DNA of 64,000 bases from assembly GCA_003024785.1 (NCBI GenBank), contig PUQB01000061.1, positions 62,001 to 126,000 on the forward strand, written 5' to 3'. Below, in pieces: positions 1-64,000 of this stretch; position 1 is the first letter of the stretch, and every line of letters begins with the position of its first letter. Both the position numbers and the translations under genes were made by a program. Under the pieces are notes generated by a model. The model saw only the letters and a list, made by a program, of their open reading frames with translations. It had not been told where the DNA came from and made no database searches. This DNA comes from Selaginella tamariscina (Eukaryota; Streptophyta; Lycopodiopsida; Selaginellales; Selaginellaceae).

Positions 1-94
1 CAGACAGAGAGAGAGAGAGACAAGAGAGAGAGAGAGAGTGTGCATTCCTGTGTGTGTGTTGTGTGTGAGAGAGAGAGAGAGAGGTGTGCATTCC

Positions 95-128
<34 letters not shown>

Positions 129-145
129 GTGTGCATTCCTGTGTG

Positions 146-177
<32 letters not shown>

Positions 178-245
178 AAGAGGGAGAGAGAGAGGTGCTG
201 TATATGTGTGTATGAGTGTGTGTGTGTGAGAGAGAGAGAGAGAGT
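1..245. repeat. Compound (GA)n/(GT)n microsatellite
   Basis: Runs of GA and GT dinucleotides alternate, with short interruptions of the type gtgcattcctgtgtg that recur three times, so this is also a short higher-order tandem repeat of about 60 bp. The apparent reading frame through it (Arg-Glu and Val-Cys runs) is a by-product of the repeats. Confidence 0.95.
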
Positions 246-2941
246 TTAGAGTTTAATGATTCATTCTTAGCCGAGTAAAGAAGAAGCCCATCAAATGACC
301 AAGTTAAAGTTTCCAAATACTCTGATGAAGAAAGAAAAATAAGACTAGACCGGTATAGACAAAAACGCTCTGCACGCAATTTCCAAAAGAAAATTAAGGT
401 AATTAAATTGTGTGTGCGTGTGTTTATTTTACTTAGATATAATGTATACACAAAAACACACACACTCATCTGCAAGTGTATCATAAATATTATAATATAT
501 ATATAGATATATTAATAATAATATTATCTTGAGCATTTCAACAAAAACATTTGAATTTATAAACATACTGTAAAACTAAATCTGTTTGTTTTTTAAGCGA
601 AGTATTTATTTGAATTTAAAAACTTATGTTCATTAGAGAAATAAGAATTGTTCAATAACATTTGAGAATTATATTTTAATTTTATAAATTTATTAGGTCT
701 AGACATTGTTATCTATATAATATCTACATATATTAAAATATGTGGATGCCTATATCAGGCAGCATATCCATATCCATACATACTAAATACACAGACACTT
801 ACGCACGCACACGCACGCTCACACCTCGAAATGCAGTATACTTGCCGGAAAATATTGGCAGATAGTCGGCCTCGAGTGCGTGGAAGATTTGCAAAGAATG
901 ATGAGCTGCTAGACAACACCAAACCAGAAGTATGTTATATATAATATATGCGTAATTATATAAAGATATTTAATAAATACAAAATGCATATAAATAAAAT
1001 GTAACACCGAGTAATGAAGAAAATTATTAGCAAAACATATAAATCCTCTTCTTTTGTGTATACATTTAACAGAAGTTTTTTTATAAAACTATTCTTCTAT
1101 ATTATATTATTACATATCTTTTTTTTTTCATTCCCTGAATTGCATTGTCATGTGTATGTTAACTTTTGGTTTTCATATCAGAATTGAAGCAATAACTGGG
1201 GAATTTATTATGAGAATATAAATTTTGCACCATACCTGGTTCAGTCTTTCCATATTATGAAGAATAAGATAAGCATTAGAAAAGAAAAGAAACCAGAAGA
1301 AATTATTTTAAATCAAAAATAAAAGAGACAAACCTATTACTGCAGTCGAAAGAAAATAATGAAAGATAACGATGATAAACTAAGTGAGTTGAAAAAAAAT
1401 TCAAAATGTTGGTGTAATGTATACACACACATAAATATATACAGATATAATCATATACATCAAGATGTCTTGTGCATATGCATACATTTCTTGTCTAAGG
1501 CACATTTTTATATGAATATCAAAAACTTTCGAAAAAGAAAAATATTGAAATAAAATATTACAATGGTAGAGAAATATAAATTCTTACATATCTTTTACAG
1601 TATAATATCTTCAGCTTTATTATCACACACACATGCATATCAAACATCAGTGGGGTGCATGTGTTATTATATATATATATATATAATGGTTCAGTCGTTA
1701 TAAAATGAGTAAATTAAAGAGAAAAAGGGTGAAAATTAAAAATAAAAACAATTTGATAGCTTATATACAACATGAAAGCTAATATTAAATAATGAAAGAT
1801 AATAAAAATACCACGTTAAATTAAACCTTTCAACATCATTTGGATAACCGTTGCGAAGTGGTGACGTACAGCTTTTAGATTATTAAAGGGTGTTGAAAGG
1901 TTGAATAAAGGTATTTTTATAATATTTAAAATTTCGTAATTTAACTAATATACATCTATTTAGAGACAGTCAAGATACAAATACAAATAGAATATTATGT
2001 ATGGACTATCAGAATATCACAGTTTTCAATATTTCCAATTTATTTCATTTGATAAACTCTGAAAAATAAAAATAAAAGTTTTAAATCTTCTTCCAGCGTA
2101 ATATAATATTTAGTCAATTTTTATTAACTTAAGTATCTTTGTGAAATATATTATATAAATCTTATAATTTACATACCATATATATATATTAAACATCTGA
2201 CAAACGTCCTTACGTGTCTTATGCCAGCATATGCATAGTGAAGAATCCATAAATAAGCTAAAAACACACACACCACGCACACGCACACGCACACGCACAC
2301 GCACACGCATCATATTATGATTATAATCAGAGCTAAGACACATGGATAAGTGTTCAATAGTTCTTCCAAGAAAGAGAGAGAGAGAGAAATTCTTCTGTTT
2401 TGTTCATAAATAGGAATTCTGTATTTCCTATAGGCACACATACACATGCGCACGCTTCGCCGAGCTCATACACCTTGACGCCTTTCACCATGGCCGACTG
2501 CAGTAAAGCCGATTTACATATAATTTAATGTAAATTCCCATATTCAATTTAAAACCTTGTATTTAGATTATTTATTTATAATAATGATATGTAGAGATAA
2601 GGAATATATTAAAATATATTAATAAGCAATATTAATAAATGCTATAATTCTTAAATAACTATATTATATTGCAATATATATTGTTAATTGGTTGCGTTTT
2701 GGAATGAAATAATATGATTTACAATTAAATATAAATTTTTACTATTTTTTTTATATAAATAAGAGAGTGAAGTTTTAAAGTGCAATTTCAAAGGTATAAA
2801 CATGTAGGCTCACACATATGTACATTTATGATATATACAACTACTACCCAGAGAGATCCTGATCTCTCTTGTGAACTTAGAGTATACATATAAATGGACA
2901 TATTTGTCGATGTATACACCATTGACACAAGCTCATAAAAC

Positions 2942-3001
<60 letters not shown>

Positions 3002-3761
3002 TGAGAGATGATAACTTTTATCCTCGCATGTACGGATATGTACATATATTTAGAGTTCACAATATCAATAAACAATTATTTAAACGTGTGTAATGCGTGG
3101 AGAGAGAGAGAGGTTAAATAACACAAGATATTTTTAATATGTTGATGTTGAAGCTCAAAATATATATGGTTCTATTTATATATATAAATAGAGAGAGGAC
3201 TCACGTAAAGAATGAGTATGATTATTGTTGATAATTAAACCGTATTTCACTAATTAAAAAGCAATTCTTATCTTTATAAAACTGATAAACAATAATATAA
3301 ATCGTGTGAGTTTCAAAAGAGTATATACCATTTTTTAAAAAGGTTACTCATTAAATATTATAAAAGTATTAAACAAACTATATAGTACAAACAAGAATAT
3401 TGTAAACCTATATATTGTAAATTAGATTGTCGTTTATTTTAGAAGTTTTCATTACATTGTAATATCAAAGTTAAGAAGTTAAATTGATTATGTAAGTTTA
3501 ATATTTACATGTAACCATGTATAGATCTGCACATATACACGTGTAAATTCAAAGAATTATGTGTGTCTGTATAGTAAATTAGATCCTGATGAAACTAATT
3601 AGCACGTATCAAACATAACTGAAAAATTATTATTCACTATTTTACATATAATTAAATAAATTACTATATTTACATCATAAAATCAATTTAAATATTTAAT
3701 TTAAATAACTTTATAGTTTAAACACAATATAAAAGTCTCAACATTAAATTAGACTTCCGGT
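246..3761. other. AT-rich intergenic DNA with scattered microsatellites
   Basis: I see no gene here. Notable points are a (CACACG)n-like run at about 2263-2308, a (GT)n(GA)n compound run at 2942-2998, an (AT)n run at 1669-1683 and short GA runs at 2371-2387 and 3099-3112. Short open frames overlap these repeats or AT-rich DNA and have no recognisable domains. Confidence 0.7.
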
Positions 3762-3969
3762 TGTGAGAACCTTGAGACAACAACACAGTAAATATACGAA
3801 AAGACAGAAAACTCAGATATCCTTTGTATTCAAGGTCAGGTTTATATATACAAAGGAAAAGGTATATTCTAGCTATATTTGGACTATCCTATCAAGGATT
3901 TAGCCAGACCATAAATATCTCTAGTAACTTCTAGAAACTTCTAGAATATACCATGGTAATTACCTTACA
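3762..3969 (-). repeat. 3' LTR of element 1
   Basis: This matches the LTR at 8182-8371 along its length (tgtgagaac against tgcgagaac at one end, ccttaca at the other). It carries an extra segment of about 16 bp (cttgagacaacaac...) near its outer end. On the minus strand it begins with TGTAAGG directly after the polypurine tract, which fixes that boundary. Confidence 0.85.
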
Positions 3970-6756
3970 TTATCCCCCTCGTAAGAAAAACTTCTTCAGT
4001 CGTAAAACGTGAGCAACCAAAGGTGCTTCTCGAGACTCAACATCTTGCACATGGTAAACTTGAGGGCCAACTTGACGAAGAATCTTATAAGGACCGAGCC
4101 ATTTCCGCAAGAAACCTGGAGTGAGTCCTTTTTGATGAAGTTCCGGAAAATGTACAAGAACAAGGTCACCAATAGCAAACTGAGGAGGTGGCCGATGACG
4201 AGAATTATAATCCTGTTGTTGTTGAACTTGTGCCCGACCTAAATGTTCTGCTGAGGTAGCATGCAATAAAGGAAGAGCTCGATCTAAGTAAGTCGCCCAA
4301 TATCGAGCTTCAGCATACTTAGGTTTGTGAGAAGCCAAACCAACTTCTGGAGGCATTCGAGGGTCTCGCCCATACAATGCTTTGAATGGAGACATGCCAA
4401 TGGAACTTTGAATGCCAGTGTTGTATGCAAATTCTAAGTATCGCAAATACCAATCCCAATCATTCTGAGTAGGATTTACATACTTAGAAATCATACCTTT
4501 AAAAGTCCGATTCAAACGCTCGACTAATCCATCTGTTTGTGGATGAAAGGGAGATGTGAAAGATTGTTGAATTCCCATCCGTGAAGTCAAAACCTTCAAA
4601 ACTTCAGCAATAAAGGCAGGTCCATTATCTGATAAAATCCGTTCTGGACATGAATGGCGCAAAATTACCCGAGTGAGTAGAAAATCAGCAACACTATGGG
4701 CCGTGGCATCTGGTAAAGCTCCAACCTCCACCCAACGTGTCAAATAATCTGTTAAAACCACAACATATCGGTTGCCTGCAGCTGAAGGTGGAAAAGGACC
4801 AATTAAATCCCATGCAACAAGTTCAAATGGCCGTTCCACCTGTATAGACTCTAAAGCACCAGTTGATCGTGAGGAGTTCCGAGTCTGACACAATGAACAA
4901 CTTCGTACGTACTGGATCACATCTTGTCGCATATTCGGCCAGTAAAAAGAACGTTGTAAGCTGTCCAAAGTTCTTCGATAACCAAAATGTCCGCCAGAAA
5001 GTGGTGAATCATGATATGCTGCAAGATACCTAGGAACAAAAGTGGTTGGAATTGCCAAACGTAGTGAAGTTGTAACATCTGTGCCAATAAAATAAACCAC
5101 ACCGTCATGTATGCGAAATTGTGCCACAAATGAAGAAAAACGAGAGTTGGATGGTTGAGAAGGATTGGTTAGTGCCAAACGAATAGGTTGAATCCAAGCA
5201 TCTGTTTCCTGAGCCCTTGAGACCTCTGCAAGAGATGGAATTGTAAGATCCAATTGATTGGCCATAACTGCACAAGGAGCCCTAGAAAGAGCATCAGCAT
5301 CCACCATACTATCCCCGGGACGATGTTTGACCTCAAAGTCATACATTTGGAGCCGAAGTGCCCATCTGGCAGATCGTCCAAGCAACTTCTTATTCTTCAA
5401 TAAGGCAGAAACAGCTGCATGATCACACTCCAAAAGCGTATGAGATCCATGGAGATATACATGAAGACGCTCAAAAGCCCACACTGCAGCTAAGCACTCA
5501 AGATCTGAAGCACAATAGTTGTTTTCAGGGCCTTGCAATGCCCTACTCACATATGCAATGGGATGTCGAACGGACTCATCACATACCTCAGTCTGCATTA
5601 GGACTCCACCAATACCTACGGAAGAAGCATCCGTTCGTAATATAAAAGGACGAGAAAAATCCGGATAATGAAGCACCGGAGGGGACGTCAAATACTTTCG
5701 TAGCTTACAAAAAGAATCTTCACAATCGTCAGTCCACACAAAAGGAACATCCTCATGCAACAAAGCTCGCAAAGGAGCATTGACATCAGCCAAACGAGGT
5801 ATAAAACGTCCTAAATATGTGACCTTACCAAGAAATCGTCGTAAAGACCGTACATCTGTTGGACGAGGAAATTTCGCCACAGCCTCCACCTTGGATGGAT
5901 CCACACGTAACCCCTCACGAGAAACCATGTACCCCAAATACGTAGTTTCAACTGTGCCAAAAACACACTTGGGCTTCTTCAACTTGAGCCCATACTCCCG
6001 TAAACGATCAAACACACGAGCTACTTCCTTGAGATGATCTTCCCAAGATCCCTGAGTATGAACCAGAATGTCATCCAAGTACTTTGCAACTGTCTCCAGA
6101 AACTCATCATTAAAAACTTCATCCATCATGCGCTGAAATGTGGCAGGAGCAGATACTAAACCAAAAGGCATAACAAGGAACTCATATAAACCAAAAGGAG
6201 TTCGGAATGCTGTTTTGGGAATGTCTTCGGGAGCCATAGGAATTTGCCAATAACCTGAAGCAAGATCCAATTTAGTAAACCAACGACTCTTACCCAATTG
6301 ATCTAACAAATCCTGTGTGTTCGGCAAGGGATAGCTATCTGGTTCTGTAACAGCATTGACGGGACGGTAATCCACCGTGAACCGCTTAGATCCATCAGGT
6401 TTATCCACCAAATGGGGCTCCGATGCCCATGGACTGAAAGAACGGCGAGCCAGCTTCTTCTCCAGCAACTCTGACACACATTTTCGTATAATGGCCAATT
6501 CTTTTGGAGATCGCCTTCGAACAGCAGCTTTAGAAGGTAAAGCGTCCCCTGTTCGAATGTGGTGTTGTGTTCGAACCTTAGCAGTGGGGGTGATATCTGT
6601 AGAGAAAAGATCTGAATATTTCTTCAATAATTGTTGTACCTGAAACTCTCGCTGAGAAGAAGTTGGTTCAGTTGCCACATGTACATTTCCAGAGTTCCTT
6701 GACACTGAGGACACCATTGCTGAAACATCTAGCTCATGCATGATGGCACTTGACAA
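3970..6756 (-). CDS. Pol polyprotein of element 1: reverse transcriptase, RNase H, integrase
   Basis: The polyprotein copies retroelement RNA and inserts the cDNA. The 928-residue frame is uninterrupted. The reverse transcriptase spans roughly residues 100-270, with the catalytic YLDD at 226-229. RNase H begins near 373 (RTDASSVGIGG). The integrase has the HHCC zinc finger (H582, H590, C620, C623) and a D650, D710, E746 triad with 35 residues between the last two. A GPYKI motif lies near the C terminus, followed by no chromodomain. The frame stops at the polypurine tract. It overlaps the upstream protease frame by 28 bp, so the real start is unclear and the first methionine is only the ORF start. 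This frame is intact, unlike the pol frames of the other elements in the window. Confidence 0.95.
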   Translation of the reverse strand: MSSAIMHELDVSAMVSSVSRNSGNVHVATEPTSSQREFQVQQLLKKYSDLFSTDITPTAKVRTQHHIRTGDALPSKAAVRRRSPKELAIIRKCVSELLEKKLARRSFSPWASEPHLVDKPDGSKRFTVDYRPVNAVTEPDSYPLPNTQDLLDQLGKSRWFTKLDLASGYWQIPMAPEDIPKTAFRTPFGLYEFLVMPFGLVSAPATFQRMMDEVFNDEFLETVAKYLDDILVHTQGSWEDHLKEVARVFDRLREYGLKLKKPKCVFGTVETTYLGYMVSREGLRVDPSKVEAVAKFPRPTDVRSLRRFLGKVTYLGRFIPRLADVNAPLRALLHEDVPFVWTDDCEDSFCKLRKYLTSPPVLHYPDFSRPFILRTDASSVGIGGVLMQTEVCDESVRHPIAYVSRALQGPENNYCASDLECLAAVWAFERLHVYLHGSHTLLECDHAAVSALLKNKKLLGRSARWALRLQMYDFEVKHRPGDSMVDADALSRAPCAVMANQLDLTIPSLAEVSRAQETDAWIQPIRLALTNPSQPSNSRFSSFVAQFRIHDGVVYFIGTDVTTSLRLAIPTTFVPRYLAAYHDSPLSGGHFGYRRTLDSLQRSFYWPNMRQDVIQYVRSCSLCQTRNSSRSTGALESIQVERPFELVAWDLIGPFPPSAAGNRYVVVLTDYLTRWVEVGALPDATAHSVADFLLTRVILRHSCPERILSDNGPAFIAEVLKVLTSRMGIQQSFTSPFHPQTDGLVERLNRTFKGMISKYVNPTQNDWDWYLRYLEFAYNTGIQSSIGMSPFKALYGRDPRMPPEVGLASHKPKYAEARYWATYLDRALPLLHATSAEHLGRAQVQQQQDYNSRHRPPPQFAIGDLVLVHFPELHQKGLTPGFLRKWLGPYKILRQVGPQVYHVQDVESREAPLVAHVLRLKKFFLRGG

Positions 6757-7358
6757 AATTGCTCCACATGCTTGAGAGGGAGTTTATCCAAAAGAAAAGG
6801 TGAATGACCTGGAAGTATTAACCGTCGAGGCCCAAATTGGCAACTTGCCTTACATGCATCCAACCAAGTACACCCAAGAATAATATCAAAAATCTGGTGT
6901 GAGAATACATGGAGTTGCAACTCGTCTGCATAAGTCCCAAACTGCAAAGGTACTTGAGCAAGTGTAGACGAAGCAGCTCGAGTACATCCATCGCCATACA
7001 ACACATGTAAAGCTTCCTTGCTTGGCACCGTTGTCAAAGCACAACGTGTAACCACATTAGCAGAAATCGTATGAGGAGTTCGCGAAGCTTGAGGTGAAAA
7101 AGAAAGAAAAGATGAAGGACTAGGAGATGAAGAAAAGGTGTTAGGTGCCTTCGTACCCAACACACCTACTCGTTTCCCGCCTCCACGGGAGCAACATCCA
7201 CAACAGCAACCGGTTGATTCTGACCTGGACGCCAGCCTGGATATGGTGGTCGCCAATCGAGAAACCGCCGACAATGCTGGTAAGTGTGTCCAAGTACACC
7301 ACAAGCCCAACAAGACAATCATCGTCGTCCTTGTCCTTGACCACGACCAGCACCACAA
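6729..7358 (-). pseudogene. Zinc-knuckle and protease region of element 1, apparently without the DTG motif
   Basis: Read across one frame change, the region holds a CCHC zinc knuckle at about 7268-7310 (CWACGVLGHTYQHC, spacing CX2CX4HX4C). It is followed by a stretch similar to the retropepsin region of element 2 (LHVLYGDG, and IILGCTWLD near the end). Where element 2 has VDTGSS, this copy has a Ser-rich, Phe-rich segment, and I find no Asp-Thr-Gly in the reading frame. The protease therefore looks damaged or supplied in trans. The zinc knuckle is in a different frame from gag, so at least one frameshift separates them. Confidence 0.6.
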
Positions 7359-8061
7359 CCAGCACCATTAATGCGAGCAGCTTCTACCTCCATAGGCACA
7401 GGACCAGCAGGAGCATTGAAAGTTGGAGGAGTGATGGCCTCTGGAATGGGTAATTGTACTCTTGGAGCCGCTTCAAAACGTTGTGCACGAGTGAAAGCCT
7501 CTTCCAAAGTGACAGGACCTAGTGCCCGAACATAACCAACAAGATCTGGTCGAAGAGCAGGCCATAACATTCCTAATTTGCTACGCTCGGACATGGTGGG
7601 ATCCGCCCGCATCAAGAGATCACGAAACTTTATAGCAAACTGCATGACAGATTCATTTGGTGCTTGCTTCAAACTATGAAGTTGTTGAAATGCATCGTCA
7701 GAATCTTCTGCTTTCCCAAAAGCCAATTTAAATTCCGCTTGAAGGGTGAACCAATATTGCTCATCTGTGAGTAAACCTGTTGGTGGTGGACGACTATTAT
7801 ACCATTGGAGAGCAACATCTAAAAGACAAGTCGGAAACTCGCAAAGGCAATGTGTAGCTGTCCACCCATGATATGTGGCAATATTGATGAAATGAGCCAA
7901 CCAATGGTGAACATCTACACCCGGCGCACCTCGAAAAGGTTGAGGTCGTACACGTGGGTTTGATTGAGGAGTAGGAGCTAGAACTGGAACTTGTAAGCGT
8001 TGAAGGGCTGTTCATGCTGGTGTGTGATGCGAATTAGTTGTTCCAAAAGTTGTTGTTCCAT
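7319..8061 (-). pseudogene. Gag capsid-like protein of element 1, frameshifted
   Basis: The gag frame most likely starts at the ATG at 8059-8061 (MEQQLLEQLIRITHQ), shortly downstream of the 5' LTR and primer site. A frame change near 7995 leads to a Pro-rich linker and then the retrotransposon gag domain (HHWLAHFINIATYHG, LQWYNS, FQQLHSLKQ), ending in a Gly/Arg-rich tail (GAGRGQGQGRR). This is the virus-like-particle protein of Ty3/Gypsy elements. The tail runs directly toward the CCHC knuckle, which is in another frame. Confidence 0.8.
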
Positions 8062-8164
8062 AAGAATCGTATGAAAGGAAACAAAGGAAACAAAGAAAAG
8101 AAAAAGGAAAGATTAAAAAGAAATAAAAGAAAAGAAGATCAAAAGAAACTTCTCTCACAAATTG

Positions 8165-8180
8165 CCCGACTTCTCCACCA
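8165..8180 (-). promoter_or_regulatory. Primer binding site of element 1
   Basis: On the minus strand TGGTGGAGAAGTCGGG lies one base after the end of the 5' LTR. The leading TGG would pair with the CCA end of a tRNA. Elements 2 and 3 have nearly the same 16 bases at the same one-base spacing, which supports the call. I cannot name the tRNA with confidence; it is not the common initiator-Met type (TGGTATCAGAGC). Confidence 0.65.
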
Positions 8181-8181
8181 G

Positions 8182-8371
8182 TGCGAGAACAGTAAATATA
8201 CGAAAAGACAGAAAACTTCGATATCCTTTGTATTCAAGGTCAAGTTATATATACAAAGGAAAGGTATATTCTAACTATATTTGGACTATCCTATCAAGGA
8301 TTTAGCCATACCATAAATATCTCTAGTAATTTCTAGAAACTTCTAGAATATACCATGGTAATTACCTTACA
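8182..8371 (-). repeat. 5' LTR of element 1
   Basis: A 190-bp LTR matching 3762-3969 with a handful of substitutions. On the minus strand it starts TGTAAGG and ends ...CTCGCA, giving TG...CA termini. It should carry the promoter and polyadenylation signals of the element. Confidence 0.85.
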
Positions 8372-9619
8372 CAGTGAAATTAACAAAAAAGTGCATTACT
8401 ATTATCATATAAAAGCAGTTAATTATTTAGATGAAATTTCTATTTTTAATTTAGGGTCAAATTTAAATTCTGAATTAAACGGAAAATAATAATTATTTTA
8501 TCATACTTAGCTCATCGTGATATTGAAAACTTAATTTTTAATAATAATAATCTCAATAATCCTATTTTGAAATTACAAGCCAACTGCTAAATGTTATCTT
8601 CTGATTAATCTAGTGTTTATTTAATCATAATTAACTGGTTATTGTGCATGGCAAAAAATGGTTTTTGTGTATTTTTTTGAAATTTTTGGGTTTGCACCCC
8701 AAAAATTAGAAAAAGAAAATAAAAATTGTTGATGTGTATTCCTAATGATTTTATTATATTATTATTATTAATATTATATATACACATTATACTTTAAAGT
8801 ACAATGAGTTGCTCTTAATAATCAGAAGGCTAATATATATATAACTTTAAAGATATATCCTATGCAAGAAACACAAACACATATGTATATATTATATACA
8901 TATAAGGGAAAACTAGCAAATTGAGTCTTTAATGGTTCTAAATAGGAATTAACTATTTAATTAATTTTATTAAATAGTAGTGTATGAATATCACATTTTC
9001 TACGTATTTTATGCTTTACACGCACACACACAAGTTAAATTTGTGACATTGTACACACAAGTTAAAATTTGAATGAATTTTTTAATTAAAAATAATTTTA
9101 TCTAAAAATACAAATGTTGTATGTATAATATTTAATTACCATAATTATTATATTTTAATATAATAAATATACTAAAAACCGTGCTGGCAAGCAATTAAAA
9201 TGTAAAATCTAGCAGTAACGGTGCGCCGTACAAATAGCTCCAGCCGTATAATTTACATCTTTGTATGTCAACTAATTGGATGCCAACCAGTACATTGTTT
9301 ATTGGATGTTAACTATATTTTTTCACATTTATTAACGTCTTAGACGTTAACGTTAAGCATTGAATGCCAACTATGTTAACTATGTATATTGTTTTATATT
9401 CATGTACTGTGTAACCACATTATGTATAGAACTATTATTATGGAGTACATATATACATACACATATACATTCAATACAATAATATACAGTATAAATGTTT
9501 ACAAACCTTAGCTAGTTAATCATGCAATTTAATAATATGTAAACTCACGTTAACACACACAAGGTTAACAAAGTTAATTGAAATAATTAACCAGTCAATA
9601 AAATAATAAATAAATGTCA
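8372..9619. other. AT-rich intergenic DNA
   Basis: No gene recognised. There are short AT and ATT runs, and a locally repeated phrase (gatgttaactat / gaatgccaactatgtt) around 9280-9385. This is the region immediately downstream of the 3-ketoacyl-CoA synthase gene. Confidence 0.6.
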
Positions 9620-11590
9620 TCACAAAACCTTGACAACCTCTGGAATATCCACAGGATATCTATTAATACAGTCCCTCCAAGGCCCGTGGTCAGGCTTGTC
9701 CACTGTTTTAAGTGCCCTCCAAACAGCACTGTTACACAACCCGCTCCCAAATGCAATCTGCCATATTCTATCACCTCTCTTTATTCTCTCCTTTGCCTCT
9801 AAATATGCAAGCTCGTACCATATTGAACTTGAACTTGTGTTCCCAAACCTGTGTAGTGTCATTCTCGATGCCTACGTCATACACATATATCAGTACACAC
9901 GGGTATATGTGTAGAGATAGATGTGTATGTTATGTACACAAAGAGAGACGTTCATATCCATGTCTATATACAAATACCGTGTTTACTAGTCCTACGGCAA
10001 GAGTTAAGTCAAACCGCAGTACAGAAAATGTAGATAAATACACGTATATGTCCACAAACATGCACACACACACACACAGCTATGGTATAAAACAGCACAG
10101 GAATCCAAAACTAACAAACAAAATATCCTGTACTGTAAAGTGCATGTGTAGAAAGAAAAGAAAAGTGTAGTCTAATAAGAAAAAGGATATAGCACAGCTT
10201 GTCAAAAGTATGCACGTATAGATGCAGATCTCTCTCTCACACACACACATGTACCTCCACATGTTGAGGGGTAAGCTGGAGATTCTTCTGCAGTTCATCA
10301 TGACAGCACGGCCACCAGCATGAATACAGAAATGCTCGAAAGCAAGCTTGAAATCTGGAATGTAAGGCTTGAACTTCTTGGGATACCTACTCATCTTCTT
10401 CATAACGAGCGCCGCAAAGAAGAGGATCTGCTCCGACAACGGCAGAACCAGCGGCCCGAGCGTGGTAATGTTAGTCTTGAGCGCGTCCCCTGCAATTGCC
10501 ATGAGCTCTTTAGACAGAGAGACACCCATTTTCCCGTCCTGGTCCTGTTCCTGCCTGACACACCCAAACGACTTGTCGTCTGCTCCCTTGTGTGTCCTCA
10601 CCGTGTGGACAAGCTCGTATTTCGACTCCGCCTCTCCGAGCCCCTGTTAGTCAGTAGAACAGCAGATCCCCCCATACGGAACAGGCAGTTGGGTATGAGC
10701 ATGCTCCTTCGGTTACCAGAGTACCAGTTCTGTGTTACATTCTCGGTGCTTACCACTAACGCGTAAGTTTTCCTCTCTAACTGAAGAATATCGCGAGCCA
10801 AGTCTGTTGCTATCACTCCGGCACTGCATCCCATCCCACCCAGGTTGTAGCTCTTTATGTTACCACGCATCTTGTACCGGTTCACTATCATAGCTGAGAG
10901 AGACGGTGTTGGATTGAACAGCGAGCAATTTACTACCAGAACTCCAATGTCTTTGGGTCGGACGCCTGTCCGAGAGAGCAGCTCGTCCACTGCCCCGAAC
11001 ATAACCTGGCGTGAAAGACTTTTCATGAGAGAGCTACTGATCTCCTACTTTTACCTGTTCAGCTTCCTCACGGGCAGTCTGCATGCAGGGATGAGCAGGG
11101 AGCTCGTGCAGCGAAGAGGGAGATACGTCTCCTCACCGAGCCCGGACCTCTCAAGGATTCTCTGCTGGAATGAGAGGCTGGTGGAATCGAAGTGCCCAGA
11201 GAGAGTGGAATGCTTCATGAATGTGGCATACTTCACCTGGAGATGCTCCTGTGGAAGATAGCAAGCGAAATCAAGCAAATACACGGATCTCGGACGCCGT
11301 ATGAAGTAGATTGTGGCCGCGAACACTATTGCTGCCGAACAGAGAAGCGCAGAGAGAAGATTAAACTTGAGTAGCTGCCACAACTGCAGGATCTGTGAAG
11401 GCCCCAATCTAGACGCCTCTATTAGAACTGCAAAGATCAGTGGGAGGAGCAGCAGCGTGATTAAGTGTGTGATTAGATAGTGGTAACCGAGCTTTACATA
11501 TTTGAGATTCACGCCCTGCAGGAAATCCGGCAGGCGCCTACTGCCCGCGTTGGGGATCCGAAGCTCCACCTGCGGCTTTGGATCCTCCAT
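9620..11590 (-). CDS. KCS: 3-ketoacyl-CoA synthase (very-long-chain fatty acid elongase condensing enzyme)
   Basis: This enzyme condenses malonyl-CoA with a long-chain acyl-CoA in the endoplasmic-reticulum elongase that makes precursors of wax and cutin. Four coding parts give about 512 residues, the usual family length. The start is [13 protein letters not shown] at 11590. Two hydrophobic segments follow (about residues 37-58 and 76-96), then the FAE1/CUT1 domain with the active-site Cys in [10 protein letters not shown], the His in [10 protein letters not shown], and the Asn in [14 protein letters not shown]; the catalytic triad is complete. Introns: 11006-11054 (49 nt, GTAAAAG...GCCAG) and 9872-10254 (GTACATG...CGTAG), both in phase. 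Three single-base frameshifts break the frame (near 11128, 10637 and 10285), and each is cured by one added base. [10 protein letters not shown] lacks the Lys usual in GFKCNSAVW. Function is secure; intactness is not. Confidence 0.93.
9872..10254 (-). other. Last intron of the 3-ketoacyl-CoA synthase
   Basis: The intron runs from GTACATGTG to ATGACGTAG on the minus strand and contains CA/TG microsatellite DNA. Splicing joins TPQHVE to [11 protein letters not shown] in phase 0, exactly the conserved protein order. At 383 nt it is far longer than the other introns here. Confidence 0.85.
11006..11054 (-). other. 49-nt intron of the 3-ketoacyl-CoA synthase
   Basis: On the minus strand the intron runs GTAAAAGTAGG...TTTCACGCCAG. 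Removing it joins ...REEAEQ to VMFGAVDEL, the conserved order in this family. It is one of the shortest introns in the window. Confidence 0.85.
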
Positions 11591-13199
11591 TGCCTCTCTC
11601 TCCAGAACGAACCCTAAAATACAGATGTTTCAAAATTATAAACTAATCATAACTTTTGACTTTGTAATTTGGATTTACTTTAATAATTTATTATATTTTT
11701 ATACCTTAACAATCTTAAGCTATATATTTAAAATATGTAAGCTATATATGACCTAGTCGATTAAGTGCGGATTGACATATAACGCTTTAATTCAAAATTT
11801 CAAATGGTTATTTTCATAGACATTATGGAAATAGAATTTAATTATGAAATATATAACTAAAAGATCGTGTTCAAGTCAGCTTGTTTCTGACACGTTGCAT
11901 AAATCTATTGGAAATTTCAGGGAATGTTCTTTTCAATGTTATTATTATGTATATTTAGAAATATACAATAGGCAGGGGAATCAAATAGCTCGTCGTGACC
12001 TGAGAACGAAAGAAATGATATCATTGATAGAAAATAATTTCTAAAATATAATAATTAAATTTATAAAATATATGAACGGCACTAGGTAAAACCTAAATAC
12101 TTTGACAACGAGAGGCTGCCAATAAATATTAGTTATATATTGTAATATATTTAAATGTATAAATATATGTGTATAGTTAGGTATACATATCATGTATGAG
12201 TATACAAACATATATAAATTATTCATTTCCAAGCATATATGGATATTAAATACATAACTGAAATAATATTAAATAAAGTTCAACATCCTACAGAGACAAG
12301 TTACCAAACGCATGTCACGCATGTTGGGAGAAATTAGCACGACACGTGTCAAGTGTCGAAGCAGTATATTATAAATGCAGTTAAAAATTTAAACTAATTG
12401 ATTTCCATGTATATACATACACACACGTATATATCGTACAATATCATTACATGTATTTATATCGTTTGGATAATGCTTGAGAGAAGAAGTCGTGATATGA
12501 TGTTATATACTTATATAATTCTATATACTATTAAATAGACATATAAAATGCACCCATATCAAATATTCAAATAATGTATATATCTAACTGCATACATACA
12601 CAGTATGTGTATATCTAACTCAGTACGAGTATACATTATTCAATAGTAAATATATTAATATTTTATTATGTAGTATGAATACGCCAGACTTATTACATAC
12701 TGTTGAGGACAAAATAGAAATTATATAGAGGACAAGGTCCACTTGAAATAAACTTTGAAAACTCGAATGTTTTATCCTGGATATACTCTTTAAAATAAAA
12801 GTCAATGTAGTATTCTAATTACAAACGTAAATTGTATAACTTTGACATTGTGATCTTCTACTTGACAAAGTGCACATAAATAAGAAATCATCACTATTGA
12901 AAAGATGTTTCTTTCCCGCTCACATGAACAAAATCAATTGCTACAATTTCGATTTAATATCTTTATTACTATTTTCTATATACCTTTCTCCAACCTTCCT
13001 AAGCATCTTCTTTGCATCTCATATTTAAGAGTTAAATTACATAACCCTTCACCATTTATATTATATGCATGCAAGTAAGTCAACCCACCATCTTCAACAA
13101 CCCTTTATTATTTATATATATTATTTTATAAGTAGTTTAGGTATATAAAAATGCCAAGGAAAGAAAAACTCATGAAACGTTTTATTTTATTTTATTTTA
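11591..13199. other. AT-rich DNA upstream of the synthase
   Basis: No gene recognised. The promoter of the synthase should lie here, but I cannot point to a convincing TATA box among many AT-rich candidates. Short open frames lack domains. Confidence 0.5.
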
Positions 13200-13570
13200 A
13201 GTTTCGAGTGTAAATCCCTAATGAGAATCAAATTCAGATTAATTTTGCCCTTTTTCAATATAGTGTAAAACATATATTTGTCATTGATGAAATCAAACCT
13301 ATATTTACATATTAAGTTCAAGTCTCCTTAAGTTTCAAGGCTCAACCTTTACTCATCTTAAGGATTAGAAAGAATTAAATATAGATCTCTTTCGATGAAA
13401 ATTGAATTCATATGTCCCAATAAAACTATAGATGGAAATTAAATTCCTTTCATAATATGGAATGTAAATAGCTTGTCCTTAATGAAAATATAAAGTAAAA
13501 CTTATTTCTAATAAAATCAGAACTCTTTTCCTATGGATATTAAATTCATGTCTCCTTTATTATCAGGGTA
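13200..13570. repeat. Degenerate tandem repeat, first block
   Basis: Phrases of the type aatgaaaattgaattcat and tcttaatgaaaat, followed by gtctccttta, recur every 50-70 bp in diverged form. The same family reappears at 16380-17010. Confidence 0.5.
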
Positions 13571-16379
13571 GTTCACTTTGTAAAACCTGTACATACATGG
13601 TGTGTGCACAAAAGTGGTTTTTTTTTTTTTTTTTTTTACCAAAAACCATATGTATATGTATGGTTATTTTTTAAATTGAATAATTTGAGGTTTTTTTGGG
13701 GCAGGGAAGCCGTGACAAGGCAATGGACAACCGACGTAATGTTTTTGTTTTCTTGAGTTGAAATAGGTTTTGTTAAATATCCAATTGAATATTTTTATAG
13801 TGTGATTTGGTTGTTCTCGACAGGAGTAGGTAATTACATATTTTTAAACCCACAATTATTATTTTTAATTCATCAGCAACTCGTTTTTTTAGGTGATGTT
13901 TTGTTTAATTTGAGGGAACACATTCTTTTGCAACACCGCATTAGACAACTTTAGAAGGTCATAAAAGAAAAATGGAGGAAGCAGGGTACATATAAATTTT
14001 AAAATCCTTTGAGTGTGTGACGACTTGCTTAAGTACTCATTGTGAATCTACTTTATGAGGAACTTCACTGGTTCTGATGGTGCAACTTACATGCAACAAA
14101 TTAAATGCTGAGAAAGTTCATGTACAATGAACAAAACTTGAACAATTATGGTTGCGAGTTCTTCGACCAATACTTGATCCTTTAGTGGGGCATGTGTTAT
14201 ATGGGAACAATCGTAGACAGAAGTGCATGTTACAAGACCATTGCAAATATGAAGGTTCCTACAGCATTCCTCAGTTAAGATGGATTTTCAAAAATAAACT
14301 TTCTGGTGTAGGAGAAGCATTCAACCTACATGACCAAGATTATATTTACAATGGGAAAAGTTAATAAATTTGCTTGATTTTGCCTCGAGAAGATTATACT
14401 TGGGACATTCTTTGGTCACATTGAACAATGTTTAAACAGTTTACAAAAACGAACTTCAACTTGGAGACATCAAAAGGCCTAATAGACGAAATTGGCATGT
14501 AACACAATGTCTTACGATGTAGGTTGTTTAGGAATGCCTTTGGTATCTATGGAAGAACATGTTAGAGTAACCTTGGAACTGAGATTTACCTATAGATTGT
14601 GACTCTTTACACCTGCATGTTTTTGTCTCTAACAAACTTAAGAGGCTAAGTCAACTGCAACAATTTCATTTTTCTTTCGATGAGTTTTATTGAACTCTAA
14701 ACTAATTCTTAATTAAATAATCCAATTCACGTTCAAATTTCCAAACATGTTGAACCCAATTTGCAAAGCAACTTGCAACTGCAGGAAAAAATCTTGAAAG
14801 TACTTGATTAACAAGACTACATAATGGCACAAAGTTGAACATCTAGGAAGCATGTCCCTTAATTATTATAACTATATACCTCTTTGAACATGTTGATCTT
14901 TATATAACAATCAAAAATTTGCTAGCATTAATTTTGCTCATTTCATATAATGTGAAACAAAAATAAATTTACATTTACTTGAACTTATGATCTTCAAAAG
15001 AACACATATTAAATGAACCTATTCAAGATTCTTCCATCGAAATAACAATTCTTCTTGTATATTTCTAAATCAAAATGGGCCATATTGCTCAATTTTACTG
15101 GAGCTTTGAACAAGGTGGCAAAATTTAGTTTTTTAGATTCCATAAGAAGTTAGAAAACATATGGGAAAATTTAAAAGAAGAAAGGTGTGATAGCAAACTT
15201 AAGTGATTATTCTTTTATTGACATAGACAATAAGATTTTGGCTCAGTGCAAGACAAGTTTAGAAGATGCAAAGGAACTCTGTATTCAAGTGGGAATTTCA
15301 TGAAGCTTCATGGACAAACCTTGGCTATATGAGGACTTTTACAAGGATAGTTTTGTGACAACTCTACTAGATGCATATGTGGCTAATGAGGCATATGGGA
15401 GTGGTGAGAATGAAACTCTCTTGAAAGTAGGGGTAGACATGAAGTTGAAGCATCCCAATGTAAATTCGTAAAGTTCTTAAGGAAATGGTTTCTCAAAGGG
15501 AAAGATAGGAACAATTGTTGGGAAGATTGACATAAACGTATAAGTTGATGGAAAATAGATACACAAGGCCACATTAGTTTGGCAACTCAATGGAAACTCG
15601 TGAATGTCAAAAGATAAACTTACAAAGGTGAAGTCCAGGCTTTTGAAGAACAATTTTACAATAATCATTCATGCATGTATAAGCATGGACATTGGCTCAA
15701 ACTGTGTTGTCTTCTTTAAAATAGATGTTGAACAAGGAAGGAAAAAAGAAGGACATCAAGAAAGAGCTAGTGTAATACTTCGGTAGAGTTTTCAGTGTTA
15801 AGAAGAAGGTTGGTAGGGCATGGAGGGAAACTTGAGAGGCATTTAATTTAGTAGACATGCCTAGCTTTGAGGTTGAAGTGAATTTTGGTTGGTATAAAAT
15901 TCGAACTCAATTCTTGGTGATAATAAGAAATGGTACATGTATGATCTTCCAATAAAACGTGATGGTTATCTTGGATTATAATTTTATTATTAAATTTGTC
16001 TTTAAATCCTCCTACTCAACGATATGCTTTAGGAATGGAGAACAAAGACAAGTTTGATGAGTTTGTAGCTATTGTAAAGAGATGTATGTTTATATTTTTT
16101 TTTTAAACTTCTTATATTTTTATAATGCAGCTAATGCAAGAGGCACAAGGAACTGAAGAGCATGAGCATAGATGATCATGTTTTAACTTCTTGAAATTAA
16201 TAGAGAGGTTTTATATAAGTTTCAATTTGAACTCATAATTTTATGCAATGGGTTTATAAAATAGTTTCATCTCATAAATTTAGTATAGGGATTTTCATAG
16301 AAGTTTAAGTGCATGTGAGAAAGGGTAATTTTTGATCCCTGAACCCATATACATAGGAGTTTTTGTCATTTCCTAGCAC
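13571..16379. other. Less AT-rich tract with decayed coding-like stretches, unrecognised
   Basis: Between about 14040 and 15960 the base composition is less extreme and short open stretches occur on both strands (for example 14152-14364 plus, with LDPLVGHVLYGNN). I cannot match these to a family. The tract may be an old, decayed gene or mobile element. A run of more than 20 T residues lies at about 13619-13637. Confidence 0.3.
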
Positions 16380-17010
16380 ACATATGATATTAAGACTTAC
16401 CACTAAATGAATTCTTCAAGTTCATACCTAATGAAAATCGAACTCAAGTTCGTTTCTTATGAAATTAAAACTCATATTTTGTTAACATCATGTGAATTAA
16501 AGAATTCAATTTTAATTTTTTTCTAATGAAACTTGAACTCATTCTTAATATACAAGTTCATCCTTAATAAGAATCGAATTCAACTTTGTTCTAATGGAAA
16601 TTAAATTTATATTTATTATAGTACCTTAATATAAATTTAACTCATATCTTATTTAATATCTTATACAACCAATTTAAGTTTGTCCTAGAGAGACGAGCTT
16701 AAATTTGATTACATCAAGACATTGATGCAATTAAATTCAAGTTTGTTTTTAATGGAAATTAAAATTATTTTTTTATTTAATACCTTAATATATCAAATTC
16801 AACTTCATTCCCAATAAAAATTAAATTCAAATCTTCTTCGATATTTTGATGTAGTTAAATTAAGTTCATTCTTAATGGGAATTGAACTCATGTCTCTTGC
16901 AATACTTTGATATAATCAAATTTAAACTAATTATTAATGGGATTGAACTCATAGCTCCTTCAATACCTTAATGTTATCAAATTCAAAACTTGTTCCTAAT
17001 GAAAATTGAC
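16380..17010. repeat. Degenerate tandem repeat, second block
   Basis: About ten diverged copies of a 50-70 bp unit are visible. The unit holds taatgaaaattgaactcat, then a cct/tcc phrase, then an ataccttaatg-like phrase and caaattcaagttcat. Copies differ by many substitutions, so the array is old. Confidence 0.55.
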
Positions 17011-20000
17011 TTATGTTTTCTCCAAATATCAACGCTCTTTTCTATACTACACATAATATACTTAAGTGATTATCAGTAGTTAAAAATTATAACATAAACT
17101 TGAACACTCCTTTTTAAAAAATTTCTTTAAATTTTAATTTTTTTTACAATTTTCATTTTAAAGTGTTGTTTTAAACATCCATATGAGTTTTTTTAATTTA
17201 AATAACAAGGTGATTATTAAACAGTCCAATAAAAATAATTTTAAATTTTAAATTTACTCTTAATGTAATTTTTTACAATTGAACAAAGTATTGTTACATA
17301 TCATGGGTTAATCATAACCAAAACAAAAGTCAAAATAATTACTTTTTTACTTAATTAATTTTTAAGGGTTGTGAAGCTTTAAGTTTGGAAAAAATATTAA
17401 AAAAAATTAACATTTTGACTATTTTTATTCATAAACAATTACAAATTAAGGGTTGTATGTCATTGAAAGATGAAAAAACTAAGTTATTAATGTTTTTTAA
17501 CATATTCAAGATCTTAAAAGAGAGTTCAACACTTTTAAGATAAAGTATGTCTTTTAAGAGATAATATAAAGGTTGATGAGCTTGAATAATGAGGGGCATT
17601 ACTTCATCAATCAAGTTGTTATTTCTTCGTTTATTTTTTGTACACTTGTAAAAAGTGTGTTTATTTTGGTTTACAAAATAAAGATACAAATTGATATTTA
17701 TATTCATATAAATAAACGTGTATTTCATATGGAGATAAAAATCATATTATTATTTTGAAAGATGTAGCATTAAAGTGGTTTGAGTGTTAATCAAATTATG
17801 TGAATATTAATTAGTTGGAACTGATTGAGTAAGGTTTTTCTAACAAAGTATAGCGAAGACACTAACATGTTATATTTATACTTGATGGCAAAGTGAGCTT
17901 GCTATTTACAAATGTAACCAGTGACTTTTACTTTATCCTTTTATCTACTTTAGGGGCTTGAAATAAATGCAACTTAAGTTCATTAAGATTTTATATTATT
18001 TTGACAATGCTACTCCTTAAACTCAAATAACTTGATTAAGATGGTTACAACTCAAGGTGTTTGTAAAACTAATATTAACATTGTTTGTAAATGCTACCGT
18101 TGATTTATCATGCTTAATGAAAAGTGTTTTTGCAAATTACTAAGCTTCTTGTTCTTCATTTTTAAATGTAATATCATTTTTTAATCCTTTACAAACTTAT
18201 ACTTCCAATTCACTTCATAATTTGTATTAACTCTCCAACACATTGCATGTCTCACCCTTTTTTATTTAATTTTAAGTCAAGTACTATATCCGTAATCTCT
18301 CAGGGATTCCGAAGATACAATTATTTAATTATGTATAACAATATTTTTAATGATTCACAGTCAAATTTAAAGTTTAGAATACTAACCTTTGTGCATTTGT
18401 TCAAAACTCTCTCTCTCAAATAATATGCATTTATATGCAAACAAATGGGACATGGTTTTATAAAGTTAATGTTAAAAACTATTGAAAAAAAAGAAGAAAT
18501 AATTATTAATTTAAGTTAAGTAATTAATTATTAAAGAAATCATAACAAATATTAAGAATAAGAAATCATCTTTTAGTGCAGATTATGACTTATCAAGAAT
18601 TGAAATGAAAACTTTAAAATAAGAGGAAAAAGTGTTATATGCATTTAAGGCAATTTTTAAGGTTGTTATATGTGTGGAGTCTTACATGAGGTCTATAATT
18701 AATAACTCAATTAAAATTAAGATGTTCAGGGAAAGTATGAGTTATTTATAAAAGATAAAAGTAAGTGATAATAACAAGTTTGAAATAAAGTAGATTTTGG
18801 AGATGTTAAATTCAAATCTAACTTTTGAATAAAAATAATAGTTAAGTGTATTGAATTTTTTAATGTTTATAAAAGAGTTTCTTCAAGTAAATATCATGCA
18901 ATATAAATCTTACTTAAACAGAATACATGTTACATAAATAAATACTTTGAAATATGAAGCTACAACATTCGAATTTTTAATTAAGTTTAGTAGTTTTTCA
19001 AAAAAATATTAAGTGGTAGTTTGTATTGAATGTAATAGTTAAATAACGATGGTACTTATCATAATATTCTTTAATGGATAAGATATTAAATAAAGTGATA
19101 GCATAAGAGATGTACACATTTTATGATGGTTATTTTGAAATCAAGATTTGTAAAGAAGATTAATTAAAGACTATTTCTACCACATAATATTTATAAAATG
19201 ATATTACTAAAACTCACAATGCTATAACAACTTTTTAAAAATTAATAATAAGATGTATGGATTAATTTATTAAGATTTATTTTGTTACCTTTTGTAATTA
19301 TTACGATAAGATGAGCTACTTAGAGAATGTATAATTATCATTTTAAAATGTTATATAATGCAAAAAAAATCCAAAGGGGTGTCAAATTAATATTATTAAA
19401 TACACCTTGGTAAAACATTTTATATTAAAGGATAAGGATGACATTAAAACAAGTTTAAACAAGTTAATTTAACTTGTGTCAAATAAATATAATAATTTGT
19501 AGGTTTAATAAAATATTACCATAGATTGTAAAGAAAATTTATAAAGATTTCATCTTTAATTCTTGGTAATGTATTTTTGTTTTAATATAGTTTTCTTTTT
19601 ATTTTTAATAACATATTTCTATCTTTTCATATATGATTTTCACATATTTTTATCTTAGTTTCTCTCTTTCTTCTTTTGCTTTTCTTATAAATATACTTTT
19701 ATTATTCCCTTTCATAATATTACTATTATAATGGAATCTATAATATTATATTTTTATAAATACTAACATATATTAATGTAGGATTTATACTCTTGTGACT
19801 AAGCCATACCTTCATATCATCATTATTATTGTAATGTAAACATCACTTATATTTGTATTGACATTCACACAACAATAATATTATGATGTAGCCATATTAT
19901 TTGTTATATTATATTGAGATTCACATAATAATATAATATGAAAATGTAGGCCTATTATTTATCATACTTGTATCCAAAATTACATAACATATTAATATTA

Positions 20001-22620
20001 GGATGTAATATGATGTGCATTCTCATAATTTAATAATGTGTATAAAGATAAATGTGTAATATAATTTGATTTATTTTTGTGTGAGAAAAGACATTGTGAT
20101 CATTTGTGTGTGTTCTTATTGAGAAAAATATAAAATTAGTCATGAAAAAAATTTGAAGCATCATGAAATTTCAAAATTAAATATGAATTTATTATATACT
20201 TTGATTAAGTTTCTAACATAGTCCTTGAATTTTTTTTTAATAACATTTATTTTGACCTGCTTTATTGAAGCTTTATTTTAATATTAAGTTTTTAAGCATT
20301 AAGTTTCACTCCAAATTACTTATTTTATCTTTTATTATTATAAATTCATTATTTAAAATATTTTTATTATGCGAAAATCAATTCAAGATGAAGACGTACC
20401 CAAATGTTTTTCATATTTCCATATCCTGTTTTCACATCTTTTTTTTAAGTGGGAACATTTATTTAATATTTAGGATGTTAAAATTTATATAATTAACAAG
20501 ATTTTAAGATTTATATTTAATTATCATTATTACTATTTATGCTACTATTATCTATATTTTAACTTTGGAGTTCATAAAGTGATTTGCAATTTGTTATGTT
20601 AATTATTGTTAAACTCAATATAATGAACTTAACATTTTTCTTTTTTCCATTCATGCATTAAATTCAAATTTACTATTTTTTGTTGTTGCACTCTTAATAA
20701 TGGGTTTAATCCCTTTTTTATTTTTGTTTCTGTCATTTAGTTTATACCATTCAATATGATTCAAACACTAAAGAATCTTCTTTATTTTTCAATAAAAATT
20801 AATTTAATTTGAAAGTCATAATTTTGCCTTAAATTTCTTATATCTTAAAAACAAGTTTAACTTCAAGAAAATAATTTTTCATAATCCTTCTTATTTGTTT
20901 CATTGATTCCACTTAAAATATTGATATTGTGACTTAAATATCTTTAAAGTTTTAGTAATATTCTTAATTAAATATTTTTGAATTCTTTATGAATTATAAG
21001 TTTTAAGAAATATTAATTATGTTCACTCCAACTCAAGCATTAAGTAGTTTTACCTTTAAATTTCATCTTTATCTATTTAATTTTTTATGTGTATTCAAGT
21101 CCACCTTAAGAATTTTATATTTAAAATTAAATATCAATTTAAATTAAATATCAAAAGTAGATGATAATATATTAATTTAAAATTCTCAAATTGATTTCTT
21201 GTTTTAGTATTAAGGTTTATTAAGGAAGCAACTTTATAACCCTAATTTAAGTCAATGTGCACTTAACCCATTTTTTAAATTAATTCCATTTCATATAATA
21301 GTTAACTTTTGAAAACCAATAATAAGAAGTCTCATTTTTAATTTTTAATTTTCAATTTTAATTTTATTCAACTTTCTATGATCTTTAGGGGTTTAACACA
21401 CTTTAATAAATTTAAAAAAAAAGAATAACTTTAAACTTTCTTTCTCTTTAATTTTTAATTTTTTATTCATCATTTCTCATATTAAAAAGAGATAAACTCA
21501 CAAGGCATATTCATTTACCCATTAAAAGTCATTCAATTAATAGAAAAGGCATCTCCTAATTATTAAACCTATTTAAAAAGGTTCAATTTACTCACGTGTT
21601 TAAGATTGTAAAGGTCTAAACTAATACCCTCTTAATTCTTTATGTACTTTATAATTTAATAAAAACATGATTAGTAAAATTAATTTAAAAAGTTATAATA
21701 GACACAGTTTCAAAATTATGATCAATATTTTTAAAATTTAAAAATAAATATTTGTATATCATTATAGAATTTCTATATTTTACAACTTACAATTATGGTT
21801 CTTTTAAAGTATCATGATATATATTATAAGATGTAATAAATAAATAAATACAATAGACCGTAATAGCATGAATAGATTAGGGCAACAAAAAAAATAAAGA
21901 ATTTATTGGAAAATGGATTAAATTTAATCGTTGGTCATTGTAAGGTTAAATATAAAATAGAAGTTTATAAATTTTAATTATTTTCAATTTTAATAGTAGA
22001 ATTAATGATGAAAATTTTAAAGTGAGTAATTTGTAATATATTAATATAATAATATATACTCAAATTAAAATATTTTTAAAAGTGTACACAATGTGTAATG
22101 TGTGTTTATAAATGTATACAATATTAATTAATATATATAAGATTTAAAACATAAAATAAAAATATTATAATATATATTTTATAAATAAGAAATTACAATT
22201 AAAATAGAATTTATATGATTAAAATATACTCATATTTTACTCTTATATTTACTCATAATTACTCATATATAATTTATATGATTAAAATATACTCATATAT
22301 TTACTCAACTCACTAGTTCATTATGAAACTTTCATACCTTAACTCGGTTTAATTGAACTCGTTCACTGTGAACTTTCACTCGTTCGCTACTAAATTTTAC
22401 TCATTCACGATGAACCTTTTAAGTTCAACCATGCCTAGTATTAATCAAACATTGACTAGCATTGACTCTATTTTGACCAAGGCCAAAGTTGACTTTGGAT
22501 GTTCTTAATCTTAATTATGATTTCCATACAAATGGAACTATACATATACTGAAGAATTTCAAAGTGACCTGATGTATGGTGCGTGTGAAACGTATTCTGT
22601 ATTATATTCATAATATATGT
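17011..22620. other. AT-rich gene desert
   Basis: No gene recognised on either strand. The composition is strongly AT. The open frames are short, rich in Ile/Phe/Asn/Lys and without domains. A short repeat of actcatatattt-type phrases lies at 22220-22320, followed by a gaactcgttcactgtgaac-like inverted phrase near 22350-22410. Confidence 0.6.
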
Positions 22621-23045
22621 AGTGTATATTAGATATATGTGGGATGTACTCTTATCTATTTAAATATTTGTTATATAGAAGTATTGCACACACACACACA
22701 CGCATATGTGTATGTATATATATAGATATGCATATGTATCCTAATCTTGATGCCACTTCAATCTTTTGCTTGAAACTGTTCCTTACAAAAAAAATCACTA
22801 TGAAATGCGAGAGAGAGATTACAGTTGTAATTACTTACACAAGACACAAATCGTTAGCATCCACAGCCGCAGTTCTCCCACATAAGTGCCTCGTACTAAA
22901 TTATAATAAAAATCAGTAATGTATATCTGCTCTCCTCAACACACACAGACACACTCACCCAGAGGCACACATTCATACATGTCTAGTCTAAATGCATGCT
23001 TGTGTAAGTATGTGGATGTGTATACACATAGTGAACTTACTGGAT

Positions 23046-24586
23046 TTAGTATTCCTCAATATCCAAGAAACCCGCAAAACGATCTGCATGTCGCTTGAAA
23101 TAGAGAAGCTCCCTGAGCTGAGATGGAATATTCTCCCGCAACCCACCCCTTCCCACATACATATTACATAGCTCTTCAACCAGTTTCCCGCTGGTGTTAC
23201 ACTCGAATATCACATTCGAAGACTCCAATTCCAGCTTGGCATTCGGACACATGTCAAGGAGGCACCTAATGCAATCAACAATGCCTGCCTCACGCTCTTC
23301 TAGCTCCCGTTCATCACAGTAGCTTTCCTCGATCACCACCGTCAAAAGCTTCAGAGCTGGAAAGCTTACAGTTCGCACTGGCATGCTTAACCTCTGCAAC
23401 AGTTTTAAGTCGGACAATAATTCATGCAATATATATTTGTCGAAGTCGGACGAATATTCTTAATTCACACACACACACTATATATATATGTTGTGTAACT
23501 TACAGATAGCATGGTGATATTCAACCTGAGATGCTTCAGCTGAAAGAAGCTTTGGTGAGGAAAGAGTGTGTCCAATGGAATATCCTCCAGGCCAAACCTG
23601 AAAGCACAGGGGCAAAGGCTAATCTCCTTTAACACAGGAAACTCTGTAGCCCAAAACAGCTCAAACACGAGACCTCTCATACACAAAACCTCGAGCATGG
23701 AAAGAGAGTTTAAGTTGAAACCACGGGCATTCAGTGGGTCTTCAGGTTTATATCCTAGAGTTAGTCTTGTCAGATTAGGAGCATCCAGCTTAACCTCCAT
23801 ATTGACCATTAGACAGAGTGAATGTGCATTTGGCAGCTTAAGTGAGAATGGCTCATCCACATGTATATGTAGCTCCACCTTCTCCAACAACGGTGCATTC
23901 CCCACAAAGTGCTAATTATAAAGTCATTAGGTACCCCTACAACTTATCTCTATATGTAAATATGTACCTCTATAGCTGATGAGAAGGTCTTGCAGTGTAG
24001 AGTACAGGAGCGAAGCTTGGGTAGAGCAGGAAGGCTTGGTGTTTCAAAACGTTGCATCTGATTTATATCAGCCGTCTTGAGATGAAGCTGCTGAAGATTC
24101 ACACATCTGCCTAAGCTTGAAAGGAGCTCGGGAAATATAACCTTGCTCTCATAATGTAACTCAAACTCCAATCTGGATAGGTTTGTCAGCTTGTTCTCCG
24201 TCGCAGCACTTGTCACTGACTACAAACAAAAACAAATAGTACATATAAATATATAGAGAGAGAGGTCTTACGTTAGCAATACCATGGACATCACCGAATA
24301 TGGAAATGCTTTTGAAGCATTGTTTAGAGAGGATGGTGTACAGGCATGTTTGAAAGCAGACACAGCCATCGAGTGTTTCCTGGTGCTGTTTACATGTAGC
24401 TTCATTGTCTTCAACACGGAGATTCTCCAAACCCGTATAACAAACCTCCCTCCACTGTTTGCACACACTCCTTATTGCTACCATGTTCTTCAAGTAATCT
24501 TTTGTGGCATCGAGCTTTTGGAAGATAGTTAGCCACACTTCTTGAGGCAGCATGGGTAGGATCTCATCCTTCCGCATTTTCCTCAT
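23046..24586 (-). CDS. F-box protein with leucine-rich C-terminal region
   Basis: F-box proteins of this kind are substrate receptors of SCF ubiquitin ligases. About 440 residues come from four exons (24272-24586, 23968-24219, 23504-23911, 23046-23393). The F-box lies at about residues 12-50 (LPQEVWLTIFQKLDA, then RSVCKQWREV). The rest is a string of degenerate leucine-rich units (LSRLEFELHY, LQQLHLKTADI, PNLTRLTLGY, LKEISLCPC, FQLKHLRLNI). All joins are in phase with GT...AG borders, and the frame is clean throughout, unlike most genes here. The start at 24586 gives MRKMRKDE; a second Met is three residues later. The substrate is unknown. Confidence 0.85.
23394..23503 (-). other. F-box gene intron 3 (110 nt)
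   Basis: GTAAGTTAC...CTGTTGCAG on the minus strand, containing a (TG)n stretch; the splice joins NITMLS to RLSMPVRT in frame. An upstream acceptor would add DLKLLQ, so the exact 3' site is slightly uncertain. Confidence 0.65.
23912..23967 (-). other. F-box gene intron 2 (56 nt)
   Basis: GTACATATT...ATAATTAG on the minus strand; the splice joins FSSAIE to HFVGNAPLL in frame. Confidence 0.8.
24220..24271 (-). other. F-box gene intron 1 (52 nt)
   Basis: GTAAGACC...TTTGTAG on the minus strand; the splice joins HGIAN to SVTSAATE in frame. Confidence 0.8.
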
Positions 24587-26960
24587 CCTCTAAGACAATA
24601 TTTGTATATATCAAGTATAACATTGTATATATAGATTTGACTCGTTTAGGAATGGAATTCACCATATACATCATATATATGCTGCATTTTATAAGAATTT
24701 TTGCATACCTCAGAGGAATTTCTGCTAAGAAGCTCAAACCCTAGACTTATAATCTAGCCCTAATTAAATAAATCTTTACATATTTAAATAATTGGTATTA
24801 TATAAAAATATATTATTACATATTTAATATATCAAATTTGAGAGAATTTCTTGCTTAGTTTATACTTGCATAAACAAGAATAATAATGATAGAATTTTAA
24901 ATGTTCAATAAATAGATTAAATTTTCATTTGAATTTATTTAATTCATGAGATATTATTTAATTTATAAGCATAAATTTCTATTATTTGATTTAATTTGAT
25001 ATCCACACTCAAGGTCAATTGTGAAAATATATAATATTTAAAGGTTATTTAGGAAAATTTTGTTGCCATAAGTTCCTTGTACTAAATTATAATTAAATTA
25101 GTAATATATATCTGTTCTTCTCAGAACTCACACACGCACGCACGCACATACCATGCTAAACGTTGAAGCACGTAATCATATCACATATACTTAGTTTTGA
25201 ATTGGATTTGAATAAATCTTTACATATTAGCCGATGTATAAAAATATTTATTATGTATTTAATATATCACAAATTTGAAGTAGAATATTTCAAAGGGAAT
25301 TCTTGTTTAACAAGAGTAAATAAATAGTGAACTGCTGAGAATTTATACTTGCAATGTAAACAAGGATAAAATCACAAACACCTTAAATTAGTTATTTAAG
25401 AAATTTTATACAATCTTTCAACTCCTCACACACTGTTAGCTCGCCAATAGCCAAACATGAATAAGATATTCAATGTTTAAAAACAAAGTTTCTCATGTTT
25501 TACTTATTGTTGGGTTTTAAAAGTTGTAATTCACAGTTCATCTACAGCATTTGTCATGAATCACAATTACATTGTACTTTTCAAACCGTTAACTTGTGAA
25601 TTCAATTCAAACTGAAACAAGATGCATCCAACATTATCACAACGGATGTGTTATTTGCTTATCCATTGTGTGTGGATTTTGCATGATATATATTTACTTG
25701 TTCTCTTTGGCTTTGGATCTTTGTGTTATGTGTCTTGGATTGTGTTGGCTAATTTTCACAATCCAGCTCCCTTTTAAAAATGTAGCTGTTGGAATACCGC
25801 ACCACCTAATGCCTAGGTTTTCACCAATTAGTAATAATTTATAATTTTCAAAAAAAATATTAAAATACTATGTAAGTAAAAAGATAAATTATTATTTTCA
25901 TATACAAAGTAGCATAATATAAATTATAATCATAGTATATTTATTATACACCTAACAATTCTTTTACTACACAAGAATTTCTTATATATTGACAAAAAAT
26001 ATTAAATGTTTCATGTTTATTTTGAATAAACTTTTTCTACTGCACGTATTTTTTAGAATTTAACTTAAACATTACCTTTGTAATACACATTTAAATAGAA
26101 ACTGAGAATATTGAATTACAATGATCAAATTAACAATCTAAACTCACGCTTTTAGAATCGATCGTAAGTTAAAGAATTGATATTCATTATAGTAATTTAA
26201 TTTTGTGTACAATTATATGTAAGATTTATGTAGTGAAGCTCACTCGATTATATAAAAGTTTTACATATTAGTCTCATGTATTAATAAATTTGGATAACTG
26301 CATTTGCTAGAGTTGGGAAGCAGTTTGCATAACATTGTTATGACTGGTTCACCTCCCACATGATCATTAAACATATTAAAACAGTCTCCTTCAATTGGCC
26401 TTTGAACACTTGCAGTAGAAATTATTATCGCTTTGAACACTTAATATTAGAATTATTAGCACCTTGAACACTTGCATTAGGATTATTAGCACTTTGAAGC
26501 TTGAGTGAGTATTATTATTCATGTGGAAAGAGAACTTGAGAATTCTTATGAAAAACAACCTGAAGTGTAAAACATAAAAATATAAGATTTAGTTTATATA
26601 GTCATAATGTCATATATCCGATTAACTATACCACTTAATTTCTAATGATATAAAGTTGTGTACTTACCTTATTTGTATCCCCTCGGTTATTTGTATAATA
26701 ATAAACATTTTATTCACTTGTTTATTAGACATTTGGCACATAAAACGTTACTAATTGGTCATGCCTTCTTAGTCATTAGCTTAAGCAATTAGATTATCTA
26801 ATTAAACTAGATTAATCAAAATGTTCGGTGGTTCTCCTTTGCAAACCTTGCTGCATGATAAAGTCACATATTTAAGACGTTTTAATATCTCATTTGGCTC
26901 ATGTCAATGCTCCTTTGGGAACACTGTTGCACGTGGACCTGCTACTTGAAGGTTGTTGAT
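24587..26960. other. AT-rich intergenic DNA
   Basis: No gene recognised. A short direct repeat (tttgaacacttgcagtagaaattatta, in three diverged copies; key phrase gaacacttgca) lies at 26400-26480. An (ACGC)n-like run lies near 25132-25146. Confidence 0.55.
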
Positions 26961-26969
26961 ATTGTTGAT

Positions 26970-27404
26970 GAGTTTTTATAGGTTTTTCAAAGGCGTTGAT
27001 AAGTTCAATGATCTGGTCTACACAACTGCATCTCATATCCTTGATAATATGTTTCATACTAAACACACAGAGAGTGTGTGTGTACGAACGTTCGTTACAC
27101 AAACAAACAGAGACTTATACCTTAACTTGGTACACGTTAATGCTTCTCCATGACTAAAGAAGTGAAGACAGCGTGAAGAACTTCTTACAGGAAGTTCATG
27201 AGATCTACATCAAGGTATCTGTTTCGTGTCTCTTATACACACACATCGTTTATACGCTAGTGTGTATGTATATATTTTTTATTTTCTATGTATGGAACAG
27301 ATTCTTCTGAATCCACTTTACGTTCCTGGAACCAAAATCATGTCCGTCCATTTCGACACCAGAGTGAGAGCTTTGGCTCGCAAGTATCTCTACTCTGACT
27401 CAGG
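26970..27404 (+). pseudogene. TRAPPC2-like: TRAPPC2 (sedlin)-like gene fragment
   Basis: TRAPPC2 is a small subunit of the TRAPP tethering complex in ER-Golgi transport. Three stretches in the right order match the C-terminal half of the family: FFKGVDKFNDLV near 26982, LMLLHD then SEDSVKNFLQEVHEIYIK at 27137-27214, and ILLNPLYVPGTKI with FDTRVRALARKYL at 27301-27390. A GT...AG intron (27215-27300, 86 nt) joins the last two in phase. An in-frame TAA follows LMLLHD, the join after the first stretch is unclear, and I do not find the N-terminal half upstream. It is either a decaying copy or a gene damaged by sequence errors. Confidence 0.6.
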
Positions 27405-27628
27405 GTATGTGTATTTTCATGTCCACATATATGGAAGAATTATACAGTCTCTCTCATTGTTTCTTAATAAGGGGATATATTAGTGGATGTAAGAGTATGT
27501 AACAAGTTCCTTTCTCTCTTATCGTTTCTTTATAAGGTTGAATATATCTCTCAGTTACGCATAATACGAGTATAATATGCATATGAACACAGATACATCT
27601 GTGACTTTGAATGTGAAGTATATGATCT

Positions 27629-27637
<9 letters not shown>

Positions 27638-27708
<71 letters not shown>

Positions 27709-27728
27709 GAGGAGAGGAGAGAGAGAGA
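27638..27728. repeat. Compound (GT)n(GA)n microsatellite
   Basis: About 12 GT units run directly into about 17 GA units, followed by impure GGAGA repeats. Confidence 0.95.
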
Positions 27729-27750
27729 TTGTACACTAATACGTGGAGGG

Positions 27751-28063
27751 CTAATGTAGTTTACATTTGATGCAAACGCCTTTGAGCTCGTCCACAGAAT
27801 AATAACCAGGTACTTCGCTTGTGGGAGGTGTCATCACTGCGGTTTGATCCCTAGACATGGCATTCTTACACCACTGTTCCACTTTCCTGCGGAGGACTAC
27901 GTCCGTAACAAAGTCCTGCATCCGCGTGTAGAATGCTTCGTACTTGGTGAGCATCAAACTTGCATGTTCGATACGCGAGAATCGATCCATTGCCGGTACC
28001 CTCTACAGTACACTCTAGAGTCTCAGCTCGAAGCTTCAAAGTTTGAAAGCTCCTGTAAGTCAT
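27751..28063 (-). pseudogene. Unrecognised reading frame, possible exon
   Basis: A 79-residue frame (27751-27990) includes SRIEHASLMLTKYEAFYTR and ends GVCIKCKLH. An overlapping frame upstream in another phase (to 28063) carries SFQTLKLRAETLECTVEG. Together they look like exon remnants with one frameshift. The base composition is more balanced than that of the flanks. I do not recognise a family and assign no function. Confidence 0.3.
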
Positions 28064-28195
28064 TAATTAACATATTATGATTTAGTTAATAGCTTTGTTA
28101 AACATCTTAAGCCGAGTTCAACTTTATCTGTTCTAGTTGTGAACTACACCTTCAGTTGATAACCCTGAACCACTTTATGTGTATATAATGTACAC

Positions 28196-28196
28196 A

Positions 28197-28239
<43 letters not shown>

Positions 28240-28255
28240 GAGAGAGAGAGAGATG
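28196..28255. repeat. Compound (CA)n(TA)n(GA)n microsatellite
   Basis: Three adjoining dinucleotide runs. Confidence 0.95.
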
Positions 28256-28376
28256 TGCAGCACCACAGGTAGCGAAAACAAATAATATAAGTTTTAATAG
28301 TACCACCAAATATATTTAACTTTTACTTATAAATCATCCAAAGTAGAAGCCACATATCACATGTGTATGGTTTTTG

Positions 28377-28378
<2 letters not shown>

Positions 28379-28461
<83 letters not shown>
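28379..28461. repeat. Compound (TC)n(AC)n microsatellite
   Basis: About 22 TC units run directly into about 19 AC units. It is the same compound type as at 27638-27728, on the opposite strand. Confidence 0.95.
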
Positions 28462-28465
<4 letters not shown>

Positions 28466-28629
28466 GGGTATAGAGATGTATAATATCATGTCATTTAAAG
28501 AAATCTTCATTATCATCATATCCCTATGTCAAAAAATGTATATACACACAATGTACTAGGGGGTGTGTGTAATCATGACTACACAGGGAGCAGATGATCT
28601 GTACTAACTAAGCTAGACAACATGGCGTA

Positions 28630-30463
28630 GGGAGCTCAGCTGGATACATATTCTTGCTCCACTTTGATAACACCGTCCGCAGTAGACTTGCCCGCTTCAA
28701 GTCCCCATGAATCTTACAGGCACCAAGCAAACAAGTAAGCACAACCGAGTTCGGTTAACATCCATCTTTGCAACAAGTCTGTGTGCTTCTTCTAGCCACC
28801 CCACACGCCAAGAAGATCCGTCATACAACCGTAGTGCTCCACTACAGGAACAAGCCCGTAATCTCCAATCATGCTCGAGTAATACTCGCACCCATCCTTT
28901 ACCAGACCTGCATGACTGCAAGCTGCCAATACACCACAAACGTTATATTCATCCACTTGGATCCCCTCGTGCTGCATTCTCCTGAACAGCTCCAGAGCTT
29001 TGTGGGAATGCCCATTCTGGGCATATGCCTTGATGAGCACGCACATACCAGATGCCCGAGTCATTCCCACTAAGGCACTCAAACACTTCCAATGCATCAC
29101 GTAAACACCCACATTTCCCTACATGTTCACCAGCGTTGTTCCCATTGCAAACGACTCCATTCTGCGCTCCACCTTCACACATGTATGACTCTCCCTGTCT
29201 TAATAGCGGGTATCTCAGCACATGCGTTCAAGACGGTGATGAGTGTTATATTGTTCGGTTTGAGTCCTTGAAGCTGCATTCTCTGGAACAATACGATTGC
29301 TTCTTTATGAAACCCAAAATGATTCGCCGAGGTTACTACTGCTGTCCACGTTACGGTGTCACGTACTGGCATTTGCTCAAACACTTTCCTTGATTCTACC
29401 AACACCCGCACTTCGCATACATGTTAAGTAGCGAGTCCCAACCATCACATCCTGCTCTAGTTCTCGCTGTACAACCTCCTCATGGATCTTGGTCCCCTCG
29501 GTAAGCAACCCAAGGAGCACCATCTAGAACCGCAATGAACGTCACACGGTCGGTTCCAAGTGGCTCTCCGACTTCAAGCTCCTGTTAAAGCTCCATTACT
29601 GCAGTGCTCTGTGCACGCTGTGAGTACGCAGCAAGCATTCCATTATACGATATGATATCCATTCCCTCAAACACCGACCGAGCCCCACATCTCGCATACA
29701 CACTGATAAGCATGTTTCCTACGATGAGACCGCCTCCATATCCGCTCTGAGTGATGCAAATGTGCACCAACATAGCATCGGTAAGCCGCTCGCAAGACTG
29801 CTACAAATGCGGTAGCACACCAGCTTGCAGCATTTGCCTGAACAGGGCTAGTGACTGCTTCTGACATCCATTTCGAGCATAGACAGTAAACATCATGGTG
29901 TATGATATGATATTATGCTTACCACTTAGCTTGTCGAAAACCTTCTTAGCTTCGGAAACACTGTTGAACTTGCCGTATATGTGTATTTGGGTGTTGCACA
30001 GTACTAGGTCCGACTCGGATTATCCACTCTTGTACAAGTTTAACCATGTGAACAGTCGAGCATGAGTTGAGTAGAGCTTTGAAAGTGCTAGAATCTGGAT
30101 GAACACCTTCTAGCTGCATTCTTTAAGAATAAGTGTACAGCCTCGTGCAGATGCCCGGTTTGGGCATAATGCAGTGATCATACAAGTCCATTCCGAATCT
30201 CTTTGTGTGGACATCCTGTCGAATATCGGACGAGCCTCTGCCAAAGACTTGAGGTTTATGTACATCTTGAGAAGGCTGGTTAGGATCCTCTGATCGTTCT
30301 CACAGTTCATATATACGATTTGTGAATGTACCTTGTTTGCCGCTTTCAGTGACTTTGTCGAGTAGATTAGCTGGTTCAGGTGTTGAACAGTGGGATTTGA
30401 TGCTAATGTGTTTGTTAATCTCTCCTTAATTAACACTTCATTTGTGGGGTGGTACATAACCAA
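28630..30463 (-). pseudogene. PLS-type pentatricopeptide repeat protein, frameshifted
   Basis: PPR proteins bind organellar RNA for editing, splicing or stability. From 30463 downward the translation gives an N-terminal stretch (KAANKVHSQIVYMN, LLKMYINLKSLAEARPIFDRM), then GYGGGLIVGNMLISVYARCG, SRKVFEQMPVRDTVTWTAVV, PNNITLITVLNACAEI, SGMCVLIKAYAQNGHSHKAL and LAACSHAGLVKDGCEYYSSM. These are typical P, L and S motifs, ending in an E-like region near 28.7 kb. Consecutive motifs lie in different frames, with at least five shifts and several stops. There is no sign of introns. It reads as one gene of about 600 residues that is either decayed or badly affected by indel errors. Confidence 0.75.
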
Positions 30464-30667
30464 CGGATGCCCAGTTGATGAACTCGTTTTCTAGCTAGAG
30501 GCATCAAATTTTCAAATTTCTAACCTAGAGTCATATAGAATAGAAATCTTCATTAACATTTATTTGGAGCAACATCTACAATGATGTTGATTAAGCCGGC
30601 CCATTCATTTTTCCAACTAAAACCTGGAGAACACTCACACACACACATATAGAGAGAGAGAGAGACA

Positions 30668-30711
<44 letters not shown>

Positions 30712-31008
30712 TTACCTCATTTATTCAGTCGAGCTCCTTATAATAGTTCTGCGCCTGATAACAATGCACATGATTATGTACATACACCGAATATAATACA
30801 CAAGAAATTACTTGCTGGATTGCGTGGCTTGATTGCACATCTTCTACATACACAGCCGCTGCATAACAATGACGTGGATTCCAGGTCATTAATGACTATC
30901 CTACGTGTATGCTATCTGGAATACAATATAGAAACACTGTTTCCAGTACAAAGAAAAAAAACACAAGAGCCAACTTCCCCACTGTCTATCTGTATATAGA
31001 TATATATA

Positions 31009-31050
<42 letters not shown>

Positions 31051-31079
31051 AGGAATGTACCAATTATTAAATAATATAC

Positions 31080-31110
<31 letters not shown>

Positions 31111-31230
31111 AGACTCACGTGAAGTGTCGAACACGTAGTTGTGCGATCACACAGACTACATAAATGGATATCTTTCCCAACTTTTTATATATGTTTTGTA
31201 GGGTTGTGCCTCCTCTGACTAGGCATATTT
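30464..31230. other. Intergenic DNA with (AT)n microsatellites
   Basis: No gene recognised. (GA)n then (AT)n at 30650-30708, and (AT)n at 31000-31047 and 31088-31110. Confidence 0.7.
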
Positions 31231-31439
31231 TGTCCTAGTCACCAATTACACTACGTGTGTCGTCATCTAGCATTAGAGAATCTGGACGGCTGACATTTAA
31301 ACTTTGAGATCCAACGGTGGAGAATTTATTCTGTTCCTCCCGTTGTCTATGTAAAATATTACTGAAAAACAATGTACAGTACCTTAAACCATCTATGTAT
31401 TTAAATCTTATAAAGATTTTTATTAATGTTTTTATAATT

Positions 31440-31849
31440 TTAAACAAATACATGGTAATCCATGTGAAAAATTGCAGATTCAGAGGGAGATTCAGTTGGT
31501 AGTAGCAGCAAGCGCCTCCTCTTTCTTCTCGTTCCTTTTGTCGTCTCTGATGGTTCTTCATTAGTGACCGGTACTTTGGGTGCCTCCTCTGTAACCGGCT
31601 CCGACTCCGACTCGGCCTTTACCGGTTCCTTTGCGGTGCTTCCTTTGGTTCCGACTCCGACTCGGCCTTTACCGCTTCCTCTACCGGTACTTCCTTTGGT
31701 GCTGCTGCTTCTTCTTCTTTGGTTGGAGCTGCAACCTCGTTTGCAGCTGTTTGATCTTGGTGACAGGTGGCAGAACAACAGCTCTCTGTAAGAATATAAG
31801 CGTTAATCTTCTTACTTTGAATCACAAGATATGCATAAAACATATACAA
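31440..31849 (-). pseudogene. Lys/Glu/Pro/Ala-rich low-complexity protein, partial
   Basis: Read on the minus strand across one frame change near 31630, the protein has two near-identical units (VKAESESEPKEAP and VKAESESEPVTEEAP), then a basic stretch (TRRKRRRLLLL) and SPSESAIFHMDY. The direct DNA repeat behind this (ggctccgactccgactcggcctttaccg type, two copies at about 31597 and 31646) makes slippage likely. A polypyrimidine-AG upstream (ATTCTTACAG) suggests that the stretch is an exon. No family recognised. The basic cluster could be a nuclear signal. Confidence 0.35.
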
Positions 31850-32159
31850 ATGCGAGAGGGGAGTATTCTCCTGTTTTCAATATGAATTTTATGTCTTAAA
31901 TTTCTCTATATTGGATTGGATCATGTCCAGTTTCCCAATACTGCAGTCGATCCTTATCTAAGTGCAACAACAACATACAAAGACACATAAGAGAGAATAG
32001 CTTGCCTCTTCGGTGCTCACGGTGGATCTGATGTATATGAAAGAAATCGACCAGACGAGAACAGAGGGTCTAGAAGTTTAATGGGGTTTACTGACATGCT
32101 AAAACTTTGCCCATATAGAACTGTTACTTCAGAAGCAAAAGAAACCAATTTCATTAAAT

Positions 32160-32345
32160 ATTAAAAAAGAAATAACATTATTTATAAATATAATATAGTA
32201 CACAATTTATTTTGAGATTAGTTATTTTTATTTGATTTTATTATTCATATAAATTTAGTTAATGATTAATACGTTTTAAAAACATATTATTACGTTGCAT
32301 ATACTGCTTTTGTCATTATGATACTTCATGCTTCCGTATACGATC

Positions 32346-32381
<36 letters not shown>

Positions 32382-32890
32382 GACAATATTTAATATTATA
32401 CAATTAATATAAAATAAACATTATAAATAAGTATATTTTGTATGAGGTATTTTACATATATATATATATTCTCTAGAAATCTAATTACTTAATATAGCTT
32501 TTTAACTTTATAAATATTATCACAATACATTACAAAATATACATTAAAATAAGTATATTTTATTTTGTATAAAGTAAATATGAGGTAAACAATCTGTATA
32601 GATGTTTGTAAAACATTTAAAAATGACATGTAACAGTTTTATTAATTTCAATATTAATTAAAATTCTTACATGTCATTTTTACTAATTTCAATATTAATT
32701 AAAATTCTACTTATGAAATAATATAGAATATTTATAGTATATTTTCTAGAAATCTAATAATTCCTCATTATATTAACAAATTATTTTCTTTTCTTATAAG
32801 ACCATATAAATAGATGATTTTATCTTTTAGTTCATTTCAAATGGTTATTTTTCATGAAGTTTTGACTTATTTAAACATATCCAAAATATA
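32160..32890. repeat. AT-rich segment, paralogous to 38455-38905
   Basis: Long stretches match the second copy, including gtacacaatttattttgaga, atatagctttttaa, ttctagaaatctaa and accatataaat, in the same order and orientation. Indels separate the copies. The pair flanks element 2. Confidence 0.75.
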
Positions 32891-33314
32891 TAAAATTTTA
32901 ATTATTTATAGAATGTACGCGTATTATATACAAGTATATAATTTTATGAGTATAAAAATTCAACATACCATATTTTATATTTTATAATAAAATTACTTTA
33001 AATGCTATTTAAAATTAAAGATGCACATTTATTTAGATCATGATACTATAAATATATTTTAAATAGTCAAAAATATTTACTATATCTTGACATAATATGT
33101 TAAATTAAATGTAGATATGTTAAATTCATATAAAAATTATTAAGTTAATATTTTAACTTAAATGTATATATAAAATATATTATTAAAGACAATAATCGAA
33201 TTCATTGTCCTTAATATTTTAATTGTAAGTATATATGTGAACCCATTGCCCTTAACACAATCCTTTGGTTTAAGTTAAAAAATTAAATACAAATCAATTA
33301 TCTTTAACATAATT
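32891..33314. other. AT-rich DNA
   Basis: No gene recognised. A local repeat of aatcgaattcattgtccttaa / gaacccattgcccttaac-type phrases lies at 33190-33305. Confidence 0.5.
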
Positions 33315-33499
33315 TGAAAGAGCAAATATATTTTAGAATGTCAGATATATTCAGCCACAAAAACCCTGCTTATATAATGGCACACATGCGACACGTGGCA
33401 CTGACACATGGGGCCAGATCACCACCCATGTGTCACTATGCATGTGTGTATATACACATGCGTATATACATTATGTTACATAATATACAGTATCTTACA
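33315..33499 (-). repeat. 3' LTR of element 2
   Basis: Minus-strand TGTAAGATACTG...CTCTTTCAAA. It shares with the 5' LTR long blocks such as catgtgtgtatatacacatg and acaaaaaccctgctta. It lacks a short block (aggagacctcctgccacgtg) that the 5' LTR has. Confidence 0.85.
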
Positions 33500-36445
33500 T
33501 TATCCTCCCCTCTGCGGTTGTGTAGATGGTGATGGATCTGATGGTCCTGGATCCGTGTGAGCTGGGCCATCTAAGGTATGACCGAATGTAGTCAACGAGT
33601 CTCGAACGACAAACCGTTTCATTCGAACTACGTGAACTATCTCAACCTCATGAGATCCCACCAACTGTACTGATACACCTGAGGACCAACCTTTCGGAGT
33701 ACTCGGTAGGGACCAAGCCACTTATGTAATAAACCAGTTGCAAGCCCAGGTGCATCAGCTTGGGAAAACGTACCAGTACTAAGTCACCGTCAGCATAGTC
33801 TGGTGGAATTTGATGTCGTGCATTGTAAGAAGATTGTTGCTGTATTTGAGCTCGACCAAGATGTTCAGCAGACTCTGCACGCAGAAGAGGCAAGACAGCA
33901 TCCAAATGTCGAGCCCACATTTTGCATCCTCGGCACGTGGCAGATTCGATGATAATCCCAATTCACTAGGCAACTTAGGATCATATCCATACAATGCCTT
34001 GAATGGAGAGATACCAATCGAACTCTGAATGCCTGTTACATAAGCAAATCTCAAGCATCGCAAATACCAATCCCAGTCAGTGTGATTGAAGTTCACATAC
34101 TTCGAGATCATACCCTTGAAGGTCCGATTCAATCGCTCCACCAAACCATCAGTTTGTGGATGATATGGAGAGGCAAATGAGTGTTTTACCCCTAACCTCT
34201 CACACAACACTCGGAATACCTCTGCAATGAAAGCGGGGCCATTATCTGATAACATCCGCTCTGGACAAGAATGCTGCAAAACCACATTATCGAACAAAAA
34301 CAAAGCTGTTGACATGGCAGTTGCATCCGGAAGAGCACCAACCTCCACCCAACGAGTTAAATAATCAGATACGACAATGATGTACTGGTTACCTTGAGAA
34401 GAACGTGGAAAAGGTCCCATTAAATCCACTGCAATTAACTCAAAAGGGCGAGAGACATTGATGGATTTAACACCCCCATGGCCCGAGTCGTAGAGGAATT
34501 CCGAGTTTGACAAATGGGACAGCTTTGAATATACCTGATCACATCACCACGCATGCTGGCCAATAAAAGGATCTGCGGAGCTTCTCCAACACTCGTTGGT
34601 GACCAAGATGACCTCCAACAATAGGCGAATCATGATATGCTCGAAGAAGGTGTGGAACATATGTAGAGGGCACAGCCAAACGCCATCTGTCTCTGGATTT
34701 GTCCCAATAAAATACAATAAACCATCCTGAAGTCGAAACTGAGCATGATATTGTCGAAACCGAGGTTCGGAAGAGGATTGCAAACGCATCCGTAATTGCC
34801 TCGTCCACGGTTCATTTTTGGCATCCTGCCACTGTTCCAAGGATGGTAAGTCGGCATCGAATACCTGAGGGGCTTGTATCAAACCGAATGCTGCAGCGAC
34901 TGCATGAGCAGGCAAAGTGGAATCAGAAAGGGGTGCTCGAGAAAGTGCATCCGCATCCACCATTGTTCGCCCAGGCCTGTGCACCACCTTAAAGTTATAT
35001 ACTTGGAGACGTAATGCCCATCTGGCTACACGACCCACTAAATTCTTCCGTTTTAATAAGGAAGTGACAGCAGCATGATCACACTCCAAAAGTGTTTCAC
35101 TCCCATGTAAGTAGGCATGAAGTCGTTCAAAACCCCAAACAGCAGCAAGGCATTCTTTTTCAGTAGTGGAATAATTCCGCTCAGCCGGCGTGAGTACTCG
35201 ACTAATGTAAGCCACCGGGTGTCGAATTGAAGAATCCACAGCATCAGTTTGCATCAATACACCACCAATACCAACATCTGAGGCATCTACTCGTAAAATG
35301 AACGGACGAGTAAAATCTGGGTATTGAAGCAATGGTGGAGTTGTCAGGAACTCTTTTAACTGGTCAAATGCCTGCTGACACCTGCGAGTCCACCTGAAAG
35401 ATACCTGTGGACGAACTAACTCCCGAAGAGGGGCAGTTCGATCAGTGAGATGATCGATGAATCGACCCAAGTACTGCACCGTGCCCAAGAAACGCTGGAC
35501 TTCCTGTACTGTAGGGACGAGGGAACTCTCGAACAGCTCGCAACTTCATTGGATCCACCTGTAAACCCTCTCGAGATATACGGTAACCCAAGTAAGTGGT
35601 GTCGGTCGAACCAAACACACACTTTTCAAGTTTCAACTTCAGGCCAACTTCTCGAAATCGATCAAGAACGCGCCGTACATCACGAATGTGATCCTCCCAA
35701 GAACCAGACCCATGAATGAGCACATCGTCGATAAAATCGGCAGTGATATCAGGCATATCGGAAAGAAGCTCATCCATCATGCGTTGAAAGGTGGCAGGAG
35801 CTGAAGTCAATCCAAAAGGCATGACCAAAAACTCGTAAAGACCAAATGGTGTCCGGAAGGCCGTTTTTGGAATATCCTCCTCAGCCATAGGAACCTGCCA
35901 ATATCCTGATGCCAAATCCAACTTAGTAAACCATCGACTCTGACCCAAACGATCTAATAGATCGGCAGAGTTCGGAAGTGGATAGACATCTTTGATGGTA
36001 ACATCGTTAAGAGGTCGGTAATCCACACAAAATCGGAGAGATCCATCAGGCTTGGGAACCAAATGAGGTTCACATGCCCATGGACTCCGTGACGGACGAC
36101 ACACTCGTTTACCAATCATATCAGTAACAGCTGTTCGCATGGCTGATAACTCCTTTGGTGACCTGCGTCGAACCGGGACTTTGAAAGGCTTTGCATTGCC
36201 GTGGGTATACAGTGTCGAGTCTTCACACGTGCACCTTGGGACAGATCAAATTTGAACAAACTTGCATACTGTTTCTTAAGTTGTTCGATGCAGTGTGCTC
36301 GACACTCAGGTGACGGATCCGGCATTTGAACCTGTTGAGATGAACACCACCCCAAGACCGGAATCAAAGGAGCTGTATGCGTGATACAAACAGCAACAAG
36401 CTTCTCTGGACGTAAAGGAACAGACTGCAAAGACACAGACTCCAA
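33500..36445 (-). pseudogene. Pol polyprotein of element 2, frameshifted
   Basis: Minus-strand frames read in order give the reverse transcriptase (36140-35442: DYRPLNDVTIKD, PLPNSADLLDRL, TKLDLASGYWQ, MPFGLTSAPATFQRMMDE; the usual YLDD reads FIDD here), RNase H (RVDASDVGIGGVLMQ) and a zinc-finger region (HLGHQRVLEKLRRSFYWP). An integrase core follows (VDLMGPFP, LSDNGPAF, DGLVERLNRTFKGM). At least four frame changes separate the pieces, near 35500, 34570, 34500 and 33930. The end at 33500 is the polypurine tract (AGAGGGGAGGATAA on the minus strand). Confidence 0.88.
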
Positions 36446-36860
36446 GCGTAATACAGGAGGAGAGAGTGAAAAATCACATACCTTTCGACTGCTTTAACCA
36501 ATCACATCCCAGAATGATGTCAAAGACCTGGGAAGGGACAACCCTAAGAGACCCAGAGGGAAACTTACATTGGCACCCATAACCAGCGTAGTCGAAGTGG
36601 TGTACTGTGATACTGCACGAGACTGCCCATTACCATATAAAATGTGCAAGACCTTATCTGCACGTCTTAAGGGTAATGAGCACCGATGCGCTAGAGAAGT
36701 AGTTATGGAAGACATACTGGATCCTGTATCCACAAGCACTGTGACTGAAAGATCATTCACTCGTGCAGAAAATGTGAAAACTGGATGATCTGGTGGAACT
36801 TGCAAACCTTGATATGCATAGCGGAAAAAAGCATGGAGGTGAAGTCTCCATCGCACGGGA
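36446..36860 (-). pseudogene. Protease region of element 2
   Basis: Retropepsin-like segment with the catalytic motif in VTVLVDTGSSMSSITTSLAH, followed by LHILYGNGQSRAVSQY. Unlike in element 1, the Asp-Thr-Gly is present. A frameshift follows the LLGLSLPRS stretch. Confidence 0.75.
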
Positions 36861-37948
36861 TCCCTCCGTCGCCCGTACGATTACTGGTTTTCCGCAACAG
36901 ATCCACCTGCAAGAGAGGCTTCTCATCTGGAAGCTCATCATCAGACATAATGGCCGCCACAGGCACACCATCCGGAACATATGGTCGCCAGCCTGGATGT
37001 GGTGGACGCCAATCAGGATACACATCGCATGCCCGCCAAGTATGTCCAGGTGCCCAACAGGCCCAACAATGAACTTGATTGGGTCGACCTGCATTGTTCC
37101 GATTCCTCCTGTCACGAATCCGTGGATTTTGACCACCACGGGCAGGAACTGGAGCAGGTGCAGGACGATTTCGTGGAGGTGGTCCACGGGGTGGGCCCCG
37201 AGGTCGACCAAAAGGCTTGTCGTGCGGGCACATATGCAGCAGCATCAACCTCCATTGGATCAGCACGCTGAAAAGAGGAGCAGGTAACCCAAGGGGAACA
37301 CGGCCCTCACCAGGCACCAACTCAAAACGTTGAGCTAGTGCAAAAGCTTCCTCCAATGTGGTAGGACGAAGAGCCCGAATGAATCGAACAAGTTCGGGTC
37401 GCATAGTTGGCCATAACATACCGAGCTTAATGGGCTCAGGCATGTTAGGATATGCACGCCGAACTAAATCCCCGAACCTAATACTGAACCGCATAACAGA
37501 CTCACCAGGATCGCATGCAGTTGTTGGAAAGCATCATCTGAATCCTCAACTTTGCCAAACGTACGTTTGAGGCATTCCGTTAACCGATTACTATTGGCTT
37601 GAATCTCCGCAGCCAATCCATTATACCACTTGAGCGCAGGGCCTTCCAAACATGTAGGGAATTCTCTGAGAGCACGGGCCTCATCCCAACCATGGTAACG
37701 AACAATGACTTGGAAATGATCAAACCAGTGGTATACATCATCTCCCGGATCACCACAAAAAGATCGGGGTCGAACCCTCGGATTTGTGGCCTGTGAAGAA
37801 GATGAAGGAGTACTAGAAGCAGATCCCCCGGCATGAGGCTCAGCGGGGAAGAGGAGGACGGACCCTCAACAAAGCGCTCCAACAACTTAGTTTGTGCATC
37901 AATAGCAGTAGCAATAATGCTAAAAGCCGTCTCCATATTCATTGTCAT
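36757..37948 (-). pseudogene. Gag and zinc knuckle of element 2, frameshifted
   Basis: The start MTMNMETAFSIIATAIDAQT at 37948 matches that of element 3. The gag domain continues as ALKWYNGLAAEIQA, SDDAFQQLHAI and LGMLWPTMRPELVRFIRAL, through frame changes near 37640 and 37490. A CCHC knuckle follows (CWACWAPGHTWRAC) and then a Pro-rich segment leading to the protease. Confidence 0.85.
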
Positions 37949-37972
37949 GAAAAAAAAAAGGAAAAAGGAATA

Positions 37973-37988
37973 CCCAACTTCTCCACCA
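37973..37988 (-). promoter_or_regulatory. Primer binding site of element 2
   Basis: TGGTGGAGAAGTTGGG on the minus strand, one base after the LTR end; almost identical to the sites of elements 1 and 3. Confidence 0.65.
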
Positions 37989-37989
37989 A

Positions 37990-38179
37990 TGAAAGAGCAG
38001 ATATATATTAAATGTCAGATTATTAGCTACAAAAACCCTGCTTATATACAGGAGACCTCCTGCCACGTGGCACACATGCGACACTGACACATGGGCCAGA
38101 TCACCACCCATGTGTCACTACGCATGTGTGTATATACACATGCTATATACATTATGTTACATAATATACAATATCTTAA
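37990..38179 (-). repeat. 5' LTR of element 2
   Basis: Ends in TTTCA on the minus strand, one base before the primer site, as in element 3. The outer end has lost the clean TGTAAG start (atatcttaaa here). It contains a small palindrome, gtgtatatacac. Confidence 0.8.
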
Positions 38180-38454
38180 AAATTCTTTAATTTAAATTAA
38201 GGGTTAATACGAATTCAAAACCCTTAACTCTTATGTGTAAATTAAGTTAAGGAGTGGTGTAAAACTACCTATACTTATTTTAAAAATATGGCTATAAATT
38301 AATTCATATCTGATTTATAACGGGGTAAGGGTGGCCATCAAGTACATTAAGCTTGTCGTACTTATTTAAATACACGGCAGCATATAAATTAATACTACTC
38401 TTGCTATATTTATGTTTTCACCCAGGCATTTACTGGAAGGGAGGTCCGTTAAAT

Positions 38455-38905
38455 AAGAAAAAAGAAATAACATTATTTTTTAAATACAATATAGTACACA
38501 ATTTATTTTGAGATTGGCTATTTTTATTTGATCTTATTATTCATATAAATAAGTATATTTTATGAGGTATTTTTATATAATCATAACATATATATTAAAA
38601 TATATATTCTCTAAATCTAATTAATTAATATAGCTTTTTAAGTTTATAATATATTATACAATATATATAATCATTACAAATATACATTAAAATAAGTATT
38701 TAAAGTTTATGTGAGGTAAACATTTAAAAATGATATGTACTAATTTCAAAATTCTACTTATAAATAATATAGAATATTTATTGTATTATTTTCTAGAAAT
38801 CTAACAATTCCAATTACAGTTTATATATATCAATATGTTAACAAATTATATTCTTTTTTTATAAAACCATATAAATATCTTTTAGTTCATTCATGCAAAG
38901 TTATT
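38455..38905. repeat. AT-rich segment, second copy of 32160-32890
   Basis: Same order and orientation of shared blocks as the first copy, with indels. No gene lies in 38180-39050. Confidence 0.75.
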
Positions 38906-39050
38906 AACAATACTTATATTTTAAAAGTAAAGCCAAATCAATCCAGAAAAAACAGATATTCTACATATACACATATATCAAGATATAGATAAGTTGGGTG
39001 GTTAAGAAGCATCTACTGGGGAGAGTGGATTACGCAATAGTTATTGCCCT

Positions 39051-41365
39051 TTACACAATACCTCCTGCAAGGTCTCTTAGCATTGGTGGTTGCCTGACAT
39101 ATAGCTCCTGCCTTGGATATAGTTTGGGTACCTTGTTGCTCAGTTTCTCCTCATCGATTCTTAGACACGCCTGGTCCACAGGAAGCAGGTACCCATGAAG
39201 ATCATTAAAGCAACAGAATATTTCTGTTTGCATTATCCCTTTTGTGCTCCCTCACCACGGTGTCTACACCATACACCACCCACAAAAGTACCTTTTTTCC
39301 GTGAATCGTTTTTAGTGGCGGCAAGGAAGGCGTCGTAAGTTCCCTTGTGAGTGTTAAGTGGGTCAAAAGCTGTAGTAATCTGGATACAAACCACGTGCAC
39401 CAGGTCTGCATAATAGCAATCCAATCCTTTATTTGATGGGTCCCTTGGCAAGGAAAGCTCTCTACCCGGACTAAAGCCTTGAAATGTCCCGCTGAATTCA
39501 CAAACTTTCTCAGGGTTAAAACGGATCTCCAAGTCTCCAACCTTGAGCTCGAACACCTGAGGGCCAGTATAGTAGCAGCCTCCGCATTCAGCCCAATGCG
39601 ACTTTTCACGGTTTCTAGCCCCATGGTTCCAGTCCAACTGCACATCGCCGATCCATTTCCTCTGCTGACTTTGGTCGAATTCCTTGGCTATCCGCACCGC
39701 CGTGTACCTTCGAAGAGCCTCTGTCACACACGTCCCTCTCCCTTCTAGAGTCCCTCTCCTTTCCTCGTTGTAGAAGCACTTACTCAGTATTGCCCGTGGA
39801 GCTCGCAGACGGCATGTTGCCCCCGCAACGAACTCGATGAACTCTTCCAACCGTCGTGTCTGTGCTCTTCCTTGATGTGCTCCGAGATGAAGCCTCTCAT
39901 AGCCTCTACGGTTTGCTCGAATTCATAAGTGCCATACTGAGATACCAGCCGTGGAACTCTACCAGTCTTCCGGAGAAACTCCCGATCCTTACTCCAATCT
40001 GCTGGCTTTTGAAAGCGCTTCAAGTATTCTTCAAGCTCCTTTTCCTGCACAAAAGATACAGTACATCGAATCAAGAAGACCGCATTGCTTACACTGAAAA
40101 GCAGGGCGAGCTAAGAGGTAGGGACAGGCTTGTTCGGTAGCAATCTGCTTATAGACGTCGCTATGAATGGAAGCACAAGTCCACGAAAACGATGTCAAAA
40201 GTTAATTTGCTGAGAAAGTCCGATGTCGACTCCATTTCTGTCTGGCGACTAGAGACTTCGACTTATCGCCAATGTCAAAACAGTTCCCATCATCCACAAG
40301 CACGTACAGCCTCCTATCTTTTCTTTTCCTGCGGGAAAGCCACTCAATGACCTTCTTTTCCTTTCGCAAGACTTTAAGCTCGGACATAGCTCCCGGATCA
40401 TCGTGGAAAGCCACCATCAGCGCCTTCAAGGTAGTTTGCATATGGTCTTCTGCAAAAGATTTCCCCTGGATATATATTACACGACCACGCTTTGCTGCCG
40501 CCTCCGTCTTGAACTTCCGGTGCAAATATGCCGCAACAGCACAAAAATGAAAGATTTGCCAGCCCCAGGCATGCCCGTGTAACTGAAGGCCGACACTTGC
40601 TTCTTCTACGAATTTCAACACCTTTGGAAACTCCTCCCGACCCATAAACGGGATTTCTGACGGAATGAGGTCAGGCCACTCAGGCTCGCTCAGCACGGGC
40701 AACTGCACTGTGTTTAGCGTTTGTGGCTCTCCCAAACCAGCCTCCTGAAGACTGTCTCCCACGGAAGCCCCGACACGTTCCGCTTCGGTTGCCCAGTCAA
40801 TCCCTACGGAATAGACATGTGACAAAGGCTTACTTTCAAGAGTTTCGCTATACTCGTCAACTTCGTCAATTCTCGCACGTTTATTACCTGGAGACCGTTG
40901 TTTTCAGTATTCGGACGATGGGAATGAAGGGGACAGAAGCAATCAAAACGAGGTGGCGGATTCGAGAGAACAAGTGGGGGTCCGTGGGGAACTGAGAACA
41001 TAGGGGCTTGAACGGGCTTTCGCAAGAAGGAAAAAAAATAGAGGGCTTTGCTTACCAGATCCACCGACTCCAAGGCGCTCTGAAACATTCCGAGTTGAAG
41101 CAACAAATCGAAGAATGCGTAGCAATGCTTACCTTGAAGCAAAAGAAGCTCCTTATCACGCAGCTGCTTCTCCTTATCGCGCAGCTGCTCCTTCTCCTTG
41201 CGCAGCTGCCTTCTCCTTGCGCAGCTGCTTCTCCTTATCGCTCCAATGCTGCATAAGAAATTGGTTGCCATCGTTTAGGGCATTTCGAAAAGATGTCTGG
41301 GCGTCTTCAATCTGCTTCGCTACATCCTCAATTTCAGCCTCCAGCGTTGAAAGGTCGAACTCCAT
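39051..41365 (-). pseudogene. P-loop NTPase gene with coiled coil, Crinkler/RHS-like
   Basis: The start at 41365 is MEFDLSTLEAEIEDVAKQIE. A repetitive coiled coil follows (EKQLRDKEKQLRDKE), then small exons, then a P-loop GMPGAGKS at about 40553-40576 that sits in a different frame from its flanks (FMGREEFPKVLKFVEEA before, AVAAYLHRKFK after). Next come RRLYVLVDDGNCFDI (Walker-B-like), LEEYLKRFQKPADWS, TGRVPRLVSQYGTY, and a C-terminal part with GLDCYYADLVHVVCIQITT. This order, P-loop NTPase followed by a small nuclease-like end, recalls retrotransposon-hot-spot (RHS) and Crinkler-type proteins; that is inference. Introns: 41080-41132, 40992-41055 and 40804-40887. At least four frameshifts are visible. 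It lies between elements 2 and 3. Confidence 0.5.
41056..41079 (-). other. 24-nt microexon of the P-loop gene
   Basis: Flanked by TTTCAG upstream and GTAAGC downstream on the minus strand; the neighbouring introns are 53 nt (41080-41132) and 64 nt (40992-41055). Both borders are canonical. The encoded residues would be SALESVDL. Confidence 0.5.
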
Positions 41366-41716
41366 TGCCAGAGAAACCTAAAATGATGTGAAGGATGGAC
41401 AAATATTCTAAAACCAGGGAGGAATATTCTTGGAGTCTAATTATCTGAATATTCCTAGAATATTCAAAACCTAAAGTAGCTTATAATAAAAATAATTCAG
41501 AATTAAAAATATTTAGTAATAAAGTAGGACAAAGGATATCGCACCAACCAAAAACAAAATTATTTATGTATAGATGCATGTGTATAAAAAAATAAAAATA
41601 TAAACATCATTATGCATTCTGACATGTTAGGCTCTACATACAGTAAAAAGCTCTAAAAAGCAAACACTAAACTGCATCACCAACTTAGACGACTCTTGAC
41701 GAATACGATGCAACTG

Positions 41717-42058
41717 CTAAAAAGCATCGTCACAATTGTTTGCATGCCCAAATGCACGTTTGAAGATCTCTAAAAGAATACTATAATTCCCATGCATTAC
41801 AACGTTTAGACCATTGTACCATTGTAATGCCGTCCCTTGAAAATAAGTAGGAAACTCACGCAAACATTGAGCACCATCCCATAAATGATATATGGCAACC
41901 GCGATGAAGTGGTCAAACCAATGGTACACATCATCCTTAAGATTTTCGCGAAAGAAATCTAGCCGGAGATGAAGATTTGCAGTAGGAGTACCATGGCCTG
42001 TGAATATTACCATCAACTGAGACTGATTGTTCAGTAGCATCTGCATGGCATTTAACAA
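41717..42058 (-). pseudogene. Isolated retrotransposon gag fragment
   Basis: The minus-strand frame has YHWFDHFIAVAIYHLWDGA, LREFPTYFQGTALQWYNGL and FKRAFGHANNCDDAF, the core of a Ty3/Gypsy gag like those of elements 1 and 2 but clearly diverged. No LTR or pol is visible next to it, so it is a remnant. Confidence 0.75.
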
Positions 42059-42590
42059 TTACACGAGTAATTGCTTTACATACAAAGGATTTGCCTATTG
42101 TGCATCTATAAACGAAAGAAAAAATGACAAAATCTACAAGGAAAGAATATATCTAAACAATGGAAAAACTAGATTTAGGAAGACAAAGAAGATTTAGAAA
42201 AAAGACACAAATCCAAGCACTCCGTAGTGATAATTAAAGGTGCCCAACATCTCTACCATGTGAGAGCTCGGAATATAGAAATGTGTACATCTCATTAGTT
42301 CAAATACATTAACTTATATATGAGAGCGAGTGGTCTAGATTAAAACCAATCCAACGGTTATTAAAACTCACTATGCTAGTAATAGTATGTGCACATGGAT
42401 ATTACCAAGTGGTATTTATTAAATTTCTCATTACATATAATGCTCACATATATATTTGTAAGTACTTAGCTTTTAAAATTAAAATAACGTAGCCTTTGAT
42501 TTAAATTCGTCAAGTATTTTTCTTTTTTCTCTATAATATTTCTAATCCCAATGGTAAGTTTAAAATAAATTCCAATATATATTTTAGTAT

Positions 42591-42797
42591 TGTAAGATAC
42601 TGTATATTATGTAATGTAATGTATATACGCATGTGTATATACACACATGTGTAATGACACATGGGTGGTGATCTGGCTGCCATGTGTCAATGCCATGTGT
42701 CGCATGTGTGCCACGTGCAGGAGGTCTCTTGTATATAAGTAGGGTTTTTGTAGCTGAATATATTTGACATTTCTGAATATATATATCTGCTCTTTCA
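42591..42797 (+). repeat. 5' LTR of element 3
   Basis: 207 bp from TGTAAGATACTG to CTCTTTCA, TG...CA ended, matching the LTRs of element 2 (blocks gtgtatatacac, gtgccacgtg, gtagggtttttgtagctg). Confidence 0.88.
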
Positions 42798-42798
42798 T

Positions 42799-42814
42799 TG
42801 GTGGAGAGGTTGGG
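42799..42814 (+). promoter_or_regulatory. Primer binding site of element 3
   Basis: TGGTGGAGAGGTTGGG, one base after the LTR end. Confidence 0.65.
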
Positions 42815-42849
42815 TATTCTTTCTTCCGCCTTTTCCTTTTCTTGTTTCC

Positions 42850-43900
42850 ATGATAACGAACATGGAGACGGCTTTTAGCATTATTGCTACTGTTATTGAT
42901 GCACAAACTAAGTTGTTGAAGCGCTTTGTTGAGGGTTCATCCTCCTCTTCCCCGCCTGAGCCTCATGCCAAGGGATCTGCTTCTAGTACTCCTTCATCTT
43001 CTTCACAGGCTACAAATCCGAGGGTTCAACCCGATCTTTTTGTGGTGATCCGGGAGATGATGTATACCACTGGTTTGATCATTTTCAAGTTATGTTTGTT
43101 ACCATGGTTGGGATGAGGCCCGTGCTCTCAGAGAATTCCCTACATGTTTGGAAGGCCTTGCGCTCAAGTGGTATAATGGATTGACTGCGGAGATTCAAGC
43201 CAATAGTAATCGGTTGATGGAATGCCTCAAACATACGTTTGGCAAAGTTGAGAATTCAAATGATGCTTTTCAACAACTACATGCGATATGACAACATCCT
43301 GGTGAGTCTGTTATGCGGTTCAGTATTAGGTTCGGGGATTTAGTTCGACATGCATATCCTAACATGCCTGAGCCCACTAAGCTCGGTATGTTATGGCCAA
43401 CTATGCGACCTGAACTTGTTCGATTCATTTGGGCTCTTCGTCCTACCACATTGGAGGAAGCTTTTGCACTAGCTCAATGTTTTGAGTTTGCCTGGTGAGG
43501 GCCGTGGTCCCCTTGGGTTACCTGCTCCTCTTATTCAGTGTGCTGATCCAATGGAGGTTGACGCTGCTGCATATGTGCCCACCTTTCGTGGTCGACCTCA
43601 AGACCCACCCTGTGGATCACCTCCATGAAATCGTCCTGCACCTGCTCCAGTTCTTGCTTGTGGTGGTCAAAATCCACATATTCGTGACAAGAGGAATCGG
43701 AACAATGCAGGTCGACCCAATCAAGTTCATTGTTGGGCTTGTTGGGCCTGGACATACTTGACGGGCATGCAATGTATATCCTGATTGGCGTCCACCACAT
43801 CCAGGCTGGCTATATGTTCCGGATGGTGTGCCTGTGGCGGCCATTATGTCCGATGATGAGCTTCCAAATGACGAAGCCTCTCTTGCAGATGGATTTGTTG
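42850..43900 (+). pseudogene. Gag region of element 3, frameshifted
   Basis: The start METAFSIIATVIDAQTKLL is nearly identical to that of element 2. The gag domain continues through frame changes and a stop (LVRHAYPNMPEPTKLGMLWP, RPTTLEEAFALAQ). The zinc-knuckle region (about 43725-43770) is shifted, and one Cys-containing segment is altered (VHCWACWAWTYL-like instead of the CX2CX4HX4C spacing). Confidence 0.8.
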
Positions 43901-43959
43901 CAGAAAACCAGTAATCGTACGGGCGACGAAGGTATCCCGTGTGATGGAGACTTCACCTC

Positions 43960-46105
43960 CATGCTTTTTCCGCTATGCATATCAAGGTTTGCAAGTTCCA
44001 CCAGATCATCCAGTTTTCACATTTTTTGCACAAGTGAATGATCTTTCAGTCACAGTGCTTGTGGATATAGGATCCAGTATGTCTCCCATAACTACTTCTC
44101 TAATCCAGTATGTCTTCCATAACTACTTCTCTAATCCAGTATGTCTTCCATAACTACTTCTCTAGCGCATCGGTGCTCATTACCCTTAAGACGTGCAGAT
44201 AAGGTTTTGCACAGATCCATTTTCTGCACAAGTGAATGATCTTTCAGTCACAGTGCTGTGGATACAGGATCCAGTATGTCTTCCATAACTACTTCTCTAA
44301 TCCAGTATGTCTTCCATAACTACTTCTCTAATCCAGTATGTCTTCCATAACTACTTCTCTAATCCAATATGTCTTTCATAACTACTTCTCTAGCGCATCG
44401 GTGCTCATTACCCTTAAGACGTGCAGATAAGGTTTTGCACATTTTATATGGTAATGGGCTGTCTCGTGCAGTATCACAGTACACCACTTCGACTACGCTT
44501 TTGGGTAACAATTGTAAGTTTCCCTTTGGGTCTCTTAGGGTTGTCCCTTCCCAGGTCTTTGACATTATTCTGGGATGTGATTAGTTGAAGCAGTCGAAAG
44601 GTATGTCTGATTTTTCACTCTCTCCTCCTGTATTAGGCTTAGAGTCTGTGTCTCTGCAGTCTATTCCTTTATGTCCAGAGAAGCTTGTTGCTATTTGTAT
44701 CATGCATATAGCTCCTTTGATTCCAATCTTAGGGTGGTGTTCATCTCACTTCGACTACGCTGGTTTTGGTGACAATTATAAGTTTCCCTTTGGGTCTCTT
44801 AGGGTTGTCCCTTCCCAGGTCTTTGACATTATTATGGATGTGATTAGTTGAAGCAGTCGAAAGGTATGTGTGATTTTTCACTCTCTCCTCCTGTATTAGG
44901 CTTGGAGTCTGTGTCTCTGCAGTCTATTCCTTTACGTCCAGAGAAGCTTGTTGCTATTTGTATCATGCATATAGCTCCTTTGATTCCAATCTTAGGGTGG
45001 TGTTCATCTCACTTCGACTACGCTGGTTTTGGGTGACAATTGTAAGTTTCCCTTTGGGTCTCTTAGGGTTGTCCCTTCCCAGGTCTTTGACATTATTCTG
45101 GGATGTGATTAGTTGAAGCAGTCGAAAGGTATGTGATTTTTCACTCTCTCCTCCTGTATTAGGCTTGGAGTCTGTGTCTCTGCAGTCTATTCCTTTACGT
45201 CCAGAGAAGCTTGTTGCTATTTGTATCATGCATATAGCTCCTTTGATTCCAATCTTAGGGTGGTGTTCATCTCAACAGGTTCAAATGTCGGATCCGTCAG
45301 TAAGTTTCCCTTTGGGTCTCTTAGGGTTGTCCCTTCCTAGGTCTTTGACATTATTCTGGGATGTGATTGGTTGAAGTAGTCGAAAGGTATGTTGATTTTT
45401 CACTCTCTCCTCCTGTATTAGGCTTGGAGTCTGTGTCTCCTCCTGTATTAGGCTTGGAGTCTGTGTCTCTGCAGTCTATTCCTTTACGTCCAGAGAAGCT
45501 TGTTGCTGTTTGTATCTTGTTGCTGTTTGTATCATGCATACAGCTCCTTTGATTCCAATCTTGGGGTGGTGTTCATCTCAACAGGTTCAAATGTCGGTCC
45601 AGAGAAGCTTGTCGGGTTCAAATGTCGGGTCCAGAGAAGCTTGTTGGTGTTCATCTCAACAGGTTCAAATGTCGGGTCCAGAGAAGCTTGTTGCTGTTTG
45701 TATCATGCATACAGCTCCTTTGATTCCAATCTTGGGGTGGTGTTCATCTCAAGAGGTTCAAATGTCGGGTCCAGAGAAGCTTGTCGGGTTCAAATGTCGG
45801 ATCCAGAGAAGCTTGTTGGTGTTCATCTCAACAGGTTTAAATGTCGGGTCCAGAGAAGCTTGTTGCTGTTTGTATCATGCATACAGCTCCTTTGATTCCA
45901 ATCTTGGGGTGGTGTTCATCTCAAGAGGTTCAAATGTCGGGTCCAGAGAAGCTTGTTGGTGTTCATCTCAACAGGTTCAAATGTCGGGTCCAGAGAAGCT
46001 TGTTGCTGTTTGTATCATGCATATAGCTCCTTTGATTGGAATTGGGGTGGTGTTGAGATTGATTGGAATTGGGTGGTGTTCATCTCAACAGGTCCAAATG
46101 TCGGA
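43960..46105 (+). repeat. Protease region of element 3 with nested tandem duplications
   Basis: Three kinds of tandem copy are stacked. (1) A 31-bp unit (ccagtatgtcttccataact core) repeats at 44070-44165 and again at 44268-44390. (2) A unit of about 262-264 bp, with gagtctgtgtctctgcag at 44641, 44904, 45168 and 45456, repeats about four times. (3) Shorter units built from gtccagagaagcttgttg and gttcatctcaacaggttc repeat at 45480-46090. The protease motif reads VDIGSS in the first copy, so the Thr of DTG is lost. Confidence 0.85.
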
Positions 46106-46123
46106 TTCGTCACCTGAGTATCG

Positions 46124-46493
46124 AGGATCATGAATTATTTTTTGCCTTTCACAGGATTTGAACCCAAGACCTTTTGACTAACACACACATGTGTTAACCA
46201 ACTGGTCCGTATGATCCTAGATGCTAAACTACACCATCAACAGCAAGGCGTATATTCATATGCATGTTCCAGACCAGTTGTGGACCACACATTCCAGACC
46301 AGTTGTGGACTATACAATTCTCAGGACCTCAGATTATAAATAGGGTTCCAGTTCCAGGTTTCTCAGAATCATTCAACACCAATTTTCGGCCTTGTGTTTC
46401 ATTTTGTATTCATTTCTTTCTTGAATACAATCTCCTCCTTTCAAGGTTCCACCCTTGTTCTAAAGGTTTCGCCCTTTGCACAAGGTCGTGATA
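46124..46493 (+). repeat. 5' LTR of element 4
   Basis: Matches 51719-52078 along its whole length (blocks gttaaccaactggtccgta, ccagaccagttgtggac, gcacaaggtc). The leading TGTA is missing. Confidence 0.85.
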
Positions 46494-46656
46494 GTTTGAA
46501 TGATTCTGAGGTAGTGACAAGCTTCTGTTTTCGCTTGTTATCGATCCCATTTTTTTCTTTCTCTCTTTTCAATTTTCTTTTTGATTTTTTTTCTTTTCTT
46601 TTTCTTTTCTGATTTTCTTCTCTTTTCTTTTTTGATTCTTTCTTCTTCAACTCATC

Positions 46657-47560
46657 ATGTCTGAGCATGCTCTTCATGAGCAAGTTGCTGCCCTCCAGCA
46701 GCAGCTCAAACAACTACACCTGGAGAATGATCAGCTCTGACAGCGTGCGAATTCTCCAGAGCCGAAGATTAGCATGCCCGAAAAGTTCGATGGTACCCGA
46801 TCGAAGTTCCGAGGTTTTCTTAATCAAGTTCGTCTGCGGATCGTGATGCAGCCGAGGCGCTATAGCACAGAACCCATTAAGGTTGGATTAATCGGGTCGC
46901 TGCTTTTTGGTTCTGCTCTTTCATGGTTCTCAGCCTTGCTGGAGAACAATGCAAAATTCAGCAACATCTCTTTGACCTCGTCCTGCAACCCCGACCGAAA
47001 ACCTCCTTGAGAGCACGATCACCCCATGTGACATCACAAGCAAGAAGTTGAAACTTTGATGCGTACTCTGCTACCGACATACCCCCTTGGTGAAGCTGAT
47101 GGAGTTTGGTGATGGCAGCACTCTCACGATCCACGTCACTGAACATCGCCGTGAACCGTTCCACAAATTTGTCAAAATTCCCAAGGATCGGATTGGTTCC
47201 GGAAACCTCACCAGCATGATCGAGTTGGCAATTCGTTGTGACAATCGGTTGATCGAGCGGAAACAAGAACGTCGGCATCCTTCTTTCTTCTTGGTGCTGT
47301 CTTCTTCCATTTTTACAGTCCATGTTCCCTCATCTGCTGATTCATCATCTTCCTCAGTAGAACCATCCCTGATGGAATTAGGTGATCACGCCGAGGTAAG
47401 CTTTTGCCAACCGAACGTCAGAAGCGGATTCAGTACAAGCTTTGTTTGTACTGTGGGACTCGTACCACAAGTTGGAGAATTGTTATCAACGTCCAAAAAG
47501 CTCGTGAAGTGGCCCTTGCTTGTTGCCGAGAAACGAGAAGATCCAGCCCGAATAGGAGCC
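46657..47560 (+). pseudogene. Gag of element 4 with internal inversion
   Basis: The start MSEHALHEQVAALQQQLKQL at 46657 is followed by FDGTRSKFRGFLNQVRLRI and ALSWFSALLEN. The next part of gag then appears on the minus strand (47200 down to 46950: ILGNFDKFVERFTAMFSD, GGMSVAEYASKFQLLACD, GDRALKEVF). The plus strand resumes with LTSMIELAIRCDNRLIERK. A zinc-knuckle remnant follows (YKLCLYCGT, near 47434). This is a retroelement capsid gene broken by an inversion of about 250 bp. Confidence 0.85.
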
Positions 47561-47639
47561 GTTCGGCTGGATTGCCGTGGAACAACTCATGTTCCTCAAG
47601 GCTCTTCACTCATAACATCTTCCCTTCCTCATCTTGGAT

Positions 47640-48120
47640 TCATTCCATCTACGAAGGTGTGCAAGCCGTTCCATGTTCCGGTGCAGCTGAAGACACCAGA
47701 GGTGGAGTTCTCTGGTAAAGCTTTGGTGGATAGCGGAGCAAACGCAAATTTTATCGACAAGAATTTTGCTGTCAGGCACGGGATCCGTCTACATCCTTTG
47801 AAGACTCCTGATTCTGTACGGGTCGTTGATGGACGAGATATCAAATCTGGAGCGGTAATAAATGGCACGGATTCGTTGAGGTTGTTGCTTGCGATGCTGT
47901 GTGCAACATCTCCTTTAGTGTTGTTTCTATTCCAGACTCTACGATTATCCTTGGTTTGCCGTGGATCGAGTTGGTGGATCCTGGTTGGAGAGAACGTTTC
48001 ATGAACAGTTTCCCAGCTGTTTCAACTCCAGCCACACTCTTTGATTCCGATCCTGTTCCAGTTCCTCCTCCACTTCGAGTCTCGCATATCACCTTGAAGC
48101 AGTTCAAGAAAGATAGTTGA
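47640..48120 (+). pseudogene. Protease region of element 4
   Basis: The plus-strand frame has FSGKALVDSGANANFIDKNF, a retropepsin active site in the DSGA form, then TIILGLPWIELVDP in the following frame. Confidence 0.75.
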
Positions 48121-48169
48121 CATGATCTAGCATCTATGTTCGCGATCAAAGTCTATCCCTGCTCTGCTA

Positions 48170-50830
48170 AGGATGTTTCTGTCCTCCTGCCTTACCAAAG
48201 CAGTATGCCGATTTCGCAAACGTCTTCGACAAAAAGAAAGCTTCTGCCTTGCCCCGCACCGTGAGTACGACTGTCCTATCGATCTCATTGAGGGTAAGCA
48301 ACCGTCCTTTGGTCCCATTTACGGTCTCTCACCAACAGAGTTGGAGACATTGAGGAAATACATTGAGGAGAATCTTGTCACCGGATTTATCCATCATTCG
48401 CGATCACCGGCTGGTGCTCCAGTATTCTTTGTTTCCAAGAAGGATGGAAGTCTCCGGCTCGTGGTGGACTACCGAGATCTGAATAAGGTCACCATTCCAA
48501 ACAAGTATCCTCTCCCGCTCGTCTCCGACATGCTCGAACGTCTTTTTGGTGCCCGGTACTTCACAAAGATCGATTTAAGAGGAGCGTACAATCTCATCCG
48601 ATTTCGAGAAAGGGACGAGTGGAAAATAGCTTCCGTACACGCTACGGACATTTCGAGTACGTAGTAATGCCGTTCGGCCTGACAAATGCACCTGCTGTGT
48701 TCCAGCACATGGCTAACGATATTTTCCGGGACTTCTTGGATTTGTTTGTCATCATGTACCTAGACGACATCCTGATATTTTCCAAGACTCGAGAAGAACA
48801 CGAACGGCATGTACGGTTAGTCTTGGAGAGGCTCCGGAAGCACCACTTGTTTGCCAAGTTGGAGAAGTGCTCTTTCAGTCAGCAGTCTGTCGAGTTCCTG
48901 GGGTACATCATTTCAGCTGAAGGTGTTCACATGGATCCTGCAAAAGTCCGGACTGTATTGGAGTGGGAGAGACCATCAAATGTTCGTGATGTTCGATGTT
49001 TCCTCGGTTTGCGAACTTCTATCGACGTTTCGTTCGGGATTTCTCCAAGATTGCATTGCCATTGACGAAGTTGACTGGCAAGGATGTTCCATTTGTCTGG
49101 TCCTCTGAGGCTGAGGAGGCGTTCGAGTTCCTAAAGAAGGCGTTCACCTCGGCACCTGTTCTTATCCATCCTGACCCTGCGAAGCCATATTTCGTGGAAG
49201 CTTGATGCCATCTGAGTCCCAGGAAGGTCTTCTCCATCCCATTGCTTTCCATTCCCGCAAGTTCACTGCACCTGAGATCAACTACGATGTCTACAACAAG
49301 GAGCTGCTGGCGATCGTCGATGCCTTTGAGGAGTGGCGCAGATTCCTTGAAGGTTCCCCGCATGTGGTTAAGGTGTATTGTGATCACAAGAACCTCCAGT
49401 ACTGGGCAACAGCACGAGTTCTCAATCGACGTCAGGCGCGATGGGCACAGTCTTTGTCCCGGTTCCGATACGAGATTATTCATCGTCCCGTCGTCTAAAT
49501 GGCAAAGCAGATGCCTTATTTCGTCGCAGTTACCAGGTGAAATCCGATTTGATCAACAAGAACAAGTCATCCTGAGCTCCGACCAGTTGTTGGTAAATGC
49601 GCTTTCCCGTTCTTTCTGCTCCAGTTGACACTTTGTTTTTGGATCTAATTCGAGAAAATCTCCCTCAAGACGAGTTTGCTTGTGATGTCCTTGCACATGT
49701 TCGACGAGTTCAGCCATTGTCTTCAGGGTCACAACTACGAGATTATGCTGCTTTCCATCTTCATAATGGGTTGCTGTACCACCACATCCAAATCTATGTT
49801 CCGGACGGAGAACTGAGGTTGCGAGCTGTCCAACACTGCCATGACAACACAGCTGCAGGACATTTTTGGCATTCGAAGACTCGAGCTGGTACAATGGGTG
49901 TTCTGGTGGCCTCGGCTTCGCGTGTATGTTGAGAGATTTGTGCGATCTTGTGACACGTGCCAGCGTACAAAGCTTCCTCGTCATCGACCGTTGGACTACT
50001 ACAGCCTCTTCCTATTGCTCAGCGGCCATGGTCATCCATCACCATGGATTTCCTCACGGATTTACCGCCTTCTAGAGGGTTTGATGCTGTCCTAGTCATT
50101 GTTGATCGGTTCTCTAAGATGGCGCACTTTGTTCCCTGCAACAAGACATGTTCGGGTCCTGATGCTGCAGATCTGGTGTACCGGGAGGTGTTCCGTCTTC
50201 ATGGTCTTCCTGATGAACTTGTCACGGATCGAGGTCCCCAGTTCACTTCGATTTGGCGAGATTCCTAGATCGGCTACGTATCACCAGGGAAGCTGTCTAC
50301 TGCACATCATCCTGAAACAGAGGACAATCGGAGCGCACGATTCAGACTCTGGAACAATATCTCCGGTGTTTCATTTCTCATCTACAAGATGATTGGGTCG
50401 ATCTCTTCTGCTCCTTCCTGCCGAGTTCGCGTACAACACACGGCACACTCATCCATAGGTGTGTCGCCATTTTCGCGTTCTCTGGTGTTCATCCTCGCTG
50501 GTCCTATAGTTGCCCGTGGTTCCTGGCCTCACCACTGCTATCCGAATGATCGTGTTGAGCATCTCCGACATGTCCTATGAAGAGTGCAACATCATCTTCA
50601 ACGCGCTCGGGATTTGCAACACAAAGCTGCTGATCGTTCCCGTTCCTCTCTCCCAACATTTACAATTGGTGACCAAGTGTGGCTCCTTCGGCGTCATTGG
50701 CCAACCACATGTCCCTGTGACAAGCTGGACTATCAACACTTGGGGCCATTTCGCATCATCAAAAACTCTCTTGAGGTGACGTTTCATCTCGAGCTTCCGC
50801 CAACCATCCAAATCCATCCCGAAAAACTCT
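48170..50830 (+). pseudogene. Pol of element 4: RT, RNase H, integrase, frameshifted
   Basis: The RT has [48 protein letters not shown] and the catalytic YLDD in VIMYLDDILIFSK (near 48760). The region [20 protein letters not shown] follows. RNase H shows NKELLAIVDAFEEWRRFLEG, but its first catalytic DAS stretch is broken by a frameshift near 49203. The integrase zinc finger ends in CDTCQRTKLPRHRP, and the core has ILVIVDRFSKMAHF-like and LVTDRGPQFTS stretches. At least six frame changes occur. Confidence 0.88.
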
Positions 50831-50849
50831 GAGTGACGTTTCGTCTCGA

Positions 50850-51130
50850 GCTTCCACCAACCATCCGGATCCATCCCGTGTTCCATGTTTCTTTGTTGGA
50901 GCCTTATCATGCTCTTTCTGAACCTGGCCGACTTCTTCCACCACCTCTTCTAGTTACAGTAGCTGGTGAACCTGAGTTCAAGGTTGCTACAATTTTGACT
51001 CCAAACTTGTTCGTGGTCAGCTTCACTATTTCGTGGACTGGATCAGTTATCCGCCTGGTGAACGCACTTGGGAGCCTGCTGCTCATCTTGTTCATACTCC
51101 TGATCTTGTTGCCGAGTTTCATTAACGATA
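50850..51130 (+). pseudogene. Integrase tail with chromodomain, element 4
   Basis: After PVFHVSLLEPYHAL (50877), a shifted frame reads RGQLHYFVDWISYPPGERTW, then EPAAHLV and DLVAEFH (51013-51115). The aromatic residues and the TWEP motif are those of a chromodomain, which defines chromoviruses and is thought to guide insertion to marked chromatin. Confidence 0.8.
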
Positions 51131-51720
51131 TCCTGCAAAACCTGGACCTGGGAACTTGCTGCTCATCTTTCATGCTCATGATCTTGTTGCCAAGTTCCAT
51201 CAACGATATCCTACAAAACCTGGACCTGGGAGCCTGCTGCTCATCTTGTTCATGCTCCTAATCTTGTTGCCGAGTTCCATCAACGATATCCTGCAAAACC
51301 TGGACCTGGGAGCCTGCTGCTCATCTTGTTCATGCTCCTGATCTTGTTGCCATCAAACGATATCCTGCAAAACCTGGACCAGTGACGCGCGGTGCTCGTC
51401 ATCGAAGGGGGAGATCATATGCTCCTGATCTTGTTGCCGAGTTCCATCAATGATATCCTGCAAACCTGGACCAGTGACGCGCGGTGCTCGTCATCGAAGG
51501 GGAAGATAGTGTAAGGATCATGGGTTACCTGATCTTGTTGCCGAGTTTCCATCAATGATATCCTGCAAAACCTGGCCAGTGACGCGCGGTGCTCGTCATC
51601 GAAGGGAAGATAGTGTAAGGATCATGGGTTACCTGATCTTGTTGCCGAGTTCCATCAATGATATCCTGCAAAACCTGGACCAGTGACGCGCGGTGCTCGT
51701 CATCGAAGGGGAAGATAGTG
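51070..51720 (+). repeat. Tandem copies of the chromodomain tail and polypurine tract
   Basis: A unit of about 80 bp (gcctgctgctcatcttgttc ... caaaacctggacctggga) repeats about four times at 51072-51360. A second unit of about 100-110 bp (ccagtgacgcgcggtgctcg, then gaaggggaagatag, then tgtaaggatcatgggtta) repeats at 51380-51720. The second unit includes the polypurine tract and the first 18 bp of the LTR. Confidence 0.88.
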
Positions 51721-52078
51721 TAAGGATCATGGGTTATTTTTGCCTTTCACAGGACTTAACCCGAGACCTTTTGGTTAACACACACATGTGTTAACCAACT
51801 GGTCCGTATGATCCTGGATGCTAAACTACACCATCAACAACAAGGCGTATATCATACGCATGTTCCAGACCAGTTGGACCACACATTCCAGACCAGTTGT
51901 GGACCATACAATTCTCATGACCTCAGATATATAAACAGGGTTCCGGTTTCTCAGAATCATTCAACACCAATCTTCGGCCTTGTGTTTCATTTTGTATTCA
52001 TTTCTTTCTTGAATACAATCTCCTCCTTTCAAGGTTCCCTTGTTCTAAAGGTTTCGCCCTTTGCACAAGGTCATGACA
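51719..52078 (+). repeat. 3' LTR of element 4
   Basis: 360 bp starting TGTAAGGATCATG directly after the polypurine tract (AAGGGGAAGATAG), ending ...CATGACA. Confidence 0.85.
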
Positions 52079-52081
52079 GTA

Positions 52082-52322
52082 GCAGTATGCCAGTTTGTTC
52101 AAATTTGATTTGTCCCAAGGTGCACGTGTGAAGACTAACACATATACCCACTAGCAATGCAAAGCCTTTCAAAGTCCCAGTTCGACGCAGGTCACTAAAA
52201 GAGTTATCAGCCATGCAAACACCTGTTACAAATAATCGGTAAGCGGGTGTGTTGTCCATCACGGAGTCCATGGGCATGTGAACCTCATTTGGTTCCCAAG
52301 CCTGATGGATCTCTACGATTTA
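52082..52322 (+). mobile_element. Element 3, right part (start of pol), truncated
   Basis: The sequence cagtatgccagtttgttcaa to gatggatctct matches the minus strand of element 2 at about 36050-36280 (QYASLFKFDLSQGARVKT). It is therefore the continuation of element 3 after element 4. It breaks off at about 52322, where the duplicated 3' part of the phosphatase-like gene begins. Confidence 0.85.
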
Positions 52323-53160
52323 TGCACGTTGTAACTAAAGTGGGCATGATATGTGAAAATGGGAATATAAAATAAATTACTAATTAATACTTAAGTTTTA
52401 ATTATCAATTAATCATTTAATTAATATATAATTAAGCCTTAAATATTAATTAATTAATTAATCCTTCAATAACCTTACTTAGTAAGGAATATTCCTAAAC
52501 TATCTTAGAATATTCATATATTTTATAAATAGTTTACAATAATGAAGAAATACTATCAAACATAATTACAAATGAAATCATTTCCTTATCAACATGTTAA
52601 TTTATTTATAAATACTTTCTTCCTAACCATACAGAGAAATCTCCTCATTTTGTCTAATAATCACTCTCCGGATTAATCAAATCATTTTGGTCAATATCTT
52701 GATGTTGTTGCCACCACCTAACACTCTCACGAATGCAATTGGGAGTTGCCATCCTTATTAATACATAAGATGTAATAAGACCAGGTCTGCATAAAGGCTC
52801 ATCTAAAAAATGACGTTCTTTAAGAATAATATTATAAAGTACCGGTTGCTATCCTTCATTTTATAAAATTCAAAATCACGAGAAAGAAAAGCTTTAGGAA
52901 ATGTATGATACGGTGGATACTGCTCACAAAATTTTGAGATTCTTCTTTCTGAGGCACGTATCCAAGTAGTTCACTAGTTATCGGTATCAGAATAGGATCG
53001 AAAGTGGGATGAATACAAGCAATGTTTTGGTTGAGCATAGCCTTCTGAGGAGAGTCGTCTACTACTAAGATATGTGCATTCTTCATTATCCTTAAGCGAT
53101 TGATCTCCCCATGAGTCCCAATTGTTCTTTCATTCTTGAAGAAGTATGGCTTGCTTTCCT
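52320..53160 (-). pseudogene. Truncated tandem copy of the phosphatase-like gene 3' part
   Basis: It begins ttatgcacgttgtaactaaa, as does the next copy at 53158, and carries the same 3' exon in decayed form (VVDDSPQKAMLNQNIACIHP, with missing bases downstream). It ends within ESKPYFFKNE at gcttgctttccttt, where the sequence jumps to the start of the next copy. There is no N-terminal part, so it cannot encode a full protein. Confidence 0.88.
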
Positions 53161-53450
53161 TTATGCACGTTGTAACTAAAGTGGGCATGATACGTGAAAA
53201 TGGGAATATAAAATAAATTACTAATTAATACTTAAGTTTTAATTATTAATTAATCATTTAATTAATATGTAATTAAGCCTTAAATATTAATTAATTAATT
53301 AATTAATCCTTCAATAACCTTACTTAGTAAGGAATATTCCTAAAATATCTTAGAATATTCATATTATTCTAAAAATAGTTTACAATAATGAAGAAATACT
53401 ATCAAACATAATTACAAATGAAATCATTTTCTTATCAACATGTTAATTTT

Positions 53451-54620
53451 TTATAAATACTTTCTTTCTATCATACAAAGAAATCTTTTCATTTTGTCTA
53501 AATCATCACTCTCCGGATTAATCAAATCATTTTGGTCAATATCTTGATGTTGTTGCCACCACTTAACACTCTCACGAATGCAATTGGGAGTTGCCATCCT
53601 TGTTAATACATAAGATGTGATAAGAGAAGGTCTGCATAAAGGCTCATCTAAAAACTGACGTTCCTTAAGAATAATATTATAAAGCGCCCGGTTGCTATCC
53701 TTCATTTTATAAAATTCAATATCACGAGAAAGAAAAGCTTCAGGAAATGTATGATACGGTGGATACTGCTCACAAAAATTTTCGAGATTCTTCTTTCTGA
53801 GGCACGTATCCAAGTAGTTCACTAGCTCATCCATGATATCGGTATCAGAATATGGATCGAAAGTGATTGGATGAATACAAGCAATGTTTTGGTTGAGCAT
53901 AGCCTTCTGAGGAGAGTCGTCTACTACTAAGATATGTGCATTCTTCGTTATCCTTAAGCGACTGATCTCCCCATGAGTCCCAATTATTCTTTCATTCTTG
54001 AAGAAGTATGGCTTGCTTTCCTTTCTTATATTGTGAAATTCGAGAGGTTTATAACATTCGCTGGTCAAAAATCCAATCTTTACGAATCACCTCTTCTGCA
54101 ACACTACAATGTTTCTTAAGTAAATTCAACAGCGGTGTTAAGTTATGAATCTGCATGCATGACCAAATCCCCACAAGCGCACCCATCTCCTTAAGCTTTT
54201 GAAAGAGACGATCCAACCCTGGACGAAAAATAATATCATATCGAAATTTACCATGACAAGGAATGAAATCTCCTTGTTTGATTTCTTTTTCTATCCTCGG
54301 GCCTTTGTCGATGAAGCAGAACACCATTGACATCCAACAACACAATATGGCCATGAGTAACATGAGATAGCGTTGCCTCTTGAATACTTTGCAAATCACT
54401 TGTTTGCTCCCTTTCACATTTATCCGTTGCCACTATCGTTGCCTATCCCTTCATCATTTAATTGTACATCATCCTTACAAGATTCAGATATTGCATGCGC
54501 TGAAGAAATTGATTTCGGAACTGAAGCCAATAAAAATGATGATGCAAAAACTGAAGTGGCCCCCATGGTAACGATGTTTTGAGCTGCATTATTATCCATT
54601 TCCTGCATGAACTCTGTCAT
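53451..54620 (-). CDS. FCP1/NIF-type phosphatase-like protein (HAD superfamily), frameshifted
   Basis: Such proteins are Mg-dependent phosphatases related to those acting on the RNA polymerase II C-terminal domain. A likely start is MTEFMQEMDNNAAQ at 54620. After a Ser-rich N-terminal part, motif I reads VLLDVNGVLL, where canonical enzymes have DxDxT. Then come GKFRYDIIFRPGLDRLFQKL, MGALVGIWSCMQ, KDWIFDQ, YKPLEFHNIRKESKPYF and motif III in ILVVDDSPQKA, then PPYHTFPEAF. The second Asp of motif I is Asn, so normal catalysis is doubtful, though DxNG variants occur in plant members. Frameshifts lie near 54435, 54310 and 54057. It is followed by a truncated tandem copy of its 3' half and lies in the same direction as the ParB-like gene. 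Confidence 0.75.
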
Positions 54621-54903
54621 TCTGACATGTGGCACAAGAAATTGTCGCCAAACCCCTCTCTTACCTCATGGCAATGCTGAAAATCCATGTTCTCAATTAT
54701 TTCATTACATCTGCAAAATGATAATTAGCTGACCTTAAAATTATCAAGGTATATTATTTACCTTGTTAATGTGTGACCCATGTTTGAACTAAAAGCTTCA
54801 TTAATCCTTGAGAATTTATTTTCTGTACAAATATAAAAGAAATATACAAAAATGCCTTATGTTACACTCATTTACAACTATTCATCACTCTATCAATTCA
54901 TTA

Positions 54904-57900
54904 TCAATTCTTCTTCGCTATTACCTTCTGATGAGGCGAAGAAGGTCTAAGCCGCTTGTGAGATGGTTCAAGATCTTCTGCATCTTCTATTGATGTTTCC
55001 ATGGGTCCTGGAGTGTGCGAATGTTCTGTACTCCTCGAGATAACTTCCGGTCTAATATCTGATTGTTCGTTCTCAGACTCCGAGATTGAACCAGATTCAC
55101 CTTCAGAGCTATCGCACTTATCTGGAGGGAACTTTCTCAAATACGCCTTTATGGATCGTTGGGGTACTCAGTTGAGACCCAATCTATCCACTTGTTCAGG
55201 TCCTCAACCATGGTCTTATCCTTTTCAACGGCAAACACACATGTATGCCGAAGGTAACACTCCTTCAAGACGGACCCCCTAGTGCAGTAGTCAAAAACCC
55301 ACGCATCACTGTGAGGACCCCTGATCAAGTTGACGATGCTCCGTGCCGCTTGACTTGTAATGTTTGGATAACGTACATTGCCGAATACGTCACTCATACC
55401 TATCGGTGTATCGGATGGAGGTTCAGGGCCGTTGGAGTGCAAACAGATGCCTGGCCAGTCATTTGGAAGCTTGAAATTGTTTGGCGCATTCCTAACAACC
55501 AAGTGAACAACAGTATCAATGCACTTGGGATTAGCATCGTTCATATAAAATCCTGTCCAACGATGTCTATTCTTCTTGGCGAAGGCGAAGGCAAAAGTAT
55601 CGGTGACATGAGCAAGAATCAAGAAATAAATACCTGAAAAAGTAGGTATCAGTGAAGAGCGCAAGCATGAATTCAATAATAAATACCTTCTATGTATATG
55701 CTTGCACGGCTAAGTTTCTCCACCAGATCCTCTAGTGCCCTATCTGTCGAAAGATTTTTTGACACCCGCCGATCCATCACGAACAATTGAAACGGTTTCC
55801 TACAAGCAGTGATGTTACCCCATAAAGTCTCCGAATCTAACAACAAACATCTGTAGGGCTTGTCGTGATTCGTAGCATCCTCCTTTATAAGGTTCAATTC
55901 GGTTCTCCGCTGCTGAAGGACTGCCATAAGAGAAGGCGTCATCCCAATGTTCTCCTTTTTGGCGTTGGCGTGCAATAGATTCTTGCCAGATCTTCCGATT
56001 GGTTCACCCATTCGACAAGCATATCATCGTTCGTCACATGCAAATATTTGCTGACCTCTTCATATGTTGAAGTCGAGGTCCAACCCAGTTTGTGGCAGTG
56101 TATTCCCAACCACTCCTTGAAATGCCTGACCGTCTTCAACTCCATTGCCTTGAGATGAAAAGGAGAGGTTGGGCTGCTGTTATTAATTTGTAGTTTGCCA
56201 TCGATCACCAAATCAGCCAAGACTTCCATCTCCTCCATCGTTGTTCCATTTAAAGGCTTCAACCATGTGAGCTTGAAATCGTTGTCTACATCCTTTGTAG
56301 ATTGAACAGACTTAGCCTTCGGCGTCTTACTGGGTTTCTTTGCAGACTTTTCTGAGGGCTCCCCTTCACTTGTCTGCTTCTTCTTCAGTGTTCCTTTTGA
56401 AAAGGATTCCATAATCCCCAACCATTTGGCAAAGATCCTATCTTCGGGGCAAGAAATCAACATCATCAGAAATGATGTTTCCTTCCCGCCCACCTGGGCA
56501 AAATCAACTGCTGCAATTTCTTCAACTCTCTGAGGAAAAAGACAGATTAATATACCGGCGAGATAAATCCCGCCCAAACAATTTGCTTACCCGGTATTCC
56601 GCAGATTGTGTATTCCCTGCGGTAGCTCTTTGTGGTCGCTGAAGAGATTCCCACACGGCTCGCGTGTGTTTAAACTTCTCCCATATTTTGCTGTTGTAGT
56701 GGTTGGTGTCGGCAGCGTCCCATTCCGCCGATAACTTATGGTACTGCTCGATTGTGAGATTCGGCTTAGCTAAAAACGCCGATCTTTTTGTCAGCTTCTC
56801 ACGGGTATGCTCGGAAAGTTTTGTTGCCATCGTTCCTTTGTTGTGTTCATCGAGAAGTCGTTGGGCTGCCGTTATTGTGTGCTGGCCACTAATGATGTAG
56901 TACTTGATAGATCTTTTATTCTCCGTCTGAATCTTCATGAGTTGTTCTGGTGTTGTGATCCAGACTTTGTCAGCACCCTTCCTTCTTTCATAGTATGGAC
57001 ACAAAACAGCATTATGTGGAACGGTATAAGAATTGTCGTCCTTCATCTTCTCCATGAGCTCAGCTACACGTTCCTGGTTGAGTGGCCTGTAATTGAAGTT
57101 TGGGTTGACGCTGCAATATTTAACCCTACAAGGATAAATCTTATCATCCAACATCATTTCCTTGTGACTTATTGCAGCATGAGATGCCACAGGTGCAGCT
57201 GACAAAACGATTGATGATTTTCTTTTGCGATCCGAATCAACATGTGTGATCCCCGACTGCAGCTGTTCTAGTGTTCTCGGCACACTCTTCCAGCTCCCGA
57301 AGCTTCCTAAGCAAATTGAACGTGATCTGTAGAGAACCTGAGACCGAGCCACCCTCTCAATCTCCTTATGATGTCGCTGTGTTCTTCTTCAATGTGAAGA
57401 GGGAAGATTGCTCCACTTGCTGATTTTCTGTATTGTGAAGCAATATCTCCTGACAATACACCTACTCGATGAGTCTGAAGATCTTCGAAGTAGACATCCA
57501 GATGGATCCCCTCCATAGATGGGCTTTCGTTGAGTTGAAGAAGAACTCCAAGGTCAACATCATTAGTGAACACGTGAACGTCATTATCCACAAGTCGACA
57601 AAACCACCCGAATTAATGTTGTAACTGACGACCTCTGGATCCGAGAACGTGACATTGGATGGAACAAGGCATATCTGTCGAGCATCGTCCAATCTGGGTT
57701 CGCAGCCTGCTTTCGGGTGCTTGACTAGCGAATCTACTTTCCATTGTTTTGCTTGTCCATGAGATGTGACAGAGGTTAATTTGACAGCACCATGGTTGCT
57801 CCAATGCGCTTCCCATTTATCTTAAAATATGGCCAAGTTGATTCCAGAATCCCCCTGCCCATCTCTTCTCCTGCTCTTGTCTTTAATGTCCTCAATTCCA

Positions 57901-57987
57901 CATCTGAATACAAAAATGATTAGTTCAAGTATCCGAGTATAACAGATTTTATTTTAATTCTTACCCAGAATTTGACGACGACTCCAT
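54904..57987 (-). CDS. ParB-like domain joined to a DNA-methyltransferase-like domain
   Basis: About 970 residues from four exons (57965-57987, 56591-57903, 55687-56529, 54904-55633). The start MESSSNSG at 57987 is the first Met after a GT-AG candidate upstream. The ParB/sulfiredoxin-type domain (about 57115-56750) has YRPLNQERVAELMEKMKDD and IISGQHTITAAQRLL. A Lys/Ser-rich linker follows (GEPSEKSAKKPSKTPKAKS). The C-terminal part looks like an amino-methyltransferase in permuted order: a CLLLDSETLWG stretch where DPPW is expected, then the SAM-binding-like VFDYCTRGSVLKECYL and FAVEKDKTMVEDL. It ends in an acidic tail with a basic HKRLRP. Frameshifts lie near 57600, 57330, 55982 and 55160, and an in-frame TAA near 57827. 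ParB-methylase fusions are known in phages and bacteria; the family assignment is inferred by motif. Confidence 0.65.
55634..55686 (-). other. ParB-like gene intron 3 (53 nt)
   Basis: GTATTTATTATTG...CTTTTTCAG on the minus strand; the exon after it begins with the same GTATTTATT, so the two ends are short direct repeats. The splice joins SRASIYIEG to IYFLILAHVTD. Confidence 0.75.
56530..56590 (-). other. ParB-like gene intron 2 (61 nt), carrying a palindrome variant
   Basis: GTAAGC...TTTCCTCAG on the minus strand; the splice joins SAEYR to RVEEIAAVDFA in frame. The intron contains GGGCGGGATTTATCTCGCCG, a two-mismatch copy of the palindrome that forms the arrays at 58.3-59.6 and 63.2-64.0 kb. 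Confidence 0.8.
57904..57964 (-). other. ParB-like gene intron 1 (61 nt)
   Basis: GTAAGAATT...TGTATTCAG on the minus strand; canonical borders. Confidence 0.65.
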
Positions 57988-58129
57988 ACTAATGACTCGA
58001 TCTCCTTGTTTGATCAAATCGTCCTTCTGCAAAATAATACACTATAAATATAAATTATATAAAAACGCACACACACTTGTATAAACCCGAATATACAAAA
58101 ATAATACACAGAGAGAAGTAGACGTAATT

Positions 58130-58216
58130 AACTGTCCGAAGCTCACATTTGTGTTAGTGCAAAAGAAAGATAACATTTCGTTTTAGAACCACCACAAATG
58201 TGAGCTCTGGACAGTT
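58130..58216. repeat. Short inverted repeat with a 22-bp stem
   Basis: ctgtccgaagctcacatttg at 58132 is matched in inverse by caaatgtgagctctggacag ending at 58214; about 20 of 22 bases pair, with a loop of about 39 bases. It may be a small hairpin transposon remnant or a structured transcript. Confidence 0.75.
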
Positions 58217-58324
58217 TTACATAGATTCCTAGCTTTTACTCGAAATATTATGATAAGATGATAAAAGTAAATAAAATGAGATATGCAACTTATATATACT
58301 AATACACATATATATTCACATGGA

Positions 58325-59640
58325 AGGTGCGGCGGGATTAATCTCGCCACCCCTTCAATGCCTCCTGAAAGAGTGGGCGGGATTAATCTCGCCACCTTTC
58401 TGGAGGCCTTGAACGGGAGTGCGGAATTAATCTTGCCACCCTTCTCGGTCTCAGAGAGAACTGGGCAGGATTTATTTCTCACACCCCTTCAGTGACTCCA
58501 GAAAGGAGGCGGGATTAATCTCGCCCACCATGTAAGGGATGGTTAAATGAATTCCCACCCTTCCCAGTCTCTCCATTGGTATGTTGTAAACCTTCTACGT
58601 CTCAGACAGAAACGTTTGGGATTGGTCCGACTCACCAATGGAGAAAAAAGGAAGGGTGGCGGATTCATTCTCCAACAGGCATTGAAGACTCGGCGGGATT
58701 AATCCCGCCGCCCAGGGCCTTCACTCGTCCCTATGCGGCGGGATTAATCCCGCCGGACGCCAATTCCCTGCGCGGAATCGGGCGGGATTAATCCCGCCGC
58801 CTAGGCACTTCAGCAGGCCAATGGCGGCGGGATAAATCCCGCCCGATTCCGGCAGGGCATGCGTCGGCGGGATTAATCCCGCCACCATGTAAGGGATGGT
58901 GAAATTAATCCCACCACCCTTCTCGGTTCCCTCCATTGGTATTTTGTAAACCTTCTCCGTCTCAGACAGAGTTAGTCGGGATTGATTCAACATACCAATG
59001 GGGTAATGAAGGTTCGGAGATTAATCTCGCCACCGGGTAATGAAGGTTCGGAGGCTAATCCCGCCGCCCTCTCGTAAATCATGCGCTCACACATATATAT
59101 TGGCTGCGGCATTTTTGAACAGGGATGGGTGGGGCGGGATTAATCCGCCGCCCAGGGAATTCACGCAGGACATGAACGGCGGGATTAATCCCGCCGCCCT
59201 CCGCGAAGGGCATGAGCGTGGGGCCGGAAATCCCGCCGTTCATGTCCTGCGTGAATTCCCTGGGCGGCGGGATTAATCCCGCCGCTCTACGACAAACCGA
59301 AGAGCGGCGGGATTAATCCTGCCGCCCATTCCCTGTAAATGCACTGCGCGGAATCCGGCGGGATTAATCCCGCCCATTAGAACCTTCACACAGGCCATTG
59401 CCGGCGAGATAAATCCCGCCGCATTCCGCGCAGGGCATGGATGAGCGGCGGGATTAATCCCGCCGCCGAGGCCCTCACGCAGGCTATGGGCGGCGGGATT
59501 AATCCCGCCGCTCTTCGGTTTGTCGTAGAGCGGCGGGATTAATCCCGCCGCCCATAGCCTGCGTGAAGGGCCTCGGCGGCGGGATTAATCCCGCCGCATG
59601 CCACTCGGCGGCGGGATTAATCCCGCCGCTCGGGGGCTTA
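58325..59640. repeat. Palindrome array A (core GGCGGGATTAATCCCGCC)
   Basis: About 26 copies, of which roughly half are perfect 18-bp palindromes. They are separated by spacers of about 20-50 bp, several of which recur directly or inverted. The left end (58325-58560) holds the more diverged copies (aatctcgcc, aatcttgcc); the right end (59160-59640) holds the purest. Variants often lack one base of the GGG or CCC run. The region is far richer in G+C than its surroundings. Apparent reading frames across it (repeating GGINPA and AGLIPP) are artefacts of the palindrome. Confidence 0.95.
58573..59003. repeat. Two copies of a CCATTGG-ended hairpin segment
   Basis: ccattggtatgttgtaaacc ... caccaatgg (58573-58639) and ccattggtattttgtaaacc ... 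cataccaatgg (58932-59003) share internal tctcagacagag-like sequence. Each has inverted ends (CCATTGGTATGTTG against CAACATACCAATGG). They are interspersed with the palindrome array. Confidence 0.7.
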
Positions 59641-60312
59641 GCGAGATAAAAACACACACATATATATGTGTGTGTGTGTATATATATGTATGTATGTATG
59701 TATGTATAGGAGTGTACGTGTGTGTGCAAGAGATAGATAAATAAATAAACTTATACAGTACTGGTACACCTAATATATGTGTGTACATAGGTATATATAT
59801 GTGTGTATATGTAATATCGTGTGTATGCGTGTGAGCGACAACAAATAAAAATCATACAGATAAACAAACACACACACACACATATATATATACAGGAGTG
59901 TGCGTGTGTGTGCAAAAAGATAAAACTAATAAATAAATAAAATTATACAGATAAACACACACTAATATATGTGTGTATATAGATATATAATCTATAGAGA
60001 AAGAGAAGAGAGTTGTGAATATAAGTATATATAAACTAGTGTTGATGTATGTATATATGTATATAGGTATATATATATGTGTATATTTATATTGTGTGTA
60101 TGCGTGTGTGAGCGAAACAAATAAAATCATACAAATAAACAAACACACACACACACACATATACATACACAGGAGTGTGCGTGTGTGTGCGAGAGATAAA
60201 ACTAATAAATAAATAAAATTATACAGAAAAACACACATATATATATGTGTGTATATTATGAATATATAAGCATATATATAAACTAGTGTATACTATTTGT
60301 TAATATGCATTG

Positions 60313-60384
<72 letters not shown>

Positions 60385-60790
60385 GTAAAGCAGTGCGCGT
60401 GTGTGGGGAGATAGATCAATAAAAAAAAATTTACAGATACTGGTACACATAAATATATATAATATATATATATATGTGTGTTGTGTGTGTGTGGTGTGTG
60501 TGTGTGTGTGTTGTAAAGCAAGATCAATAAAAAAAATTTACAGATACTGGTACACATAATATATGTATGTATATGTATATAGGTATATATATATATATGT
60601 TATGTTATCGTGTGTATGCGTGTGTGAGCGAAACAAATAAATCATACAGATAAACAAACACACACCCACACATATACATACACAGGAGTGTGCGTGTGTG
60701 TGCGGAGATAAAAACTAATAATAAAATTATACGCACACTCCTATACATATAACATACATACACACACACACACACACACAGATCTCACCT
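59641..60790. repeat. Microsatellite-rich minisatellite, unit about 270-280 bp
   Basis: A composite unit recurs about four times in varying length: gtgtatgcgtgtgtgagcga, acaaataaaatcatacagat, a (CA)n run, caggagtgtgcgtgtgtgtg, aactaataaataaataaaat and an (AT)n/(GT)n run. Copies start near 59817, 60092 and 60608, with a partial copy at 59707. A long (AT)n(GT)n run lies at 60315-60381. Confidence 0.8.
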
Positions 60791-61870
60791 GTGTGCACAG
60801 CCGCCGCCGCCGATTTCACAGCCCCGCCTCTTGAAACCCTAAGAATATACCTAAACCCTAAAGGAATTAAATATATATATCAACCCTAATAGAATATTCC
60901 TTCTGAGAATAACTTAAACCCTAAAAAGAATAAAATATAGATTCGCCCTAAACGAATATTCTTTCATTTATATTATTAGCGCGTGCGTGTGTGTGGGTGT
61001 ATCACATACACCTCAAAAATATAAATCATGCAGGGATTTAACATGTGTGTGTCCATGAGAGTGTTAAAGTTCATGTGTAACATTGCATATATTAATACAC
61101 ATAATATATACATACACACGTGTATACACACAGACATACACATATTACATGGGTTTAGGGTTTAGGGTTTAGGGTTTTGGATTTAGGATGGATCATGCAT
61201 GGTGTGTATGTATGAGAGAAGAGAGAGTGTTGAAAAATTATTTTTGTACACATTGCATATATTAGTACACATATATACTTACACAATTATATACACAGAT
61301 ATACATAGTAATAAGAGAAGACAGTACATATTAATATGGATCATGCATGGTGTATTATACACACAGACATACATACATATTAGTACATAATATTAGAGAG
61401 ACCGAGTACATATTATAGATCATGCATGGTGTGTATGTTTGAGAGAAGAGAGACAGTACATATTAACATGGATCATGCATGGTGTGTATGTATGAGAGAA
61501 GACAGAAAGTACACATATATACATACAGAGTACACATATATACATGCACACGTGTATACACACAGACATACATACATATTACATGAGTAAATTCATTGTG
61601 TTACATATTAGGGTTTAGGGTTTGGGTCCCAACAAGCTTAATATAAATATTACACATGTAAATTCAATGTGTTACATATACACAGATTGAGTACATATAT
61701 CATACATGCGTTGAACATGATGTTCAATAAAAGAAGCAACATATTTCTTCAGTTTGGTTAGGGTTGTGCATGTGTGTGCATATGTGTTTTTGTAAGTTCT
61801 TGTAATGCGTGTGTAAATTTATGATTGTGTTTATATATGTGGCAAAACAAACATCGAATAATTAAGAAAA
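60791..61870. repeat. Interstitial telomere-like and satellite-like DNA
   Basis: Plant telomere-type TTTAGGG units occur at 61153-61176 (about three to four in a row) and degenerate forms at 60834-60862, 60908-60925 and 61608-61628. Between them, a phrase gatcatgcatggtgtgtatg followed by tatgagagaagagag recurs four times (61190-61510). No gene seen. Confidence 0.7.
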
Positions 61871-61877
61871 TAAAATT

Positions 61878-62560
61878 AATAAACACACTAGGAACATATT
61901 TTAAATTATACATAATAATATATGATTTTATCTAATATATAGCCATATATAGTTTTAATAATATATATTAATTTAATATTGATAAAAAGGTTTAATTGAA
62001 ATATTCTTGAAATAATAAGAAATTAATTGAGAAAATCCCATTAATATAACAAATGTAAATTAAGTACTCAAATAATTAACTAAATTAATTATCATAATCA
62101 TGTTTAATATTGGAATATTCTTGGAATAATAAGAAAATAATAAAGAATATACCATTAATATAAAGAAGATTAATTACTCAAGTAAGGAAATGAATATATA
62201 TAATATTATTAAAACTATATGACTATATATTAGATAAATGATGTATTATTATGTATAATTTAAAATATGTTCATAGTGTGTATTAATTTAATATTGATAA
62301 TAAGGTTTAACACATGAATATTCTTGAAATAATAACAAATTAATTGAGAAAATCCCATTAATATATAAAGTAGAATAATTACTGCAATAATTAAGAACAA
62401 GACTAATTTAATTATGATCAGGTTTAATATTAGAATATTCTTCAAATATTAATAAAATATTAAAGAATATCCCATTGATACTAGGAAATGAAAACTAAAT
62501 ACTCGAGTAATTAAGAAAATAATAATAATAAACAGACTATGAATATATTTTAAATGATAC
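61878..62560. repeat. AT-rich repeat block with a large inverted repeat
   Basis: The segment with ttttaaattatacataataa near 61905 reappears inverted near 62245 (ttattatgtataatttaaaa) and again directly near 62553. Between them gaaattaattgagaaaatcc and agaatattcttg-type phrases repeat about every 190-200 bp. Confidence 0.7.
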
Positions 62561-62879
62561 ATAATAATATATCAATTTATTTATTGTATAAGTAATATTA
62601 TATATATATATATAATATAAATATACTTGAATACTAAGAATGTAGAATATAGTCTAAAATTTCGTAATATTAAACAGCTTGAATCACTTGAATAACATTA
62701 AATGCAATTTTAAAATACTCATTGGAACTGGAGAGTATATATGTCAGAGTGTCGGATATTTGTCAACTCATCTTAAATTTTATTTTCTGTTCTTTTTAAA
62801 AATTTGAATTTCTGACATATGTATTGTCGGTCTGACATGTAAATTTGAAAATGCATTTAATTTCCCACTCAAATTCAGA

Positions 62880-63031
62880 TCTGGTTCTTTCTCCGGCAAG
62901 GGTTTCTTCATTTCTGTATTTTTTCACTCTTTAGATCTTCTTTTTTCTTCATAGTGATCATCTCAGGAGCGAGATTAAATTGGTGCTATTCTTTATAGGA
63001 AAGCACGGCGCCTTCAGTGCTGTTTACAAGT
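62880..63031 (+). other. Possible first exon of an unrecognised gene
   Basis: After a pyrimidine-rich leader-like stretch (gttctttctccggcaagggt) a short frame ends GKHGAFSAVY just before GTAAGTATT, a strong 5' splice site. The downstream exon is not evident before palindrome array B begins at 63.2 kb. This is a weak call. Confidence 0.25.
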
Positions 63032-63196
63032 AAGTATTATAAACAAATTAAAAATACTTATTAAGATTCACTCTCTTACATTCTCTCTTAAAATTACAAT
63101 TTAGGGGTTTAGAAATGCATTAGGATTATAATATATTCCGTTAGGGATTTATCACGTTTAAATATCCTTTTAACTTAATATTCTAGGTTAACCGGG

Positions 63197-64000
63197 GCGG
63201 CGGGATTAATCCGGCCATTTCTTTTTCGCCTCTTTGAAGAAGTGGCGGGATTAATCCCGCCACCATCTCCCGGGCAATGCTTCTCCGCCACTGAAAAAGT
63301 GGCGGGATTAATCCCGTATAACCTTCTCAACTGATGAAGAGTTACCAGAATTTATTAGAAAGAGTTGTCGGCGGGATTAATCCCGCCAACCATTTTAGGA
63401 GGCAGGGAAGGGGTGGCGGGATTAATCTCGCCACCACTTCACTGTTTTAAAGATTTGGGGACAGGATTTTATCCGAGATCTCTTTGAAATCATAGTTTTG
63501 GAGAGAGTTATGTGCGGGTTTAATCCCGCCACCCATTCCCCGTCGTAAGAATTGTGGCGGGATTAATCCGCCTTGGACTCCCTCCGACAAGGAAGAGCCG
63601 GCGGGATTAATCCCGCCGCCTCTTCCTCCGACGAGGAAGGGAGTCCGGCGGATTAATCCCGCCGACTCTCTCCGGCGAGGATGAGTCGGCGGGATTAATC
63701 CCGCCGGACTCCCTTCCTCGTCGGAGAGAGTCGGCGGGATTAATCCCGCCGGACTCCCCCCGAGGAGGAAGAGGCGGCGGGATTAATCCCGCGGCTCTTC
63801 CTTGTCGGAGGGAGTCCAAGGCGGGATTAATCCCGCCGACTCTCTCCGAAGGGGTTGAGTCGGCGGCGGGATTAATCCCCGGACCCCTTCCTCGTCGGAG
63901 AGAGTCGCGGGATTAATCCCGCCGGACTCCCCGAGGAGGAAGAGGCGGCGGGATTAATCCGCCGGCTCTTCCTTGTCGGAGGAGTCCAAGGCGGGATTAA
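63197..64000. repeat. Palindrome array B (core GGCGGGATTAATCCCGCC), continues past the window
   Basis: About 18 copies in 800 bp; the last is cut by the window end. From 63590 on, copies are spaced regularly every 40-46 bp, with spacers made of cctccgacaaggaagag, ctctccggcgaggatgag and their inverse (ctcttccttgtcggaggga). Left copies are more diverged and lack these spacers. Single-base losses in the GGG or CCC runs are common. Confidence 0.95.

Follow-up and report, generated by a model that had tools for sequence, protein, structure and literature searches.

Arrays of an 18-bp palindrome lie within a high-copy DNA element of Selaginella tamariscina and are probable protein-binding sites

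Introduction

Why should a perfect 18-bp palindrome be repeated over and over in two clusters at one locus of a plant genome, and does it do anything there? The locus lies on contig PUQB01000061.1 of Selaginella tamariscina; by the window we mean the whole 64,000-nucleotide stretch analyzed, with positions counted from its first letter. The question touches a wider one, how high-copy plant transposons escape silencing, which has been answered in just a few Arabidopsis cases.

Results

The palindrome clusters reported in a preliminary description of this DNA are real. Exact copies of the 18-mer number 18 in the window, and with up to three mismatches it is found at 36 places against 0.01 expected, a count reached by 0 of 100 shuffles. 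Thirty-five of these lie inside the two clusters, and one, with two mismatches, stands alone at 56557 to 56574, about 1.77 kb from cluster 1, the same distance as in loci L083, L086, L088, and L092. Cluster 1 spans 58318 to 59640, and cluster 2 runs from 63185 to the window end at 64000 and on in the contig to about 64096; neither the clusters, the lone copy, nor the part between is assigned a strand. The earlier figure of about 44 copies stands only if degenerate copies are counted, loose local alignment giving 41 units, with 24 in 58331 to 59627 (12 exact) and 17 in 63199 to 64000 (6 exact, the last unit cut by the window end).

The clusters are, as first described, G+C rich in an A+T-rich setting (0.58 and 0.57, versus 0.27 between them and 0.37 in 1 to 58317), and their CpG observed/expected ratios are 1.04 and 1.11 as a whole versus 0.60 and 0.63 outside the cores. 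The A+T-rich part between them (59641 to 63184) contains CA/TA microsatellites, duplicated segments, and short TTTAGGG runs, with zero cores at up to three mismatches. A gradient from diverged edges to perfect copies at the center or right holds for cluster 1, which has its four leftmost copies mutated and ends with perfect ones, but not for the right part of cluster 2, where perfect and damaged copies are intermixed. Tandem Repeats Finder reports both arrays as tandem repeats. They were rejected as coding sequence, with six of six reading frames broken.

A palindrome longer than 18 bp was also rejected, the first neighboring base pair being complementary in 18 of 32 copies and the next in 12 of 32, as were compensatory changes in mutated cores, where substitutions are mostly one-sided. 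The core might also be read as a pair of E2F-like or homeodomain half-sites. The 18-mer is absent from the literature searched, and its inner 12-mer occurs in one listing.

Is the palindrome confined to this locus? The preliminary description had named a random frequency elsewhere in the genome as the observation that counts against it, and this is refuted: the 300.7-Mb genome of the plant contains 59,903 core matches with up to two mismatches, against 0 for a control pattern. With 34 such places in the window's own copy of the surrounding element, the total corresponds to roughly 1,800 copies' worth of element. First-look searches agree with this, a left-block probe giving 2,240 candidates and a right-end probe 1,583 (best 40 of each scored). 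A 751-base probe found at least 31 other places identical to the window's copy among the best 40 scored.

Both clusters lie inside a high-copy, dispersed DNA element with terminal inverted repeats, a point on which we have virtually no doubt. The window's copy begins at 53163 and extends past the window end by 3.9 kb, to 67947 when the numbering of the window is continued into the contig (stretches L081 and L082), for a length of 14,785 bp with no strand assigned; the five copies with both ends measure 14,785, 14,845, 15,382, 13,788, and 14,798 bp. Its left terminal inverted repeat of 27 bp lies at 53163 to 53189 on the forward strand, with its right counterpart at the far end, near position 2947 of L082, and the left and right forms differ at 2 of 27 positions. 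The repeat is present at the left ends of L093, L096, L097, L099, L102, and the window's copy (twice) and at the right ends of L085, L090, L091, L094, L095, L096, L098, L100, and the window's copy; the candidate in L103 is poor (six mismatches), and stretch L101 shows none. The left end of the element occurs a second time (52322 to 53162, forward strand), as a stretch about 840 bp long and 94% identical that stands in tandem before the element, inside a gypsy-type retrotransposon.

All 10 other array-bearing loci fetched (L083 to L092) carry the element's flanking blocks, with 94.8 to 99.5% identity to the window's copy in the left block and 93.6 to 97.9% in the right, and the element copies are dispersed in differing surroundings. 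Repeats flanking five copies have no common length, being ATTT at the window's copy, TTA at one C2 copy, TATAT at one C1 copy, and none at the other C1 copy and the C3 copy; the 9-bp target-site duplication of Mutator-like elements was not found in the 14-base flanks of these five. The arrays are not, then, the stand-alone repeat first described but the inner part of a transposon-like element of 14 to 15 kb. Our own initial reading, in which template switching had arranged a stand-alone minisatellite, was given up in part: the genome matches place the arrays in the element, and no clean spacer flip is seen between copies, so that template switching is kept as a rival mechanism. Nearby frameshifts and single-base deletions may be sequencing errors and could suggest an assembly artifact, but the organization is the same at 11 loci on four contigs, and we give that explanation negligible weight.

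Beyond each array, reading frames run outward from the clusters. On the left, both genes are on the reverse strand. A NIF-type phosphatase frame lies in pieces at 53451 to 54432, and the same frame passes the Pfam cutoff in L096 (2812 to 3756; 1.5e-07). A gene for an unrecognized protein lies in pieces, in shifting frames, at 55149 to 57821 and is partly covered by a 478-amino-acid open frame in L092 (1943 to 3376), which starts 378 bp from the first core. The right block, outside the window beyond cluster 2, has DUF7869 (PF25273) as its sole strong domain (1e-26 in L091), and in L091 a 530-amino-acid stop-to-stop frame starts 111 bp past the last core. The frames of the element would be promoter-proximal genes, and the clusters may lie in promoters, introns, or leaders. 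No DNA-binding Pfam domain lies above the cutoff in the frames scanned, and no mudrA-type transposase was found in that subset of all frames. A supposed resemblance of the left gene to ParB-like or methylase-like proteins was dropped, with no support in Pfam, PDB sequences, or the protein set; single-sequence structure models have mean pLDDT values of 36.5 and 33.1. The search for DUF7869 proteins turned up 47 relatives, and the three with organism names are from the liverworts Calypogeia fissa and Riccia sorocarpa. The Pfam entry for DUF7869 gives no function.

The DNA between cores had been said to differ. Spacers do vary, but 27 of the 32 spacers of 12 to 35 nt (seven longer gaps excluded) are 22 to 28 nt long, and they group into families, some members of which are reverse complements. 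Each core-spacer-core stretch forms an inverted repeat whose arms are 18 bp long. When pairs from the window are sorted into four classes of rising spacer identity (45, 33, 6, and 7 pairs), core identity is 0.913, 0.932, 0.944, and 0.937, values to be read with the bias toward conserved cores that comes from picking units by likeness to the core and with the nonindependence of the compared pairs. Between two subfamilies of cluster 2, which have an identical 18-base core consensus, core identity is 0.932, 0.918, and 0.936 at spacer identities of 0.748, 0.844, and 0.938 (21, 24, and 6 units). Against a binding-site role, the cores in the closest spacer classes are no more alike than the spacers (0.937 versus 0.962 in the window and 0.936 versus 0.938 between the subfamilies), which means that single copies do mutate while the consensus persists.

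Seventeen arrays from about 10 element copies comprise 329 units, 146 of them exact, and what distinguishes the copies is entire unit blocks gained or lost. Together with a core identity that stays steady as spacers diverge, this bears out the earlier suggestion of local amplification and homogenization. Spacers common to different copies keep their order and orientation, and the suggestion of a recombination site finds no support. Spacer types 18, 36, and 37 occur in both orientations across copies, but they resemble other types and so are not clean flips.

The main rival explanation holds that the arrays are palindromic minisatellites without function, in which hairpins and template switching copy and invert units and repair mutated cores from their neighbors. 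Excerpts of a yeast study provide a precedent, with arms homogenized and spacers inverted, and arm homogenization by template switching could produce a constant palindrome without function (PMC8604942). Self-complementarity here is extreme, with DNA folding z scores of -31 for 58675 to 59640 and -28 for 63185 to 64000 and 0 of 20 shuffles equally stable. The longest exact self-matches of cluster 1 are inverted (59, 42, and 40 nt, versus 28 nt direct), neighboring spacers of cluster 2 are inverted in six cases, direct in two, and tied in one, and alternating orientation fits 36 of 45 spacer pairs of cluster 2, with 6 conflicts and 3 ties. Strict alternation, as read from a single reference spacer, was rejected on this pairwise comparison. 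Against this explanation, cluster 2 has direct matches (32 and 31 nt) that equal its inverted ones (33 and 30 nt) in length, a core marks every one of the four ends in just 2 of the 33 inverted exact matches of at least 22 nt, copies differ by block gains and losses rather than flips, and the same consensus is found in arrays on either side of a 3.5-kb middle part. We consider it unlikely, though a serious contender.

Self-complementary arrays might also be transcribed into double-stranded RNA that feeds silencing small RNAs. Of 23 substitutions tallied in the cores of 32 of the 41 units, whose copies share ancestry, 11 are C-to-T or G-to-A changes at CG or CHG positions, which is consistent with such a role. 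Against it, no Rfam family reaches the gathering score, and we regard this role as very improbable.

Discussion

Among the suggestions first made for this locus, a protein-binding site now fits best. We propose, with a probability of about 0.6, that the clusters are arrays of cis-acting sites and that a dimeric protein probably binds the 18-bp palindrome. The element has an A+T-rich middle, one array on each side, and an outward-reading gene block beyond each array. In this plan the core would be recognized by a putative dimeric DNA-binding protein, supplied by either the element or the host and acting on both divergent gene blocks, for example, so that the element stays expressed or escapes silencing. 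A long run of sites would allow strong and specific binding, as with VANC proteins and their motif arrays. The arrays would expand and contract as unit blocks are duplicated or lost, with spacers drifting and the core kept. We infer both the binding and its effect from the arrangement of the DNA.

Alternatively, the arrays may be required in cis for movement or copying of the element, as transposase or replication sites, and not for gene expression. Transposons can have many subterminal binding sites, and arrays are found in all 10 other loci and in a high-copy family. The clusters lie about 4 to 5 kb inside the element ends, however, not near them, and we think this role distinctly improbable.

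A more specific form of the binding-site proposal is offered tentatively, as a possibility that we would not yet favor: an abundant transposon family with a multisite platform of about 30 perfect dyads per element, arranged as one array on either side of a central divergent control region, and a dimeric factor, dedicated to these sites, by which the element is protected or activated genome-wide. If so, with about 60,000 sites in 300 Mb, the factor would label some two thousand loci simultaneously. One palindrome is kept in these numbers as its surroundings change, in one element family everywhere we looked, and the simple prediction is a dyad-binding protein. The element also offers a mobile setting with defined ends for a DUF7869 gene and may help to find the role of this domain.

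A close parallel is with the VANDAL elements of Arabidopsis, in which, according to excerpts of two papers (PMC5735166, PMC10398659), the VANC target is a 9-bp motif arrayed in one orientation. As there, a short constant motif is found in fast-changing tandem repeats, and these occupy noncoding DNA that either precedes the genes of a large, high-copy plant DNA transposon or lies inside them; unlike the 9-bp targets, for which these excerpts mention no palindromes, the motif here is an 18-bp perfect palindrome. The arrays share with VANC-type arrays a dense short constant motif in noncoding tandem repeats of a transposon. No VANC-like protein was recognized.

FARE, reportedly a plant DNA element with long modular inverted ends, is grouped with MuTAnT, whereas the element here has 27-bp ends and palindrome arrays 4 to 5 kb inside. 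MuTAnT, a foldback/Mutator-like plant DNA element, has inverted and modular repeats, as does ours, and long modular inverted ends in the text available (PMC4486113). The short interrupted repeat cassettes (SIRC) of Arabidopsis, according to parts of their description, combine short repeats with diverse spacers, and their authors tie them to mobile elements; palindromes whose arms measure 4 to 9 bp are present in 211 of them, and 57% of SIRC repeats are without a palindrome (PMC10342631). Our arrays likewise have short direct repeats with diverse spacers, and the 9-bp arms of the core fall within that range, but the arrays are Tandem Repeats Finder calls, whereas the SIRC authors, in the same parts of the text, filter out tandem repeats with other software (PMC10342631).

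Bacterial interspersed mosaic elements also have regularly spaced, clustered palindromes tied to a mobile element, but excerpts on this REP system describe a bacterial one with polar, imperfect palindromes and a RAYT transposase (PMC2817692, PMC3733652), unlike the element here. We rejected it on the plant-type genes (FAE1/KCS and F-box), the genome size of 300.7 Mb, and the lack of RAYT in the frames scanned. The 18-mer occurs in one IMG/VR contig and 49 GTDB collection stretches, and the surroundings of all 50 were read. A bacterial or viral origin was rejected, the matches being lone palindromes in differing flanks; two exact cores 10 to 40 bp apart were not found in either collection. At most two exact copies share a stretch (L012), whose contig bears a third elsewhere (L041), and three other loci have two or three copies of the inner 10-mer. 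Some of these matches carry gtag/ctac ends like those of tagged REPs in the available text of one study (PMC3733652).

Core arrays in a repeated element

The window contains two clusters of the perfect 18-bp palindrome GGCGGGATTAATCCCGCC (the core), at 58331-59627 (cluster 1) and from 63199 to beyond the window end (cluster 2). At ≤3 mismatches the window holds 36 matches, 18 of them exact, where shuffles lead one to expect 0.01; looser alignment, confined to the window, yields 24 core-like units in cluster 1 and 17 in cluster 2, a unit being one core plus one spacer. Spacers are 22-28 nt long in 27 of the 32 that measure 12-35 nt, with seven gaps above that range excluded. They group into families, several present in both orientations, and in cluster 1 two spacer pairs are exact reverse complements, other such pairs matching at 96%.

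Blocks flanking the arrays recur at all ten array-bearing loci fetched from the same genome, with identities to the window's copy of 94.8-99.5% on the left (55.0-58.3 kb) and 93.6-97.9% on the right (65.2-67.9 kb). The comparison also took in contig sequence beyond the window's right edge and additional element ends. Homology ends at 53163 and 67947, and both limits carry a 27-bp terminal inverted repeat, ATGCACGTTGTAACTAAAGTGGGCATG at the left (T for C in one end) and ATGCAAGTTGTAACTAAAATGGGCATG at the right. The five copies with both ends measure 13.8-15.4 kb, and candidate target-site duplications show no uniform form among them. The window's copy is inserted in a gypsy-type element; near 36 kb a second copy of that gypsy-type element has the corresponding site without the insertion.

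The preliminary description had proposed a whole-genome count of the core, and the result is far from random: 59,903 places at ≤2 mismatches in 300,702,823 bp, against 0 for a reversed-pattern control in the same search. Among the first matches listed, on three contigs, cores are arranged as arrays, often paired 3-4 kb apart. The window's copy has 34 core places at this threshold, so the total would amount to ~1,760 copies' worth, the same order as the first-look candidates, not confirmed copies, found with a 751-base left-block probe (2,240) and a right-end probe (1,583). All of the best 40 left-block candidates scored are printed at 100%, and 32, including our own, span the full 751 bases with the top score. 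Among 40 right ends scored, the 39 others are 94-95% like ours, so our right end is itself diverged.

Reading frames on both sides point outward, away from the arrays. A frame matching DUF7869 lies to the right of cluster 2 (1e-26 in locus L091, where a 530-aa stop-to-stop frame begins 111 bp beyond the last core; in pieces, 2e-18 and 5e-06, in our copy). This protein has 47 database relatives, three of which carry names and come from the liverworts Calypogeia and Riccia. Left of cluster 1 is an unrecognised protein, its frame open across 478 aa in locus L092 and starting 378 bp from the first core, and near the left end a NIF-type phosphatase frame (1.5e-07 in L096, a stretch holding element ends).

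Site or homogenisation

Core identity is 0.91-0.94 irrespective of spacer identity (91 window pairs), and likewise between two cluster 2 subfamilies (51 units matched to 58) that carry different spacers at most places in the array and whose 18-base core consensus is identical. In the closest spacer classes, cores are no more alike than spacers; individual copies thus decay, whereas the consensus persists. CpG depletion is seen between cores, not in the clusters overall.

Selection on a site, or repair among cores, could each produce a constant core. We favor putative cis-acting site arrays, for two reasons: consensus and position stay constant between subfamilies and to either side of the A+T-rich central part, and arrays of this sort are known from plant transposons. 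The 9-bp motif that VANC21 binds is found in tandem repeats both within its element's genes and upstream of them (PMC5735166), a precedent for motif arrays in a plant transposon; binding here is putative. Ranked next is homogenisation at inverted repeats, which would keep the core constant and for which PMC8604942 offers published precedent.

A local minisatellite was initially thought somewhat probable and a binding-site array unlikely. The genome count and a comparison of 17 arrays, with spacers labelled by family, reversed this ranking. Spacer order and orientation are kept in the parts common to these arrays, so the inverted spacers are old features of the element. Whole blocks of units are gained or lost, even among copies with left blocks ~99% alike, as between our copy and loci L092 and L084.

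Additional observations

The left end of our copy is present twice in tandem (duplication at 52322-54024, ~840-865 bp, 94% identical), which we read as a solo-end or mis-repair product, and the copy also has ~145 bp at 65068-65214, on the contig right of the window, absent from other copies. Copies also abut or nest within one another: in locus L085 a reversed copy's right end joins the cluster 2 edge of another (4221-4222), and in L096 another copy's right end (811-2155) lies ~370 bp ahead of a left end (2521).

A strong 87-nt hairpin (58130-58216; RNA fold -38.1 kcal/mol, z -8.0; equalled in 0 of 200 shuffles) lies 100 bp left of cluster 1, in a block common to other copies, and has no Rfam match at the gathering score.

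The core did not appear in the literature searched, a result that covers the 18-mer and not the element as a whole. In two Bacteroidales-type bins (bacterial stretches L013, L022, L026, L027, L033, L035, L037, L039 and L050; and L021, L023 and L049), it sits inside a repeated element whose palindromic flanks are longer, mostly close to the ends of the loci.

FAE1/KCS and F-box genes were also detected; together with the liverwort relatives of the DUF7869 protein they may point to a bryophyte source. An inverted pair of repeated segments (36311-38181 and 42590-45299, 91-94% identical) adjoins pieces of gypsy type, and a 263-bp tandem array lies at 44485-45439.
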